The translations under genes were made by a program, and so were the position numbers. From the IMG/VR virus record IMGVR_UViG_3300009545_000045, positions 1-36,473 of that record: a DNA stretch of 36,473 nucleotides; one strand, given 5' to 3'. The notes beneath the pieces were generated by a model. It searched no databases and had not been told where the DNA came from. It saw nothing but the letters and a program-made list of their open reading frames with translations. Every line of letters begins with the position of its first letter. Position 1 is the first letter of the stretch. The DNA comes from a virus. Positions 1 to 36,473 of this stretch are shown in pieces.

Positions 1-942
1 ACCACCAGATACCCGCTCCCCGGCCCGAGCACGAACGGCCGCCGCATCAGTCGGCGCAGCAGGCGCACCACCAAGTACAACTCCAGCGATACCCCCCATG
101 AGGCCACCGAGAGCACCGCCTTCAAGAGCGCTGTTGGCAACGTGCGCATAGTCCATGTCCTTGCGGAAATTCGCATCGATTTCAGCCTGTTGATTTAGGA
201 CGTCAGACGCACCGCCTTGCACTGCATTACCTGCAGCGCCTTCGAGACCCCCAAGAACTGCCGACCCCACTCGTCCAACGCCTGCTCCTCCGGCGGCGCC
301 CCCACGAGCAAGCGTACCTGCTGGTCCAACCGCTGCAGCTCCTGCTCCGATGACAGCATTAATGGCGGGAGCCCAACCCATCGCCTCACGATTGAAGCGA
401 GCCCTCGCCGCCTTCTCATCCAGTACTTCCCGGAGTGCTTGGTACTTGGGAGACTGCTTTTGAAGGTCCTCATCGCTCATCCCGTCGAGTTTCTTGTAAA
501 ACTCGTCAATGCCCATTCCGGCATTGACAGCGCCACCGGCGGCCGCTGTCGCCATGGTAGCAGCAACCGTGTCCGCGAAAAGACCCCCCGGCACCGCAAG
601 CGCCACGATGGCCGGAGACATACCGGTGGCCTTAAGTGCCGATGCTAGGATAGGGTGGTCCCAAAACTCCGGCGAAGTAAGCGTGCTCGACATGAGCGTC
701 TTCGCCTTGTCGCTCATGCCTGCGGAGACGGCCTCGCCGCCAACCTGCATCAAGTCCTGGAGGCCTTTCGAGAGCTGCACGCCCGTGGGCTGCTGTGCAG
801 CCTCGAAATAGTAACGCGAGAGCGCCGCCATCCCCGAGCCGATATCTGCGGCCCCGGCACCGGCTGCACGCGCGAAGTCTCCAACTCCTACCGACGCATC
901 GTCAGGGATGGCGCCGGGGATGCTGAGCTCGGAGATGTCCAT
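1..942 (-). CDS. Putative internal virion (ejection) protein, N-terminal 314 residues, cut by the window edge
   Basis: The minus-strand frame is open from the ATG at 942 to base 1, so the C-terminus is missing. The start lies 11 bases after the stop of the previous gene and has only a weak ribosome binding site (GAGC). The product is rich in Ala and Gly, with long hydrophobic or glycine-rich stretches near residues 108-142, 191-250 and 272-296 and a charged helical stretch between them (about 145-190). It is the last gene seen in the late block, after two other large virion proteins. In podoviruses this is where the large proteins ejected with the DNA are encoded; the assignment rests on that context and on composition, not on a recognised domain. 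Short open frames on the other strand here are shadows. Confidence 0.6.
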   Translation of the reverse strand, partial: MDISELSIPGAIPDDASVGVGDFARAAGAGAADIGSGMAALSRYYFEAAQQPTGVQLSKGLQDLMQVGGEAVSAGMSDKAKTLMSSTLTSPEFWDHPILASALKATGMSPAIVALAVPGGLFADTVAATMATAAAGGAVNAGMGIDEFYKKLDGMSDEDLQKQSPKYQALREVLDEKAARARFNREAMGWAPAINAVIGAGAAAVGPAGTLARGGAAGGAGVGRVGSAVLGGLEGAAGNAVQGGASDVLNQQAEIDANFRKDMDYAHVANSALEGGALGGLMGGIAGVVLGGAPAAPTDAAAVRARAGERVSGG

Positions 943-953
943 ATGTTTGTGCT

Positions 954-2951
954 CTAATCGGTCGCGGGGCCGCTAGGGTCGTATACCTCTTCAGGAGCAG
1001 GGACTGCGGAGCGGGCCTTGATCTTCTCGGCTACCCACTGCGCAGCGTCCTGCACTCCCTTTTTGTACGCGGTCGTCAAGGTACCATAGTTGATGTTCGG
1101 ATCGGTAGCAGCGCCGATTACCGTATTCACTGTCTCGCCGCCAGGATACTCTCCACGCTTGACGTGGTCGACCAGCGCCCCGGTGCGTGCTTTCATTTCG
1201 TCGGGGATCATGTTCGAGACTTCTCCGCCGAACTTCCTCGCATCGTCCGCGATCGCACCTCCAATATCGGAAACGGCACCCTTCGCACGGTCCCATCGGC
1301 CCTGTGACGCCTTAGCCTCCCCCGCAGCCTTGGTCTCGGCGTCCTGGTTAGCCTTGATCCGCTGCGCACGCTGTGTGGCGACTGCATCGAACTGGTCGTC
1401 GTTGAGCGTAATCTTGGCGCCGTTGCCGAACTTGACCACGTTGTTGCCGGTCCCATCGCTCGTTGTATTGAAACCGCTGGCGCTCGGGTCGTTACCCTTC
1501 GGGGTAAGGAGCGTTGCACCCATTTGCACGGCTTCGCGCGGCGTCACGTTCGGGTTCTGTTGGATGATGTGGTGTGCGGCGTCGCGCACGTCGCCCCAGT
1601 AGCTCGTGTCCAGTTCCTTGCCGGAATTCTTCTTCTGCCAGTTTGCCTGCTCACCCTGAATTTGCTCGTCCAGCAGCTCCTGCATAGTCTTCACGTCGCC
1701 GGGCTTGGCTGGCTTGCCTTGACCTTGGCCCTGGACTTTGCCCTTACCGGTCGCACCCGCGTTCTGTGCCTCCTCCCGCGCGCCAGCCGCACTGAGGATA
1801 GCCTTGTCGAAGCCGCCGGTGGCGAGGCCCATCGAACTCGACGCCAGCTCCTGCGGCGTTGCTACGCCCTTGCTGATCGTCTTCCCCGCCTCATCCGTGT
1901 AGTGGTAGACCAGCCGGCCGTTGGCTTGGTCGTAAGTGAGTTGCATCGTCCGGCCGTCCGGCACGTTCGCATAGGCCTTGAGCGCGGCCGTGGTTGCCAA
2001 GTCCATATTGCCCTGCTCGGCCGCGTGCGCCGCGAGCGCCGCATATCGCTGCGCCGCGTTGCGATAGCTCTGAAGCATCTGGAAGGCAATCTTCTCGGCC
2101 TTATCGCCCTCGCCACGGTTCGCGTAGAACTGATAGGCGGCACCGATGGCCGCCATGTTACGCTGGCTCTCCGTCATCTTCCCATCGGGGTCGACGGCCT
2201 TTTTCATGAAGGCGAGCTCATGCGCGTTGAGGCCGCCCGCGCCGGCGGCGTATGCTTGTGCTGCCCGCTTCTGCGCGGCGGTTCTGATACCCCCGGTGGA
2301 TAGCCCCATAGCGCGCGAGCCATAGCGGTAGCCCGCCTTGACCGCATCGTGCACAAGTGTGGGAGAAACCACGCCCTCCAACCCTTCGCCGTTGTCATCG
2401 GGAGGTGGAGCTCGCCGACGCGCACTAATATCGGTTGGCCCACCAACAGCCGGGCCAACCGGCGCATCATCTTCGTCGGCATCGTCTTCCGCATCGGGGC
2501 CGTCATCCGGGATAGCTCCTCCCTGCGCATAGTCGATCGTCGCCGGCTTCTGCGTGTTCTGAACCGGCACAGCGGGCTGTGTGGCCGCCGGTGTAGCGTT
2601 CGCCCCAGGTGTACCGCCTCCGTACGCCCCGGCTAGGTTCGGGTCGACGCCGGACATGGGGTCGTTCCCAGCTTTAAGCTGGCGCAGCTGCTCCTCCGCA
2701 ATCTTCGTGCGCATGCCGGTGTAGCCGCGCGACGCCGCCGAGTTCGCAATGCCAGAACGTACTTGGTCGAGCTTCGCCCGCGCGGTTTTGTCTTCGAGCT
2801 CCAACGCGGCCGGGTCGTTGTCGCGCGCCGTCTTTTTGGTCTGCGCATCGGTCAGAGCATCTTTGTATTCCTGGTCAGTCCGTGATGCATTGACCTTCTG
2901 CCCCGTCGAATATGCGTTGATGAAGTCCTTCATCTCAGCGGCAAAGCTCAT
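954..2951 (-). CDS. Large structural/internal virion protein, unknown fold (665 aa)
   Basis: This 665-residue protein starts at an ATG that overlaps the previous stop by 4 bases (ATGA), so the two genes are translationally coupled. The N-terminal 100 residues are charged and helical (coiled-coil-like). A Pro/Ala/Thr linker follows, then a motif YAQGGAIPDD (about 141-150) and a strongly acidic patch (about 149-163). The rest is Ala-rich and helical, with a Lys/Gly/Gln linker near the middle. The GGAIPD string recurs in the upstream neighbour (residues about 305-310), which suggests that the two proteins share a processing or interaction motif. No enzymatic domain is recognised. Position and size fit a podoviral internal virion protein; that role is inferred. 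Confidence 0.6.
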   Translation of the reverse strand: MSFAAEMKDFINAYSTGQKVNASRTDQEYKDALTDAQTKKTARDNDPAALELEDKTARAKLDQVRSGIANSAASRGYTGMRTKIAEEQLRQLKAGNDPMSGVDPNLAGAYGGGTPGANATPAATQPAVPVQNTQKPATIDYAQGGAIPDDGPDAEDDADEDDAPVGPAVGGPTDISARRRAPPPDDNGEGLEGVVSPTLVHDAVKAGYRYGSRAMGLSTGGIRTAAQKRAAQAYAAGAGGLNAHELAFMKKAVDPDGKMTESQRNMAAIGAAYQFYANRGEGDKAEKIAFQMLQSYRNAAQRYAALAAHAAEQGNMDLATTAALKAYANVPDGRTMQLTYDQANGRLVYHYTDEAGKTISKGVATPQELASSSMGLATGGFDKAILSAAGAREEAQNAGATGKGKVQGQGQGKPAKPGDVKTMQELLDEQIQGEQANWQKKNSGKELDTSYWGDVRDAAHHIIQQNPNVTPREAVQMGATLLTPKGNDPSASGFNTTSDGTGNNVVKFGNGAKITLNDDQFDAVATQRAQRIKANQDAETKAAGEAKASQGRWDRAKGAVSDIGGAIADDARKFGGEVSNMIPDEMKARTGALVDHVKRGEYPGGETVNTVIGAATDPNINYGTLTTAYKKGVQDAAQWVAEKIKARSAVPAPEEVYDPSGPATD

Positions 2952-4462
2952 TGGTCAGTGCCTCCCATGCTGTCACGCATCGTGGTCCCAGGATCGGGCC
3001 AGCCATATTTCTTTTGCTTCGGCATCAAGTCTCGAAGCATCGCTTCGCCAATGTGTCGATCAAGATCATTCCCGCCCACTGCCGCTGCCAACGGAGAGCT
3101 CGGCTGTGGTAAACCATCGATGCCGACAACGCTCGAACTTTGCGCCCGATTGCTATCGCGCAAGGACATCCCGCGGCGGTCCTCAATGTTGTCGCTGCGA
3201 CGGAAATCCTGAAACCGTTCATGCGGTGCAGTTGCCGGCCGAGACCGCGGCACAGGTACCGCTCCGCCGTCTGCATACGCCATGGGCCCAGCTGGAACAG
3301 CGCCCTGCTGGGGCTGTGGCGCGGCCGTCGCAGGCTTCACCGCCGGCTTCGCCTGCGCCTTCTGCATGGCCGCTCTAGCCTTCTGGACGAGCGCTTGTAG
3401 GCCCTTCTCGCCCTCCCAGGCTGCAACATCCCGCGGGATCACAAACTCGCCGCCGTTGAGCCTAATCGGGGGCGCCCCTGGAGCAGTCGCCGGCACGTCA
3501 TCCACGACAGCGCCGCCGGATGGCGACGCGCTATCCGGAATAGCTCCGCCGGGATTGCCTGCCCCGGGTACGGGGCCGCCATCCTCCAAGAACGCCATCG
3601 CTGCGCTCCCGAGCGCGCTACCCACGCCGCTAAATGCACCGCCGCTAGCAAACGCTCCGCCCTTGCCAAACGCGCTGAGCCCCATGCCAAGGAGTGACCC
3701 CAAGCCCGATGACGAGCTATTCGAAATCTCGTCAGACTTCGCCGTGTTTTGAAAACCAGTATTCTGCGCGTTGACTGCGCCAGTAAGCGCGTTGCCCCGC
3801 GCACCAGTCCACGCAAGATCGGTGCCCAGGACATTGGCCCCCGAAGCGGTATTCGCCAGTCCGCCGGAAGTGGCCGCCGTACCCGCGCTGGCGCCTGTAG
3901 CCGCGTTGGCATTGGCCTGCCCGGCTTCTGTGTTACCCTGCCCAAGCAACTGCGCATTGGCCTGATCGGCACGAGCTTGATCCGCACGCGCCGCACCGGT
4001 GCCCGCCGATGCTTTAGCCGCTGCCTCCTGCATATTGGAGCTGATATTCAGCGCTCCAAAGCGCGTCGCCCCCGGATTGACACCATAGCTCTCCAGCTGC
4101 TGGATATGCGCGTTGCGCGCGGCATCCGCCGCCTGCCCAACATTCGCCTCTGCGGCGCCCATGTCGTTGGCAACGTAGCTCGGGTCCGATAAGCGCGCCC
4201 GTTGATCGGTCAGGTATTTTGTCGCATCGTCTTGCAGGCCAGAAGCAGCAGCGAGCCGCTTACCGGCAGCATCCGTAAAATTGCCTTGCAGGTCCAGCAG
4301 TCCATTGTTCACATGGTTCACAAGGCCCTGATTGTTCGCAACCTGATCCTTCGCCCACTTCAGCGCCTCGTCCCCTTGCGCCTGCGCATGATTGGAGATG
4401 CTATTGTAGGCGTTGACCATCGGCGAATAGTCCGGCGCCTGCGGTACCTGTTGGTCGCTCAT
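2948..4462 (-). CDS. Structural protein with the GEFVIP motif (504 aa)
   Basis: A 504-residue Ala/Gly/Asn-rich protein. Residues 1-180 are helical. Residues 180-300 are low-complexity Gly/Ala/Ser. The C-terminal part contains LNGGEFVIPRDVAAWEGEKG near 335-354, a motif I remember from many phage virion proteins of unknown mechanism, typically written GEFVIPxDVxxWxG. It also contains GGAIPD (about 305-310), shared with the next gene. The tail end is rich in Pro, Ala and Arg. It overlaps both neighbours by about 4 bases. The motif supports a phage virion protein; the exact location in the particle is not known. An internal or tail-associated protein is the best guess from gene order. Confidence 0.65.
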   Translation of the reverse strand: MSDQQVPQAPDYSPMVNAYNSISNHAQAQGDEALKWAKDQVANNQGLVNHVNNGLLDLQGNFTDAAGKRLAAASGLQDDATKYLTDQRARLSDPSYVANDMGAAEANVGQAADAARNAHIQQLESYGVNPGATRFGALNISSNMQEAAAKASAGTGAARADQARADQANAQLLGQGNTEAGQANANAATGASAGTAATSGGLANTASGANVLGTDLAWTGARGNALTGAVNAQNTGFQNTAKSDEISNSSSSGLGSLLGMGLSAFGKGGAFASGGAFSGVGSALGSAAMAFLEDGGPVPGAGNPGGAIPDSASPSGGAVVDDVPATAPGAPPIRLNGGEFVIPRDVAAWEGEKGLQALVQKARAAMQKAQAKPAVKPATAAPQPQQGAVPAGPMAYADGGAVPVPRSRPATAPHERFQDFRRSDNIEDRRGMSLRDSNRAQSSSVVGIDGLPQPSSPLAAAVGGNDLDRHIGEAMLRDLMPKQKKYGWPDPGTTMRDSMGGTDQ

Positions 4463-4899
4463 TGGACGTTGCTCCTGATCGTCCGCGGCTTGTGTTTGAG
4501 CCAGCGGCAGTCTTCCTTGCGCATAGTCATGATGACCAGATCGCCGTCTTTATAGGCGTCTTTAATCCTGGCTTCCACCTGAAAACCAAGCCGGCAGTTG
4601 AAATCGACGAGTTCCTGCTTGCTGAACGGCACCGTGCCGCACACCTTATCGACCTTCAGCTGGCAGAACGGATAATGGAATACCAGCCACAGCATATCCG
4701 GCGAGAGCCATGTCTTCGAGAAACCTGCTTGGTGCATGAAGACGCAGTTCGAGATGAGGCTCTCGTAGATTACCCCACCGAGTAACTCGCCCTCATTAGA
4801 CGTGCGGCTAATTACTTTGTCAGCGGCTGGGTTCAAAATGCGCGGGATCGCCATGGCGATCTCTGTACCGTGCATCATATCGTTGAAGTGAATGGGCAT
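4459..4899 (-). CDS. GNAT-like acetyltransferase-fold phage protein (146 aa)
   Basis: The ending region reads VDFNCRLGFQVEARIKDAYKDGDLVIMTMRKEDCRWL (split here only for description: residues about 95-131). This matches the C-terminal half of GNAT-fold phage proteins, where the pattern is a helix, LGF, E-x-x-hydrophobic, D-A-Y-x-D-G-D-L and M-R-x-E-C-R-W-L. Family members are often encoded beside internal virion proteins in podoviruses. The ATG at 4899 overlaps the previous TGA (TGATG), and a GTG three bases upstream is also possible. Whether it still acetylates anything is not evident from the sequence, since the acetyl-CoA loop in the N-terminal half is not clear. Its place between tail and internal virion genes suggests a virion or assembly role. 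Confidence 0.65.
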   Translation of the reverse strand: MPIHFNDMMHGTEIAMAIPRILNPAADKVISRTSNEGELLGGVIYESLISNCVFMHQAGFSKTWLSPDMLWLVFHYPFCQLKVDKVCGTVPFSKQELVDFNCRLGFQVEARIKDAYKDGDLVIMTMRKEDCRWLKHKPRTIRSNVQ

Positions 4900-5105
4900 C
4901 ACCCACCGCTGGTTGGCGTTCTCGGAAGCTGTGCGGCCGTGATCAGACCGAGCCTGAGCAAATCCTGATAGGTCACCGCTGCTGTGGTCCGGTCACCGCG
5001 GATACCTTGCAGCACTTCCATGTTCTCTTTCAGCGCCTGCGCCGTGTCCCGCACCGAGTTGATGTTCGCCATAGGCTCGGGGATCGCAGCTGTCTTCGTC
5101 GCCAT
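4899..5105 (-). CDS. Small conserved phage protein (68 aa)
   Basis: The ATG at 5105 is preceded by AAGGAG at good spacing, so it was chosen over a longer frame that starts upstream without such a site. The product begins MATKTAAIPEPMANINSVRD and contains LKENMEVLQGIRGDR and AAVTYQDLLRLGLI. This string is familiar to me as a small protein encoded between the tail and internal virion genes of many podoviruses. It is helical and has no membrane segment. Function is unknown. The gene sits 2 bases after the large tail protein gene and its stop overlaps the GNAT-like gene start by one base, so it is part of the late operon. Confidence 0.7.
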   Translation of the reverse strand: MATKTAAIPEPMANINSVRDTAQALKENMEVLQGIRGDRTTAAVTYQDLLRLGLITAAQLPRTPTSGG

Positions 5106-5106
5106 A

Positions 5107-7311
5107 TCACACTCCTTGCAATTCCGTGGGACTGGTAGCTGCCTGCAGGGAGAACACTTCAATGGCGGCTTCGATCTCGAACTGCCAATAGTCTGCCTTG
5201 AAGCCAGAAGGCATGCGCCACTGCTGCCCGCTCGTAACGAGCTCCCTGGTCATAACCAGCCGCTCATTCGCATACACCCGGACTATGCCCAGCACCGGCT
5301 TGAACAACTGGAACGCCCCAAGCGACACCTGCGTCCCGCTCTGCACAGCGCTCACATTGAGCCTATAGAACCTGTATGCGGCTTGAACACCCGTTGACAC
5401 AGTGTAATCCCGCAACTCATTAGCAGTGAATGGCGGTACGGTCGTCCTCGTGTCTAGCACAGTAAACAGCACGCCATCGTTCGAGCCTTCGAAGGTCCAT
5501 GTCTTCGGCCCGGCGTTCATGCTAATAGCCGGCGGCGGTCCCTGTATGGCATAGGACGAAATTAGCGTGGCTACGCCAAGGTCCACGTATAAATTATGCG
5601 GCAGGGCACCGGCCCCGCTGAGCCATGCATCCCCGTCGACTTGCGCGCACGCCATCCACGGGTAGTACGGCACAGTGAAGCTGTCCGCCGATATTGACAC
5701 ACTACCCAGCGAGGTACCCGTCATCGCCGGGACTTGTGCGAATTGCACGTAGGTAACGGGCCATGTCGGCGTCGGGTCGAAGTAAACCTTCATGGCCTGC
5801 AAATTGCGAGCCTCAGTCATCTGGTAAATCTTCGAGCGCCATGTATACGGCGACCGGGTCTGCGTGCTATCTCCAATATCGAGCCACAACAACTGGCCGT
5901 CCCGAATAATGAACACTTCTGCTGACCAAGCATCGGTCAAAATATTCGATACCGGGTCGTCAGAACTGAGCAGATTGAACGCCACCGACAACGACGTTGG
6001 ATCAATCACGACACCGCGGCGCGCACCGGAAAAATCCTGTTGCGCAAATGCAGCATTGTCGAAGCTCAAAATATCGAACACACCAAAACGCGCTTGCCCG
6101 AATGCAAAATACGCGTTGCCCAACTGCGCGGCGCGGAGTGTGTTAGTTGCTACTAGTTCATTCCAACGGTCCTTTCGAATGAGCTCTTTAGTCGCAATCA
6201 CGACACCAGCAGGAGACACCAGCACGAGACCGGCAGGGGTTGAGAAATAGACGCCGTCCGTAGTCGACACGATGGAGCCACGCGACGTGCACGGCGTCAA
6301 ACCAGGGAGCTTGGACAGACTAATATTCGCCGGTGTAATGCCCGTAGCTGTATACGCGAAACCCTCCGTGACTACGACAAGCATTTGGTTGGACACGCCG
6401 AGCCCGACTATGGGGTACTCCGTGACGAGCGTGTACTGCGCCGGCCATGCATGCATGCGAAACGGCTCGCAGAACCACAGCTCATTCTCGCGGAAACCGG
6501 CGACCATACCGTTGGAGAGCGATACAAACCCCTGCAAATCGCTCGGTGGTGCGGTCCACGTAGTGCTCTCAATCTCGTTGTTGAGCGCAACGGTGGCGTC
6601 GCTCGCACTGTCCGCATAAGACGTAGTCGAGATGATAACTTCGGCCACAAAGAAAAACGTGGCGGTGCCATCGGTGCCTACAACAGTGCGGTAGATGCGC
6701 GATTTGGAAATGTTGCGATTAGTGCCCAGGTCGCCAGGGTCCGGCGCGTGCAGCGTCACCGTGACAGTCGCGTCGATTTTGACACCGCTCAGAACGACCG
6801 GATTGCTCGGGGGTCCTTCTTCGCCGTATGCAGATACATACGTCTGCACGTACGACACTGTCTTGAGCGTAGAGCTCGAACCGCCGGTCGCTACTGCGCT
6901 GATATTACCCGGCGGCGGAATACCCAGCATATAGCCAGTCACGGCTGGCGCAGTCGCCACGATGCCCGAGAGCGGAAAATACCGCGGCACGTCCAGCGGC
7001 GATACCCAGTAGTAGCGGTCAAACGTGTCGTCTACAACCTGCGACCGAAGCACATCCGTGTCCGCGCTCGCGAACTCCATCCAGATGCTATTCAGCAGAT
7101 GTAGACTGTCCGTGAAGCTACGTGGGATACGGTAGACCTTGCCTGCGTTCGGGTTCGTGAGTGCGCGCAGGAGTTTTGGGACCGGGATGCCACGGAGATT
7201 GCCGTTGTACAGCCACGTGTCCTCAGACAGCGCCCCGTTGACGTCCGCGAGCAGGCGGTCGTCAACGGCAGGCACCATCCCGCCGAACGGAGAAATCCGG
7301 ACGGCTACCAT
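5107..7311 (-). CDS. Large tail protein (nozzle/stabilisation-like) with C-terminal F5/8-type (discoidin-like) domain, 734 aa
   Basis: A beta-rich 734-residue protein. It starts MVAVRISPFGGMVPAVDDRLL, a style of start I associate with podoviral tail tube/nozzle or stabilisation proteins. The middle shows repeated strand segments compatible with a propeller or fibronectin-like domains (SYVQTYVSAYGEEGPPSNP near 160-180). Residues about 598-670 look like an F5/8 type C domain: WTFEGSNDG near 604-612, then VLDTRTTV and RFYRLNVSAVQ. Such domains bind sugars. The ATG at 7311 is preceded by AAGG. A role as the distal tail tube that also contacts surface glycans fits the sequence and its place just before the internal virion genes; the tail role is inferred. 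Confidence 0.7.
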   Translation of the reverse strand: MVAVRISPFGGMVPAVDDRLLADVNGALSEDTWLYNGNLRGIPVPKLLRALTNPNAGKVYRIPRSFTDSLHLLNSIWMEFASADTDVLRSQVVDDTFDRYYWVSPLDVPRYFPLSGIVATAPAVTGYMLGIPPPGNISAVATGGSSSTLKTVSYVQTYVSAYGEEGPPSNPVVLSGVKIDATVTVTLHAPDPGDLGTNRNISKSRIYRTVVGTDGTATFFFVAEVIISTTSYADSASDATVALNNEIESTTWTAPPSDLQGFVSLSNGMVAGFRENELWFCEPFRMHAWPAQYTLVTEYPIVGLGVSNQMLVVVTEGFAYTATGITPANISLSKLPGLTPCTSRGSIVSTTDGVYFSTPAGLVLVSPAGVVIATKELIRKDRWNELVATNTLRAAQLGNAYFAFGQARFGVFDILSFDNAAFAQQDFSGARRGVVIDPTSLSVAFNLLSSDDPVSNILTDAWSAEVFIIRDGQLLWLDIGDSTQTRSPYTWRSKIYQMTEARNLQAMKVYFDPTPTWPVTYVQFAQVPAMTGTSLGSVSISADSFTVPYYPWMACAQVDGDAWLSGAGALPHNLYVDLGVATLISSYAIQGPPPAISMNAGPKTWTFEGSNDGVLFTVLDTRTTVPPFTANELRDYTVSTGVQAAYRFYRLNVSAVQSGTQVSLGAFQLFKPVLGIVRVYANERLVMTRELVTSGQQWRMPSGFKADYWQFEIEAAIEVFSLQAATSPTELQGV

Positions 7312-7316
7312 GCAGC

Positions 7317-7835
7317 TTACGCCTTGCTGGCGTCAGTGGGCGGCGCAGCGCGATGCTGGTAACGCTTGAGCGCTTCTTTGCCAGCGTTCATCTCGTCCAG
7401 CGTTGCCTGGGGCAGATCGCCAAACTCCGCGGCCCGCTCAGCCTCGGCCTTGTCCCGCCGCGCGATTTCAGCGGCATTGATGAGCGCTGTGGAAGCCTCA
7501 CTCGGAAGCACCTCGCCCGGGGACTGGATAACGCCCGGCCGAATGCCAGCCTTGCCTTCCGGCCGCGGCTGCTCGCTGCGCTCCCGCCGCTCCGCCGCAT
7601 TGACGCGCTGCTGGCCCGGCTGGTTGATCGGCTGGTCGAGGCCGGCAGCCGTGCGCTCGGACTGCGAGGACTGAATGCCGTCGCCGAACGGCGAGGGGGA
7701 CTGGTTGAGGTTCTGCGGATCGACGCCGCCCGAACTGACACCCGGTCGCGGTGCGCCGATGCCGCCCTGCGGCGTCTGTTCGGGATTACGCTGGATGGTC
7801 GTGCTGCCCTGCGGGCGGTTCGTTTCATCGGCCAT
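7317..7835 (-). CDS. Disordered, Pro/Gln/Arg-rich phage protein (172 aa)
   Basis: The first 110 residues are low-complexity, rich in Pro, Gln, Asn, Gly and Arg, and probably unstructured. The last 60 form a charged helix (SEASTALINAAEIARRDKAE onward). The ATG overlaps the stop of the previous 61-residue gene (TAATG), with AAGGA upstream. It lies 5 bases before the large tail protein gene. No family is recognised. It could be a small virion component or an assembly factor of the tail, judged only from its position. Confidence 0.6.
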   Translation of the reverse strand: MADETNRPQGSTTIQRNPEQTPQGGIGAPRPGVSSGGVDPQNLNQSPSPFGDGIQSSQSERTAAGLDQPINQPGQQRVNAAERRERSEQPRPEGKAGIRPGVIQSPGEVLPSEASTALINAAEIARRDKAEAERAAEFGDLPQATLDEMNAGKEALKRYQHRAAPPTDASKA

Positions 7836-8020
7836 TACGTCTTGTCCTTCTGATGTTTGACTTCTGCAACTCGGGCCGCCACTCTCGCACCTTTATCCTT
7901 GCGAGACGAGCCCCCTTGAGTAACGCCAATATACGGCGCCTTCAAGCTATCTTTCATGGCCGCAGCCAAGGTCGGCAGAGAAAAGCCGGGCTTGGGCAGC
8001 TTGAAAGGGTGCTTCTTCAT
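7835..8020 (-). CDS. Small basic protein (61 aa)
   Basis: The ATG at 8020 lies 2 bases after the previous stop and gives MKKHPFKLPKPGFSLPTLAA and a basic C-terminus (SSRKDKGARVAARVAEVKHQ). A longer frame from 8104 would overlap the upstream gene by about 80 bases and is less likely. The protein is rich in Lys and Arg and has no membrane segment. It is similar in style to the small basic proteins near the portal, and nucleic-acid contact is possible. Function unknown. Confidence 0.6.
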   Translation of the reverse strand: MKKHPFKLPKPGFSLPTLAAAMKDSLKAPYIGVTQGGSSRKDKGARVAARVAEVKHQKDKT

Positions 8021-8022
8021 GC

Positions 8023-8541
8023 TCAACCAGCCTCGTTCACCTTGAACAGCAACGTCGGCGTTGTAGCGCGCAGCGGCCAAATTCGTTGCAGCGGGTTGCA
8101 CCAAATCTCAAGCGTGGATCGGTAGCCTATCCAGCCTGTCTGAATGTTGCGCGGTAGCAAGAAAGTCTTGTTGAGGTAACCTACCCGGAAGCCCGGCGGG
8201 TCCGCCAACGTCGGCTGCGGGTCGTACACCGCAAGGACTACGCCTGTGTGCGGGTCGACCAGCTGCCGGCGGATGAGCCCTGGACATACCCTGTTGAAGC
8301 GTACCTTCCACTTCACCAGCATCTGATCGTTTCCCTTAGCTTCGGCTGGGATGACGACGCTGCCGTCTGCCATGAAGTCGTAGGGCATGACATTGTCGAA
8401 TGCCCAATACGTGGCGGGGCCAACTATCGCCGCGGTAACCAGTGACAAAAAGAACAGCACCCGGAAAACCGCAGACCCAAACAAATTCACGATCGGGTTC
8501 CCGTACTCAATCGGGTGGCTGTGTAGCGGGTCGGTGTTCAT
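8023..8541 (-). CDS. Single-pass membrane protein in the lysis cassette (172 aa)
   Basis: The ATG at 8541 overlaps the upstream stop in an ATGA arrangement, so I prefer it to an ATG 15 bases further upstream. One clear membrane helix lies near residues 26-47 (VLFFLSLVTAAIVGPATYW). It is followed by about 125 mostly beta-type residues with conserved-looking aromatic and Pro positions, likely outside the cytoplasm. No signal-peptide cleavage site or enzymatic motif is seen. It sits directly after the XhlA-like gene and the spanins, so it may help lysis or modify the envelope. It does not look like a typical holin, since it has one helix and a large soluble domain. Confidence 0.65.
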   Translation of the reverse strand: MNTDPLHSHPIEYGNPIVNLFGSAVFRVLFFLSLVTAAIVGPATYWAFDNVMPYDFMADGSVVIPAEAKGNDQMLVKWKVRFNRVCPGLIRRQLVDPHTGVVLAVYDPQPTLADPPGFRVGYLNKTFLLPRNIQTGWIGYRSTLEIWCNPLQRIWPLRATTPTLLFKVNEAG

Positions 8542-8798
8542 GAGCTTTTGTACCAAGGTGCGAAGATAATTTTCCCAAATGCAAGAATTAAACCAATTAC
8601 GGAGCCGAGCACCGGCATTACGAGTAAAATGCCGGCGCCCATGTTGAAGGACTTCTCCATCCTAGCAACCCTGACTTCGAGGCTCTCCTTCTCGCGGGTC
8701 AGCACCGATACCCTATACGCCAGAAACTTAATCTGCGCCTGCGGGTCAGACATTCCGCTGGTAGCGAGTTCGTAGAGATCGTCCTCAGTAGTTGCCAT
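8538..8798 (-). CDS. XhlA-like small membrane protein, holin or lysis-accessory candidate (86 aa)
   Basis: The ATG at 8798 gives MATTEDDLYELATSGMSDPQ, a coiled-coil stretch (KFLAYRVSVLTREKESLEVR) and a C-terminal membrane helix (GAGILLVMPVLGSVIGLILA), then a short cytoplasm-or-periplasm tail. This N-terminal coiled coil plus C-terminal membrane helix is the layout of XhlA-type lysis proteins. A start at 8879 would overlap the outer spanin gene by 67 bases and adds a non-conserved acidic stretch, so it was not chosen. The gene lies 14 bases after the outer spanin gene and is coupled to the next gene. It is the best holin candidate in the cassette, though not proven. Confidence 0.6.
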   Translation of the reverse strand: MATTEDDLYELATSGMSDPQAQIKFLAYRVSVLTREKESLEVRVARMEKSFNMGAGILLVMPVLGSVIGLILAFGKIIFAPWYKSS

Positions 8799-8812
8799 AG
8801 CCCCGCTGCCGG

Positions 8813-9175
8813 TTATGAGCCCCCTAAAGTCTTCCTCTTCAGGAAGCTCTTCGAGTAGGTTTCTTTCATCCGCGTCCATGCCGATCTGGCTGACGTAATG
8901 ACTATGTTCTGCCTGTCTATCACAGCGCCACGTTGGGCGGCTACAACAAACGGGCTACTTCCCTTGAGGGACAGGGGCTTTGGGATCGGCTGCAGGTAGT
9001 CGGGCGGACCAGGGATAACGCGAGTGACTGGTTCCCTTCCCGACATTGTCCCGCACGCGCCCAGTGGGAGGCACAGGCTTGCTATCAGGAAGATCGCTGT
9101 CCCCGTATAGACACGGTGCCCCCACCGGTACTGAGACAGTAGCAAGCCGGTTCTTGAGCTCAGCAAGTTGTGCAT
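8813..9175 (-). CDS. Outer-membrane spanin lipoprotein, Rz1-like
   Basis: A 120-residue protein with a lipoprotein signal: hydrophobic segment TAIFLIASLCLPLGAC, whose lipobox ends at Cys41. After the Cys comes a Pro-rich stretch (VIPGPPDYLQPIPKP), the hallmark of Rz1-type outer spanins. The 5' 221 bases overlap the inner spanin gene in another frame, the usual embedded or overlapping arrangement. The mature lipoprotein (about 80 residues) would sit in the outer membrane and pair with the inner spanin to fuse the membranes at the end of lysis. The ribosome binding site is weak, which fits coupling to the inner spanin gene. Confidence 0.85.
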   Translation of the reverse strand: MHNLLSSRTGLLLSQYRWGHRVYTGTAIFLIASLCLPLGACGTMSGREPVTRVIPGPPDYLQPIPKPLSLKGSSPFVVAAQRGAVIDRQNIVITSARSAWTRMKETYSKSFLKRKTLGGS

Positions 9176-9428
9176 CTGCGGTTTCCTTCTGCTTCTTGAG
9201 CGCGTCTACAACTTTAGACGCATCGGCGTTGGCCTCCAGCGCGGCCTGGAGGTCTTGTGCATCTGCTGCCGCCTGCGCAGCCTTGGCTGCCTCCTCGCAC
9301 TTCGCGTATTCAATACGCCGCCCGCGAACGTCACCAGCGAGATACGCCATCCCGATAAGTGCGGCCACACCAATCCATCGACCGATGGGGCTAAGAAAAA
9401 ATTGCGCAATTCCAAGGAGCACGGTCAT
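8955..9428 (-). CDS. Inner-membrane spanin, Rz-like (157 aa)
   Basis: An N-terminal membrane anchor (about residues 5-32, IGRWIGVAALIGMAYLAG) is followed by a long Ala/Lys/Glu/Gln-rich coiled coil (about 42-95), the classic layout of an inner-membrane spanin. The C-terminal third is Pro-rich and includes Cys106. The gene overlaps the outer spanin gene (8813-9175) in a different frame and its start overlaps the endolysin stop by one base. Together with the lipoprotein it should span the periplasm and complete host lysis. Function is inferred from architecture and the gene pair, which are both typical. Confidence 0.85.
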   Translation of the reverse strand: MTVLLGIAQFFLSPIGRWIGVAALIGMAYLAGDVRGRRIEYAKCEEAAKAAQAAADAQDLQAALEANADASKVVDALKKQKETADAQLAELKNRLATVSVPVGAPCLYGDSDLPDSKPVPPTGRVRDNVGKGTSHSRYPWSARLPAADPKAPVPQGK

Positions 9429-10636
9429 CAGTTGATCTTGCCTTCCTGATATGCCTTCGTGGTGGTGCTCTGCACCTTACGTGCCTGCACGAACACAGCG
9501 ATACAGATACCAACAACCGCGATGAGATACAACTCTGGCGGGATGGCATTGATCGCATTTTTAATCGGCTCGATGTACCCGGCGGGATTGGGTTGGTCGC
9601 CGAAAATATACTTCACCAGAGAGACGACCGCAGTCGGTACCCCGAGCAGTGTCGCCCATACCTGCTGCCAGTAGTTCTGCGACACGATGGGTACCTTCTT
9701 GTCGACATCGCTTGGGGTCGCCTGCGAGCGCGCATCAGCGATGGGCCGCTTCCAGCCTTCTTTGATCGCCTTATTGATTTCATCAACTATAGCCGCCGTG
9801 AGATACCCGTTGTTCGCCGGCTGGCCGCGGTCATTCATGAATGCTGTAATAGCCCCGCGCGTACGGCCGCCCCACTTCCCATCGATGGTCCCAACTTCGA
9901 AATAGCCAAGACTGTCTTCGAGCTTCGTCTGGAGTAGCTCGATCGTGATGTTGTAGTCGCCGTCCATGGCGGCGTTGTACTGGTCGACAGGAACAGGTGG
10001 CTGTGTAGTACCTAACGAGGTAACTTTGAGACCATGTTCGAATAGCGCTGCTTCGTCATCGCGCCGAACTAATAGTCCTCGCTGTTCGTTGCCCCATAAC
10101 CGCTTCATGCTCCTGATTTGCCCGGGGATAGCTGCAAGATCACCAGTATCGATGGCGTGCGCGATCGCCTTCATCTCGCTATACCTAGGGTCACTAGCAT
10201 GAAAACCGCCCGAGCCACGATTGTATACGAGGCTCGTCAACGCACCGAAACAGTCAGGCGTCAAGTTAACTGCCTTCGGGCATGCATGGACCAGCATGTT
10301 CTCGTACTTCGGTAGATCAACCTCCTTGAACACCTTCATAGCTGTGTCCCAGTCAACAGAGACATGCTTAACCGCCGGAAGCGCTTCGCGCGCTGCATCG
10401 CCGGTCTTTCCGATCGTCTGCGCCAGTTCGTGAAAATCCACAACGTCGAGATAATGCCCAAACTGCTGGCCGAAAGTCTCCAACGAGGTGTAGCCAAGAT
10501 CGTAACCGATACCAATAGTCACACCTGACTTACCACCCGGCCATGTTGCATAGTGGTAGTGCTTCTCGTACTGCTCCCTGCTACTGACTTCAGCAGCAAC
10601 GATGAGGTCAACAGCTTTCTGCGATGAACGGATCAT
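9428..10636 (-). CDS. Endolysin: lysozyme-like domain, peptidoglycan-binding domain and hydrophobic C-terminus (402 aa)
   Basis: Residues 1-200 look like a lysozyme-fold muramidase related to GH24/pesticin-type enzymes: Glu16 early in the first helix, then GGKSGVTIGIGYDLGYTS (about 34-51) as the TIGxG active-site segment, and a later YNRGSGG. Residues about 228-290 resemble a PG_binding_1 domain (LLQTKLEDSLGYFEVGTIDG, then G-x-x-T-x-x-A). The C-terminus is unusual: a hydrophobic stretch near 322-348 and a membrane helix near 369-385 (YLIAVVGICIAVFVQ) followed by a basic/polar tail. It is much longer than a plain phage lysozyme (about 165 aa). It is first in the lysis cassette, coupled to the spanins. 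Catalytic identity is inferred from motif shape. Confidence 0.8.
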   Translation of the reverse strand: MIRSSQKAVDLIVAAEVSSREQYEKHYHYATWPGGKSGVTIGIGYDLGYTSLETFGQQFGHYLDVVDFHELAQTIGKTGDAAREALPAVKHVSVDWDTAMKVFKEVDLPKYENMLVHACPKAVNLTPDCFGALTSLVYNRGSGGFHASDPRYSEMKAIAHAIDTGDLAAIPGQIRSMKRLWGNEQRGLLVRRDDEAALFEHGLKVTSLGTTQPPVPVDQYNAAMDGDYNITIELLQTKLEDSLGYFEVGTIDGKWGGRTRGAITAFMNDRGQPANNGYLTAAIVDEINKAIKEGWKRPIADARSQATPSDVDKKVPIVSQNYWQQVWATLLGVPTAVVSLVKYIFGDQPNPAGYIEPIKNAINAIPPELYLIAVVGICIAVFVQARKVQSTTTKAYQEGKIN

Positions 10637-11460
10637 AGCTTCACCATCACGTTGAGCCCGATCACCGGATGCATGTTGTTGTGCGGGGTACCCCCACCAG
10701 CCAGACCGATGGAAATATTCGCAAAACCAACCGCTGTGGTAGTACCAGCGACTGGATTAATCGGCCCGCCGGTACCTCCCGAAACAAGTGGTCCAGATGC
10801 AGTATACACCGTCGCAGCGTGCTGCACGTGATTATGGCCGCTGTCCGTCGCGGAATGATTATGCGAGGGCATCTCCCCGCTCGAAAGAATATGGGTCTCT
10901 TCGCCGTACAAAGCGCCTAGCGAGCGAGTAGTGAGACCCACGCCGCTACCAACAGCAATCGGAGAGCGCCCCACAAGTGGGGGCAACGTGATCACCTTGT
11001 GCGCGTTGAAATCCGCAGCAGCATTTGCCCCTCGACCGCCCAAATTCACCGGTGCGAGACTGTCCGGGACATTGTTCCAAACTACCTGGAACAACGGCCA
11101 CGTATCCGCATTCCCGCGAAGCGAAGCTCCAGATGATCCGTCTCCAATGGAGCCCCCGGTTGTGACCAACAACCAACCTGCAGCTGCTGTGGTCTTAAAC
11201 GTGTACTTGACATCCCCCGTCTCAAACAGCCCCAGCAAGCCCGAAAGCGTAGCCACATCCGTTGCAGTGAGCAAGTTGGCCATATACGCCGAAATAGGTA
11301 TCTCTTCGACAGCACCGATACCGCCTGAAAGCCGCCCCATAAGCTGCCCGCTTGCAAGCGTAACAGAATGAACTGCATTCCAATTCGATGGCTGCACCTG
11401 CGTGTTGTCGGTACCGTCACCCTTGAGGGATACGAATGCGTGCTTGACTTGAATGGTCAT
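10633..11460 (-). CDS. Tail-collar/receptor-binding protein (275 aa)
   Basis: The C-terminal half matches the phage tail-collar style: GDVKYTFKTTAAAGWLLV, then a segment with G-x-x-F/Y-G-x-E around residues 185-190, a His cluster MPSHNHSATDSGHNHVQHA (about 197-215), and the closing signature GGGTPHNNMHPVIGLNVMVK. Histidine-rich loops of this type often hold metal ions in trimeric short-tail-fibre tips. Trimerisation and host binding are therefore likely but inferred. It overlaps both neighbours by 4 bases (fibre-tail adaptor upstream, endolysin downstream). Confidence 0.8.
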   Translation of the reverse strand: MTIQVKHAFVSLKGDGTDNTQVQPSNWNAVHSVTLASGQLMGRLSGGIGAVEEIPISAYMANLLTATDVATLSGLLGLFETGDVKYTFKTTAAAGWLLVTTGGSIGDGSSGASLRGNADTWPLFQVVWNNVPDSLAPVNLGGRGANAAADFNAHKVITLPPLVGRSPIAVGSGVGLTTRSLGALYGEETHILSSGEMPSHNHSATDSGHNHVQHAATVYTASGPLVSGGTGGPINPVAGTTTAVGFANISIGLAGGGTPHNNMHPVIGLNVMVKL

Positions 11461-11756
11461 GCCGGCTCCCTCACTGTAAAGAACACATCGTCTAGCTTGA
11501 TCTGCCCCTGCGTCGTTGTCATCGTCGCCGCGGCAATATAGCTTGTCCCGTCGAGCCCGCCGCTTGCGTAGTACTGCACGGTCACGCCGTCCGCATTTAC
11601 CTGGACGCCGTCGATCACGAGCGGAGGCACCGTCACCGGTGCTACAGTAAACACTACATTCAACACTGCTTCACCAGTATCGAGCCAATTCGAGTAAAGC
11701 AGCTGATAGCGCTTACGCTCGACCGCCGCCTTTACATATTTTGCGAGCACACCCAT
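11457..11756 (-). CDS. Small fibre-tail adaptor-like protein (99 aa)
   Basis: The product has a helical start (MGVLAKYVKAAVERKRYQLL) followed by a beta domain: YSNWLDTGEAVLNVVFTVAP, DGVQVNADGVTVQYYASGG and ending in VFFTVREP. W-L-D-x-G-E followed by strands is the pattern I associate with small fibre-tail adaptor proteins encoded next to tail fibres. The ATG overlaps the previous stop (TGATG), and the gene overlaps the tail-collar gene by 4 bases. It may connect the collar/fibre protein to the tail; this is inferred from the neighbourhood. Confidence 0.6.
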   Translation of the reverse strand: MGVLAKYVKAAVERKRYQLLYSNWLDTGEAVLNVVFTVAPVTVPPLVIDGVQVNADGVTVQYYASGGLDGTSYIAAATMTTTQGQIKLDDVFFTVREPA

Positions 11757-12277
11757 CAGAGGTTCCTCTTCCGATTTGGCGGCCCTTCGTCGTCGTTGTC
11801 CGCGTGTGAATAATAGCTTCTATCCTCCGCGACTACAACCGCCGTCCTGTTCTCGTACTCAACTGTCCCAGCGCGCAGTTCTTGTGGAGGCCCAGCTTTC
11901 TCCGCTTCCAAGAAAAACGCGTATGACACAGCAACCAGTGCGCCCACACCCCCAAAAACCGCTCCGCTCACAAGCTGATCCGCGCCCCCAAGTGTACTCC
12001 CACCGGCCATTTGCGAGGCAGCGCTAGCTTGCCCGCGCAGTACACCGGTAAAAGTCGCCACGCCCGCAGCGCTCATTGACGCAGAACTCTTCGTGCCCGT
12101 TCCGACCCCAAGCGCCGCTAAGCCCGATGCCCCCAACGCCATGCGGCCGTTGGAAATCCCTGCAACAACCATAGCTGCAGTGCCCGCGCTCGAAAACGAA
12201 GCAAGCATAGGCGTCACACCCGTGTCCACCTGTCCGAGCGCGTATAGCCCTACTGCGTCAAAGCCGAGCAGCGACAC
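11756..12277 (-). CDS. Ala/Gly-rich structural protein (173 aa)
   Basis: The start is GTG at 12277, directly after the esterase gene stop, with AGGGG upstream. The first 120 residues are rich in Gly, Ala, Ser and Thr with hydrophobic patches (GALVAVSYAFFLE near 115-127). The last 50 are polar and charged (AVVVAEDRSYYSHADNDDEG and then a basic end). No family is recognised. Sitting among tail fibre and fibre-adaptor genes, it may be a fibre-associated structural protein. Function unknown. Confidence 0.55.
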   Translation of the reverse strand: MSLLGFDAVGLYALGQVDTGVTPMLASFSSAGTAAMVVAGISNGRMALGASGLAALGVGTGTKSSASMSAAGVATFTGVLRGQASAASQMAGGSTLGGADQLVSGAVFGGVGALVAVSYAFFLEAEKAGPPQELRAGTVEYENRTAVVVAEDRSYYSHADNDDEGPPNRKRNL

Positions 12278-13159
12278 CTAGTAAACCCCTGCGTTGTGAA
12301 GCGCCGTATCCGCGAGACCCGCGTACGCGTCTGCTCCGGTTGCATTCCAATGCGTCTTGTCACCCTGCCTGTAACCGCCGCCCCAAGTAAGGCTGTCACC
12401 ATTGGCGCCGGCGTAAATCAACGCCGGATTATTCACTGCGGCAGCTTGCGCCGCGGCCACGTTCGCGTCTGCAAGATCATTGATGTATGTCGACCGCGCA
12501 ATCAGGATAGGGACGGTCGCCCACTGCGCGCGGATGCCGTCTGTGATGACGCTCGACAGCCCCGCGGCGTAAGCCGCCTGCGTGTCACCGAAGTTGCTCT
12601 CGCCCTGCTGCCAATAGAAAGCCGATGGCGTAAGCCCCCTTCGAGAAAGCCAGAGCTTCGTCACCGCGAAGCGGCTGAAGTTGCCCCCGCCGCCCAGCGA
12701 TGGGTTCTGCCAGTCTCTGACGTTTGATCCGCCGACACCGATCGGCACAAGGATCACCGGCCGCGAGATGCCGCGCGCCACGATCTTGTCTGGTAGTCGC
12801 GTGAACCAATTTCCTGTGGGCCACGGGCCAATCGTGATGTGAATGCCCGTGCAACCCATCAACGGGTCTTTGGCGATGTACGTTCCGCCATCCGTAATCG
12901 AGAAGTTGTACGCAGTGCCCCCGGTGGGTGTGTAGGTAGCGTTGACGCAATTCGTGCCGAGCGACTGACTAGCAAGGATGATGACGATCGGGTTGCTCAG
13001 CGTCGCGACGTCTACCGCCGTCTTGCCGTTGGGGTTGTCCCAGTCGTGCGAGATAGCGTTCGTCTGTCCACCGACGACATTCGGATATGGCGCTACCAAA
13101 TTGTAAGGGTCCGGGATTGCGGGCATCCCAGCCTTTGGGAAGAGCAGCCCGAATATCAT
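12278..13159 (-). CDS. SGNH/sialate-O-acetylesterase-like protein, tail-associated (293 aa)
   Basis: The blocks of an SGNH-type carbohydrate esterase can be seen in order: IILASQSLG near 60-68 (nucleophile Ser66 likely), VPIGVGGSNVRDW near 138-150, FYWQQGESN near 181-189 (the W-x-Q-G-E signature of sialate-O-acetylesterase-like proteins), and GDKTHWNATGADAYA near 266-280 with Asp267 and His270 as the likely catalytic pair. Such enzymes remove acetyl groups from surface polysaccharides. It is coupled on both sides to fibre genes (4-base overlap with the upstream gene), so it is probably part of the adsorption apparatus and trims host O-antigen or capsule. The activity is inferred from motifs. 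Confidence 0.75.
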   Translation of the reverse strand: MIFGLLFPKAGMPAIPDPYNLVAPYPNVVGGQTNAISHDWDNPNGKTAVDVATLSNPIVIILASQSLGTNCVNATYTPTGGTAYNFSITDGGTYIAKDPLMGCTGIHITIGPWPTGNWFTRLPDKIVARGISRPVILVPIGVGGSNVRDWQNPSLGGGGNFSRFAVTKLWLSRRGLTPSAFYWQQGESNFGDTQAAYAAGLSSVITDGIRAQWATVPILIARSTYINDLADANVAAAQAAAVNNPALIYAGANGDSLTWGGGYRQGDKTHWNATGADAYAGLADTALHNAGVY

Positions 13160-14319
13160 CCGTTCACCGTTCCGTAGATGCCCGATTGCGTGTAGGGCGG
13201 ATTAATTCCTTGCCAATTAACAACACTGGTACCCGTAGGGGTAACACTCTCCATCCAGGTGAAGTAGAACCGCCCAGCTCCAGGCGTTCCTGCATAGTAC
13301 GCATGGCAAGCAACACCCACACCACTGCTTAGACCAGCAACACAATGGAGTATGTCGGCGGAGGCAACAGGGATGCTGCTAATGCCGATACCCACCATGG
13401 CAAGGCTCGGAGTATTCACTACACTAAGATATGCGTTGCCCAACGCCATGATTTGGACGAAGCGCGGCACGCACATCACGCAGTCGTTCTGGTTGGCCGC
13501 GTTAGCGTTCGCCTGCCGAAAGGTCGCCGAGCCCGACGAAGCCCATGTCGCCGCCGGGTCATTGACCAGCATCATCCGCGGGACATCGTTGTAGCGGTTC
13601 GAGATGTAGCGCTTGGTCTTGCTGTCCTCAGTTTGGCCGGTCGTCCCCGTAGTACGGAATGTGCCGAGCAGCCGGCGCGTAGCGTCGCCGCTCTTCACAT
13701 CAATGCCGTCCTGCTGCGCGATCGCAGTCGCTCGTGTCGTGTCGTTCGTCCATGCGGTCGTGTCGATTGCCAGCGCTCCCGAACTAATCCTCCCCCACAA
13801 GTCGAACACCGTATTAGCAGCGAAGCCGGACAACGATAACGACGTCTCTGCAAACGGAGTTGGTACCCAATTGGAGCTATCATAGAGCGGGATGATGTTG
13901 CCGCTATAAGGCGTCACGTAGATCGTGCCCACTGCCGCTACATCGGTGGAAGTAATAGGCACGCCAGAACTTGCCGTGATGCGAACATTCGGGTTATCGC
14001 TCTGCGGGCGACCAATATCTTCTGCGAGTGCGATGATCGCGATCTGCGGTACCGTCGAGAAATTTATCTTCGACGTGGTGCCCGAAGAGTTGAACATGAC
14101 AATAGCGCGCGTGAGCACCGTGGTGCCCGTCGAATATACACCGTAGCCGATCTCCCACTGCAGTCGGTCAGCACTCTCCGCGCGATACCGATAGACGGCC
14201 CCGTTAGTCGCGCCCGCCTGCGCCGGCGTGATGAAGCCGGTGACAGCCGTGTTCACTGTCCAATCCGTCGTACCTCCAAGTGTTGGATTGAACCTGCAAA
14301 TGTCGACTAGCGAGCCCAT
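13156..14319 (-). CDS. Tail fibre-like protein (387 aa)
   Basis: The N-terminal 110 residues (DWTVNTAVTGFITPAQAGAT, then EIGYGVYSTGTTVLTRAIV) form a beta-rich segment I remember from fibre/tip proteins of alphaproteobacterial phages, where it is repeated or combined with variable ends. The remainder (residues 120-387) is Ser/Thr/Ala/Gly-rich, beta-type, and includes three Cys. The ATG has CAGGAG 5 bases upstream, inside the end of the previous gene. It lies beside the esterase gene, so the two may form one adsorption complex. A fibre role is inferred from composition and order. Confidence 0.6.
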   Translation of the reverse strand: MGSLVDICRFNPTLGGTTDWTVNTAVTGFITPAQAGATNGAVYRYRAESADRLQWEIGYGVYSTGTTVLTRAIVMFNSSGTTSKINFSTVPQIAIIALAEDIGRPQSDNPNVRITASSGVPITSTDVAAVGTIYVTPYSGNIIPLYDSSNWVPTPFAETSLSLSGFAANTVFDLWGRISSGALAIDTTAWTNDTTRATAIAQQDGIDVKSGDATRRLLGTFRTTGTTGQTEDSKTKRYISNRYNDVPRMMLVNDPAATWASSGSATFRQANANAANQNDCVMCVPRFVQIMALGNAYLSVVNTPSLAMVGIGISSIPVASADILHCVAGLSSGVGVACHAYYAGTPGAGRFYFTWMESVTPTGTSVVNWQGINPPYTQSGIYGTVNG

Positions 14320-14610
14320 TTACTTCTCCTGTGCAGCCGCTTCTTGCGACCTGAGGTCCCGCATCTCATTGAGCAGCGCGATACGGGTGCTGCTGCGCGC
14401 GTTAAGCATCGCCTTCCGAATGTCCTCCGGTGCCGTGACGCCGGCCTCCATGGCATTGCGAACAGCAGCTGCCATGGCCTGTTCAATACGGGAAGCCGCA
14501 TCCCGTGGGAGCTCACGCGACAACGACACGACGCTCGCCATCGCAGCGGTCATCTCCGCAATCTGCACTTCGACTTCTTCGCCGGTGTTGTCGTCAACCA
14601 CGGTCAACAT
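14320..14610 (-). CDS. Helical small protein of the tail module (96 aa)
   Basis: The ATG at 14610 follows the previous stop by 2 bases and has CGGAGGA at good spacing. A longer frame extending to 15135 is the out-of-frame shadow of the neighbouring gene and was rejected. The product starts MLTVVDDNTGEEVEVQIAEM and then is almost all Ala-rich helix with several Met. It has the look of a small chaperone or assembly factor for fibres, but no family is recognised. Confidence 0.65.
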   Translation of the reverse strand: MLTVVDDNTGEEVEVQIAEMTAAMASVVSLSRELPRDAASRIEQAMAAAVRNAMEAGVTAPEDIRKAMLNARSSTRIALLNEMRDLRSQEAAAQEK

Positions 14611-14612
14611 GC

Positions 14613-15056
14613 TCAGTCCTCCGTGACAGTCGACGCCGTTGTCAAGATCGGCTGCACACCGGTGGACACATTGATGTTCGGTGTCACCGGCCCGCTGTAG
14701 AGGAGACTGGTTGTGCCTGATACCGCCACACCAATACCTGCGTACGTGATAGACGACACGGACGGTAGCGTGGGGCTCGTGGCCGCCGGGAAGGTGATGT
14801 TCGATACCGGCGAGGTCGAGCCAGCCGTAGCCGCGGTCATGCCGCCGGTGGTCCTCAGAACCGCCTGCCGCGCGTAGGACCCGTAGGTGGTCTCGCTCGT
14901 GGCCTGCGTACCTGCATCGCCCGGGTCTGCTGTGTGCAGCGACCAGTATAAATTGGTCAGCGGCGACGATGCAGCATTGTCCGCGATATTGGCAATCGCG
15001 GTAGCGTTGAAGATCAGCTTCAGCAATGCATTCTCTAAGAAATCGCTCTTGGACAC
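14613..15056 (-). CDS. Gp80-like small tail fibre/virion protein (147 aa)
   Basis: The start is GTG at 15056, with AAGGAG 6 bases upstream. The N-terminus SKSDFLENALLKLIFNATAI followed by LYWSLHTADPGDAGTQATSE and YGSYARQAV is the pattern of small phage tail-fibre proteins sometimes labelled Gp80 family, in which a helix is followed by L-x-T-x-D-P-x-D-A-G and S-Y-A-R. The second half is beta-rich, Ser/Thr-rich. It lies between the head-tail genes and the fibre genes. The exact place in the virion is not known. Confidence 0.65.
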   Translation of the reverse strand: MSKSDFLENALLKLIFNATAIANIADNAASSPLTNLYWSLHTADPGDAGTQATSETTYGSYARQAVLRTTGGMTAATAGSTSPVSNITFPAATSPTLPSVSSITYAGIGVAVSGTTSLLYSGPVTPNINVSTGVQPILTTASTVTED

Positions 15057-15065
15057 GGCTGCTCC

Positions 15066-15725
15066 TTACTGCGGTTGGGCCCAGCCGGACGAGCGCCCGC
15101 GCTGCGAGCCTCCCGCAAAGCCTGGGAAACGCCATGCCTGCTGGCGGTAGGTATTATTGCGGGTCCAGTCGATGCGTGCCTGCGAGACACCACTGCCGTA
15201 TTTCCGCATATGGTAGACGCTCAACTGCATGTTGGTGTACGGCTTCACCGGCTGCGACATCATGCGCCCAAGGACACCGTCCTGAATGACGTCGTTGTAC
15301 TTCTGGAGCACCCACGCCGGGAATTGCACGTAGCCATCCCGGTCCGTGGGGTCCTGCACCGTGAGCGCAACCGTCACGATAATGTCGAGCGCGCTGCTTG
15401 GCTGATTGTTGAGTGTGAGCTCGCCGGGCACCGACATGGCGCCGCCGACTTGCGAGCCGCGTAGCCCCTTCGGGTCCGTCGACTTGGTGTAAATCCAGAG
15501 TAGCTTATCAATCTGCGCCGGCTGCTGGGGCGCCAGCAGATACACCGAGCCCACCGGGTCTTGCCCCGGGACCGTGATGAGAATGTCCTCGTTCCAGACG
15601 TTCGAGCCCTTAAAGAAATCGTCCATGGTGTTGAAGAGCTCAAGCTGCAAATTCGCCAGCACAGCGCCGGGTAGCCGGATCATGACGTTGTTGATAAGTC
15701 GCTGGACGTCGGTGTTTGCGGTCAT
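15066..15725 (-). CDS. Head-tail/tail tube module protein (219 aa)
   Basis: A mixed alpha/beta protein starting MTANTDVQRLINNVMIRLPG. Features are a Trp-rich middle strand (NDVWNEDILITV-like), a dimer-style segment with RIDWTRNNTYRQQAWRFPGF near the C-terminus, and a Gly/Arg/Ser-rich tail. It is coupled to the adaptor gene by a 4-base overlap. In podoviruses the gene right after the adaptor often encodes a tail tube A-like (gatekeeper) protein; that is the best guess here, not a motif-based identification. Confidence 0.55.
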   Translation of the reverse strand: MTANTDVQRLINNVMIRLPGAVLANLQLELFNTMDDFFKGSNVWNEDILITVPGQDPVGSVYLLAPQQPAQIDKLLWIYTKSTDPKGLRGSQVGGAMSVPGELTLNNQPSSALDIIVTVALTVQDPTDRDGYVQFPAWVLQKYNDVIQDGVLGRMMSQPVKPYTNMQLSVYHMRKYGSGVSQARIDWTRNNTYRQQAWRFPGFAGGSQRGRSSGWAQPQ

Positions 15726-16060
15726 GCGACACTCGTAAGTTTGCTGTTGAACAGTGTCATGAACGCCGCCGCGCGCTGATCCTGCACCTCTTCGTCATCT
15801 CGAAGCTGCGCGTGGCCGCACATATAGTAGACCAGCACTATGCGATACATCTCGTCAAACGGCACGGCGGTGCCGTCGTTGGTCGTGTACGTCGGAAGGG
15901 TCTGATTGAGGAAAAGGTCCGGCCGGAGCCGCTTGGCTTCGCCCATGCCCACGCTCAGCGCGGCAACGAGCTCGGCGTCAGTATACCGGTAGGGACTGTC
16001 TACCGTGTCTTGGAGGAGCGTGCGCGTCATCCGCACGTAGTCCGCTACCGTGTCAAGCAT
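15722..16060 (-). CDS. Head-tail adaptor, SU10/gp6-like (112 aa)
   Basis: The sequence VADYVRMTRTLLQDTVDSPY, RYTDAELVAALSVGMGEAKR and LRPDLFLNQ is the helical bundle pattern of phage head-tail adaptors (D-x-x-R-x-L-L-Q-D then Y-x-D-x-E-L-x-x-x-L). These proteins form the ring that joins portal and tail. Two adjacent ATGs are present; the second (16060) is 5 bases from the GGAGG site and is preferred. That site is enclosed in a hairpin (16066-16084, see the regulatory entry). It follows the major capsid gene after a short gap. Confidence 0.75.
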   Translation of the reverse strand: MLDTVADYVRMTRTLLQDTVDSPYRYTDAELVAALSVGMGEAKRLRPDLFLNQTLPTYTTNDGTAVPFDEMYRIVLVYYMCGHAQLRDDEEVQDQRAAAFMTLFNSKLTSVA

Positions 16061-16065
16061 CATCG

Positions 16066-16099
16066 CCTCCGAAAAAGACGGAGGGGGCTAGATAGCCCC
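16066..16099 (-). promoter_or_regulatory. Hairpin pair between capsid and adaptor genes, one covering the adaptor ribosome binding site
   Basis: Reading the minus strand after the capsid stop, a stem GGGGCTA/TAGCCCC (16084-16099, 2-base loop) is followed directly by CCTCCG, a T-rich loop TCTTTTT and CGGAGG (16066-16084). The second stem (6 perfect pairs) contains the GGAGG of the adaptor gene. Three roles are possible and not separated by sequence: a leaky terminator (stem then T-run), an mRNA-stabilising 3' hairpin for the capsid message, or translational damping of the adaptor. The result would be much more capsid than adaptor, as the virion needs. Confidence 0.6.
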
Positions 16100-16129
16100 A
16101 CTCCGCCAGTACCACTCCAGGAGGAGAGG

Positions 16130-17119
16130 TTAGAAGGCCTTGGTGACAATCGCCTGCGCAATCGCGGTGCCGTCGATGACCTTGTAGCCGTAGACCTGAA
16201 GTCCGCGCATGATCTGACCGAAGGTCAGCTCGGACTTCAGGGTCTCCATCTTCGTCATCTGCGAGGCGAAGGTGAGGCCGTGCGAATGACCAGCGAAGAT
16301 CACGAATTCGCCGGCTGCGAGGCCCGCGGCGACGCCGAACGGCAGAAGGTTGGAGGTGTAGATCGTGAAGCGATCCACCATGCCCAGCCGACCGTTGCGA
16401 AGCATCGACACGTTGTCGCCCGACAGATACGCCTGCCGCAGCTCAGACCGCTTGATAGCAACCGCCGCCCACACCGGAAGCACGACCCAGCGGCCGGTCT
16501 CCGGGATGTTCTGCTCATCGAGCACTTGTCCGAGCCGCATCAGGCAGTCAAGCACGTCGACCTGACCCACGGTGGGCGAAGTCGGCACCACTGCCAGTGG
16601 CGTGCCGGTGACGCCAAGGTTGACGGCGCCAGACAGCTTGCCGGCGGTGAGGCCGCGGTTGGCCGCATCCGCCTGCCCGAGCAACGCCAGGAGCACCGCA
16701 CGGTCGATGACGATCTTCATCTGCTCCGCGGCGTCGTCCGACCACATCGACATGAGGTTGATGTCGGACTGCACCGCCATCACGTCGTCCAGGATGGTAT
16801 TGAAGTACTGGCCCTGGTCGATATTGAGGATGATCTGGTTGCCCTGGGGGCGCTCCAGCTCCAGCGCGGCGTCGGCGTAGTACGTCTTGATGGTAATCGT
16901 CGCCTTGGTGCGGATATGCACCTTGTCGCCGTGCGCCTTGATCTCGCCTTCGTAGTCGGTGTTGGAGATGGCAGCCAGGACGGTCGAGGCGTAGAATTTC
17001 TCGATCATCTTACCGGACCAAATCTCCGGGATGAAGCCAGTTCCAGACAGGCCGTTACCGGCCGATCCAGCGGGGTAGATGGGAGGGGTGGTTGAACCCG
17101 TTGCGACAGGAAACGCCAT
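16130..17119 (-). CDS. Major capsid protein, HK97-fold (P22/SU10-like), 329 aa
   Basis: The product MAFPVATGSTTPPIYPAGSA continues with FIPEIWSGKMIEKFYASTVL, a helix plus KVHIRTKATITIKTYYADAA as the E-loop/strand region, DQGQYFNTILDDVMAVQSDI as the spine-helix start, and RWVVLPVWAAVAIKRSELRQ near residues 214-233. This order (helix, I-R-x-x-x, L-x-I-D-Q-x-x-Y-F, W-V-V-L-P) is typical of the capsid proteins of podoviruses and some siphoviruses in the P22/SU10 group. The gene follows the scaffold gene with a 30-base gap and has AAAGG upstream. Length is normal for this group. Confidence 0.85.
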   Translation of the reverse strand: MAFPVATGSTTPPIYPAGSAGNGLSGTGFIPEIWSGKMIEKFYASTVLAAISNTDYEGEIKAHGDKVHIRTKATITIKTYYADAALELERPQGNQIILNIDQGQYFNTILDDVMAVQSDINLMSMWSDDAAEQMKIVIDRAVLLALLGQADAANRGLTAGKLSGAVNLGVTGTPLAVVPTSPTVGQVDVLDCLMRLGQVLDEQNIPETGRWVVLPVWAAVAIKRSELRQAYLSGDNVSMLRNGRLGMVDRFTIYTSNLLPFGVAAGLAAGEFVIFAGHSHGLTFASQMTKMETLKSELTFGQIMRGLQVYGYKVIDGTAIAQAIVTKAF

Positions 17120-17149
17120 AGCGCTTCAGCCTTTCATGATGAGAAGTGA

Positions 17150-18244
17150 CTACGTGTCCCGCACCACTCGCCCCTCACGCATCGCCAGATTGAGCTCGGC
17201 CTCGTACTGCGCTTTGAGCTCTTCCCGGCCCCTGTACTCGCCTCGGCGGACAGCTGCATAAAAAGCGTTGATGTCGGATGTGCGGATAGTTTGCTTCTCA
17301 GCGGGGGCCTGGGGTGCCGCCGCAACTCTCGCTCTGCCCGGTGCAGCGAGGTCCTTCAGTGTCGGTCCAGTAGGCGCTGCCGGCTGAGGCAGCGGCTGTG
17401 GTCCGGACGAGAGCTCCTCGGGTGGACGCGTGGCAGCCAATTCAGATGCGAAGCCTTTGAAGATCGACAGCACACGATGGCCTTGGTTATTCTCGTATGC
17501 GTCGGTCAACAGTTTCTTACGAGTAGCACCAGAATACGGGTCTGGCAAGGCCAACCATGCATGAAAATCTTGATCGTGGTTGATGGTACGCCATTCCGGC
17601 AAACCGTCGTCAAGCTGCTGGTGCATGAGCTGCCGGGCATTCTGCGACACATGCTGTACGGTACCAGTCACCTGCCCGCGCAGTCGATCAAGCTCCGCTT
17701 GTAGCGGAGTGACGTCAGGAGCTACTTCCTGCGCAGCCCGGCGAATGACGTCGATCAGATCGGGTCCGACTTCATCAATGTCCTTCTGCGTGATGAGCTG
17801 CCGGCGCTGCGGCTGTGGCTGGGGCGCTGCGGGTGGCGGCGCGTTCTGCATAGTCGCAAGCATCGTCTCCAATGCCTCCATGCGGGAATTGGCACTCAGC
17901 AGCGCTTCTGCAGCCTGCCTGTAGCGCCCCTCCATCGCCTTGAAGCGGTGCTCCCAGTTCTCCGGTGCAGGCGCCGGGGGATCAGTCTTCGGCGGCTCCC
18001 CCGGCTGCGGCTGAGGCTGAGGTGGCGTTACCGATTGGGGTAACCGCTGCGGAGGATCAGCCTGCACGATGCTGATGAACTGGTCGTCGGGAGGGTTCTG
18101 CACCGACTGCGGCTTCAGCGGCTCCTGGGGTTGTGCAGCTTGCATTGCTGCGTCCGCAGCTGCTGCGGCTCGGCGTACTGCGTCCGGGACATGTACACCT
18201 GGATCAGTCTGGTTGCGATTAGTTACGATGCTCTCTTTTGCCAT
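17150..18244 (-). CDS. Capsid scaffolding protein (364 aa)
   Basis: The start at 18244 (MAKESIVTNRNQTDPG) has GGAAGAG upstream; a start 36 bases earlier has no site. The first 110 residues are Pro/Gln-rich and disordered, followed by coiled-coil segments (ENWEHRFKAMEGRYRQAAEA near 107-126; LQAELDRLRGQVTGTVQ near 190) and a C-terminal helix pair (SDINAFYAAVRRGEYRGREE near 320-340, then a basic helix). A basic helix at the C-terminus that contacts the coat is a known scaffold feature. It lies immediately before the major capsid gene, the normal scaffold position. It lacks any visible protease domain. Confidence 0.75.
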   Translation of the reverse strand: MAKESIVTNRNQTDPGVHVPDAVRRAAAAADAAMQAAQPQEPLKPQSVQNPPDDQFISIVQADPPQRLPQSVTPPQPQPQPGEPPKTDPPAPAPENWEHRFKAMEGRYRQAAEALLSANSRMEALETMLATMQNAPPPAAPQPQPQRRQLITQKDIDEVGPDLIDVIRRAAQEVAPDVTPLQAELDRLRGQVTGTVQHVSQNARQLMHQQLDDGLPEWRTINHDQDFHAWLALPDPYSGATRKKLLTDAYENNQGHRVLSIFKGFASELAATRPPEELSSGPQPLPQPAAPTGPTLKDLAAPGRARVAAAPQAPAEKQTIRTSDINAFYAAVRRGEYRGREELKAQYEAELNLAMREGRVVRDT

Positions 18245-18324
18245 GGTTCTCTTCCGTCGGCTGCAGGCCGGGCTTCGCAAGGATAGGCCGGGTTGCTAGG
18301 CGACACGTTGAATGCGAAGAAATA

Positions 18325-18345
18325 GGGGCCGGATTATCCGGCCCC
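18325..18345 (-). terminator. Strong hairpin between decoration-like and scaffold genes
   Basis: Nine-base arms GGGGCCGGA (18325-18333) and TCCGGCCCC (18337-18345) flank a 3-base loop. On the minus strand the stem is followed by TATTTCTTCG, a weak T-rich run. It lies 10 bases after the stop of the 142-residue gene and about 80 bases before the scaffold start. It can act as a partial terminator or an mRNA 3'-end stabiliser that sets the ratio between upstream and downstream late genes. The stem is certain, termination is inferred. Confidence 0.65.
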
Positions 18346-18355
18346 GTAGTAGTCG

Positions 18356-18784
18356 TTAGCCGCGAGTGATGGTAACCGCGCCCGCGCCGGTCCACTTCAG
18401 AATGTAGCGGTACGCCACGCCGGTGAGCAGGGTCAGAATACCCGCTACGCCGGCATTGGTCACACCCGAGCCGAGCGCGAGCGTAACCGTGCCCGAGTTG
18501 TCGTTGATCAGCGTGAAGCTCGCCGTGGAGCCGATGGCCGCATTCGCATCGAGCGCCTGCATGCGCGCAATGATATTCGTCGCCGTGTCAGTAGTAACGG
18601 TACCGGTGGAACCGCCGGAGATGTCCACGGAGCCACCGACCATCTGCGCCGCCGTCAGCGTCGGTGAACCGGTGACACCGGTGTAGAGGCCCGTGCGCAT
18701 GCTCTGCACGATGCCAGAAAGATACTGGATCGCCTCTTCGTCCGACAGGACATTCGAGGGCAGGTTCGGATTGTTCGTACCCAT
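18356..18784 (-). CDS. Capsid-associated/decoration-like protein (142 aa)
   Basis: The ATG at 18784 overlaps the previous stop (TGATG). The N-terminal 35 residues are polar and helical (NVLSDEEAIQYLSGIVQSMR). The rest is a Gly/Thr/Ser-rich beta domain ending AYRYILKWTGAGAVTITRG. The ending pattern (repeated strands, T-L-x-x-G-x-G-V-T-N-A, then aromatic strand) resembles small beta-rich virion or decoration proteins. It lies upstream of the scaffold and capsid genes, so a capsid-surface role is plausible. Family not firmly recognised. Confidence 0.55.
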   Translation of the reverse strand: MGTNNPNLPSNVLSDEEAIQYLSGIVQSMRTGLYTGVTGSPTLTAAQMVGGSVDISGGSTGTVTTDTATNIIARMQALDANAAIGSTASFTLINDNSGTVTLALGSGVTNAGVAGILTLLTGVAYRYILKWTGAGAVTITRG

Positions 18785-19050
18785 CACTTCTTCTCCTTCA
18801 TTTTGGCTTCGAGAGCCCTTGCCTGCTCAGTGCAGGTTTCGAACAGGGTGACAAAATCGGCGCGCTCCTGCGCCTTACCCTGCATGATCTGTACCCGGTC
18901 GGGGGGAGCTTGTACACACTCCGCAAAGGACGCGTCCCGCATCTCCTTGAAGAGCCCGACAATCTCCGCAAAAGTCTGAGGAGAAGTTGCTTTGAGGCGA
19001 GCAAGCGCCATGCACGCAAGGTCTTTCTGCCGCGGCGGCGTAACGCTCAT
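18784..19050 (-). CDS. Helical small protein (88 aa)
   Basis: An all-helical product with two Cys-containing segments (LACMALARLKATSPQTFAEI; FAECVQAPPDRVQIMQGKAQ) and a charged C-terminal helix ending in Lys. It overlaps its upstream neighbour by 4 bases and the decoration-like gene by one base. No family is recognised. As one of five small genes between the portal and the scaffold it may be an assembly factor or a minor head protein. Confidence 0.6.
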   Translation of the reverse strand: MSVTPPRQKDLACMALARLKATSPQTFAEIVGLFKEMRDASFAECVQAPPDRVQIMQGKAQERADFVTLFETCTEQARALEAKMKEKK

Positions 19051-19241
19051 TCCTGCGTGTCCCCAATAATGGTAGTCCCATTCTGCACGATACTCGGCCC
19101 CGCCTTCGAGTAGTCGTTCGTCGTCTTCTTGCCCTTGGCGAGCTTCATCAGTGCCGACCTATCAGGAAGCTTTGAAGAAGCCGAAGCACCCGGCTGGAAT
19201 GGTGTTGCGGTCTTGCCAGATGTGATCTTCGGCTTCTTCAT
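19047..19241 (-). CDS. Small basic protein (64 aa)
   Basis: The ATG at 19241 has GAGG 7 bases upstream, inside the interval after the previous gene's stop codon region. A longer frame from 19277 would begin inside the upstream gene and was not chosen. The product MKKPKITSGKTATPFQPGAS is Lys/Ser/Pro-rich and likely unstructured at the N-terminus, with a charged helix in the middle. It belongs to a cluster of small basic proteins next to the portal. DNA contact in the head is possible but unproven. Confidence 0.6.
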   Translation of the reverse strand: MKKPKITSGKTATPFQPGASASSKLPDRSALMKLAKGKKTTNDYSKAGPSIVQNGTTIIGDTQE

Positions 19242-19248
19242 AGTGGCC

Positions 19249-19503
19249 TCACGTATTGGCAGCGGCCTCGACGGCAATGAGCTTCCTCGCTAAATCCTGA
19301 TCATCGATGGTCTTGTTGATCTGGTTCGCCGGGAATTTACCCAAGCCGTTGAGTGTCTTCTGCATGCCGATAATGACCTGCGCGGTGTGCTGGATATCGA
19401 CCGTTCTGTTGACAGCGATACCCATGTTGGCCTGCACCAAAGCGAGTGCGACCGACACTGCACTGTTGCCGTGCACGACGTCTTTGTGTACCGGGTTCGG
19501 CAT
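19249..19503 (-). CDS. Helical small protein (84 aa)
   Basis: The ATG at 19503 is preceded by AGGAGG 5 bases away, a very strong site. The product MPNPVHKDVVHGNSAVSVAL is a mixed helical protein with HTAQVIIGMQKTLNGLGKFP in the middle and an acidic-Ala helix at the end. No membrane segment. The strong ribosome binding site suggests it is made in quantity, as expected for a virion component. No family is recognised. Confidence 0.65.
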   Translation of the reverse strand: MPNPVHKDVVHGNSAVSVALALVQANMGIAVNRTVDIQHTAQVIIGMQKTLNGLGKFPANQINKTIDDQDLARKLIAVEAAANT

Positions 19504-19511
19504 CGAGCCTC

Positions 19512-19706
19512 CTACTTCTTCTTGGCGCCGAACGGCGAACCCTTGCGGGACTTCGGCCCATCGCCTGATAGTCCAGGCTTCTTGGCGGGATGCTTGGCAG
19601 CCGCCGGCGTACCCTTGCCGTACTGCTGTTTCTGCTTGGGCTGCGCCTTGGCGTTCTGGATCGGGCCTCCGCCGGAGCCCGGGCGCATCGCCGATGCTTT
19701 TGCCAT
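19512..19706 (-). CDS. Small Lys/Pro/Gly-rich basic protein (64 aa)
   Basis: About a quarter of the residues are Lys or Arg, with many Gly, Pro, Gln and Ala (GPIQNAKAQPKQKQQYGKGT; ending FGAKKK). It is likely disordered and strongly positively charged. The ATG overlaps the previous stop in a TGATG arrangement. Basic disordered proteins near portal genes can be nucleic-acid-binding head proteins. That role is inferred from composition alone. Confidence 0.55.
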   Translation of the reverse strand: MAKASAMRPGSGGGPIQNAKAQPKQKQQYGKGTPAAAKHPAKKPGLSGDGPKSRKGSPFGAKKK

Positions 19707-19942
19707 CAGCGACCCACCGTCGTCACGACGCCCGGGCGCGAGTGGATGGAGCCGGTCTGCTTGCCGACCTTACCGCTCGGACCGCCCTTGGCGTATTTGC
19801 CACCGCCGGACTTATTGCCCGGAATGGACACGCGGCCGGACACGGCCGGCGTCGCGCCGCCCTGCTTGCCGACTTTGCCACCAGGACCACCGCGCACCGG
19901 CGTCATGGTGCCCGACTTCGTCACTTTACCCTTACCCGCCAT
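19706..19942 (-). CDS. Gly/Lys-rich basic repeat protein (78 aa)
   Basis: The ATG at 19942 has AAAGGAG at good spacing; the frame upstream of it overlaps the portal gene and was not used. The protein holds an internal repeat: GGPGGKVGKQGG near residues 18-29 and GGPSGKVGKQTG near 53-64, both with G-K-V-G-K-Q. It is disordered, very Gly- and Lys-rich, and shares this style with the next gene. DNA packing inside the head is one possibility. Immediately follows the portal gene. Confidence 0.6.
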   Translation of the reverse strand: MAGKGKVTKSGTMTPVRGGPGGKVGKQGGATPAVSGRVSIPGNKSGGGKYAKGGPSGKVGKQTGSIHSRPGVVTTVGR

Positions 19943-19964
19943 GGAGTGCTCCTTTGCTTGGGGG

Positions 19965-22085
19965 TTATTGCGGACCACCCGCAATTGCTACGCGTGGTCC
20001 CTGATCGCCCGTGACGTTGCCACCGCGGGGAGCCTGATTGCCCTGCGCTTGCGCAGCGGCGTTACCCTGTTGTGCTTGCTGCTGCGCCTGCATCTGCTGC
20101 GCGGCCTGTTGCTTCTGCCTGATCTCGTCCTCGCTCGGCACGATCTTGGCGCCGGGCATACCAATGCTGTCCGCGACCGCGGAGAGGACCGTGGCACGAC
20201 CCTCCGGCCCAATGATCGCCATGTCGACAGGGTTCGCCGTAATCTGCAGGAATTCCAGCTGCCGAGCACGCTGCGTCTCGCGCTGAATGGCCACCGTCAC
20301 TCCCATGACGCGCACCTTCTCATCGCCGGTCAGCAGCCCTGATTTGTCGGTGAGCATGATCATGTCGTAGAGCGCAGTCAGCGCCGGCTGGAAGACGTCC
20401 CGATCAATGTTGGCCGCAACCGTTTGTAGAACCTTACTGGCATTTGCCATAAGCATAGCAAGACCAGAAGAGGTACGCCCAGCACCGCCAGCACTTTGAC
20501 CAGATAGATACCGTGGAATAGCAGACGCATCATCTGCCATTGCATTGAACTTGTCCAGTACACCAAGTAGCTCCTGCACGTTGGACGTCGGCTGGAAGAA
20601 ACTAATCGGCACCTGCTGGTTGCCGCCGGTGGGGTCATTCAAATAGTGCCAGCGCTTCCAGGGGTACAAGTCTTCGCCGTCTTCCCCGGGCGCCAGCCGG
20701 TCGTCGTTGATCATCACCTGGGGACCGGACGCCACCGCGAGATTGTTGATCAACGCACGCGCCACGCTGTTAGTCGCTTCCTGCAAATCGCTGATGATGT
20801 CAGTGAGGCCGTTACCTAGCGGGGTACCGGGGACCTTCTCGAACGAAGTAATAAAATAGGGAATGCGCTTGCGCGGGCTCGGCGACATTTGGACTTTGAT
20901 GACGTGCGTGCCAATAAGCCACGCCTGCACCATGTAGTCTCGCATGGGATCGCCGATGTACTTGGCATCCATGCCCTGCTCCAGCAACATCCTACCCTGG
21001 ACATTTCCGTTGTATTCGAGGCACGTGATGAGCCCGCTGCGGTTCATCAGCGGGTTCTCGCGGTTCTCCATGTCAGCGCGCTCGGCGTCGCTCTGATCCC
21101 ACACGTCCGAGAGACCGCCGCGACCATATTCATCCAACACCGCGTAAATTTCGTCGCGGTTGTAGCCGGGCAAATCGATCAAGTCGTTGATGTCCGCGCG
21201 CGTGAGACGCTGCTTTTCGATGGTCTCAGCGTTCTCGATGTCAGACACACCGGGTGTCCACCATATATCGAACGGCGACACGCGCTCCCAAAACAGCTGT
21301 GGTTTCTGCGTCGTGACCGCCGTGCCGTTGTTCCAGTCAATGCCCGGTACCACTCGCACCACGGGGCCCTTGAGGCAGGCAAATGGGAAGATAGCGATGT
21401 CGACCAAGAACTCTGCAAGCGCCTCGTAGAAGCGTCCCTCGATCAGGAACTCGTCTATCTTGTCCTCAGCAACCTTGGCGCTATCGCCGGCCTTGTTTTT
21501 CGCCGCCTGCCGCGCCGCCTCCAACAATTGCGTGAGCCGGTCGCGCACCTGATTGGGGTCGATCTGCTGCCCCTGCGCCTGCATTTGCTGCATCTCGGCG
21601 CGGATCAGCCCCTCGATGCTCTGCATGACTTCCGGAGGGATGGCCGGGTCCGGCCCTGGATCGAGCCCCCATGGGCGATCGCCCTGGAGATACACGTCTC
21701 TGAGGAGGCTGGACGCACCGCGGCATTTAGCAGCGACCAGCCGCATATAGATTTGCGAACCCCCGAACTTCTGAATTTCCTGGAGCTTCGACGTATCGTA
21801 CTGGCCGTTGAATGCGCGCAGCGCCGCGATGAGCCGGTTGGTCCAGCCAGCGGTAACATTGTCACGGTGGTTGCGCATCATCTCAAACCGGCCGCGGATG
21901 TAACCGGCGAGATTGGTGGCCGCGAGCTCGGAGATTTGCGAGGCCTGGACAGCGGCGTCCTCCGCCTGGGCGCGCTTTTTGTTCTGCTGCGCCTCCATAC
22001 GGTCGAGCGCTCCGGGCGGGATCACCTGTATGACCCCTTGCGGTGCTGCTGACGGATTGATGGATTGCGGTAGAACTCCAACCAT
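19965..22085 (-). CDS. Portal protein, podovirus type (706 aa)
   Basis: The ATG at 22085 has AGG upstream; an in-frame ATG at 22118 lies in the divergent spacer next to the terminase start and is less likely. Signatures: GWTNRLIAALRAFNGQYD (clip/wing start), QIYMRLVAAKCRGASSLL, KPQLFWERVSPFDIWWTPGV, RKRIPYFITSFEKVPGTPLG, and GLTDIISDLQEATNSVARAL (the stem/helix region) followed by the crown helices. The C-terminus is Gln-rich (MQAQQQAQQGNAAAQAQGNQ) and likely disordered. Size and pattern fit the about 700-residue portals of P22/SU10-like phages. First gene of the minus-strand late block and divergent from terS. Confidence 0.85.
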   Translation of the reverse strand: MVGVLPQSINPSAAPQGVIQVIPPGALDRMEAQQNKKRAQAEDAAVQASQISELAATNLAGYIRGRFEMMRNHRDNVTAGWTNRLIAALRAFNGQYDTSKLQEIQKFGGSQIYMRLVAAKCRGASSLLRDVYLQGDRPWGLDPGPDPAIPPEVMQSIEGLIRAEMQQMQAQGQQIDPNQVRDRLTQLLEAARQAAKNKAGDSAKVAEDKIDEFLIEGRFYEALAEFLVDIAIFPFACLKGPVVRVVPGIDWNNGTAVTTQKPQLFWERVSPFDIWWTPGVSDIENAETIEKQRLTRADINDLIDLPGYNRDEIYAVLDEYGRGGLSDVWDQSDAERADMENRENPLMNRSGLITCLEYNGNVQGRMLLEQGMDAKYIGDPMRDYMVQAWLIGTHVIKVQMSPSPRKRIPYFITSFEKVPGTPLGNGLTDIISDLQEATNSVARALINNLAVASGPQVMINDDRLAPGEDGEDLYPWKRWHYLNDPTGGNQQVPISFFQPTSNVQELLGVLDKFNAMADDASAIPRYLSGQSAGGAGRTSSGLAMLMANASKVLQTVAANIDRDVFQPALTALYDMIMLTDKSGLLTGDEKVRVMGVTVAIQRETQRARQLEFLQITANPVDMAIIGPEGRATVLSAVADSIGMPGAKIVPSEDEIRQKQQAAQQMQAQQQAQQGNAAAQAQGNQAPRGGNVTGDQGPRVAIAGGPQ

Positions 22086-22121
22086 GTTTCGCCTATATGC
22101 TAATTCGCAGGAGAGCACAAC

Positions 22122-22685
22122 ATGAGCGACCTAAGCCTGCCGCCTGATTATATCCCCACTCTGCCCGCCGGTTCGGACCGCGAGAGGTCCATGGTAAAGC
22201 TTGCGCGGGAAATTGCAATGGACCTTCGGCCCCTTGATGACATACTTGAACTCCACGGTATCAGCCGTGGAGAGTTCGAACGCATCAGGACCAACCCGTA
22301 CTTCACCCGGGTGCTCACGGCCGAGAAAGAGGTATGGGAAGCCGCCTCGAACACCCGGCAGCGGGTGGAGATGAAAGCGGCCGCGATCGTGGAAGAGTTC
22401 TTGCCCGAGCTCTACCGGCGCATGGTGAACCCCAAGGAAGACTTGCTCAAAGTCGTCAAGGGGCTCGAACATGCATCCCGCCTCGCCAAGATGGGCAACG
22501 AGAAAATCGACAGCGTGGACATGGCGGACAAAGTCGTGATCACCATCAACATGGGTGCCGATGCCAGACTGGAGATGACCAAGCAGGTACCTGCTAGGGT
22601 AATCGACCACGATGCAAACGAGCTCCAGCAGAACGTATTTGATCTAAGCCTGGAGACCGCGGGGCAAAATGGCAATCAAGATTAA
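22122..22685 (+). CDS. terS: Terminase small subunit (187 aa)
   Basis: The product has a helix-turn-helix-like segment LDDILELHGISRGEFERIRT near residues 38-57, then a long coiled-coil helix (LTAEKEVWEAASNTRQRVEM onward) and a charged C-terminus that would contact the large subunit. It begins 36 bases from the divergent portal start and has AGGAG upstream. It overlaps the large subunit gene by 17 bases. DNA recognition for packaging is the inferred role. A terminase-small-subunit family cannot be named from memory, but context is strong. Confidence 0.75.
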   Translation: MSDLSLPPDYIPTLPAGSDRERSMVKLAREIAMDLRPLDDILELHGISRGEFERIRTNPYFTRVLTAEKEVWEAASNTRQRVEMKAAAIVEEFLPELYRRMVNPKEDLLKVVKGLEHASRLAKMGNEKIDSVDMADKVVITINMGADARLEMTKQVPARVIDHDANELQQNVFDLSLETAGQNGNQD

Positions 22686-24120
22686 CTACACGGCTGCGCC
22701 CACTGTGGCGCAGTTCATGAAGGACCACCATTTCGGCCGGTTGTTAGCTGGCCCCATTGGCTCCGGTAAGACTACCGGCTGCATCTACGAACTCTTCCGC
22801 CGCGCATGTGAGCAAGCCCCCGCAGATGACGGCTACCGCTACACCCGCTTCGCAATTGTCCGGCAAACACTCAAGCAGCTCAAGGACACGGTCCTCAAAG
22901 ATATCGAAGACAAGTTGCACGCAGTCTCCCGCTACAAGGTAATGGACAACGTAGTCCACGTGGAATTCGGCGACGTACGCAGCGAGTGGCTGCTCTTGCC
23001 TTTGGAAACTGCAGAAGACCAGCGCAGGCTGCTATCTATGCAGCTCACTGGCGCGTGGATGTCCGAGTGCATCGAGATGGACGTCAATCTCGTGGCCGGT
23101 ATCGCCGGCCGATGCGGACGCTACCCTAGCGGAGACCGTGGCGTGCCTACATGGTTCGGCGTCATCGCTGATACCAACATGCCAACGGAAAATTCCGACT
23201 GGCACAAATTCATGTGTACTGACAAGCCAATCGACTGGGAGACCTTTATCCAGCCGGGCGGCCTAGAGGAGTTCGCTGAAAATCTGGAGTGGCTCACTCA
23301 GACAGCCGACACACTGAAGCTCCCAGTAGACCATCCGCGGAGGCTTGCTCAAGGTCGCCTGTACTACGAGAGAGCCGCCCGAAACAACAACCAGGATTGG
23401 GTCAAGCGGTACGTTCACGCGCAATTTGGAAACGACCCCAGTGGCACTGCAGTATTCCGCGATAGCTTCAAGAGCTCGTTCCACGTGCGGGAGAACCTGG
23501 AGCCTAATAGGTTCTATCCACTCCTGATTGGGCAAGACTTCGGACGTGATCCATGTAGTGCCATCTTTCAGATGGATGCGCGTGGGCGGCTTGTATGCCT
23601 TGAGGAAGTCATCGCCGAAGACATTGGCCTCGAAGGGCACCTGGAGAAAAATCTCCGGCCAATCCTCCTCCAGGCTCGATACATAGGCCTCCCAATAATT
23701 ATACTCGGAGACCCCGCTGGCTCCGCTAAAAGCACGATCTACGAGGAGACTACGTTCGACGTCTTGAAACGGATGGGCTTTCAAGCGGTCCCAGCACCTA
23801 CGAACGACCTCGACCAGCGACTTCGTAGTGTTGAAGCTTGGTTGCTTAGGCAGCATGACGGCACCGGTGCTATCCTGTTCGACAAACAACGTTGCCCGAC
23901 TATCATCCGCGGTCTCGCCGGCGGCTACCGGTACGCCAAAACGCGCTCTGGTGTCAGGAAGCCCTTGCCCGATAAGAACGACTACTCGCATCCGCTAGAT
24001 GCTGTGCAGTACGTATGTCTTTCAACTCACGGGCGCGCTCATGAACTAATTGGTCGACACTTAGGGGTGCGAAGGGATCGGTCGCAACGTACCCGTGTTT
24101 CCGTCGCCGGGTGGACTTGA
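22669..24120 (+). CDS. terL: Terminase large subunit: packaging ATPase and nuclease (483 aa)
   Basis: Walker A GPIGSGKT is at 28-35. The Walker-B-like segment GAWMSECIEM is at 128-137 with Glu133 as the likely catalytic carboxylate. The nuclease motifs are IGQDFGRDP (Asp290 and the conserved FG), ILGDPAGS (Asp348), and HPLDAVQY (Asp444). All are in the right order and spacing for a phage terminase. The start overlaps the small subunit gene. The last about 30 codons, beyond the final nuclease motif, overlap on the other strand with the 117-residue gene at 23954-24307. The protein should drive DNA translocation at the portal. Confidence 0.9.
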   Translation: MAIKINYTAAPTVAQFMKDHHFGRLLAGPIGSGKTTGCIYELFRRACEQAPADDGYRYTRFAIVRQTLKQLKDTVLKDIEDKLHAVSRYKVMDNVVHVEFGDVRSEWLLLPLETAEDQRRLLSMQLTGAWMSECIEMDVNLVAGIAGRCGRYPSGDRGVPTWFGVIADTNMPTENSDWHKFMCTDKPIDWETFIQPGGLEEFAENLEWLTQTADTLKLPVDHPRRLAQGRLYYERAARNNNQDWVKRYVHAQFGNDPSGTAVFRDSFKSSFHVRENLEPNRFYPLLIGQDFGRDPCSAIFQMDARGRLVCLEEVIAEDIGLEGHLEKNLRPILLQARYIGLPIIILGDPAGSAKSTIYEETTFDVLKRMGFQAVPAPTNDLDQRLRSVEAWLLRQHDGTGAILFDKQRCPTIIRGLAGGYRYAKTRSGVRKPLPDKNDYSHPLDAVQYVCLSTHGRAHELIGRHLGVRRDRSQRTRVSVAGWT

Positions 24121-24307
24121 CCCACTCTGGCAAGGACACCCTTGACTTGCGCATCGGCACGCCTGCTGCACGCAAGTACTTGCGAATTGTCCTCTCGTGC
24201 ACGTCGTACAGCATCTTCAATGTCTTCATCGGGATGCCGTAGAGGTAGAGGTCGACAACCTCTACCACATCGCGTTTGGAGAGTGCTCTGACTCCCGCCT
24301 TCGCCAT
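23954..24307 (-). CDS. Resolvase-type helix-turn-helix DNA-binding protein (117 aa)
   Basis: The ATG at 24307 has GGAGAG 6 bases upstream and sits 1 base after the stop of the next upstream gene, so it is a real minus-strand gene. Residues 10-50 (LSKRDVVEVVDLYLYGIPMK, then LKMLYDVHERTIRKYLRAAGVPMRK) form a helix-turn-helix like that of resolvases/Hin (L-Y-x-x-G-x-P-x-x-x-x). The C-terminal half is basic (RRRKHGYVATDP) with a helical end. The 3' 167 bases lie tail to tail over the end of terL. Possible roles are a transcription regulator or a terminase partner; the HTH supports DNA binding. Confidence 0.65.
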   Translation of the reverse strand: MAKAGVRALSKRDVVEVVDLYLYGIPMKTLKMLYDVHERTIRKYLRAAGVPMRKSRVSLPEWVKSTRRRKHGYVATDPFAPLSVDQLVHERARELKDIRTAQHLADASSRSYRARAS

Positions 24308-24308
24308 T

Positions 24309-24581
24309 CTACTCTCCGGGCCGGAACATGTCTTGCGGCGGCATACTCGCCTGCCGGATAATCGCCGAGCGCGGCTTGAGCGCGTCGACGTCGCCGATCA
24401 TGTACTGCTCGATACGCCCTGCATCGGCAATCAGCTGATTGGCTTCACAGCGGCCGTTGAGCTTCGCAAGCTCCAGTGCCTTGTCGAGCGCCACGATGCG
24501 CGCATTGATCACCTGCTGCTCGCGGGCTGCATTGAGCATCTCCGCCGATGGTGCCTTCTGGTAGTTCTGATTTGCCGCCAT
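24309..24581 (-). CDS. Small helical protein (90 aa)
   Basis: MAANQNYQKAPSAEMLNAAR starts a mostly helical protein with one Cys (NGRCEANQLIADAGRIEQY) and a short Pro-rich end (SMPPQDMFRPGE). The ATG at 24581 is preceded by AGGAGACTAC. It is placed between the HTH gene and the tandem repeat at 24593-24648, in a run of small minus-strand genes. No family is recognised. Confidence 0.65.
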   Translation of the reverse strand: MAANQNYQKAPSAEMLNAAREQQVINARIVALDKALELAKLNGRCEANQLIADAGRIEQYMIGDVDALKPRSAIIRQASMPPQDMFRPGE

Positions 24582-24592
24582 GTAGTCTCCTA

Positions 24593-24648
24593 TTAGTTAG
24601 GCCACGTTAGTTAGGCCACGTTAGTTAGGCCACGTTAGTTAGGCCACG
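24593..24648 (-). repeat. Four tandem copies of a 14-base unit at a gene end
   Basis: The unit TTAGTTAGGCCACG is repeated exactly four times between the stop of the 109-residue gene and the ribosome binding site of the 90-residue gene. On the minus strand each unit reads CGTGGCCTAACTAA and includes the last codons and the stop of the upstream gene. 14 is not a multiple of 3, so all frames meet stops. Slippage during replication is a likely origin. No obvious dyad is seen in the unit. Confidence 0.95.
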
Positions 24649-24968
24649 TTGGGTCCGTCTTCGTCGTCCAGTGCACCCCCGTTGCACATATCGTGCAGCG
24701 CGAGCTCCATCAGCCCTACTTGCGTGATGAAGTCGATGTTGCAGCGTTTGGACACAACATGGAACGCACTGCTGCTCCCCTTGTGGTACAGCAGGAGTAC
24801 GGCACGCTCTGCTTTCTCGTCACCGTTCTCGATGCCGTCCGCCCACGCGCGCAGGAACTCAACCACCAACTTGCTCGCTGCCTCGCCTTGGACTTCGACG
24901 GTGCTGTTCACGACTTCCAGGCGTACGATGTTGTCGCGTGGCTTGATATTGTTTCCGTCACTGGACAT
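24639..24968 (-). CDS. Small alpha/beta protein (109 aa)
   Basis: The ATG at 24968 lies inside the end of the previous gene and has AAGGAG 10 bases upstream. The product (IKPRDNIVRLEVVNSTVEVQ near residues 8-27, then helical ASKLVVEFLRAWADGIENGD) is a mix of strand and helix, ending in acidic residues. The stop codon is the start of the tandem 14-base repeat array. No family is recognised. Function unknown. Confidence 0.65.
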   Translation of the reverse strand: MSSDGNNIKPRDNIVRLEVVNSTVEVQGEAASKLVVEFLRAWADGIENGDEKAERAVLLLYHKGSSSAFHVVSKRCNIDFITQVGLMELALHDMCNGGALDDEDGPNVA

Positions 24969-25239
24969 TGAGGATGTGCTCCTTCACCTGCTCGCACAGC
25001 GCAGCTGCGCGCTGCACGTCTCCATCTTTCATGTTGTCGATGGCTTCGAGCACCATGCGGCACTGCTCGATCTCGAACTCGACACGCTTGTACAGCGCTA
25101 CGGTAATGTCTTCGCCGTGTCGGAAGTAGTGCATGCCTGAGCGCATCTGCATCAACGCGGCTTCGTGCGCGCCGATGAGCTCGTGGATGGTGCGCCTCGC
25201 GCTGTCTTTGGCGGACAAAGTAACCAGGGAGAGCGGCAT
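24958..25239 (-). CDS. Helical small protein (93 aa)
   Basis: The ATG at 25239 gives MPLSLVTLSAKDSARRTIHE and then an all-helical protein with two Cys (EQCRMVLEAIDNMKDGDVQR; AALCEQVKEHILNVQ). The ribosome binding site is weak (GAGA). Frames that extend further upstream run through the hairpin at 25272-25302 and were rejected. It overlaps the next gene by 11 bases. No family is recognised. Confidence 0.6.
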   Translation of the reverse strand: MPLSLVTLSAKDSARRTIHELIGAHEAALMQMRSGMHYFRHGEDITVALYKRVEFEIEQCRMVLEAIDNMKDGDVQRAAALCEQVKEHILNVQ

Positions 25240-25271
25240 GCGTTTCTCGGGGGTGCACCCACCAAATAGGC

Positions 25272-25302
25272 CGCCCCCTTCCTTTATGCAAGGAAGGGGG
25301 CG
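25272..25302 (-). terminator. Long perfect hairpin between small genes
   Basis: Two 13-base arms (CGCCCCCTTCCTT and AAGGAAGGGGGCG) are separated by a 5-base loop. On the minus strand the stem is followed by GCCTATTTGG, a poor T-run; the other strand has AAGTATCACTTTATT. It lies 37 bases after the stop of the 166-residue gene. It is probably a terminator or an mRNA end-stabiliser, possibly working on both strands. The weak T-tract leaves the direction of any termination uncertain. Confidence 0.65.
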
Positions 25303-25306
25303 AAGT

Positions 25307-25322
25307 ATCACTTTATTGTGAT
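25307..25322. promoter_or_regulatory. Operator-like palindrome
   Basis: ATCAC-TTTATT-GTGAT is a perfect 5-base-arm dyad with a 6-base AT-rich centre, next to the hairpin at 25272-25302 and upstream (on the minus strand) of the 93-residue gene. The 16-base size suits a dimeric repressor. No repressor or promoter partner is identified, so this is a sequence observation with an inferred role. Confidence 0.35.
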
Positions 25323-25339
25323 TGGTAGTATGTTGGGGC

Positions 25340-25840
25340 TCACGCGCCGGACTTGAAGCTCTCCGGGCTGATAGTGGTCGCGCCACTGCTCTCAGGCTTC
25401 GGCTCGGGCGCATCGCTGGGCTTCGGCTCGCTCGTGGCATTCGACGGGGCGCCGCTGGGAGCGGTCTCCGGCACGGGGGTGCCGGTGGCTGCGAGGAACG
25501 CGCTGTGCATACTCGCCGTGGCCCGTGCGACGTCCTGCGCCAGCTTTTCGATCTCGTCCTCGTTGACGCCGCCTTGGTGCTGGCTGTTCTCCTGGAGCTT
25601 CTGCACAACGGCGGTCAGGTCCGCGGTGCCCTCGGCGATCAGGTCTGCAATGTTCTTCTTCAGGTCGTCCAATGCGCTCATGATGGTCCTCGTCTGGTCT
25701 GAGAGTGCGTGTTTGAGCTCGTGCTCGGTTCGGCGAAGCTGGTGAAACAGCGTCTGCTGCTGCTCCAGCATCTCGGTGACAGCATGCCCGAACGCCCGGT
25801 GCAAATCGAGTTCTTCTTTGCTAATGCGGGTGTCGGTCAT
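25340..25840 (-). CDS. Coiled-coil protein with disordered acidic end (166 aa)
   Basis: Residues 1-110 are one long run of charged helix (LDLHRAFGHAVTEMLEQQQT; TRTIMSALDDLKKNIADLIA) and the last 55 are Pro/Ser/Thr/Ala/Glu-rich and disordered (SGAPSNATSEPKPSDAPEPK). The ATG at 25840 has GGAAGGG upstream and follows the 48-residue gene by 15 bases. It could be an early regulator or a minor structural protein. No family is recognised. Confidence 0.6.
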   Translation of the reverse strand: MTDTRISKEELDLHRAFGHAVTEMLEQQQTLFHQLRRTEHELKHALSDQTRTIMSALDDLKKNIADLIAEGTADLTAVVQKLQENSQHQGGVNEDEIEKLAQDVARATASMHSAFLAATGTPVPETAPSGAPSNATSEPKPSDAPEPKPESSGATTISPESFKSGA

Positions 25841-25855
25841 ATGTTACCCTTCCGT

Positions 25856-26002
25856 TCAACCCTTCACGCGCTTGAGCGCTGGGTTTTTCCGCTTCGCCTC
25901 GGGCGACGCGTTACGGCTGGACTTTGCGAGGATCGCGCCGGCCGACTTTTTGGACACGCCCTGCTTCTTCGCAATCTTGGCCTGCACCGTTTTGAAGCTC
26001 AT
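25856..26002 (-). CDS. Small conserved basic phage protein (48 aa)
   Basis: The ATG at 26002 has CCGGAG upstream, and the 48-residue product reads MSFKTVQAKIAKKQGVSKKS, then AGAILAKSSRNASPEAKRKN, ending PALKRVKG. This layout (S-F-K-x-V-Q-x-x-I-A-x-K-x-G-x-S-x-x-S-A-G-A-I-L-A) is one I remember as a small conserved protein in many phages, function unknown. It is strongly basic, so nucleic-acid binding is likely. It is too short to appear in a plain 60-residue scan. It sits between the 136-residue and 166-residue genes on the minus strand. Confidence 0.75.
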   Translation of the reverse strand: MSFKTVQAKIAKKQGVSKKSAGAILAKSSRNASPEAKRKNPALKRVKG

Positions 26003-26023
26003 CTGATGCTCCGGGTCACGCCC

Positions 26024-26434
26024 CTACTGGTTGAGGGGGGTCCGCTTGATGTCGGCCTCGGCCACGCCGATGTTGAGCTGCCGCATGTCCTCCGCGGACA
26101 GCACCTGCCCGAACACCACCGTGGGTGCCTCGTTGAGGTTCCGCGGATCGAGCTGGACCTTCGGCACGCCATCCTGGGTTTCGGTAAAATAGACCGCCAC
26201 GTTGACGTGCTGTGCGCCGGCCCCATCGACAACCACCTCACACCGATACCCGTAGAAGCGCACGTTCGGATTTTCAGCATTGGCCTCGCGGCACGCGAGG
26301 CGCAGCGCATCCTCCACATCCCCGTTGCCGCCGACCCACCCGTAGGTCTTGGTCAGCGCCAGCTTCTGGCCCATCGGACCATACCACTCCTCGTGGGCAT
26401 CCACGACTTGGCTGTTGGGGCCTTGGCTGTTCAT
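26024..26434 (-). CDS. Beta-rich small protein (136 aa)
   Basis: The ATG at 26434 is coupled to the previous stop (ATGA). The product MNSQGPNSQVVDAHEEWYGP, then MGQKLALTKTYGWVGGNGDV, is a small mixed protein with strands (FYGYRCEVVVDGAGAQHVNV) and an acidic C-terminus. A frame open to 27199 is an accidental extension through the 26.7-27.4 kb non-coding region. No family is recognised. Confidence 0.65.
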   Translation of the reverse strand: MNSQGPNSQVVDAHEEWYGPMGQKLALTKTYGWVGGNGDVEDALRLACREANAENPNVRFYGYRCEVVVDGAGAQHVNVAVYFTETQDGVPKVQLDPRNLNEAPTVVFGQVLSAEDMRQLNIGVAEADIKRTPLNQ

Positions 26435-26697
26435 GTGTTGGGGGGCCTTCCTTGAGCCTTGCTTTGCGCCTTGCTTTGCGCCTTGCTTTGCGCCTTGCTT
26501 TGCGCCTTGCGGATGTCGGCAGCGAGCTTGATCTGCACGTCGCGTGCGGCGGCGGCCATGCGCTCGAAGTACTCGGTGGCGTCGCCTTCCCAGCCGAACG
26601 CTCTGGCCACCCAAATCTTCACTGTGGGCTGGATGTAGTACATCACGGCCCCACCGGCGATCAGTCCTACTGCGGTGGCTGTTACGTAGCCGAGCAT
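26431..26697 (-). CDS. Small membrane protein with a KAQS repeat tail (88 aa)
   Basis: The N-terminus is a membrane helix (LGYVTATAVGLIAGGAVMYY, residues 2-21), followed by an amphipathic helix (EYFERMAAAARDVQIKLAAD) and a C-terminus with four copies of K-A-Q-S (repeat 26452-26508). The ATG at 26697 has GAGGG upstream. It is the first gene of the minus-strand run that leads toward terL, and its 5' side faces the palindromes at 26728-26783. Function unknown. Confidence 0.65.
   Translation of the reverse strand: MLGYVTATAVGLIAGGAVMYYIQPTVKIWVARAFGWEGDATEYFERMAAAARDVQIKLAADIRKAQSKAQSKAQSKAQSKAQGRPPNT
26452..26508 (-). repeat. 12-base in-frame tandem repeat encoding K-A-Q-S
   Basis: Four exact copies of the 12-base unit (minus strand AAGGCGCAAAGC) plus a partial fifth with one change. 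It is in frame inside the 88-residue membrane protein and gives four K-A-Q-S tetrapeptides. Being a multiple of 3, copy number can change without breaking the frame. Confidence 0.95.
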
Positions 26698-27454
26698 GGG
26701 TGGTTCCCTCGTGGGGGCAGTGGAGAGGCGGTGTTATCCTCGATAGGATAACACCGCGTGTCAAGTGTGGTAAAAATACCACAGTGTTGCTGGGGAACTT
26801 TTTATTTTTGGTGCAGTGCGGGATGAGGAGGGGGGTTGGATTTTTGGTGGTTATATGTTTGCGGGGGCCCCAATAAAGCGGCCGGCCTGGGGGGTGGGGG
26901 GCCTGTCCAGCTACCCTCGGGGTACCCACCCCTCCCCCACCTAGGCTGTAGGGAGCCTGACACGCTCTCCGCCGGAACGAACTCCCCGGACTTGGAGTAG
27001 GGAACGCCCCGAGCATCTTGCTCACGGAGGATGGCCCGACGTCAGGTGGATAGACAGCAGGGGTCTTATATTCTCCCAGCCACCCGACGCCTCTCCGCCC
27101 CAAAGCGGCTGTTACCTTCGCGGTAACCCGACTTTGGCAGGAGTAACCCGTAAAGCTCGCAAGGGCTAGGCCCGGGACAAAGGGACACGGTCTCACCATT
27201 GAACCATCAAATCGTGCAGCGATACTACCGCCGCAACTAACGGGCTAAGCCTTAGCGCTGACCCGCGACATAGCAGGCGCATCGATCGTCAGGCGAAGAG
27301 AACCTCTCAAGGTGCGACCGATAGAGCCCTCAGCAATCAAAGCCAATGCCAAGGTTGATTGCTGTAAGCGCTTCATTGAGCGGACCGTCCTACGGGTTTA
27401 CGGTCGTACCCTTGATGCAAGCGCTTGCACCAATCAATCTTGGGAGACTTAACC
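26698..27454. other. Non-coding control region between the divergent genome halves
   Basis: No convincing gene lies here. Besides the palindromes at 26728-26783, it holds G-rich runs near 26826-26904 (TGGGGGGTGGGGGG and others), a stem GTTACC/GGTAAC (27111-27127), a stem CAGCAATCAA/TTGATTGCTG (27331-27364, 14-base loop), a word AAGCGCTT at 27366-27373, and a 14-base palindrome TGCAAGCGCTTGCA (27416-27429) 25 bases before the next start. This is the spacer between the minus-strand small genes and the plus-strand early genes, so it most likely carries early promoters, operators and possibly a packaging or replication site. I could not assign a promoter with confidence. Confidence 0.6.
26728..26783. 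promoter_or_regulatory. Two operator-like palindromes upstream of the minus-strand small-gene run
   Basis: The first palindrome has 13-base arms GCGGTGTTATCCT and AGGATAACACCGC around CGAT (26728-26757). The second is TGTGGTA-AAAA-TACCACA (26766-26783). Between them, on the minus strand, is TTGACA (26764-26759), a perfect -35 word, but no good -10 is found at 16-18 bases. Neither palindrome is followed by a T-run, so they look like protein-binding sites and not terminators. They lie 31 bases from the start of the 88-residue gene and may control it, or the divergent early promoter. Confidence 0.5.
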
Positions 27455-27769
27455 ATGAAACGGTTTAATCCTCACAAGGTGCGACCGCTTGGGAACTTGC
27501 AGCCGGTTTCGGAAAAACAGAAAAAGTTCTTGCGTAAGGCGCACGGCGTCTCTAAGCCGTTTGCGTCCGACGCAGAGCCGCATCCTGTCGTGAAAGTGCG
27601 AGCGTTCAATGGGCCCATCAAGCCCGATTGGAAGCCCGCACGTCGACGCGGTGCGAACTGCTGCCGGTTGAGTGATGCGAAGCGCGCTGCGATCGTCGTG
27701 GCGCAAGCCGCGCACAATGCGGCACGCGAGGCGTTCTTTGAGGAGCTGGCTGGCATGCGCCGCGAGTGA
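27455..27769 (+). CDS. Small basic protein, first plus-strand early gene (104 aa)
   Basis: The ATG at 27455 has GGGAG at 8-base spacing; a TTG start at 27425 lies inside the palindrome and is less likely. The product MKRFNPHKVRPLGNLQPVSE is rich in Lys, Arg and His in its first 70 residues, with two adjacent Cys (GANCCRLSD), and ends in a helical Ala-rich segment (AKRAAIVVAQAAHNAAREAF). It is likely a nucleic-acid binder. The palindrome TGCAAGCGCTTGCA lies 25 bases upstream and could control it. No family is recognised. Confidence 0.6.
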   Translation: MKRFNPHKVRPLGNLQPVSEKQKKFLRKAHGVSKPFASDAEPHPVVKVRAFNGPIKPDWKPARRRGANCCRLSDAKRAAIVVAQAAHNAAREAFFEELAGMRRE

Positions 27770-27797
27770 AGTGCGGCAGCCAGGGAGTTCCAGGGCT

Positions 27798-28175
27798 CTT
27801 TCTAATTCTTAATTCTAATTCTGTTTTTTTTATATAATTACGTGACGCGAGGCTCTGGTCGTATCTGTCTGGTCGTATCTGTACGAAAGACCATCAGACG
27901 GTCAGGGTCTTTAAATTTCCGAGGTAGAATTAAGAATATCCAAATCCATAATAACATCAAACACTTAGCTCTCGGATATTCTGTATTCGCCCGGAGTACA
28001 CCCAAAGTTCCTGGTCGTATCTGTACGAACGCCTTACTTCTGACACGAAGTTTCCAGGCATTTGACATGAAGTCCGTAATTCTTTCTGGTCGTATCTGTA
28101 CGATCGTCCAGATGTGGACGGTTGACGGGCCGAGGCGTCTGGTCGTATCTGTACGAACGACCAGATACGACCAGA
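27798..28175. repeat. AT-rich tract plus repeated dyads: origin- or operator-like region
   Basis: 27798-27840 is AT-rich (TTCTAATT/TTAATTC repeats and an 8-T run, then TATATAATTA). From 27854 the unit TCTGGTCGTATCTGTACGA occurs at 27868-27886, 28011-28027 (CTGG start), 28085-28103 and 28138-28156, with a truncated copy at 27854-27867 and an inverted half-copy at 28161-28175. Its core TCGTA-TCTG-TACGA is a perfect small dyad. The last copy and the inverted half-copy give CTGGTCGTATCTG and CAGATACGACCAG as perfect 13-base arms. TTCTTAATTC (27806-27815) and GAATTAAGAA (27927-27936) are an additional inverted pair. The mixture resembles iterons beside an AT-rich unwinding element. A cluster of operators is the alternative. 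Confidence 0.7.
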
Positions 28176-28186
28176 AAGGAGCGCCC

Positions 28187-28522
28187 ATGCTGTGCCCAAG
28201 GTGTCATCAGGATACCACAAGCGTCACCTGGACGCGCAAGTTTAGTACACATACGGCTAGAGGACACGCCTGCTCTGGTTGCCGGTGGACGTTCGAGAGC
28301 CATCAGAAGGTAATTGTACCCGGACATAATACAGATGTGGTCGAATACAATCCTACCTTCGACCAGATGCGACCAGGAACTAAGGCGCCGTTGGCTGCCG
28401 TTCCTGCTGCTCGTGAGCTGGTTGACGTCTCCACGCTCGAACCGGACTCGCCCGAGTTCCTCGAAGCTATGGAAGACATAGAGGCCGCAGGCGAGATAGA
28501 CCCGGGGCCGGGCATCGCATAA
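28187..28522 (+). CDS. Zinc-ribbon protein (111 aa), possible regulator
   Basis: MLCPRCHQDTTSVTWTRKFS followed by THTARGHACSGCRWTFESHQ gives a C-x-x-C ... C-x-x-C zinc ribbon at residues 3-6 and 29-32, with the same length and style as the N-terminus of NrdR-type regulators. The rest is Pro/Ala/Glu-rich and acidic. The ATG has AAAGGAG upstream, and that site lies just after the last inverted repeat of the 27854-28175 dyad cluster. This gives a plausible autoregulatory layout. A longer frame opening at 27842 runs through the repeats and was rejected. Confidence 0.65.
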   Translation: MLCPRCHQDTTSVTWTRKFSTHTARGHACSGCRWTFESHQKVIVPGHNTDVVEYNPTFDQMRPGTKAPLAAVPAARELVDVSTLEPDSPEFLEAMEDIEAAGEIDPGPGIA

Positions 28523-28536
28523 CCTTCGGAGGTAAC

Positions 28537-28743
28537 ATGCCGACCACGCAATGGTGGTACTTCCTGGACGACGACAACGGCCCTCGCAACGTCGGACCGT
28601 TCAACTCGCGCGAGACGGCTGCCGTGGCTGCCTTCAATGCGCACCCTGAGCTCAAAACCGTGTTCACAGGCTATGGCCTGGGCGGGGCCTTCTTTGACAT
28701 TATGTGGCCCAGCAACCCGAGCTACGAGGAGAAGTCCCTATGA
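28537..28743 (+). CDS. Small WWYF-type protein (68 aa)
   Basis: MPTTQWWYFLDDDNGPRNVG, then PFNSRETAAVAAFNAHPELK: an N-terminal aromatic strand pair followed by a helix. The ATG has GGAGGTAAC directly upstream. The strand-then-helix layout is similar to the small proteins further right (31440 onward), though no MLLG segment is seen. A nearly identical start region recurs at 29738-29764. Function unknown. Confidence 0.65.
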   Translation: MPTTQWWYFLDDDNGPRNVGPFNSRETAAVAAFNAHPELKTVFTGYGLGGAFFDIMWPSNPSYEEKSL

Positions 28744-28970
28744 GGCACCCCATCTTTAACGCTTCCACGAAGCGCGTCGGCGGCATACGGTTCTTCAAGC
28801 TGGGAAGGATCAATCTTTCTTTCAGCGTGAGCCGCAAGTCCGAGTGGCGTGCCGTCTGTACGTTCGATCGCAGGGTGAAGCGCACTACTCGGCCAGTGGG
28901 TCTCGACCTGGAGGCTGAAATCGCTCCGATCGTCGCGTATGATCTTAGCGCGAGGAGGGACCATGTCTGA
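28740..28970 (+). CDS. Small basic protein (76 aa)
   Basis: The ATG at 28740 overlaps the previous stop (ATGA), with GAGGAG upstream; an upstream frame is not used. The product MRHPIFNASTKRVGGIRFFK is beta-rich and basic (FSVSRKSEWRAVCTFDRRVK), ending in a helical acidic stretch. No family is recognised. Confidence 0.6.
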   Translation: MRHPIFNASTKRVGGIRFFKLGRINLSFSVSRKSEWRAVCTFDRRVKRTTRPVGLDLEAEIAPIVAYDLSARRDHV

Positions 28971-29196
28971 TCAGGAGGTAAGGCTTTTGTTCGTGAAGCG
29001 CCTTGGTCTCAAGGTGGGTGTCGGAGCTAGCTTCGATAGCGCCGTCGTCCTCTTGCGCTTCAAGGACGAGGCCAGCGCGTTGCAGGCGGTCCGCCACAAC
29101 GAGCGCGTCGGAGGATACTCGCGGCTGAGTGATCACCGCGCGTTGTTGCCGATGATCAATCGCGGTGACAAATGGGAGGAGGTGTCGCTGCCATGA
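28963..29196 (+). CDS. Small protein (77 aa)
   Basis: The ATG at 28963 has GAGGAGGGACC upstream and overlaps the previous gene by 8 bases. MSDQEVRLLFVKRLGLKVGV, then GASFDSAVVLLRFKDEASAL, suggests an alpha/beta fold with helix-strand-helix. No family is recognised. It is coupled to the next gene (ATGA). Confidence 0.6.
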   Translation: MSDQEVRLLFVKRLGLKVGVGASFDSAVVLLRFKDEASALQAVRHNERVGGYSRLSDHRALLPMINRGDKWEEVSLP

Positions 29197-29447
29197 GACA
29201 CTATGCGGTGTTCTACCGCCTGGAGCATAACGCCGACGGGACGCCTACCTATGTGGACCCGGGCGGCCGCATGCTGGCGCAGCGGCTGAGCAATGGGCTG
29301 TCGCTGGAGACCATGAAAAGCCACGGCGCAGCCATGTGCCGCTCTCGCTCGTGCGACGGCTTTCGTATCGGGCGCATCCGGCCCAACGCCAACTTGGAAG
29401 ACATGTTCTTCCTGACGGCGGCCGTCATCCCCGTATCTAAGGCGTAG
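29193..29447 (+). CDS. Small protein (84 aa)
   Basis: The ATG at 29193 overlaps the previous stop, with GGAGG upstream. MRHYAVFYRLEHNADGTPTY is a strand-type start, followed by helix (LSNGLSLETMKSHGAAMCRS) and a strand end (ANLEDMFFLTAAVIPVSK). Two Cys are present. Function unknown. The end of the gene is followed by the sequence GCGCACTCACGCGCG, which recurs elsewhere. Confidence 0.6.
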   Translation: MRHYAVFYRLEHNADGTPTYVDPGGRMLAQRLSNGLSLETMKSHGAAMCRSRSCDGFRIGRIRPNANLEDMFFLTAAVIPVSKA

Positions 29448-29794
29448 CGCACTCACGCGCGTAAAACCCAAACCAGAGGAGGCTCAATGCTCCGCCGGCA
29501 AGAGCTGCACCGCAAGTAGCGTGCAGACGCGGCTAGGCCGCGTTGAACGAGGCGTTACTGCACGCCTACAATGCCGACCTACAATGCCGAAGAGGCTTAC
29601 ATAGAGCGACGAAAACCCTAATCCTAAACGGGCGACCGGTGGCGCCTAAACCCATCCACCGGAGAGCTTCCCTTAAGTGGGAGCGGGCGGCAGCGCAAAT
29701 TCACTGCCGTGTATCTGACGGGAACCGTAGAAGCATCTAACCTTCTGAGGTAACATGCCGAGGTGAAACCGTCTCAACATAGAAAGAGCGACCA
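29448..29794 (+). other. Non-coding spacer with mini-ORFs and a duplicated start region
   Basis: No gene larger than 20 codons is convincing. It has GCGCACTCACGCGCG (29447-29461), a 10-codon frame MLRRQELHRK after AGAGGAGG (start 29487), a 13-base tandem repeat CCTACAATGCCGA (29565-29590), and a copy of the start region of the 28537 gene (CCTTCTGAGGTAACATGCCGA) that ends after 3 codons at TGA. A frame at 29543-29740 has only a TTG start and no ribosome binding site. The region looks like a decayed gene or a leader for the 399-residue gene. Confidence 0.5.
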
Positions 29795-30994
29795 ATGATG
29801 GTGATTGGCAATGGTGTGGTGGACCCGAGCATTTTCGGCGCTGACGAGCCTGAAGACACGGGCATCCCTTCTTTCCTCGACAGGCGAACGCATGAACCCC
29901 GTGTCAGCGACCTGCTTGATGCGCAGGACTATCAACCGCTGGAGATGGGCGCAGCTGTACACGTCAGCGCAGACGTACCAGGAGTGGAGGCGCCGACAGA
30001 AGAGGCGCACCCGCATAACGGCTGTCACGATCACGATGGTGGCCTTCCCGCTGGCGGTGACACGGACAGCGTCGTGGCTGCTGGGGATACCGTTTGGGAC
30101 GACGTACCTGCTCACGATGACGATGGTCAGCCTGGGCTTGGCGGCAGCCTGGACGTGCAGGCTGCGGCGTGTTCGTCCCCGGTGGCTGAGGAGCCCGATG
30201 TGGCGGCCAACGGCGACGAAGCCGCACATCTGACCCTTGCTGAGGCGAGCGAGGCGTCCATGATCGGCCACAACAACCCGCCGCCGGAGCCTCTGACGAA
30301 AGAGCAGATGCTCAAGGACTTCAACCGTGACGTGGCGAGTTACGGCAAGGACAGCGGCAAGGGCGCGGCTGCGCTGCCACGGCTCGGCCTGCGCGTCATC
30401 CGTGCGGCGTATGACGGGCTGATCAGCAACGAGAAGCCGAAGTCCGGCGAGAAGAGCGACGCGGTGCGTATCTACGAGGCCTATGCGGCGAACGACAGCA
30501 AGCATGCCGAGCACACCAAGGGCGGCATGAAGGCCAACGCGGCCAAGCTGAACGCTCTCATCGGCCTGGGCTGCATGACCACGGTGGACGGCGTGGAGAT
30601 CGCCGAGCGCACGGTGGCGCTGCGCGAGAAGCTGGAGGGCGCCGACGCTAAGCCGAAGGCGTTGTTTGCTGGTCTGGTGGATGTGGCACGTGCTCAGCTC
30701 GGCCAGGACACGCCGCTCAGCGACGCTGCGATCGAGGAAGCGCTCGGCAAGAAGGAGAAAGAGAAGACGCTCGCCGGCGAGTGGGAAGGCATCTTGAAGA
30801 AGGTCGAGACGTTGATCAGCGGCGAGAACAGCCACAACCTCAAGGACAGCTCGGACGCCGCGGAGCGCATCTACGGCGAGATCAAGGAGCACCTCAACAA
30901 CTTCAGCAAGAGCGCCGAGGTCGAGCAGGGTGTGGCGTGGCTCATGGCGAAGGGTCTGAGCCGCGAACAGGCGCTTGAGATAGCGTCCAAGTGA
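29795..30994 (+). CDS. Two-part protein with GHNNPP motif (399 aa)
   Basis: The first 155 residues are acidic, Gly/Asp/Ala-rich and probably disordered (DDVPAHDDDGQPGLGGSLDV). From residue 156 a helical, Lys- and Ala-rich domain starts with MIGHNNPPPEPLTKEQMLKD and runs to the end (GIEKLE-like helices, KGGMKANAAKLNALIGLGCM, EGILKKVETLISGENSHNLK). GHNNPP is a string I remember from uncharacterised alphaproteobacterial phage proteins. An internal ATG at 30260 is preceded by GAGGCGTCC and could give a shorter product (244 aa). Third-position GC is very high in the second part, so the plus strand is the coding one. A DNA-metabolism role is possible but not shown. Confidence 0.7.
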   Translation: MMVIGNGVVDPSIFGADEPEDTGIPSFLDRRTHEPRVSDLLDAQDYQPLEMGAAVHVSADVPGVEAPTEEAHPHNGCHDHDGGLPAGGDTDSVVAAGDTVWDDVPAHDDDGQPGLGGSLDVQAAACSSPVAEEPDVAANGDEAAHLTLAEASEASMIGHNNPPPEPLTKEQMLKDFNRDVASYGKDSGKGAAALPRLGLRVIRAAYDGLISNEKPKSGEKSDAVRIYEAYAANDSKHAEHTKGGMKANAAKLNALIGLGCMTTVDGVEIAERTVALREKLEGADAKPKALFAGLVDVARAQLGQDTPLSDAAIEEALGKKEKEKTLAGEWEGILKKVETLISGENSHNLKDSSDAAERIYGEIKEHLNNFSKSAEVEQGVAWLMAKGLSREQALEIASK

Positions 30995-31439
30995 TCGCCA
31001 GCAAGTAAGCTGGCGGGCGGCACGGGTGCGTAGTAAGTCCTCATGACCTCTGGTCGTGGCATCACCCGTGCCGCTACTAACCACTGGCGGTCGAACACCC
31101 CCCGTTACCGCCGGTGTAGTGGCGTGCAGTTGCTTTCCCCCGGCGGCTGCACGCCACGCTTATTAGTTCGCGCACTCACGCGAGCAATAAATACCCGCAA
31201 GGGTAACTGGGCAGACTGTAAAACGGCCCCTGCAGACCCGTTGAAAGCAAAACGGGAGTTACGTTGGTCGTGACTTATCTCGGTGGAGAGCAACCGGCTA
31301 GGAATTTCCGTACCTGCCATGCAAGGGCAACCACGCATGTAGCTCAATACGTACTCAAAGAGCATGCTGACGTTTTTGAAGATGGTAAGACGCATAGCAG
31401 ATGCAGGCAAGGTGGGACTAATTCAGAGGAGCATAGGCC
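30995..31439 (+). other. Non-coding stretch with a chain of strong hairpins
   Basis: After the 399-residue gene come stems CGCCAGC/GCTGGCG (30996-31015), GCGGCACGGGTG/CACCCGTGCCGC (31017-31074), GGCGGT/ACCGCC (31086-31112), GTGGCGTGCAG/CTGCACGCCAC (31119-31157), TACCC-GCAA-GGGTA (31192-31205, a GNRA-type tetraloop) and CCCGTT/AACGGG (31237-31256). The fourth is followed by GCTTATTAG and may end transcription. The string GCAGACTGTAAA at 31211-31222 looks like the anticodon arm of tRNA-Tyr. Also here: GCGCACTCACGCGAGC at 31170 and GTAGCTCAA at 31339. No convincing open frame with a ribosome binding site is present before 31440. Confidence 0.65.
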
Positions 31440-31718
31440 GTGTCGTACGTCATGTGGCCCAAGCCCGACGACAAAGAGTTCAAGAGCTTTGAGGAGCACG
31501 CCATTGCGTTTGCGATGCTGCTCGGCTTGGAGCCAGTATGCGGCAATGTCACCGATCCAGGGTGGACGGTAAGGACGTGGTACCATGCCCCGAAACGGCA
31601 CGGGCGCCACCTGTATTCAAACAGCCTGGGGGAACTTGCATATAGGTTCGTACTCTTACGCGGCTACCAGATGTGCCACGACGCCAACGATGACACGTGG
31701 AGCTTAGTGAAGCACTAA
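31440..31718 (+). CDS. MLLG-family small protein, member 1 (92 aa)
   Basis: The start is GTG at 31440, with GAGGAG 8 bases upstream; an ATG 12 bases later is also possible. The product has helix FEEHAIAFAMLLGLEPV (about 17-33), then WTVRTWYHAPKRHG as aromatic strands, then SNSLGELAYRFVLLRGY as the second helix. This helix - [AK]-x-MLLG - strand with W/Y - helix layout is shared by many genes to 36416. Function unknown. Confidence 0.7.
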   Translation: MSYVMWPKPDDKEFKSFEEHAIAFAMLLGLEPVCGNVTDPGWTVRTWYHAPKRHGRHLYSNSLGELAYRFVLLRGYQMCHDANDDTWSLVKH

Positions 31719-32066
31719 CGGAGACGCACCGTAGTTCAATCGGCAAACCATCCGGAGGGTGTAGAACAGCACATTGCCGCGATCGCATGAAGGTTGTGAG
31801 CTATTGGTACTCCTCGACAGGGGGCTGCCTCTGATTAGTCCCGCTTCGCATGTGTGACCGGATGAAAACGGTGGACCGAGATGGAAGCCGCGACTCAGTG
31901 TGTGAGATGCGAGCACTAGCCAAGCTCGCCGGTGCAGCTTTACTAACGCGCTGTAGCTCAAGCATGTCAGCGATGATGGTGTTCGCAAAAGAGCAACTGA
32001 GTACGTCGGCAGAGGTGCATAGCACCAACGCTCATCCGGCTCGGTAGATGCATAGGAATGATGACC
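31719..32066 (+). other. Non-coding spacer with tRNA-like pieces
   Basis: No convincing gene. It holds GTAGTTCAA (31731-31739) with a downstream GAAC (31763-31766), ATCCGGAGG (31750-31758, like a tRNA-Arg anticodon loop), and GTAGCTCAA (31953-31961) with a downstream GAGC. A frame 31850-32047 (65 codons) has no ribosome binding site and does not look like its neighbours, so it is not called. AAGGTTGTGAG (31790-31800) resembles a tRNA variable loop/T-arm start. Confidence 0.45.
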
Positions 32067-32345
32067 ATGTCAGCGCTAGACTTTAAGATAAATTTTGCCG
32101 ACGTAGGCCCTGAAATTGCATACGTGCTCTTGTTGGGTGGAGAATTCAAGAAGACTGAAGGCGGTAGATGGTGGGTCGCATCGACGGCTTCTGATTTGCG
32201 TAGGCCCACGCCTTGTACGTGGCACTTTAAGTGTAACGCTGCGCGAGACTGGTTATTGCGCGAACATGCTTTCCAAGTGGTTGACGAAGAGCTGGTAAGA
32301 GACGAACAATACGCCGTACATCTGGCGCAACAGAAATCCTCGTAG
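32067..32345 (+). CDS. MLLG-family small protein, member 2 (92 aa)
   Basis: Three ATGs in phase lie at 32058, 32061 and 32067; the last has AGGA at 9-base spacing and is preferred. The helix IAYVLLLGGEFKK (about 17-29), an aromatic strand RWWVASTA, and a second helix NAARDWLLREHAF match the family. It has an additional C-terminal helix (VVDEELVRDEQYAVHLAQQK). The stop TAG is part of a GTAGCTCAA element (32342-32350). Confidence 0.65.
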   Translation: MSALDFKINFADVGPEIAYVLLLGGEFKKTEGGRWWVASTASDLRRPTPCTWHFKCNAARDWLLREHAFQVVDEELVRDEQYAVHLAQQKSS

Positions 32346-32383
32346 CTCAAGAACAAACGATACAACCTGCCGAGGTAACTTCT

Positions 32384-32608
32384 ATGCGCTCCTTTGATGA
32401 GATCGACACAAAGCTTATGCTCTTAGGCATAAAGCTGTATTTCGCTAGCTCTGGCCGAACGTGGTATATTGAGTGTTCTGGAATGCATCGCATCGAAGCC
32501 TGGGTTTCCTATACTTCTAAACCTCCGGGCTTCAATGGCTGGGGCACCAAGCAGCAGGCGTACGACGACATCATGGCTTACTACGAGCAGCACCCCCAAG
32601 GAGAGTAG
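32384..32608 (+). CDS. MLLG-family small protein, member 3 (74 aa)
   Basis: The ATG has GAGGTAAC upstream. It is a compact family member: DEIDTKLMLLGIKLYF (5-20), aromatic strand RTWYIECSG, EAW then NGWGTKQQAYDDIMAYYEQ (about 51-68) as the second helix with the GWG entry seen also in the 33223 and 33488 genes. No extra domain. Function unknown. Confidence 0.7.
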   Translation: MRSFDEIDTKLMLLGIKLYFASSGRTWYIECSGMHRIEAWVSYTSKPPGFNGWGTKQQAYDDIMAYYEQHPQGE

Positions 32609-32610
32609 CC

Positions 32611-32847
32611 ATGGTTAAAGGTGCTAGGCTGTCTAAGCATAACCTTAGTGCGGCTCTCTCACACCGCATGGGGTGGTCCTGGGAAGACCCGAAGGTTCCG
32701 TTCGTTGAACTCTTATGTGTGGCAACTACTAAATATGTCGCAGTGGTCCTTATATCGGCGGACGAGTGCTATGTCCTCCAAGACAGCTTGGAGCTATTTC
32801 CCAGCGACGAGCTGGTGACTAAAATAAGAATGCTTGGCTCCCCGTAG
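32611..32847 (+). CDS. Small protein with family-like C-terminal piece (78 aa)
   Basis: The ATG at 32611 is preceded by AGGAGAG (the coupling sequence GAGAGTAGCC). The N-terminal half (MVKGARLSKHNLSAALSHRM) is basic and the middle has strands (TTKYVAVVLISADECYVLQD). It ends SDELVTKIRMLGSP: T-K-x-x-M-L-G, the sequence with which family members begin, followed at once by the stop (TAG of a GTAGCTCAA element). It may be a truncated or permuted family relic fused to another small protein. Confidence 0.55.
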   Translation: MVKGARLSKHNLSAALSHRMGWSWEDPKVPFVELLCVATTKYVAVVLISADECYVLQDSLELFPSDELVTKIRMLGSP

Positions 32848-32894
32848 CTCAAGAGATAGAGCAACTAGGCCAACTTCCCTGATCCAGCGGGAGC
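32837..32894 (+). other. tRNA-like D-arm element, incomplete
   Basis: GTAGCTCAAGAGATAGAGC (32844-32862) makes a perfect 4-base D-stem GCTC/GAGC with an 8-base loop, after a GCTCCC that could pair with GGGAGC at 32889-32894. A proper anticodon arm and T-arm are not visible and the element is 58 bases, so it is not a functional tRNA by eye. Similar D-arm copies lie at 31339, 31731, 31953 and 32342. The rest of the gap to 33012 shows no gene. Confidence 0.35.
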
Positions 32895-33011
32895 TAAATG
32901 GCTCAATACTGGTGAGTGGCAACAGTCGGGCGATCCGCGCCCACTAGGGACAAGCGGCTTACGGAGATGCAGGGCGGATGTATGTCTGTATGACCTGCCG
33001 GGGTAATAAGC

Positions 33012-33230
33012 ATGGGCATTACGCGCGCACTCACCGACGACGAAGCTGTTACGTTCGCGATGCTATACGGTGCCGAGTTTATATACTTCGATTTCGGCCA
33101 CCCGGAGCGCGCCATGGCGCGGCAGTATTGGACGTGCACCGGTACGGGCCACACGACATACGGCTATAGTCAAGCACATGCTGCGCGCCGTTGGTTGCTG
33201 CTGGCTCGACCGGGAGAGTGCGATGTCTGA
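33012..33230 (+). CDS. MLLG-family small protein, member 4 (72 aa)
   Basis: The ATG at 33012 has GGGGTAATAAGC upstream. LTDDEAVTFAMLYGAEFIYF (7-26) is the first helix with the MLLG site changed to MLYG, followed by QYWTCTGTG strand and HAARRWLLLARPG helix. It overlaps the next gene by 8 bases. Function unknown. Confidence 0.65.
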   Translation: MGITRALTDDEAVTFAMLYGAEFIYFDFGHPERAMARQYWTCTGTGHTTYGYSQAHAARRWLLLARPGECDV

Positions 33231-33495
33231 GGAAGAAGCATACGCCAAACTCCTCCTACTAGGTTGCATGCCGCTCAAACGCAGCGACATTCCCGAGAAT
33301 GATTTTTGCATGACACTATGGGTGGACGGACCTAGCGAAGACTGTAGCGCTTTCGAGGAGTGGGCGAACAGTGCGAGGTGCCCGCACACATACCACCGTC
33401 ACTACACAAGTAGTCTCCGATTTTGGGGATGGTTGTCACTGCAAGTCATGCTTACGGATCGCATACGTTACCTGGAGGAGCAGCACGATGACTGA
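33223..33495 (+). CDS. MLLG-family small protein, member 5 (90 aa), tandem duplicate of the next gene
   Basis: The ATG at 33223 has GGGAGAG upstream. MSEEEAYAKLLLLGCMPL is the helix with KLLLLG at 9-14, then CMTLWVDG strand, FEEWANSARCPHTY insertion and WGWLSLQVMLTDRIRYLEEQ as the second helix. It shares M-[ST]-E-E-E-A-x-A-K-L, F-E-x-W-A, R-C-P-H and W-x-x-x-M-L-x-D-x-x-x-Y-L-E-E-Q with the 33488 gene, so the two are duplicates. They overlap by 8 bases. Confidence 0.7.
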   Translation: MSEEEAYAKLLLLGCMPLKRSDIPENDFCMTLWVDGPSEDCSAFEEWANSARCPHTYHRHYTSSLRFWGWLSLQVMLTDRIRYLEEQHDD

Positions 33496-33763
33496 GGAAG
33501 AGGCGCAAGCCAAGCTCATTATGCTAGGTTATCCTCCTGAACTTAACGAAGTAAACGGGAGGGAGTCCTTGTACATAGTTGAGGGGAAATACACGATGTC
33601 CCCGTTCGAAGCCTGGGCAATCGGCGACGTCGGACCGCCACCAAGACCGCCGCGGTGTCCACATATTGTGGGCCCGGACGGCACGTGGTGGGGTTGGCCC
33701 ACCATGGCGCTCATGCTTGAAGACCTCCTATGTTACCTGGAGGAGCAACAATGTACGCAGTGA
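33488..33763 (+). CDS. MLLG-family small protein, member 6 (91 aa), tandem duplicate
   Basis: The ATG at 33488 is preceded by GGAGGAGCAGCACG. MTEEEAQAKLIMLGYPPE (KLIMLG at 9-14), SLYIVEGK strand, FEAWAIGD and RCPHIV, then GWPTMALMLEDLLCYLEEQ. This is the sister of the 33223 gene and the closest to the family consensus at its C-terminal helix. A frame beginning at 33371 includes upstream gene sequence and was not used. It overlaps the next gene by 13 bases. Confidence 0.7.
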   Translation: MTEEEAQAKLIMLGYPPELNEVNGRESLYIVEGKYTMSPFEAWAIGDVGPPPRPPRCPHIVGPDGTWWGWPTMALMLEDLLCYLEEQQCTQ

Positions 33764-34029
33764 AGGTGCATGGTACCAAGCTGCTCCGTAGTTGGTACGA
33801 GGAGACGCCCGCGGGTTTACAGCAAGCCATCGAAGAAGCGCAGATGCGCACTCACGCGCGCAATTTGGCCCACGAAGTGACTGACAATCACGGCCTACGG
33901 CTCTATCTGGCGTTACCGGTCGACGTGAAGGCGCAGCTCCAAGCAGCTGCATCCGCGCGACGCGCGGAATGGCTTCTCTCATGGCTGGGGTTTATTCTCT
34001 TGTTGGTGGCTATCTGCGCTAGGAGGTAG
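33751..34029 (+). CDS. Small tail-anchored membrane protein (92 aa)
   Basis: The ATG at 33751 has GGAGGAGCAACA upstream. A cytoplasmic basic/helical part (AGLQQAIEEAQMRTHARNLA) is followed by a C-terminal membrane helix (WLLSWLGFILLLVAICARR, 74-92). The string GCGCACTCACGCGCG (33846-33860) recurs inside it. It ends TAG GAG GTA GCC ATG, so the stop lies in the next gene's ribosome binding site. No family is recognised. Confidence 0.65.
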   Translation: MYAVKVHGTKLLRSWYEETPAGLQQAIEEAQMRTHARNLAHEVTDNHGLRLYLALPVDVKAQLQAAASARRAEWLLSWLGFILLLVAICARR

Positions 34030-34031
34030 CC

Positions 34032-34280
34032 ATGGCAGGGCTATATTCGCCGGACGAGCGTATAGAGCTGTTACGCACCAAGGTAATGCTGCTCGGCTGG
34101 AAGCCATGGAGTAGGGGCACTATGTGGTATGTGGACGCTCCGGATGAGCACCCGGGCCATTTAAATCCGGTAGAGCGTAAACAGATGGACAAGGGCAAGC
34201 ACTGCTCATTTCCTTCGGAGGAAGAAGCGCTCAAGGCTGTGCTGGACTACTACGCCCTCCAGTATGAGGTGTCCCCATGA
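34032..34280 (+). CDS. MLLG-family small protein, member 7 (82 aa)
   Basis: The ATG has AGGAGGTAGCC upstream. ERIELLRTKVMLLGWKPW (9-26) is the first helix with TKVMLLGW, then GTMWYVDAP strand, and SEEEALKAVLDYYALQY as the second helix. It overlaps the next gene by 4 bases (ATGA). Function unknown. Confidence 0.7.
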   Translation: MAGLYSPDERIELLRTKVMLLGWKPWSRGTMWYVDAPDEHPGHLNPVERKQMDKGKHCSFPSEEEALKAVLDYYALQYEVSP

Positions 34281-34636
34281 TGACGCCAGAGCAAAAGCGG
34301 CGCTTTGAGGAGGCGTATATTTCGTTCGCTCGTATGTGGGGCTTACAGACCCACGAGAGTTCATACGGCACTTTCGGGTATCAGCAGCCTAACGGCGTGC
34401 TAATACGTGGGTGGCTCACCGTTATGGACTGCGCTATGGACTATATTTCGCAGCGCGAACTTCAGAAAGAAATAGAGGCAGCGTGCCTCGCTGCTGGTGT
34501 AGGGAGCATGTTCGGCTATGCAAAAGGGCACCCTAGAGAAGCAGCAGTTCATACTTACTACTGTCCACGACGAAGTGATGCCATGGCCCTACGCGAAGAG
34601 CTACGGGCTAATCGAGATAAAAGTCCCCCTACCTAA
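34277..34636 (+). CDS. MLLG-family-like small protein, member 8, with a questionable 3' part (119 aa)
   Basis: The first 80 residues fit the family: FEEAYISFARMWGLQTHESS (10-29), FGYQQPNGVL strand, RGWLTVMDCAMDYISQ helix. The last about 40 residues (from GYAKGHPREAAVHTYYCPRR on) have poor third-position GC, while another frame in the same region (34518-34678) reads MQKGTLEKQQFILTTVHDEV with good codon bias. A frameshift or an overlapping gene is likely; see the next entry. GAGGT lies upstream of the start. Confidence 0.55.
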   Translation: MMTPEQKRRFEEAYISFARMWGLQTHESSYGTFGYQQPNGVLIRGWLTVMDCAMDYISQRELQKEIEAACLAAGVGSMFGYAKGHPREAAVHTYYCPRRSDAMALREELRANRDKSPPT

Positions 34637-34781
34637 GCAGGTAACTGCCGAGGTCAAACCCCAGGAGAAGGCTACACCATGCTGCTCATCAAAACGTCCG
34701 AGCTACTCCAATCCGCTGGGTTCGCGCTCATCAACGCGGAGGAAAGCGTTAGTCGGGTCCACACCCTCATCAAGCAGTTGA
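34518..34781 (+). other. Alternative frame with coding-like bias, possible overlapping or frameshifted gene
   Basis: An ATG at 34518 opens MQKGTLEKQQFILTTVHDEV and YGLIEIKVPLPKQVTAEVKP. Third-position GC here is about two thirds compared with well under half in the competing frame of the 34277 gene. The ribosome binding site (AGGGAG) is 11 bases upstream. It runs without stop into the next gene (34679), where the bias is lost. The frame difference relative to the 34277 gene is +1. Either a base was lost or gained in that gene, or a separate gene has lost its stop. Confidence 0.4.
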
Positions 34782-34987
34782 TGACGGAAATGATCGAGGG
34801 GGACGAGCCAGTATCTGCCGAGCAGCAGCTGCAGCTCCGTGCCGTCATCAGGGACGAGAAAGCTGTCCTCAACAAGGTGCGCGAGCTCCGCGACTATTGC
34901 AAGTTCGCCGAAGACAGTGGCGTCGAGCAGGTCCATCTGACGCCCGAGATGTTCGCGCTGGTCAAGCAGAACTTGCCTGCGAGGTAG
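34679..34987 (+). CDS. Helical small protein (102 aa)
   Basis: MLLIKTSELLQSAGFALINA, then EESVSRVHTLIKQLMTEMIE: an all-helical protein with a coiled-coil-like middle (LQLRAVIRDEKAVLNKVREL) and a terminal part (TPEMFALVKQNLPAR). The ATG has AGGAG upstream. Codon bias is high GC3. It ends in GCGAGGTAGCCATG, so its stop lies within the next gene's ribosome binding site. No family is recognised. Confidence 0.7.
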   Translation: MLLIKTSELLQSAGFALINAEESVSRVHTLIKQLMTEMIEGDEPVSAEQQLQLRAVIRDEKAVLNKVRELRDYCKFAEDSGVEQVHLTPEMFALVKQNLPAR

Positions 34988-34989
34988 CC

Positions 34990-35163
34990 ATGCACGATCT
35001 GATGGGAGCCCTATGCGTAGTCCTCTTCGTTGTTCACTCTGTGGCGGCTATCTGCCCGGATGAATGGATCGCGAAGCGCGGGGTTGTCGTGGAGGCATGG
35101 CGCCGGCACCACGAAGTGTGCATGTGCCTCCTCTTAATTGCACTCGTTATATCATTGAGGTAG
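34990..35163 (+). CDS. Two-helix small membrane protein (57 aa)
   Basis: The ATG at 34990 has GAGGTAGCC upstream. The two hydrophobic segments LMGALCVVLFVVHSVAAICP (4-23) and VCMCLLLIALVISLR (43-57) are separated by a charged loop. A frame starting at 34897 begins inside the previous gene and was not used. Two-helix topology with a short loop is common in small phage inner-membrane proteins, including holins; it is far from the lysis cassette, so that is doubtful. Confidence 0.6.
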   Translation: MHDLMGALCVVLFVVHSVAAICPDEWIAKRGVVVEAWRRHHEVCMCLLLIALVISLR

Positions 35164-35165
35164 CC

Positions 35166-35396
35166 ATGCACTGGATCACTCAAGTCTGCATTATCGTGTA
35201 CTGCACTTTGTGGGTCGCCCATGCGTACCAACTTTCTAGTCGTGACAGCACTGATGGGAAGAAGCTCCGGTCAGGCATGGTTTTGTTCGTGGACCATGAC
35301 ACGGGTGTACACTATGTCGGCTCGCTGTTCGGCGGCATTACTCCGCGGATCAACGCCGACGGCACACCATATTGGCGTACGGACAACGAGGAGTAG
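35166..35396 (+). CDS. Small exported or membrane-anchored protein (76 aa)
   Basis: The ATG at 35166 follows the previous stop with GAGGTAGCC upstream. The N-terminus MHWITQVCIIVYCTLWVAHA looks like a signal peptide with a possible cleavage after AHA, or a membrane anchor, followed by a polar/beta domain (VLFVDHDTGVHYVGSLFGGI). The protein may act in the periplasm. No family is recognised. Confidence 0.6.
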   Translation: MHWITQVCIIVYCTLWVAHAYQLSSRDSTDGKKLRSGMVLFVDHDTGVHYVGSLFGGITPRINADGTPYWRTDNEE

Positions 35397-35398
35397 TC

Positions 35399-35641
35399 AT
35401 GGGACATCGGCGGCGTCGACGACATAGGCAAGCCATGATTGACGCCGCCATGCTCCTTGGGTGGACCATCGTACGGCGCAAGGAAGCACGCAAAGGGGAC
35501 CCGTACCTCTTTGAACTTATTCCTCCTTGCGGTGGGCGCTTGGTGAATAAAGCGTTCCAAGCAGCTTGGATTGCTGCGCATGTAGCACTCCAGCAGAGTG
35601 GCGTCGATGTACAAGCACTTGACCCGGGAAGACAAACTTGA
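35399..35641 (+). CDS. MLLG-family small protein, member 9 (80 aa)
   Basis: The ATG at 35399 has GAGGAGTAGTC upstream. The N-terminus is very basic (MGHRRRRRHRQ), followed by MIDAAMLLGWTIVR (13-26), YLFELIPP strand, and NKAFQAAWIAAHVALQQ as the second helix. The basic extension is unique in the family and could bind nucleic acid. It ends near the start of the next gene, which it overlaps by 35 bases. Confidence 0.65.
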   Translation: MGHRRRRRHRQAMIDAAMLLGWTIVRRKEARKGDPYLFELIPPCGGRLVNKAFQAAWIAAHVALQQSGVDVQALDPGRQT

Positions 35642-35894
35642 GCTTGCCGAAGCGCTGGTTACCCGGCTGCGTAATGGCGAGCTGACGCCTACGCTCTTTG
35701 AGTATGACTTGCGGAGGCTGCGCCTTGACAGAGAAGACCATAGAAACTTTCTGGAGCGTGGTCGTGCCAGTAATGTGGCTCCTGGGCATACTCACCGGCC
35801 TGCATGCAACGGGCAGCGGGACGACGTATCGGATGTGGCGAAGGTTGCGCGCGATCAGGCGTGGCTCGCTGCGTATCTCGCCGTACGAAGGTAG
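35607..35894 (+). CDS. Helical small protein (95 aa)
   Basis: The ATG at 35607 (MYKHLTREDKLELAEALVTR) starts a helical protein; a GTG 9 bases earlier is also possible. The ribosome binding site is weak. The C-terminal third (KVARDQAWLAAYLAVRR) is an amphipathic helix. A second frame across the same DNA (from about 35698) would encode a membrane segment VVVPVMWLLGILTGL, so which frame is used is not settled. Confidence 0.5.
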   Translation: MYKHLTREDKLELAEALVTRLRNGELTPTLFEYDLRRLRLDREDHRNFLERGRASNVAPGHTHRPACNGQRDDVSDVAKVARDQAWLAAYLAVRR

Positions 35895-35916
35895 TCAGCA
35901 AACCAGGAGAGCTTTC

Positions 35917-36159
35917 GTGGCAAGCATAGACCAAGGATGGTGGTGGGCGGTCTTACCTTGGCCCGGCAAGAACAAATGGAAGGCCGAGATACTCACCAAG
36001 GTAATGCTGCTCGGTGTCGAGATCGAGTACGTGGCAGTCTCCGAGCTGGACTGGGACGAAGCCTACGTGATTACTCTGGACGAGCAGAACAAGATTTGTT
36101 CGTCTAGCAAGGTGGCCTGCGCGTGGGCATACCTCAAGCATATAGGAGTGGAGGAATGA
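35917..36159 (+). CDS. MLLG-family small protein, member 10 (80 aa)
   Basis: The start is GTG at 35917 with CAGGAGAG 8 bases upstream; a longer in-frame extension would overlap the preceding gene. WKAEILTKVMLLGVEIEYVA (21-40) gives the first helix and TKVMLLG (27-33), then AYVITLDEQN strand and SKVACAWAYLKHIG helix. It overlaps the next gene by 4 bases (ATGA). Function unknown. Confidence 0.7.
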   Translation: MASIDQGWWWAVLPWPGKNKWKAEILTKVMLLGVEIEYVAVSELDWDEAYVITLDEQNKICSSSKVACAWAYLKHIGVEE

Positions 36160-36416
36160 CCGTCGCCGTTTTAATGACGGCATGGGGTGTGCTAGAGGAT
36201 GGGTCTGAGGCGCGTGCTCTTATTGATCAAGAGCTCACCGACACGAACTACACACTCCGCTGGTATTCGTACGACGGATATCATAATTGGTATGTTGTAT
36301 GCGGCCCGATTGACCGTAAAGGCCGCCGCCCGCACCTCTATAAAGGCAGGCTTGCCGATTGCTGCAGGGTTGTCGCCACTAGGCTTGGAGTCTGGAAGGA
36401 GCCAGAGCATGGGTAA
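36156..36416 (+). CDS. MLLG-family-like small protein, member 11 (86 aa)
   Basis: The ATG is coupled to the previous stop and has GAGG upstream. MTVAVLMTAWGVLEDGSEAR is a helix with a weaker match (no MLLG), NWYVVCGPIDRKGRRP the aromatic strand, and YKGRLADCCRVVATRLG the second helix. Family membership is less certain than for the other members. Two adjacent Cys. Confidence 0.55.
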   Translation: MTVAVLMTAWGVLEDGSEARALIDQELTDTNYTLRWYSYDGYHNWYVVCGPIDRKGRRPHLYKGRLADCCRVVATRLGVWKEPEHG

Positions 36417-36473
36417 AGCCCTCAAGAAGAACCAGGACTACACGACCATGAACAGGCTGAAGTGGGCTGCGTG
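36409..36473 (+). CDS. Partial CDS cut by the window end
   Basis: An ATG at 36409 (AAGGAG 8 bases upstream) overlaps the previous gene by 8 bases and opens MGKALKKNQDYTTMNRLKWA to the edge. The start is basic. Nothing can be said about its function. Confidence 0.55.
   Translation, partial: MGKALKKNQDYTTMNRLKWAA

Follow-up and report, generated by a model that had tools for sequence, protein, structure and literature searches.

The window analysed here is a 36,473-nt stretch of phage DNA (IMG/VR record IMGVR_UViG_3300009545_000045), and the phage itself is represented by metagenome DNA only. Near its right end lies an array of small genes, interspersed with tRNA-shaped RNA elements (Table 1). 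Ten of the twelve genes named in the original prediction form one protein family according to profile searches, and every motif that it had quoted was found in place. Its description of ten consecutive paralogues holds for the shared family but not for the adjacency, as six genes that fail the family profile (32611, 33751, 34679, 34990, 35166 and 35607) are interleaved between the members. The two weaker members that it had added were dropped, since the independent profile gave them no family support (36156, E 1.1; end of 32611, E 0.24).

Table 1. Genes, RNA elements and DNA signals in and beside the array, with positions in the window.
Feature	Position	Strand	Evidence and remarks
Terminator-like hairpin, 16 pairs	31119..31157	+	Pattern scan; divides array from upstream gene 29795-30994
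GCGCACTCACGCG, recurrent motif of the phage group	31170..31182	+	Also present near 29447 and 33846
Family member (GTG start), AFAMLLG	31440..31718	+	Independent profile E 1.7e-4; L003 orthologue
tRNA-like RNA	31726..31935	+	Acceptor GCACCG/CGGTGC, D-stem GTTC/GAAC, GAT, T-like stem GCGAG/CTCGC
Possible degenerate tRNA-like element, overlaps 32067 start	31948..32076	+	Acceptor 6/6, D-arm, T-like stem 4 bp
Family member, YVLLLG	32067..32345	+	Independent profile E 2e-8; L003 orthologue
Family member, TKLMLLG ... RTWYI	32384..32608	+	Independent profile E 9e-4; links to 34032 and 35917
tRNA-like RNA between 32611 and 33012	32839..33004	+	D-arm GCTC/GAGC, T-like stem GCAGG/CCTGC, acceptor CCCCG/CGGGG
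Family hub, modelled by AlphaFold2	33012..33230	+	Independent profile E 5e-15
Family member, tandem duplicate of 33488	33223..33495	+	Independent profile E 0.053; phmmer 1e-10
Family member, tandem duplicate of 33223	33488..33763	+	phmmer 1e-10 to 33223, 8e-3 to 32384
Family member, TKVMLLG ... MWYVDAP, modelled by AlphaFold2	34032..34280	+	Independent profile E 1.5e-6
Divergent member, ISFARMWG, C-terminal extension	34277..34636	+	Independent profile E 0.011; hhalign to family P 2.5e-5
Divergent member, strongly basic, DAAMLLG	35399..35641	+	Independent profile E 0.018; hhalign P 1.2e-4
Family member (GTG start), TKVMLLG	35917..36159	+	Independent profile E 6e-7; L003 orthologue, 52% identity

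The independent profile was built solely from proteins of other phages and then run on the window genes. Six genes (31440, 32067, 32384, 33012, 34032 and 35917) matched it at E 5e-15 to 9e-4, weaker support was obtained for 34277, 35399 and 33223, and 33488, which scored only 0.32, joins the family through its duplicate 33223. Profile-profile comparison split the identical member set from the neighbouring non-member genes that served as controls, and every reversed control was null. An iterated search recovered 44 members at an inclusion threshold of E<0.003 among 3,800 ORFs from related phages, which upholds the prediction that a profile would link the members beyond chance. Since none of 3,800 reversed decoys matched at that threshold, a chance resemblance between unrelated short ORFs of similar composition is highly improbable; the low pairwise identities and the three members at only E 0.01-0.05 might suggest it, but the control genes all scored above 1.5 with the independent profile and the relative L003 keeps orthologues.

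The profile evidence thus supports descent of the ten array genes from one ancestor, with three of the members more weakly placed. That the family has no name, as had been predicted, agrees with the lack of any match in the curated models of Pfam, PHROGs and PADLOC or among PDB sequences, and the array is best described, at the level of sequence, as one diverged and unnamed paralogous family.

tRNA-shaped RNAs and other DNA signals

tRNA-like RNAs, which the original prediction had missed, lie between the first array genes. These elements combine covarying acceptor and T-like stems with a tRNA D-arm and have no T-loop; covariation was judged by a permutation test and not by a covariance model, because the loops vary and MAFFT alignments of full elements were poor. 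Folding of 31726..31935 gave back the acceptor and T-like stem, with an energy no better than that of shuffled sequences. The element at 31948..32076 likewise folded no better than shuffles and is a weak candidate, while the minimum-energy fold of 32839..33004 is a cloverleaf-like structure that has no Rfam match.

Such elements recur in related phages, with eight in one phage, and structured RNAs are found inside the array in the window phage and in the related records G001, G002 and G004. No convincing RNA of this kind was seen in the scanned stretches of five other family-bearing records (G005, G008, G022, G023 and W01), nor was an element detected in Rhizobium phage RHph_TM3_14A. The elements differ from canonical tRNAs in the absence of a TTCGA T-loop, with none of 23 T-loops beginning with TTC, and in escaping recognition as tRNA: ARAGORN recognises none of them, and Rfam, including its tRNA and YrlA models, gave no match for those of the window or of L003. 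The tRNA-shaped RNAs are a previously undescribed, uncatalogued RNA family with strong covariation. Pattern matches in IMG/VR outside the phage group were set aside, most being standard tRNAs, look-alikes of tRNA size or stretches of coding sequence.

The 10-mer core of GCGCACTCACGCG occurs 55 times in the fetched DNA, compared with a median of 5 and a maximum of 39 for words of equal composition, and the motif is possibly a promoter or 5' element. Because of GCGCACTCACGCG and a weak PHROG match, a virion RNA polymerase that recognises hairpin promoters was considered and rejected; no match to such a polymerase is seen among the large virion proteins that the Rhizobium relative encodes. Terminator-like sites number 12, against 7.7 expected in shuffles, which is suggestive only. 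The stop codon of 32067 is the TAG within a TAGCTCAA motif that comes next.

Sequence plan and predicted fold of the array proteins

The family proteins are 70-120 residues long. The plan of helix, aromatic strand and helix that had been proposed is present, but is refined to a first helix that closes with [ML]L[LH]G, three strands of which the second carries W/Y, and a final helix with [ST]-[RKQ]-x-x-A-A. The conserved columns correspond to the hydrophobic core, the caps and one Gly, while loops and surface positions vary, and the family alignment contains no conserved set of charged or catalytic residues. The median pI is 5.3, with two thirds of the domains below pI 6; member 35399 is strongly basic.

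AlphaFold2 models of 33012 (mean pLDDT 86, pTM 0.73) and 34032 (mean pLDDT 78, pTM 0.65) both show an alpha-beta-beta-beta-alpha order, which is probably the fold of the family. The structural check suggested at the outset thus gave the same element order in the two divergent members modelled, which makes a single fold common to all ten likely. Nearly all of the top structural matches to the 33012 model contain a dsRBD (Z 5.6-7.0), as do the leading Foldseek rows. For 34032, T7 gp1.2 bound to dGTPase heads the list (Z 4.8), followed by dsRBDs at up to 4.6. The KKxAK motif, by which dsRBDs contact RNA where helix 2 begins, is absent from the family; the second basic position of this site is basic in 17%, and Ala takes the place of the last Lys in 34 of 40.

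Distribution among related phages

Family copies are present in seven related IMG/VR records, with 2-13 in each, mostly near a homologue of gene 29795, for which no bacterial genome carrying one was found. Rhizobium phages RHph_TM3_14A, TM27A, TM27B and TM29 belong to the same phage group (TerL 53%, gene 29795 38%), and RHph_TM3_14A gives four family matches, all weak, of which three lie in the corresponding region; the Rhizobium phage counterparts are very diverged and annotated as hypothetical only. In RHph_TM3_14A the array region runs into genes for DNA polymerase I, a RecB-type exonuclease and an SNF2 helicase, as would be expected of an early region. No family match was found in 29 of 37 records of phages with related TerL, some of which are fragments.

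Best matches comprise 33 orthologues between phages and 16 duplicates within one phage. L003 has clear counterparts of the genes that surround 32384, 33223, 33488 and 34032, but none of these four themselves. Common descent, copy-number expansion, gene turnover and location of the array are what the sequence comparisons show. Further searches were negative: a scan of close relatives in IMG/VR with protein 34032 and a tblastn search of 50,697 phage records with two family members gave no match, and none of the 12 IMG/VR stretches retrieved with a DNA pattern for AMLLGAEF held a profile-supported family member.

Possible roles and comparison with known systems

Phage genomes are rich in anti-host tools encoded by series of very small early genes, most of which are hard to read, and the array proteins and tRNA-shaped RNAs look like putative lineage-specific tools. 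We tentatively favour, at a little short of an even chance, the reading that the array represents a family particular to this lineage and expanded by repeated duplication, with a dsRBD-like scaffold whose surface is varied per copy. The conserved core and caps would keep the fold as a stable scaffold, duplication and divergence would reshape the surface copy by copy, and each copy might bind a different host protein early, be it an enzyme, a regulator or part of a defence system, with T7 gp1.2 and host dGTPase as the model for such binding. Early expression, protein binding and host targets are what we infer for these proteins. A protein-binding scaffold is favoured over RNA binding because most of the proteins are acidic and the motif with which dsRBDs contact RNA is missing. 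A putative action on host defences or enzymes fits the genome position, the gene turnover and the lack of a conserved functional surface, but the rapid divergence by itself would also be compatible with relaxed selection, the modelled resemblance to T7 gp1.2 is weak and tied with dsRBDs, dsRBD-like folds bind RNA at least as often as protein, and the strongly basic member 35399 speaks against this reading too.

Alternatively, the array proteins may be dsRBD-like RNA binders, with the interspersed tRNA-shaped RNAs as the simplest ligand, in phage RNPs for protection or processing. The dsRBD matches of the better model, the structured RNAs within four arrays, and an Arg or Lys at position 103, the start of helix 2, in about half of the members all point this way. 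We nevertheless consider it unlikely, given the acidic domains without KKxAK, the five family-bearing records without a convincing RNA, and the fact that a Z of about 7 can be reached by models without clear relatives. Somewhat more doubtful still is a role as accessory transcription, replication or virion-assembly factors, the copies splitting one housekeeping role: gain and loss of copies between relatives, at 2 to 13 per record, would be unusual for a core function, and most related-TerL records have no match, even though the array adjoins the replication side of related genomes and copies occur in eight related records besides the window. More speculative, and in our judgement improbable, is a joint RNP toolkit in which dsRBD-like mini-proteins and non-decoding tRNA-shaped RNAs would mimic or trap host factors that bind tRNA or Y RNA, such as tRNA-cutting defences.

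The array can be treated as a single family for which a fold prediction, a profile and dozens of naturally occurring variants are available, which makes a systematic search for targets possible. The RNA family may matter for tRNA-targeting defences, which some phages evade using their own tRNAs, as two reports describe (PMC10264068, PMC11555353).

Among known RNAs, the elements resemble phage tRNAs and the Y RNA YrlA in their tRNA D-arm and in the T-like stem beside the acceptor stem; unlike YrlA, those of the window are not permuted and have no Rfam YrlA match. One YrlA-like RNA was seen, in the related phage G002 (L119), and no Ro60/TROVE gene was found in ten records of the phage group. Among known proteins, the dsRBDs of RNase III, Staufen and TRBP share the predicted element order and arrangement (Z at most 7.0 over about 60 residues), a likeness that comes from predicted models only, whereas the family is mostly acidic, lacks KKxAK and has no Pfam sequence match. 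T7 gp1.2 acts early in infection, and its dGTPase target is an E. coli enzyme. It inhibits dGTPase, and a gp1.2 allele alters PifA sensitivity (PMC11990801). Like the array proteins, gp1.2 is a small phage protein of comparable predicted fold (34032: Z 4.8, rmsd 3.6, 64 residues), though at 6% identity to 34032 and with a weak match tied with dsRBDs; it is a single gene in T7, whereas here the family forms a multi-copy array.

Membership and distribution of the small-protein family

The 36.5 kb linear fragment (IMG/VR) belongs to a tailed phage, as indicated by its TerL, capsid, portal and internal virion proteins. This TerL shares 53% identity with those of Rhizobium phages RHph_TM3_14A, TM27A, TM27B and TM29, and 80 IMG/VR contigs carry a TerL 55-97% identical to it. 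The region 31440-36416 holds 17 plausible genes, named here by their start coordinates and mostly preceded by a Shine-Dalgarno-like sequence. The original prediction described at least ten of them as an array of consecutive, diverged paralogues. Direct comparison links 33223/33488 (1e-10), 31440/33012 (4e-4), 32384/34032 (5e-4) and 32384/35917 (4e-3). A profile iterated over 3,800 ORFs from related phages gathered 44 members, and not one reversed decoy passed the threshold for inclusion. To avoid circularity, an independent profile was rebuilt from 31 members, all taken from other genomes. It recovers 33012 (5e-15), 32067 (2e-8), 35917 (6e-7), 34032 (1.5e-6), 31440 (1.7e-4) and 32384 (9e-4) firmly, and 34277 (0.011), 35399 (0.018) and 33223 (0.053) more weakly. 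Neither 33751, 34679, 35166 and 35607 (all >1.8) nor 34990 (1.5) match this profile, and the predicted members 36156 (1.1) and 32611 (0.24) are unsupported by it. Thus, ten members stand on profile or pairwise links, four of them less firmly, two drop out, and the order is not consecutive, as non-members are interleaved. The small protein encoded at 35166-35396 matches a PHROG of unknown function (phrog_14094, 5.5e-12) and, below threshold, DUF6440. Three window genes have an identical 12 bases, GAGGTAGCCATG (at 34023, 34981 and 35157), across the ribosome-binding site and start codon.

Family matches occur in 8 of the 37 related records searched, with copy counts, which take in weak partial matches, of 5 (G001), 6 (G002), 4 (G004), 13 (G005), 2 (G008), 10 (G022), 8 (G023) and 4, all weak, in a Rhizobium phage record. 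In each, most copies lie no more than ~5 kb from the homologue of gene 29795, the gene upstream of the array. In the related contig L003 (IMG/VR 3300005614_000056), this homologue is 65% identical and the genes downstream are largely collinear with the window, yet 32384, 33223, 33488 and 34032 have no clear counterpart there, while the surrounding genes do. The best matches of family members comprise 33 orthologues in other phages and 16 duplicates within the same phage. These sequence comparisons indicate that the family expands and turns over.

Predicted fold and proposed role

The family consensus consists of an N-terminal part, [ST]-D-[DE]-x-x-[IV]-[AT]-x-A-[ML]-L-[LH]-G-[A]-[ED]-[FI], a middle W or Y with R/Y and C/V next, and a C-terminal part, [ST]-[RKQ]-x-x-A-A-[R]-x-[YFW]-L, often with Gly a few residues on. 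AlphaFold2 models of two members (alignment of 40 rows) both adopt a helix-three strands-helix arrangement, in line with one fold. In 33012 (mean pLDDT 86) these are helix 9-18, strands 22-27, 38-44 and 47-51, and helix 54-65; in 34032 (mean pLDDT 78), helix 7-20, strands 24-28, 31-35 and 57-60, and helix 63-78. Of the best 50 VIA-align rows for 33012, nearly all are dsRBD-containing chains (Z 5.6-7.0). The list for 34032 is headed by T7 gp1.2 (Z 4.8) and dsRBDs (Z up to 4.6). Scores of this size are also seen for models that have no clear relatives, so the name dsRBD-like describes the fold and is not proof of homology.

Conservation falls on the columns expected for core and caps, and no residue set points to an enzyme. 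Furthermore, pI is below 6 for two domains in three, the dsRBD contact motif is absent, and the array lies on the side of the genome that holds the replication genes. Together, these features make small binding proteins, in which a single scaffold would present many different surfaces, the best reading. We postulate that they act early and have host proteins as their targets.

tRNA-like RNAs between the family genes

The gaps 31719-32057 and 32848-33011 are occupied by tRNA-like elements. They contain TAG[CT]TCAA, the same sequence with which a tRNA D-arm begins, and a matching GAGC or GAAC; the 3' part has GAT, a 5 bp stem and then a strand pairing with the six bases preceding TAG.

Positions of the multi-copy tRNA-like elements (covarying acceptor and T-like stems, tRNA D-arm, no T-loop) in the window and in stretches of related phages
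Stretch	Position	Feature
Window	31726-33004	tRNA-like elements
L003	11293-13419	tRNA-like elements
L008	14429-14620	tRNA-like elements
L009	8653-8742	tRNA-like elements
L010	20476-20950	tRNA-like elements
L117 (G004)	3257-4637	tRNA-like elements
L119 (G002)	10118-18455	tRNA-like elements

In the DNA analysed, 16 distinct elements satisfy a strict descriptor, versus 0 in shuffled DNA; a looser one finds 30, of which 23 belong to this phage group, against ~7 expected in shuffled DNA. Acceptor pair 4 among these 23 is C-G, A-T, G-C or T-A. Since pairing was itself a selection criterion for them, the fair evidence for it is a permutation test: full closure occurs at 15 of 48 TAG[CT]TCAA sites, against a mean of 0.58 and a maximum of 3 when acceptor strands are swapped between sites (500 trials). 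Several elements reach the cloverleaf fold alone. None of the 23 has a T-loop starting TTC, ARAGORN reports none of the elements, and Rfam matches none in the window or L003. The elements thus resemble former tRNAs that have lost their decoding role. The eight L003 elements lie mostly head to tail, 7-54 bases apart, which argues for free-standing RNAs over leader elements.

The TAG of a TAGCTCAA element doubles as the stop codon of the small gene before it (window 32345, 32847; L003 13206), so that RNA element and gene overlap. Two partial copies (window 31339 and 32337-32380) keep TAGCTCAA but do not close and are possibly relics. GCGCACTCACGCG recurs in the phage group (window 29447, 31170, 33846; L003 12049, 13179; L010 20457; L119 18478 and others). 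In four cases it lies 10-14 bases ahead of the 5' end of a tRNA-like RNA, and often it lies 20-30 bases ahead of a start codon; it may be a phage promoter or 5' element. A genuine tRNA-Met (CAT) lies at L117 1526-1600, ~0.5 kb upstream of the tRNA-like elements.

Proteins, RNAs and known systems

Proteins and tRNA-like RNAs lie in the same region in four phages: that of the window, G001, G002 and G004. In contrast, G005, G008, G022, G023 and the Rhizobium phage have the proteins and no convincing tRNA-like RNA in the stretches scanned, and the proteins therefore seem independent of the RNAs. A joint function as an RNP is a possible, though not the favoured, reading.

G002 additionally carries a YrlA-like Y RNA (L119 16358-16472, minus strand), a circularly permuted tRNA-like module with a long basal stem. 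The minimum-energy fold (z -3.3) contains the complete structure, and the RNA scores 25.7 bits with Rfam YrlA, below the gathering score. YrlA mimics tRNA and tethers Rsr to PNPase (PMC8394870). No TROVE protein/Ro60 gene was found in ten records of the phage group, G002 included.

Expanded runs of small early genes are a feature already known from phages. The protein family, which the original prediction could assign to no named family, its association with a dsRBD-like fold and the tRNA-like RNAs are undescribed in the libraries and the open-access paper collection searched, and may be described elsewhere. As a small phage inhibitor, T7 gp1.2 is an instructive analogue of the family proteins: it inhibits dGTPase, and its allele affects sensitivity to the defence protein PifA (PMC11990801).
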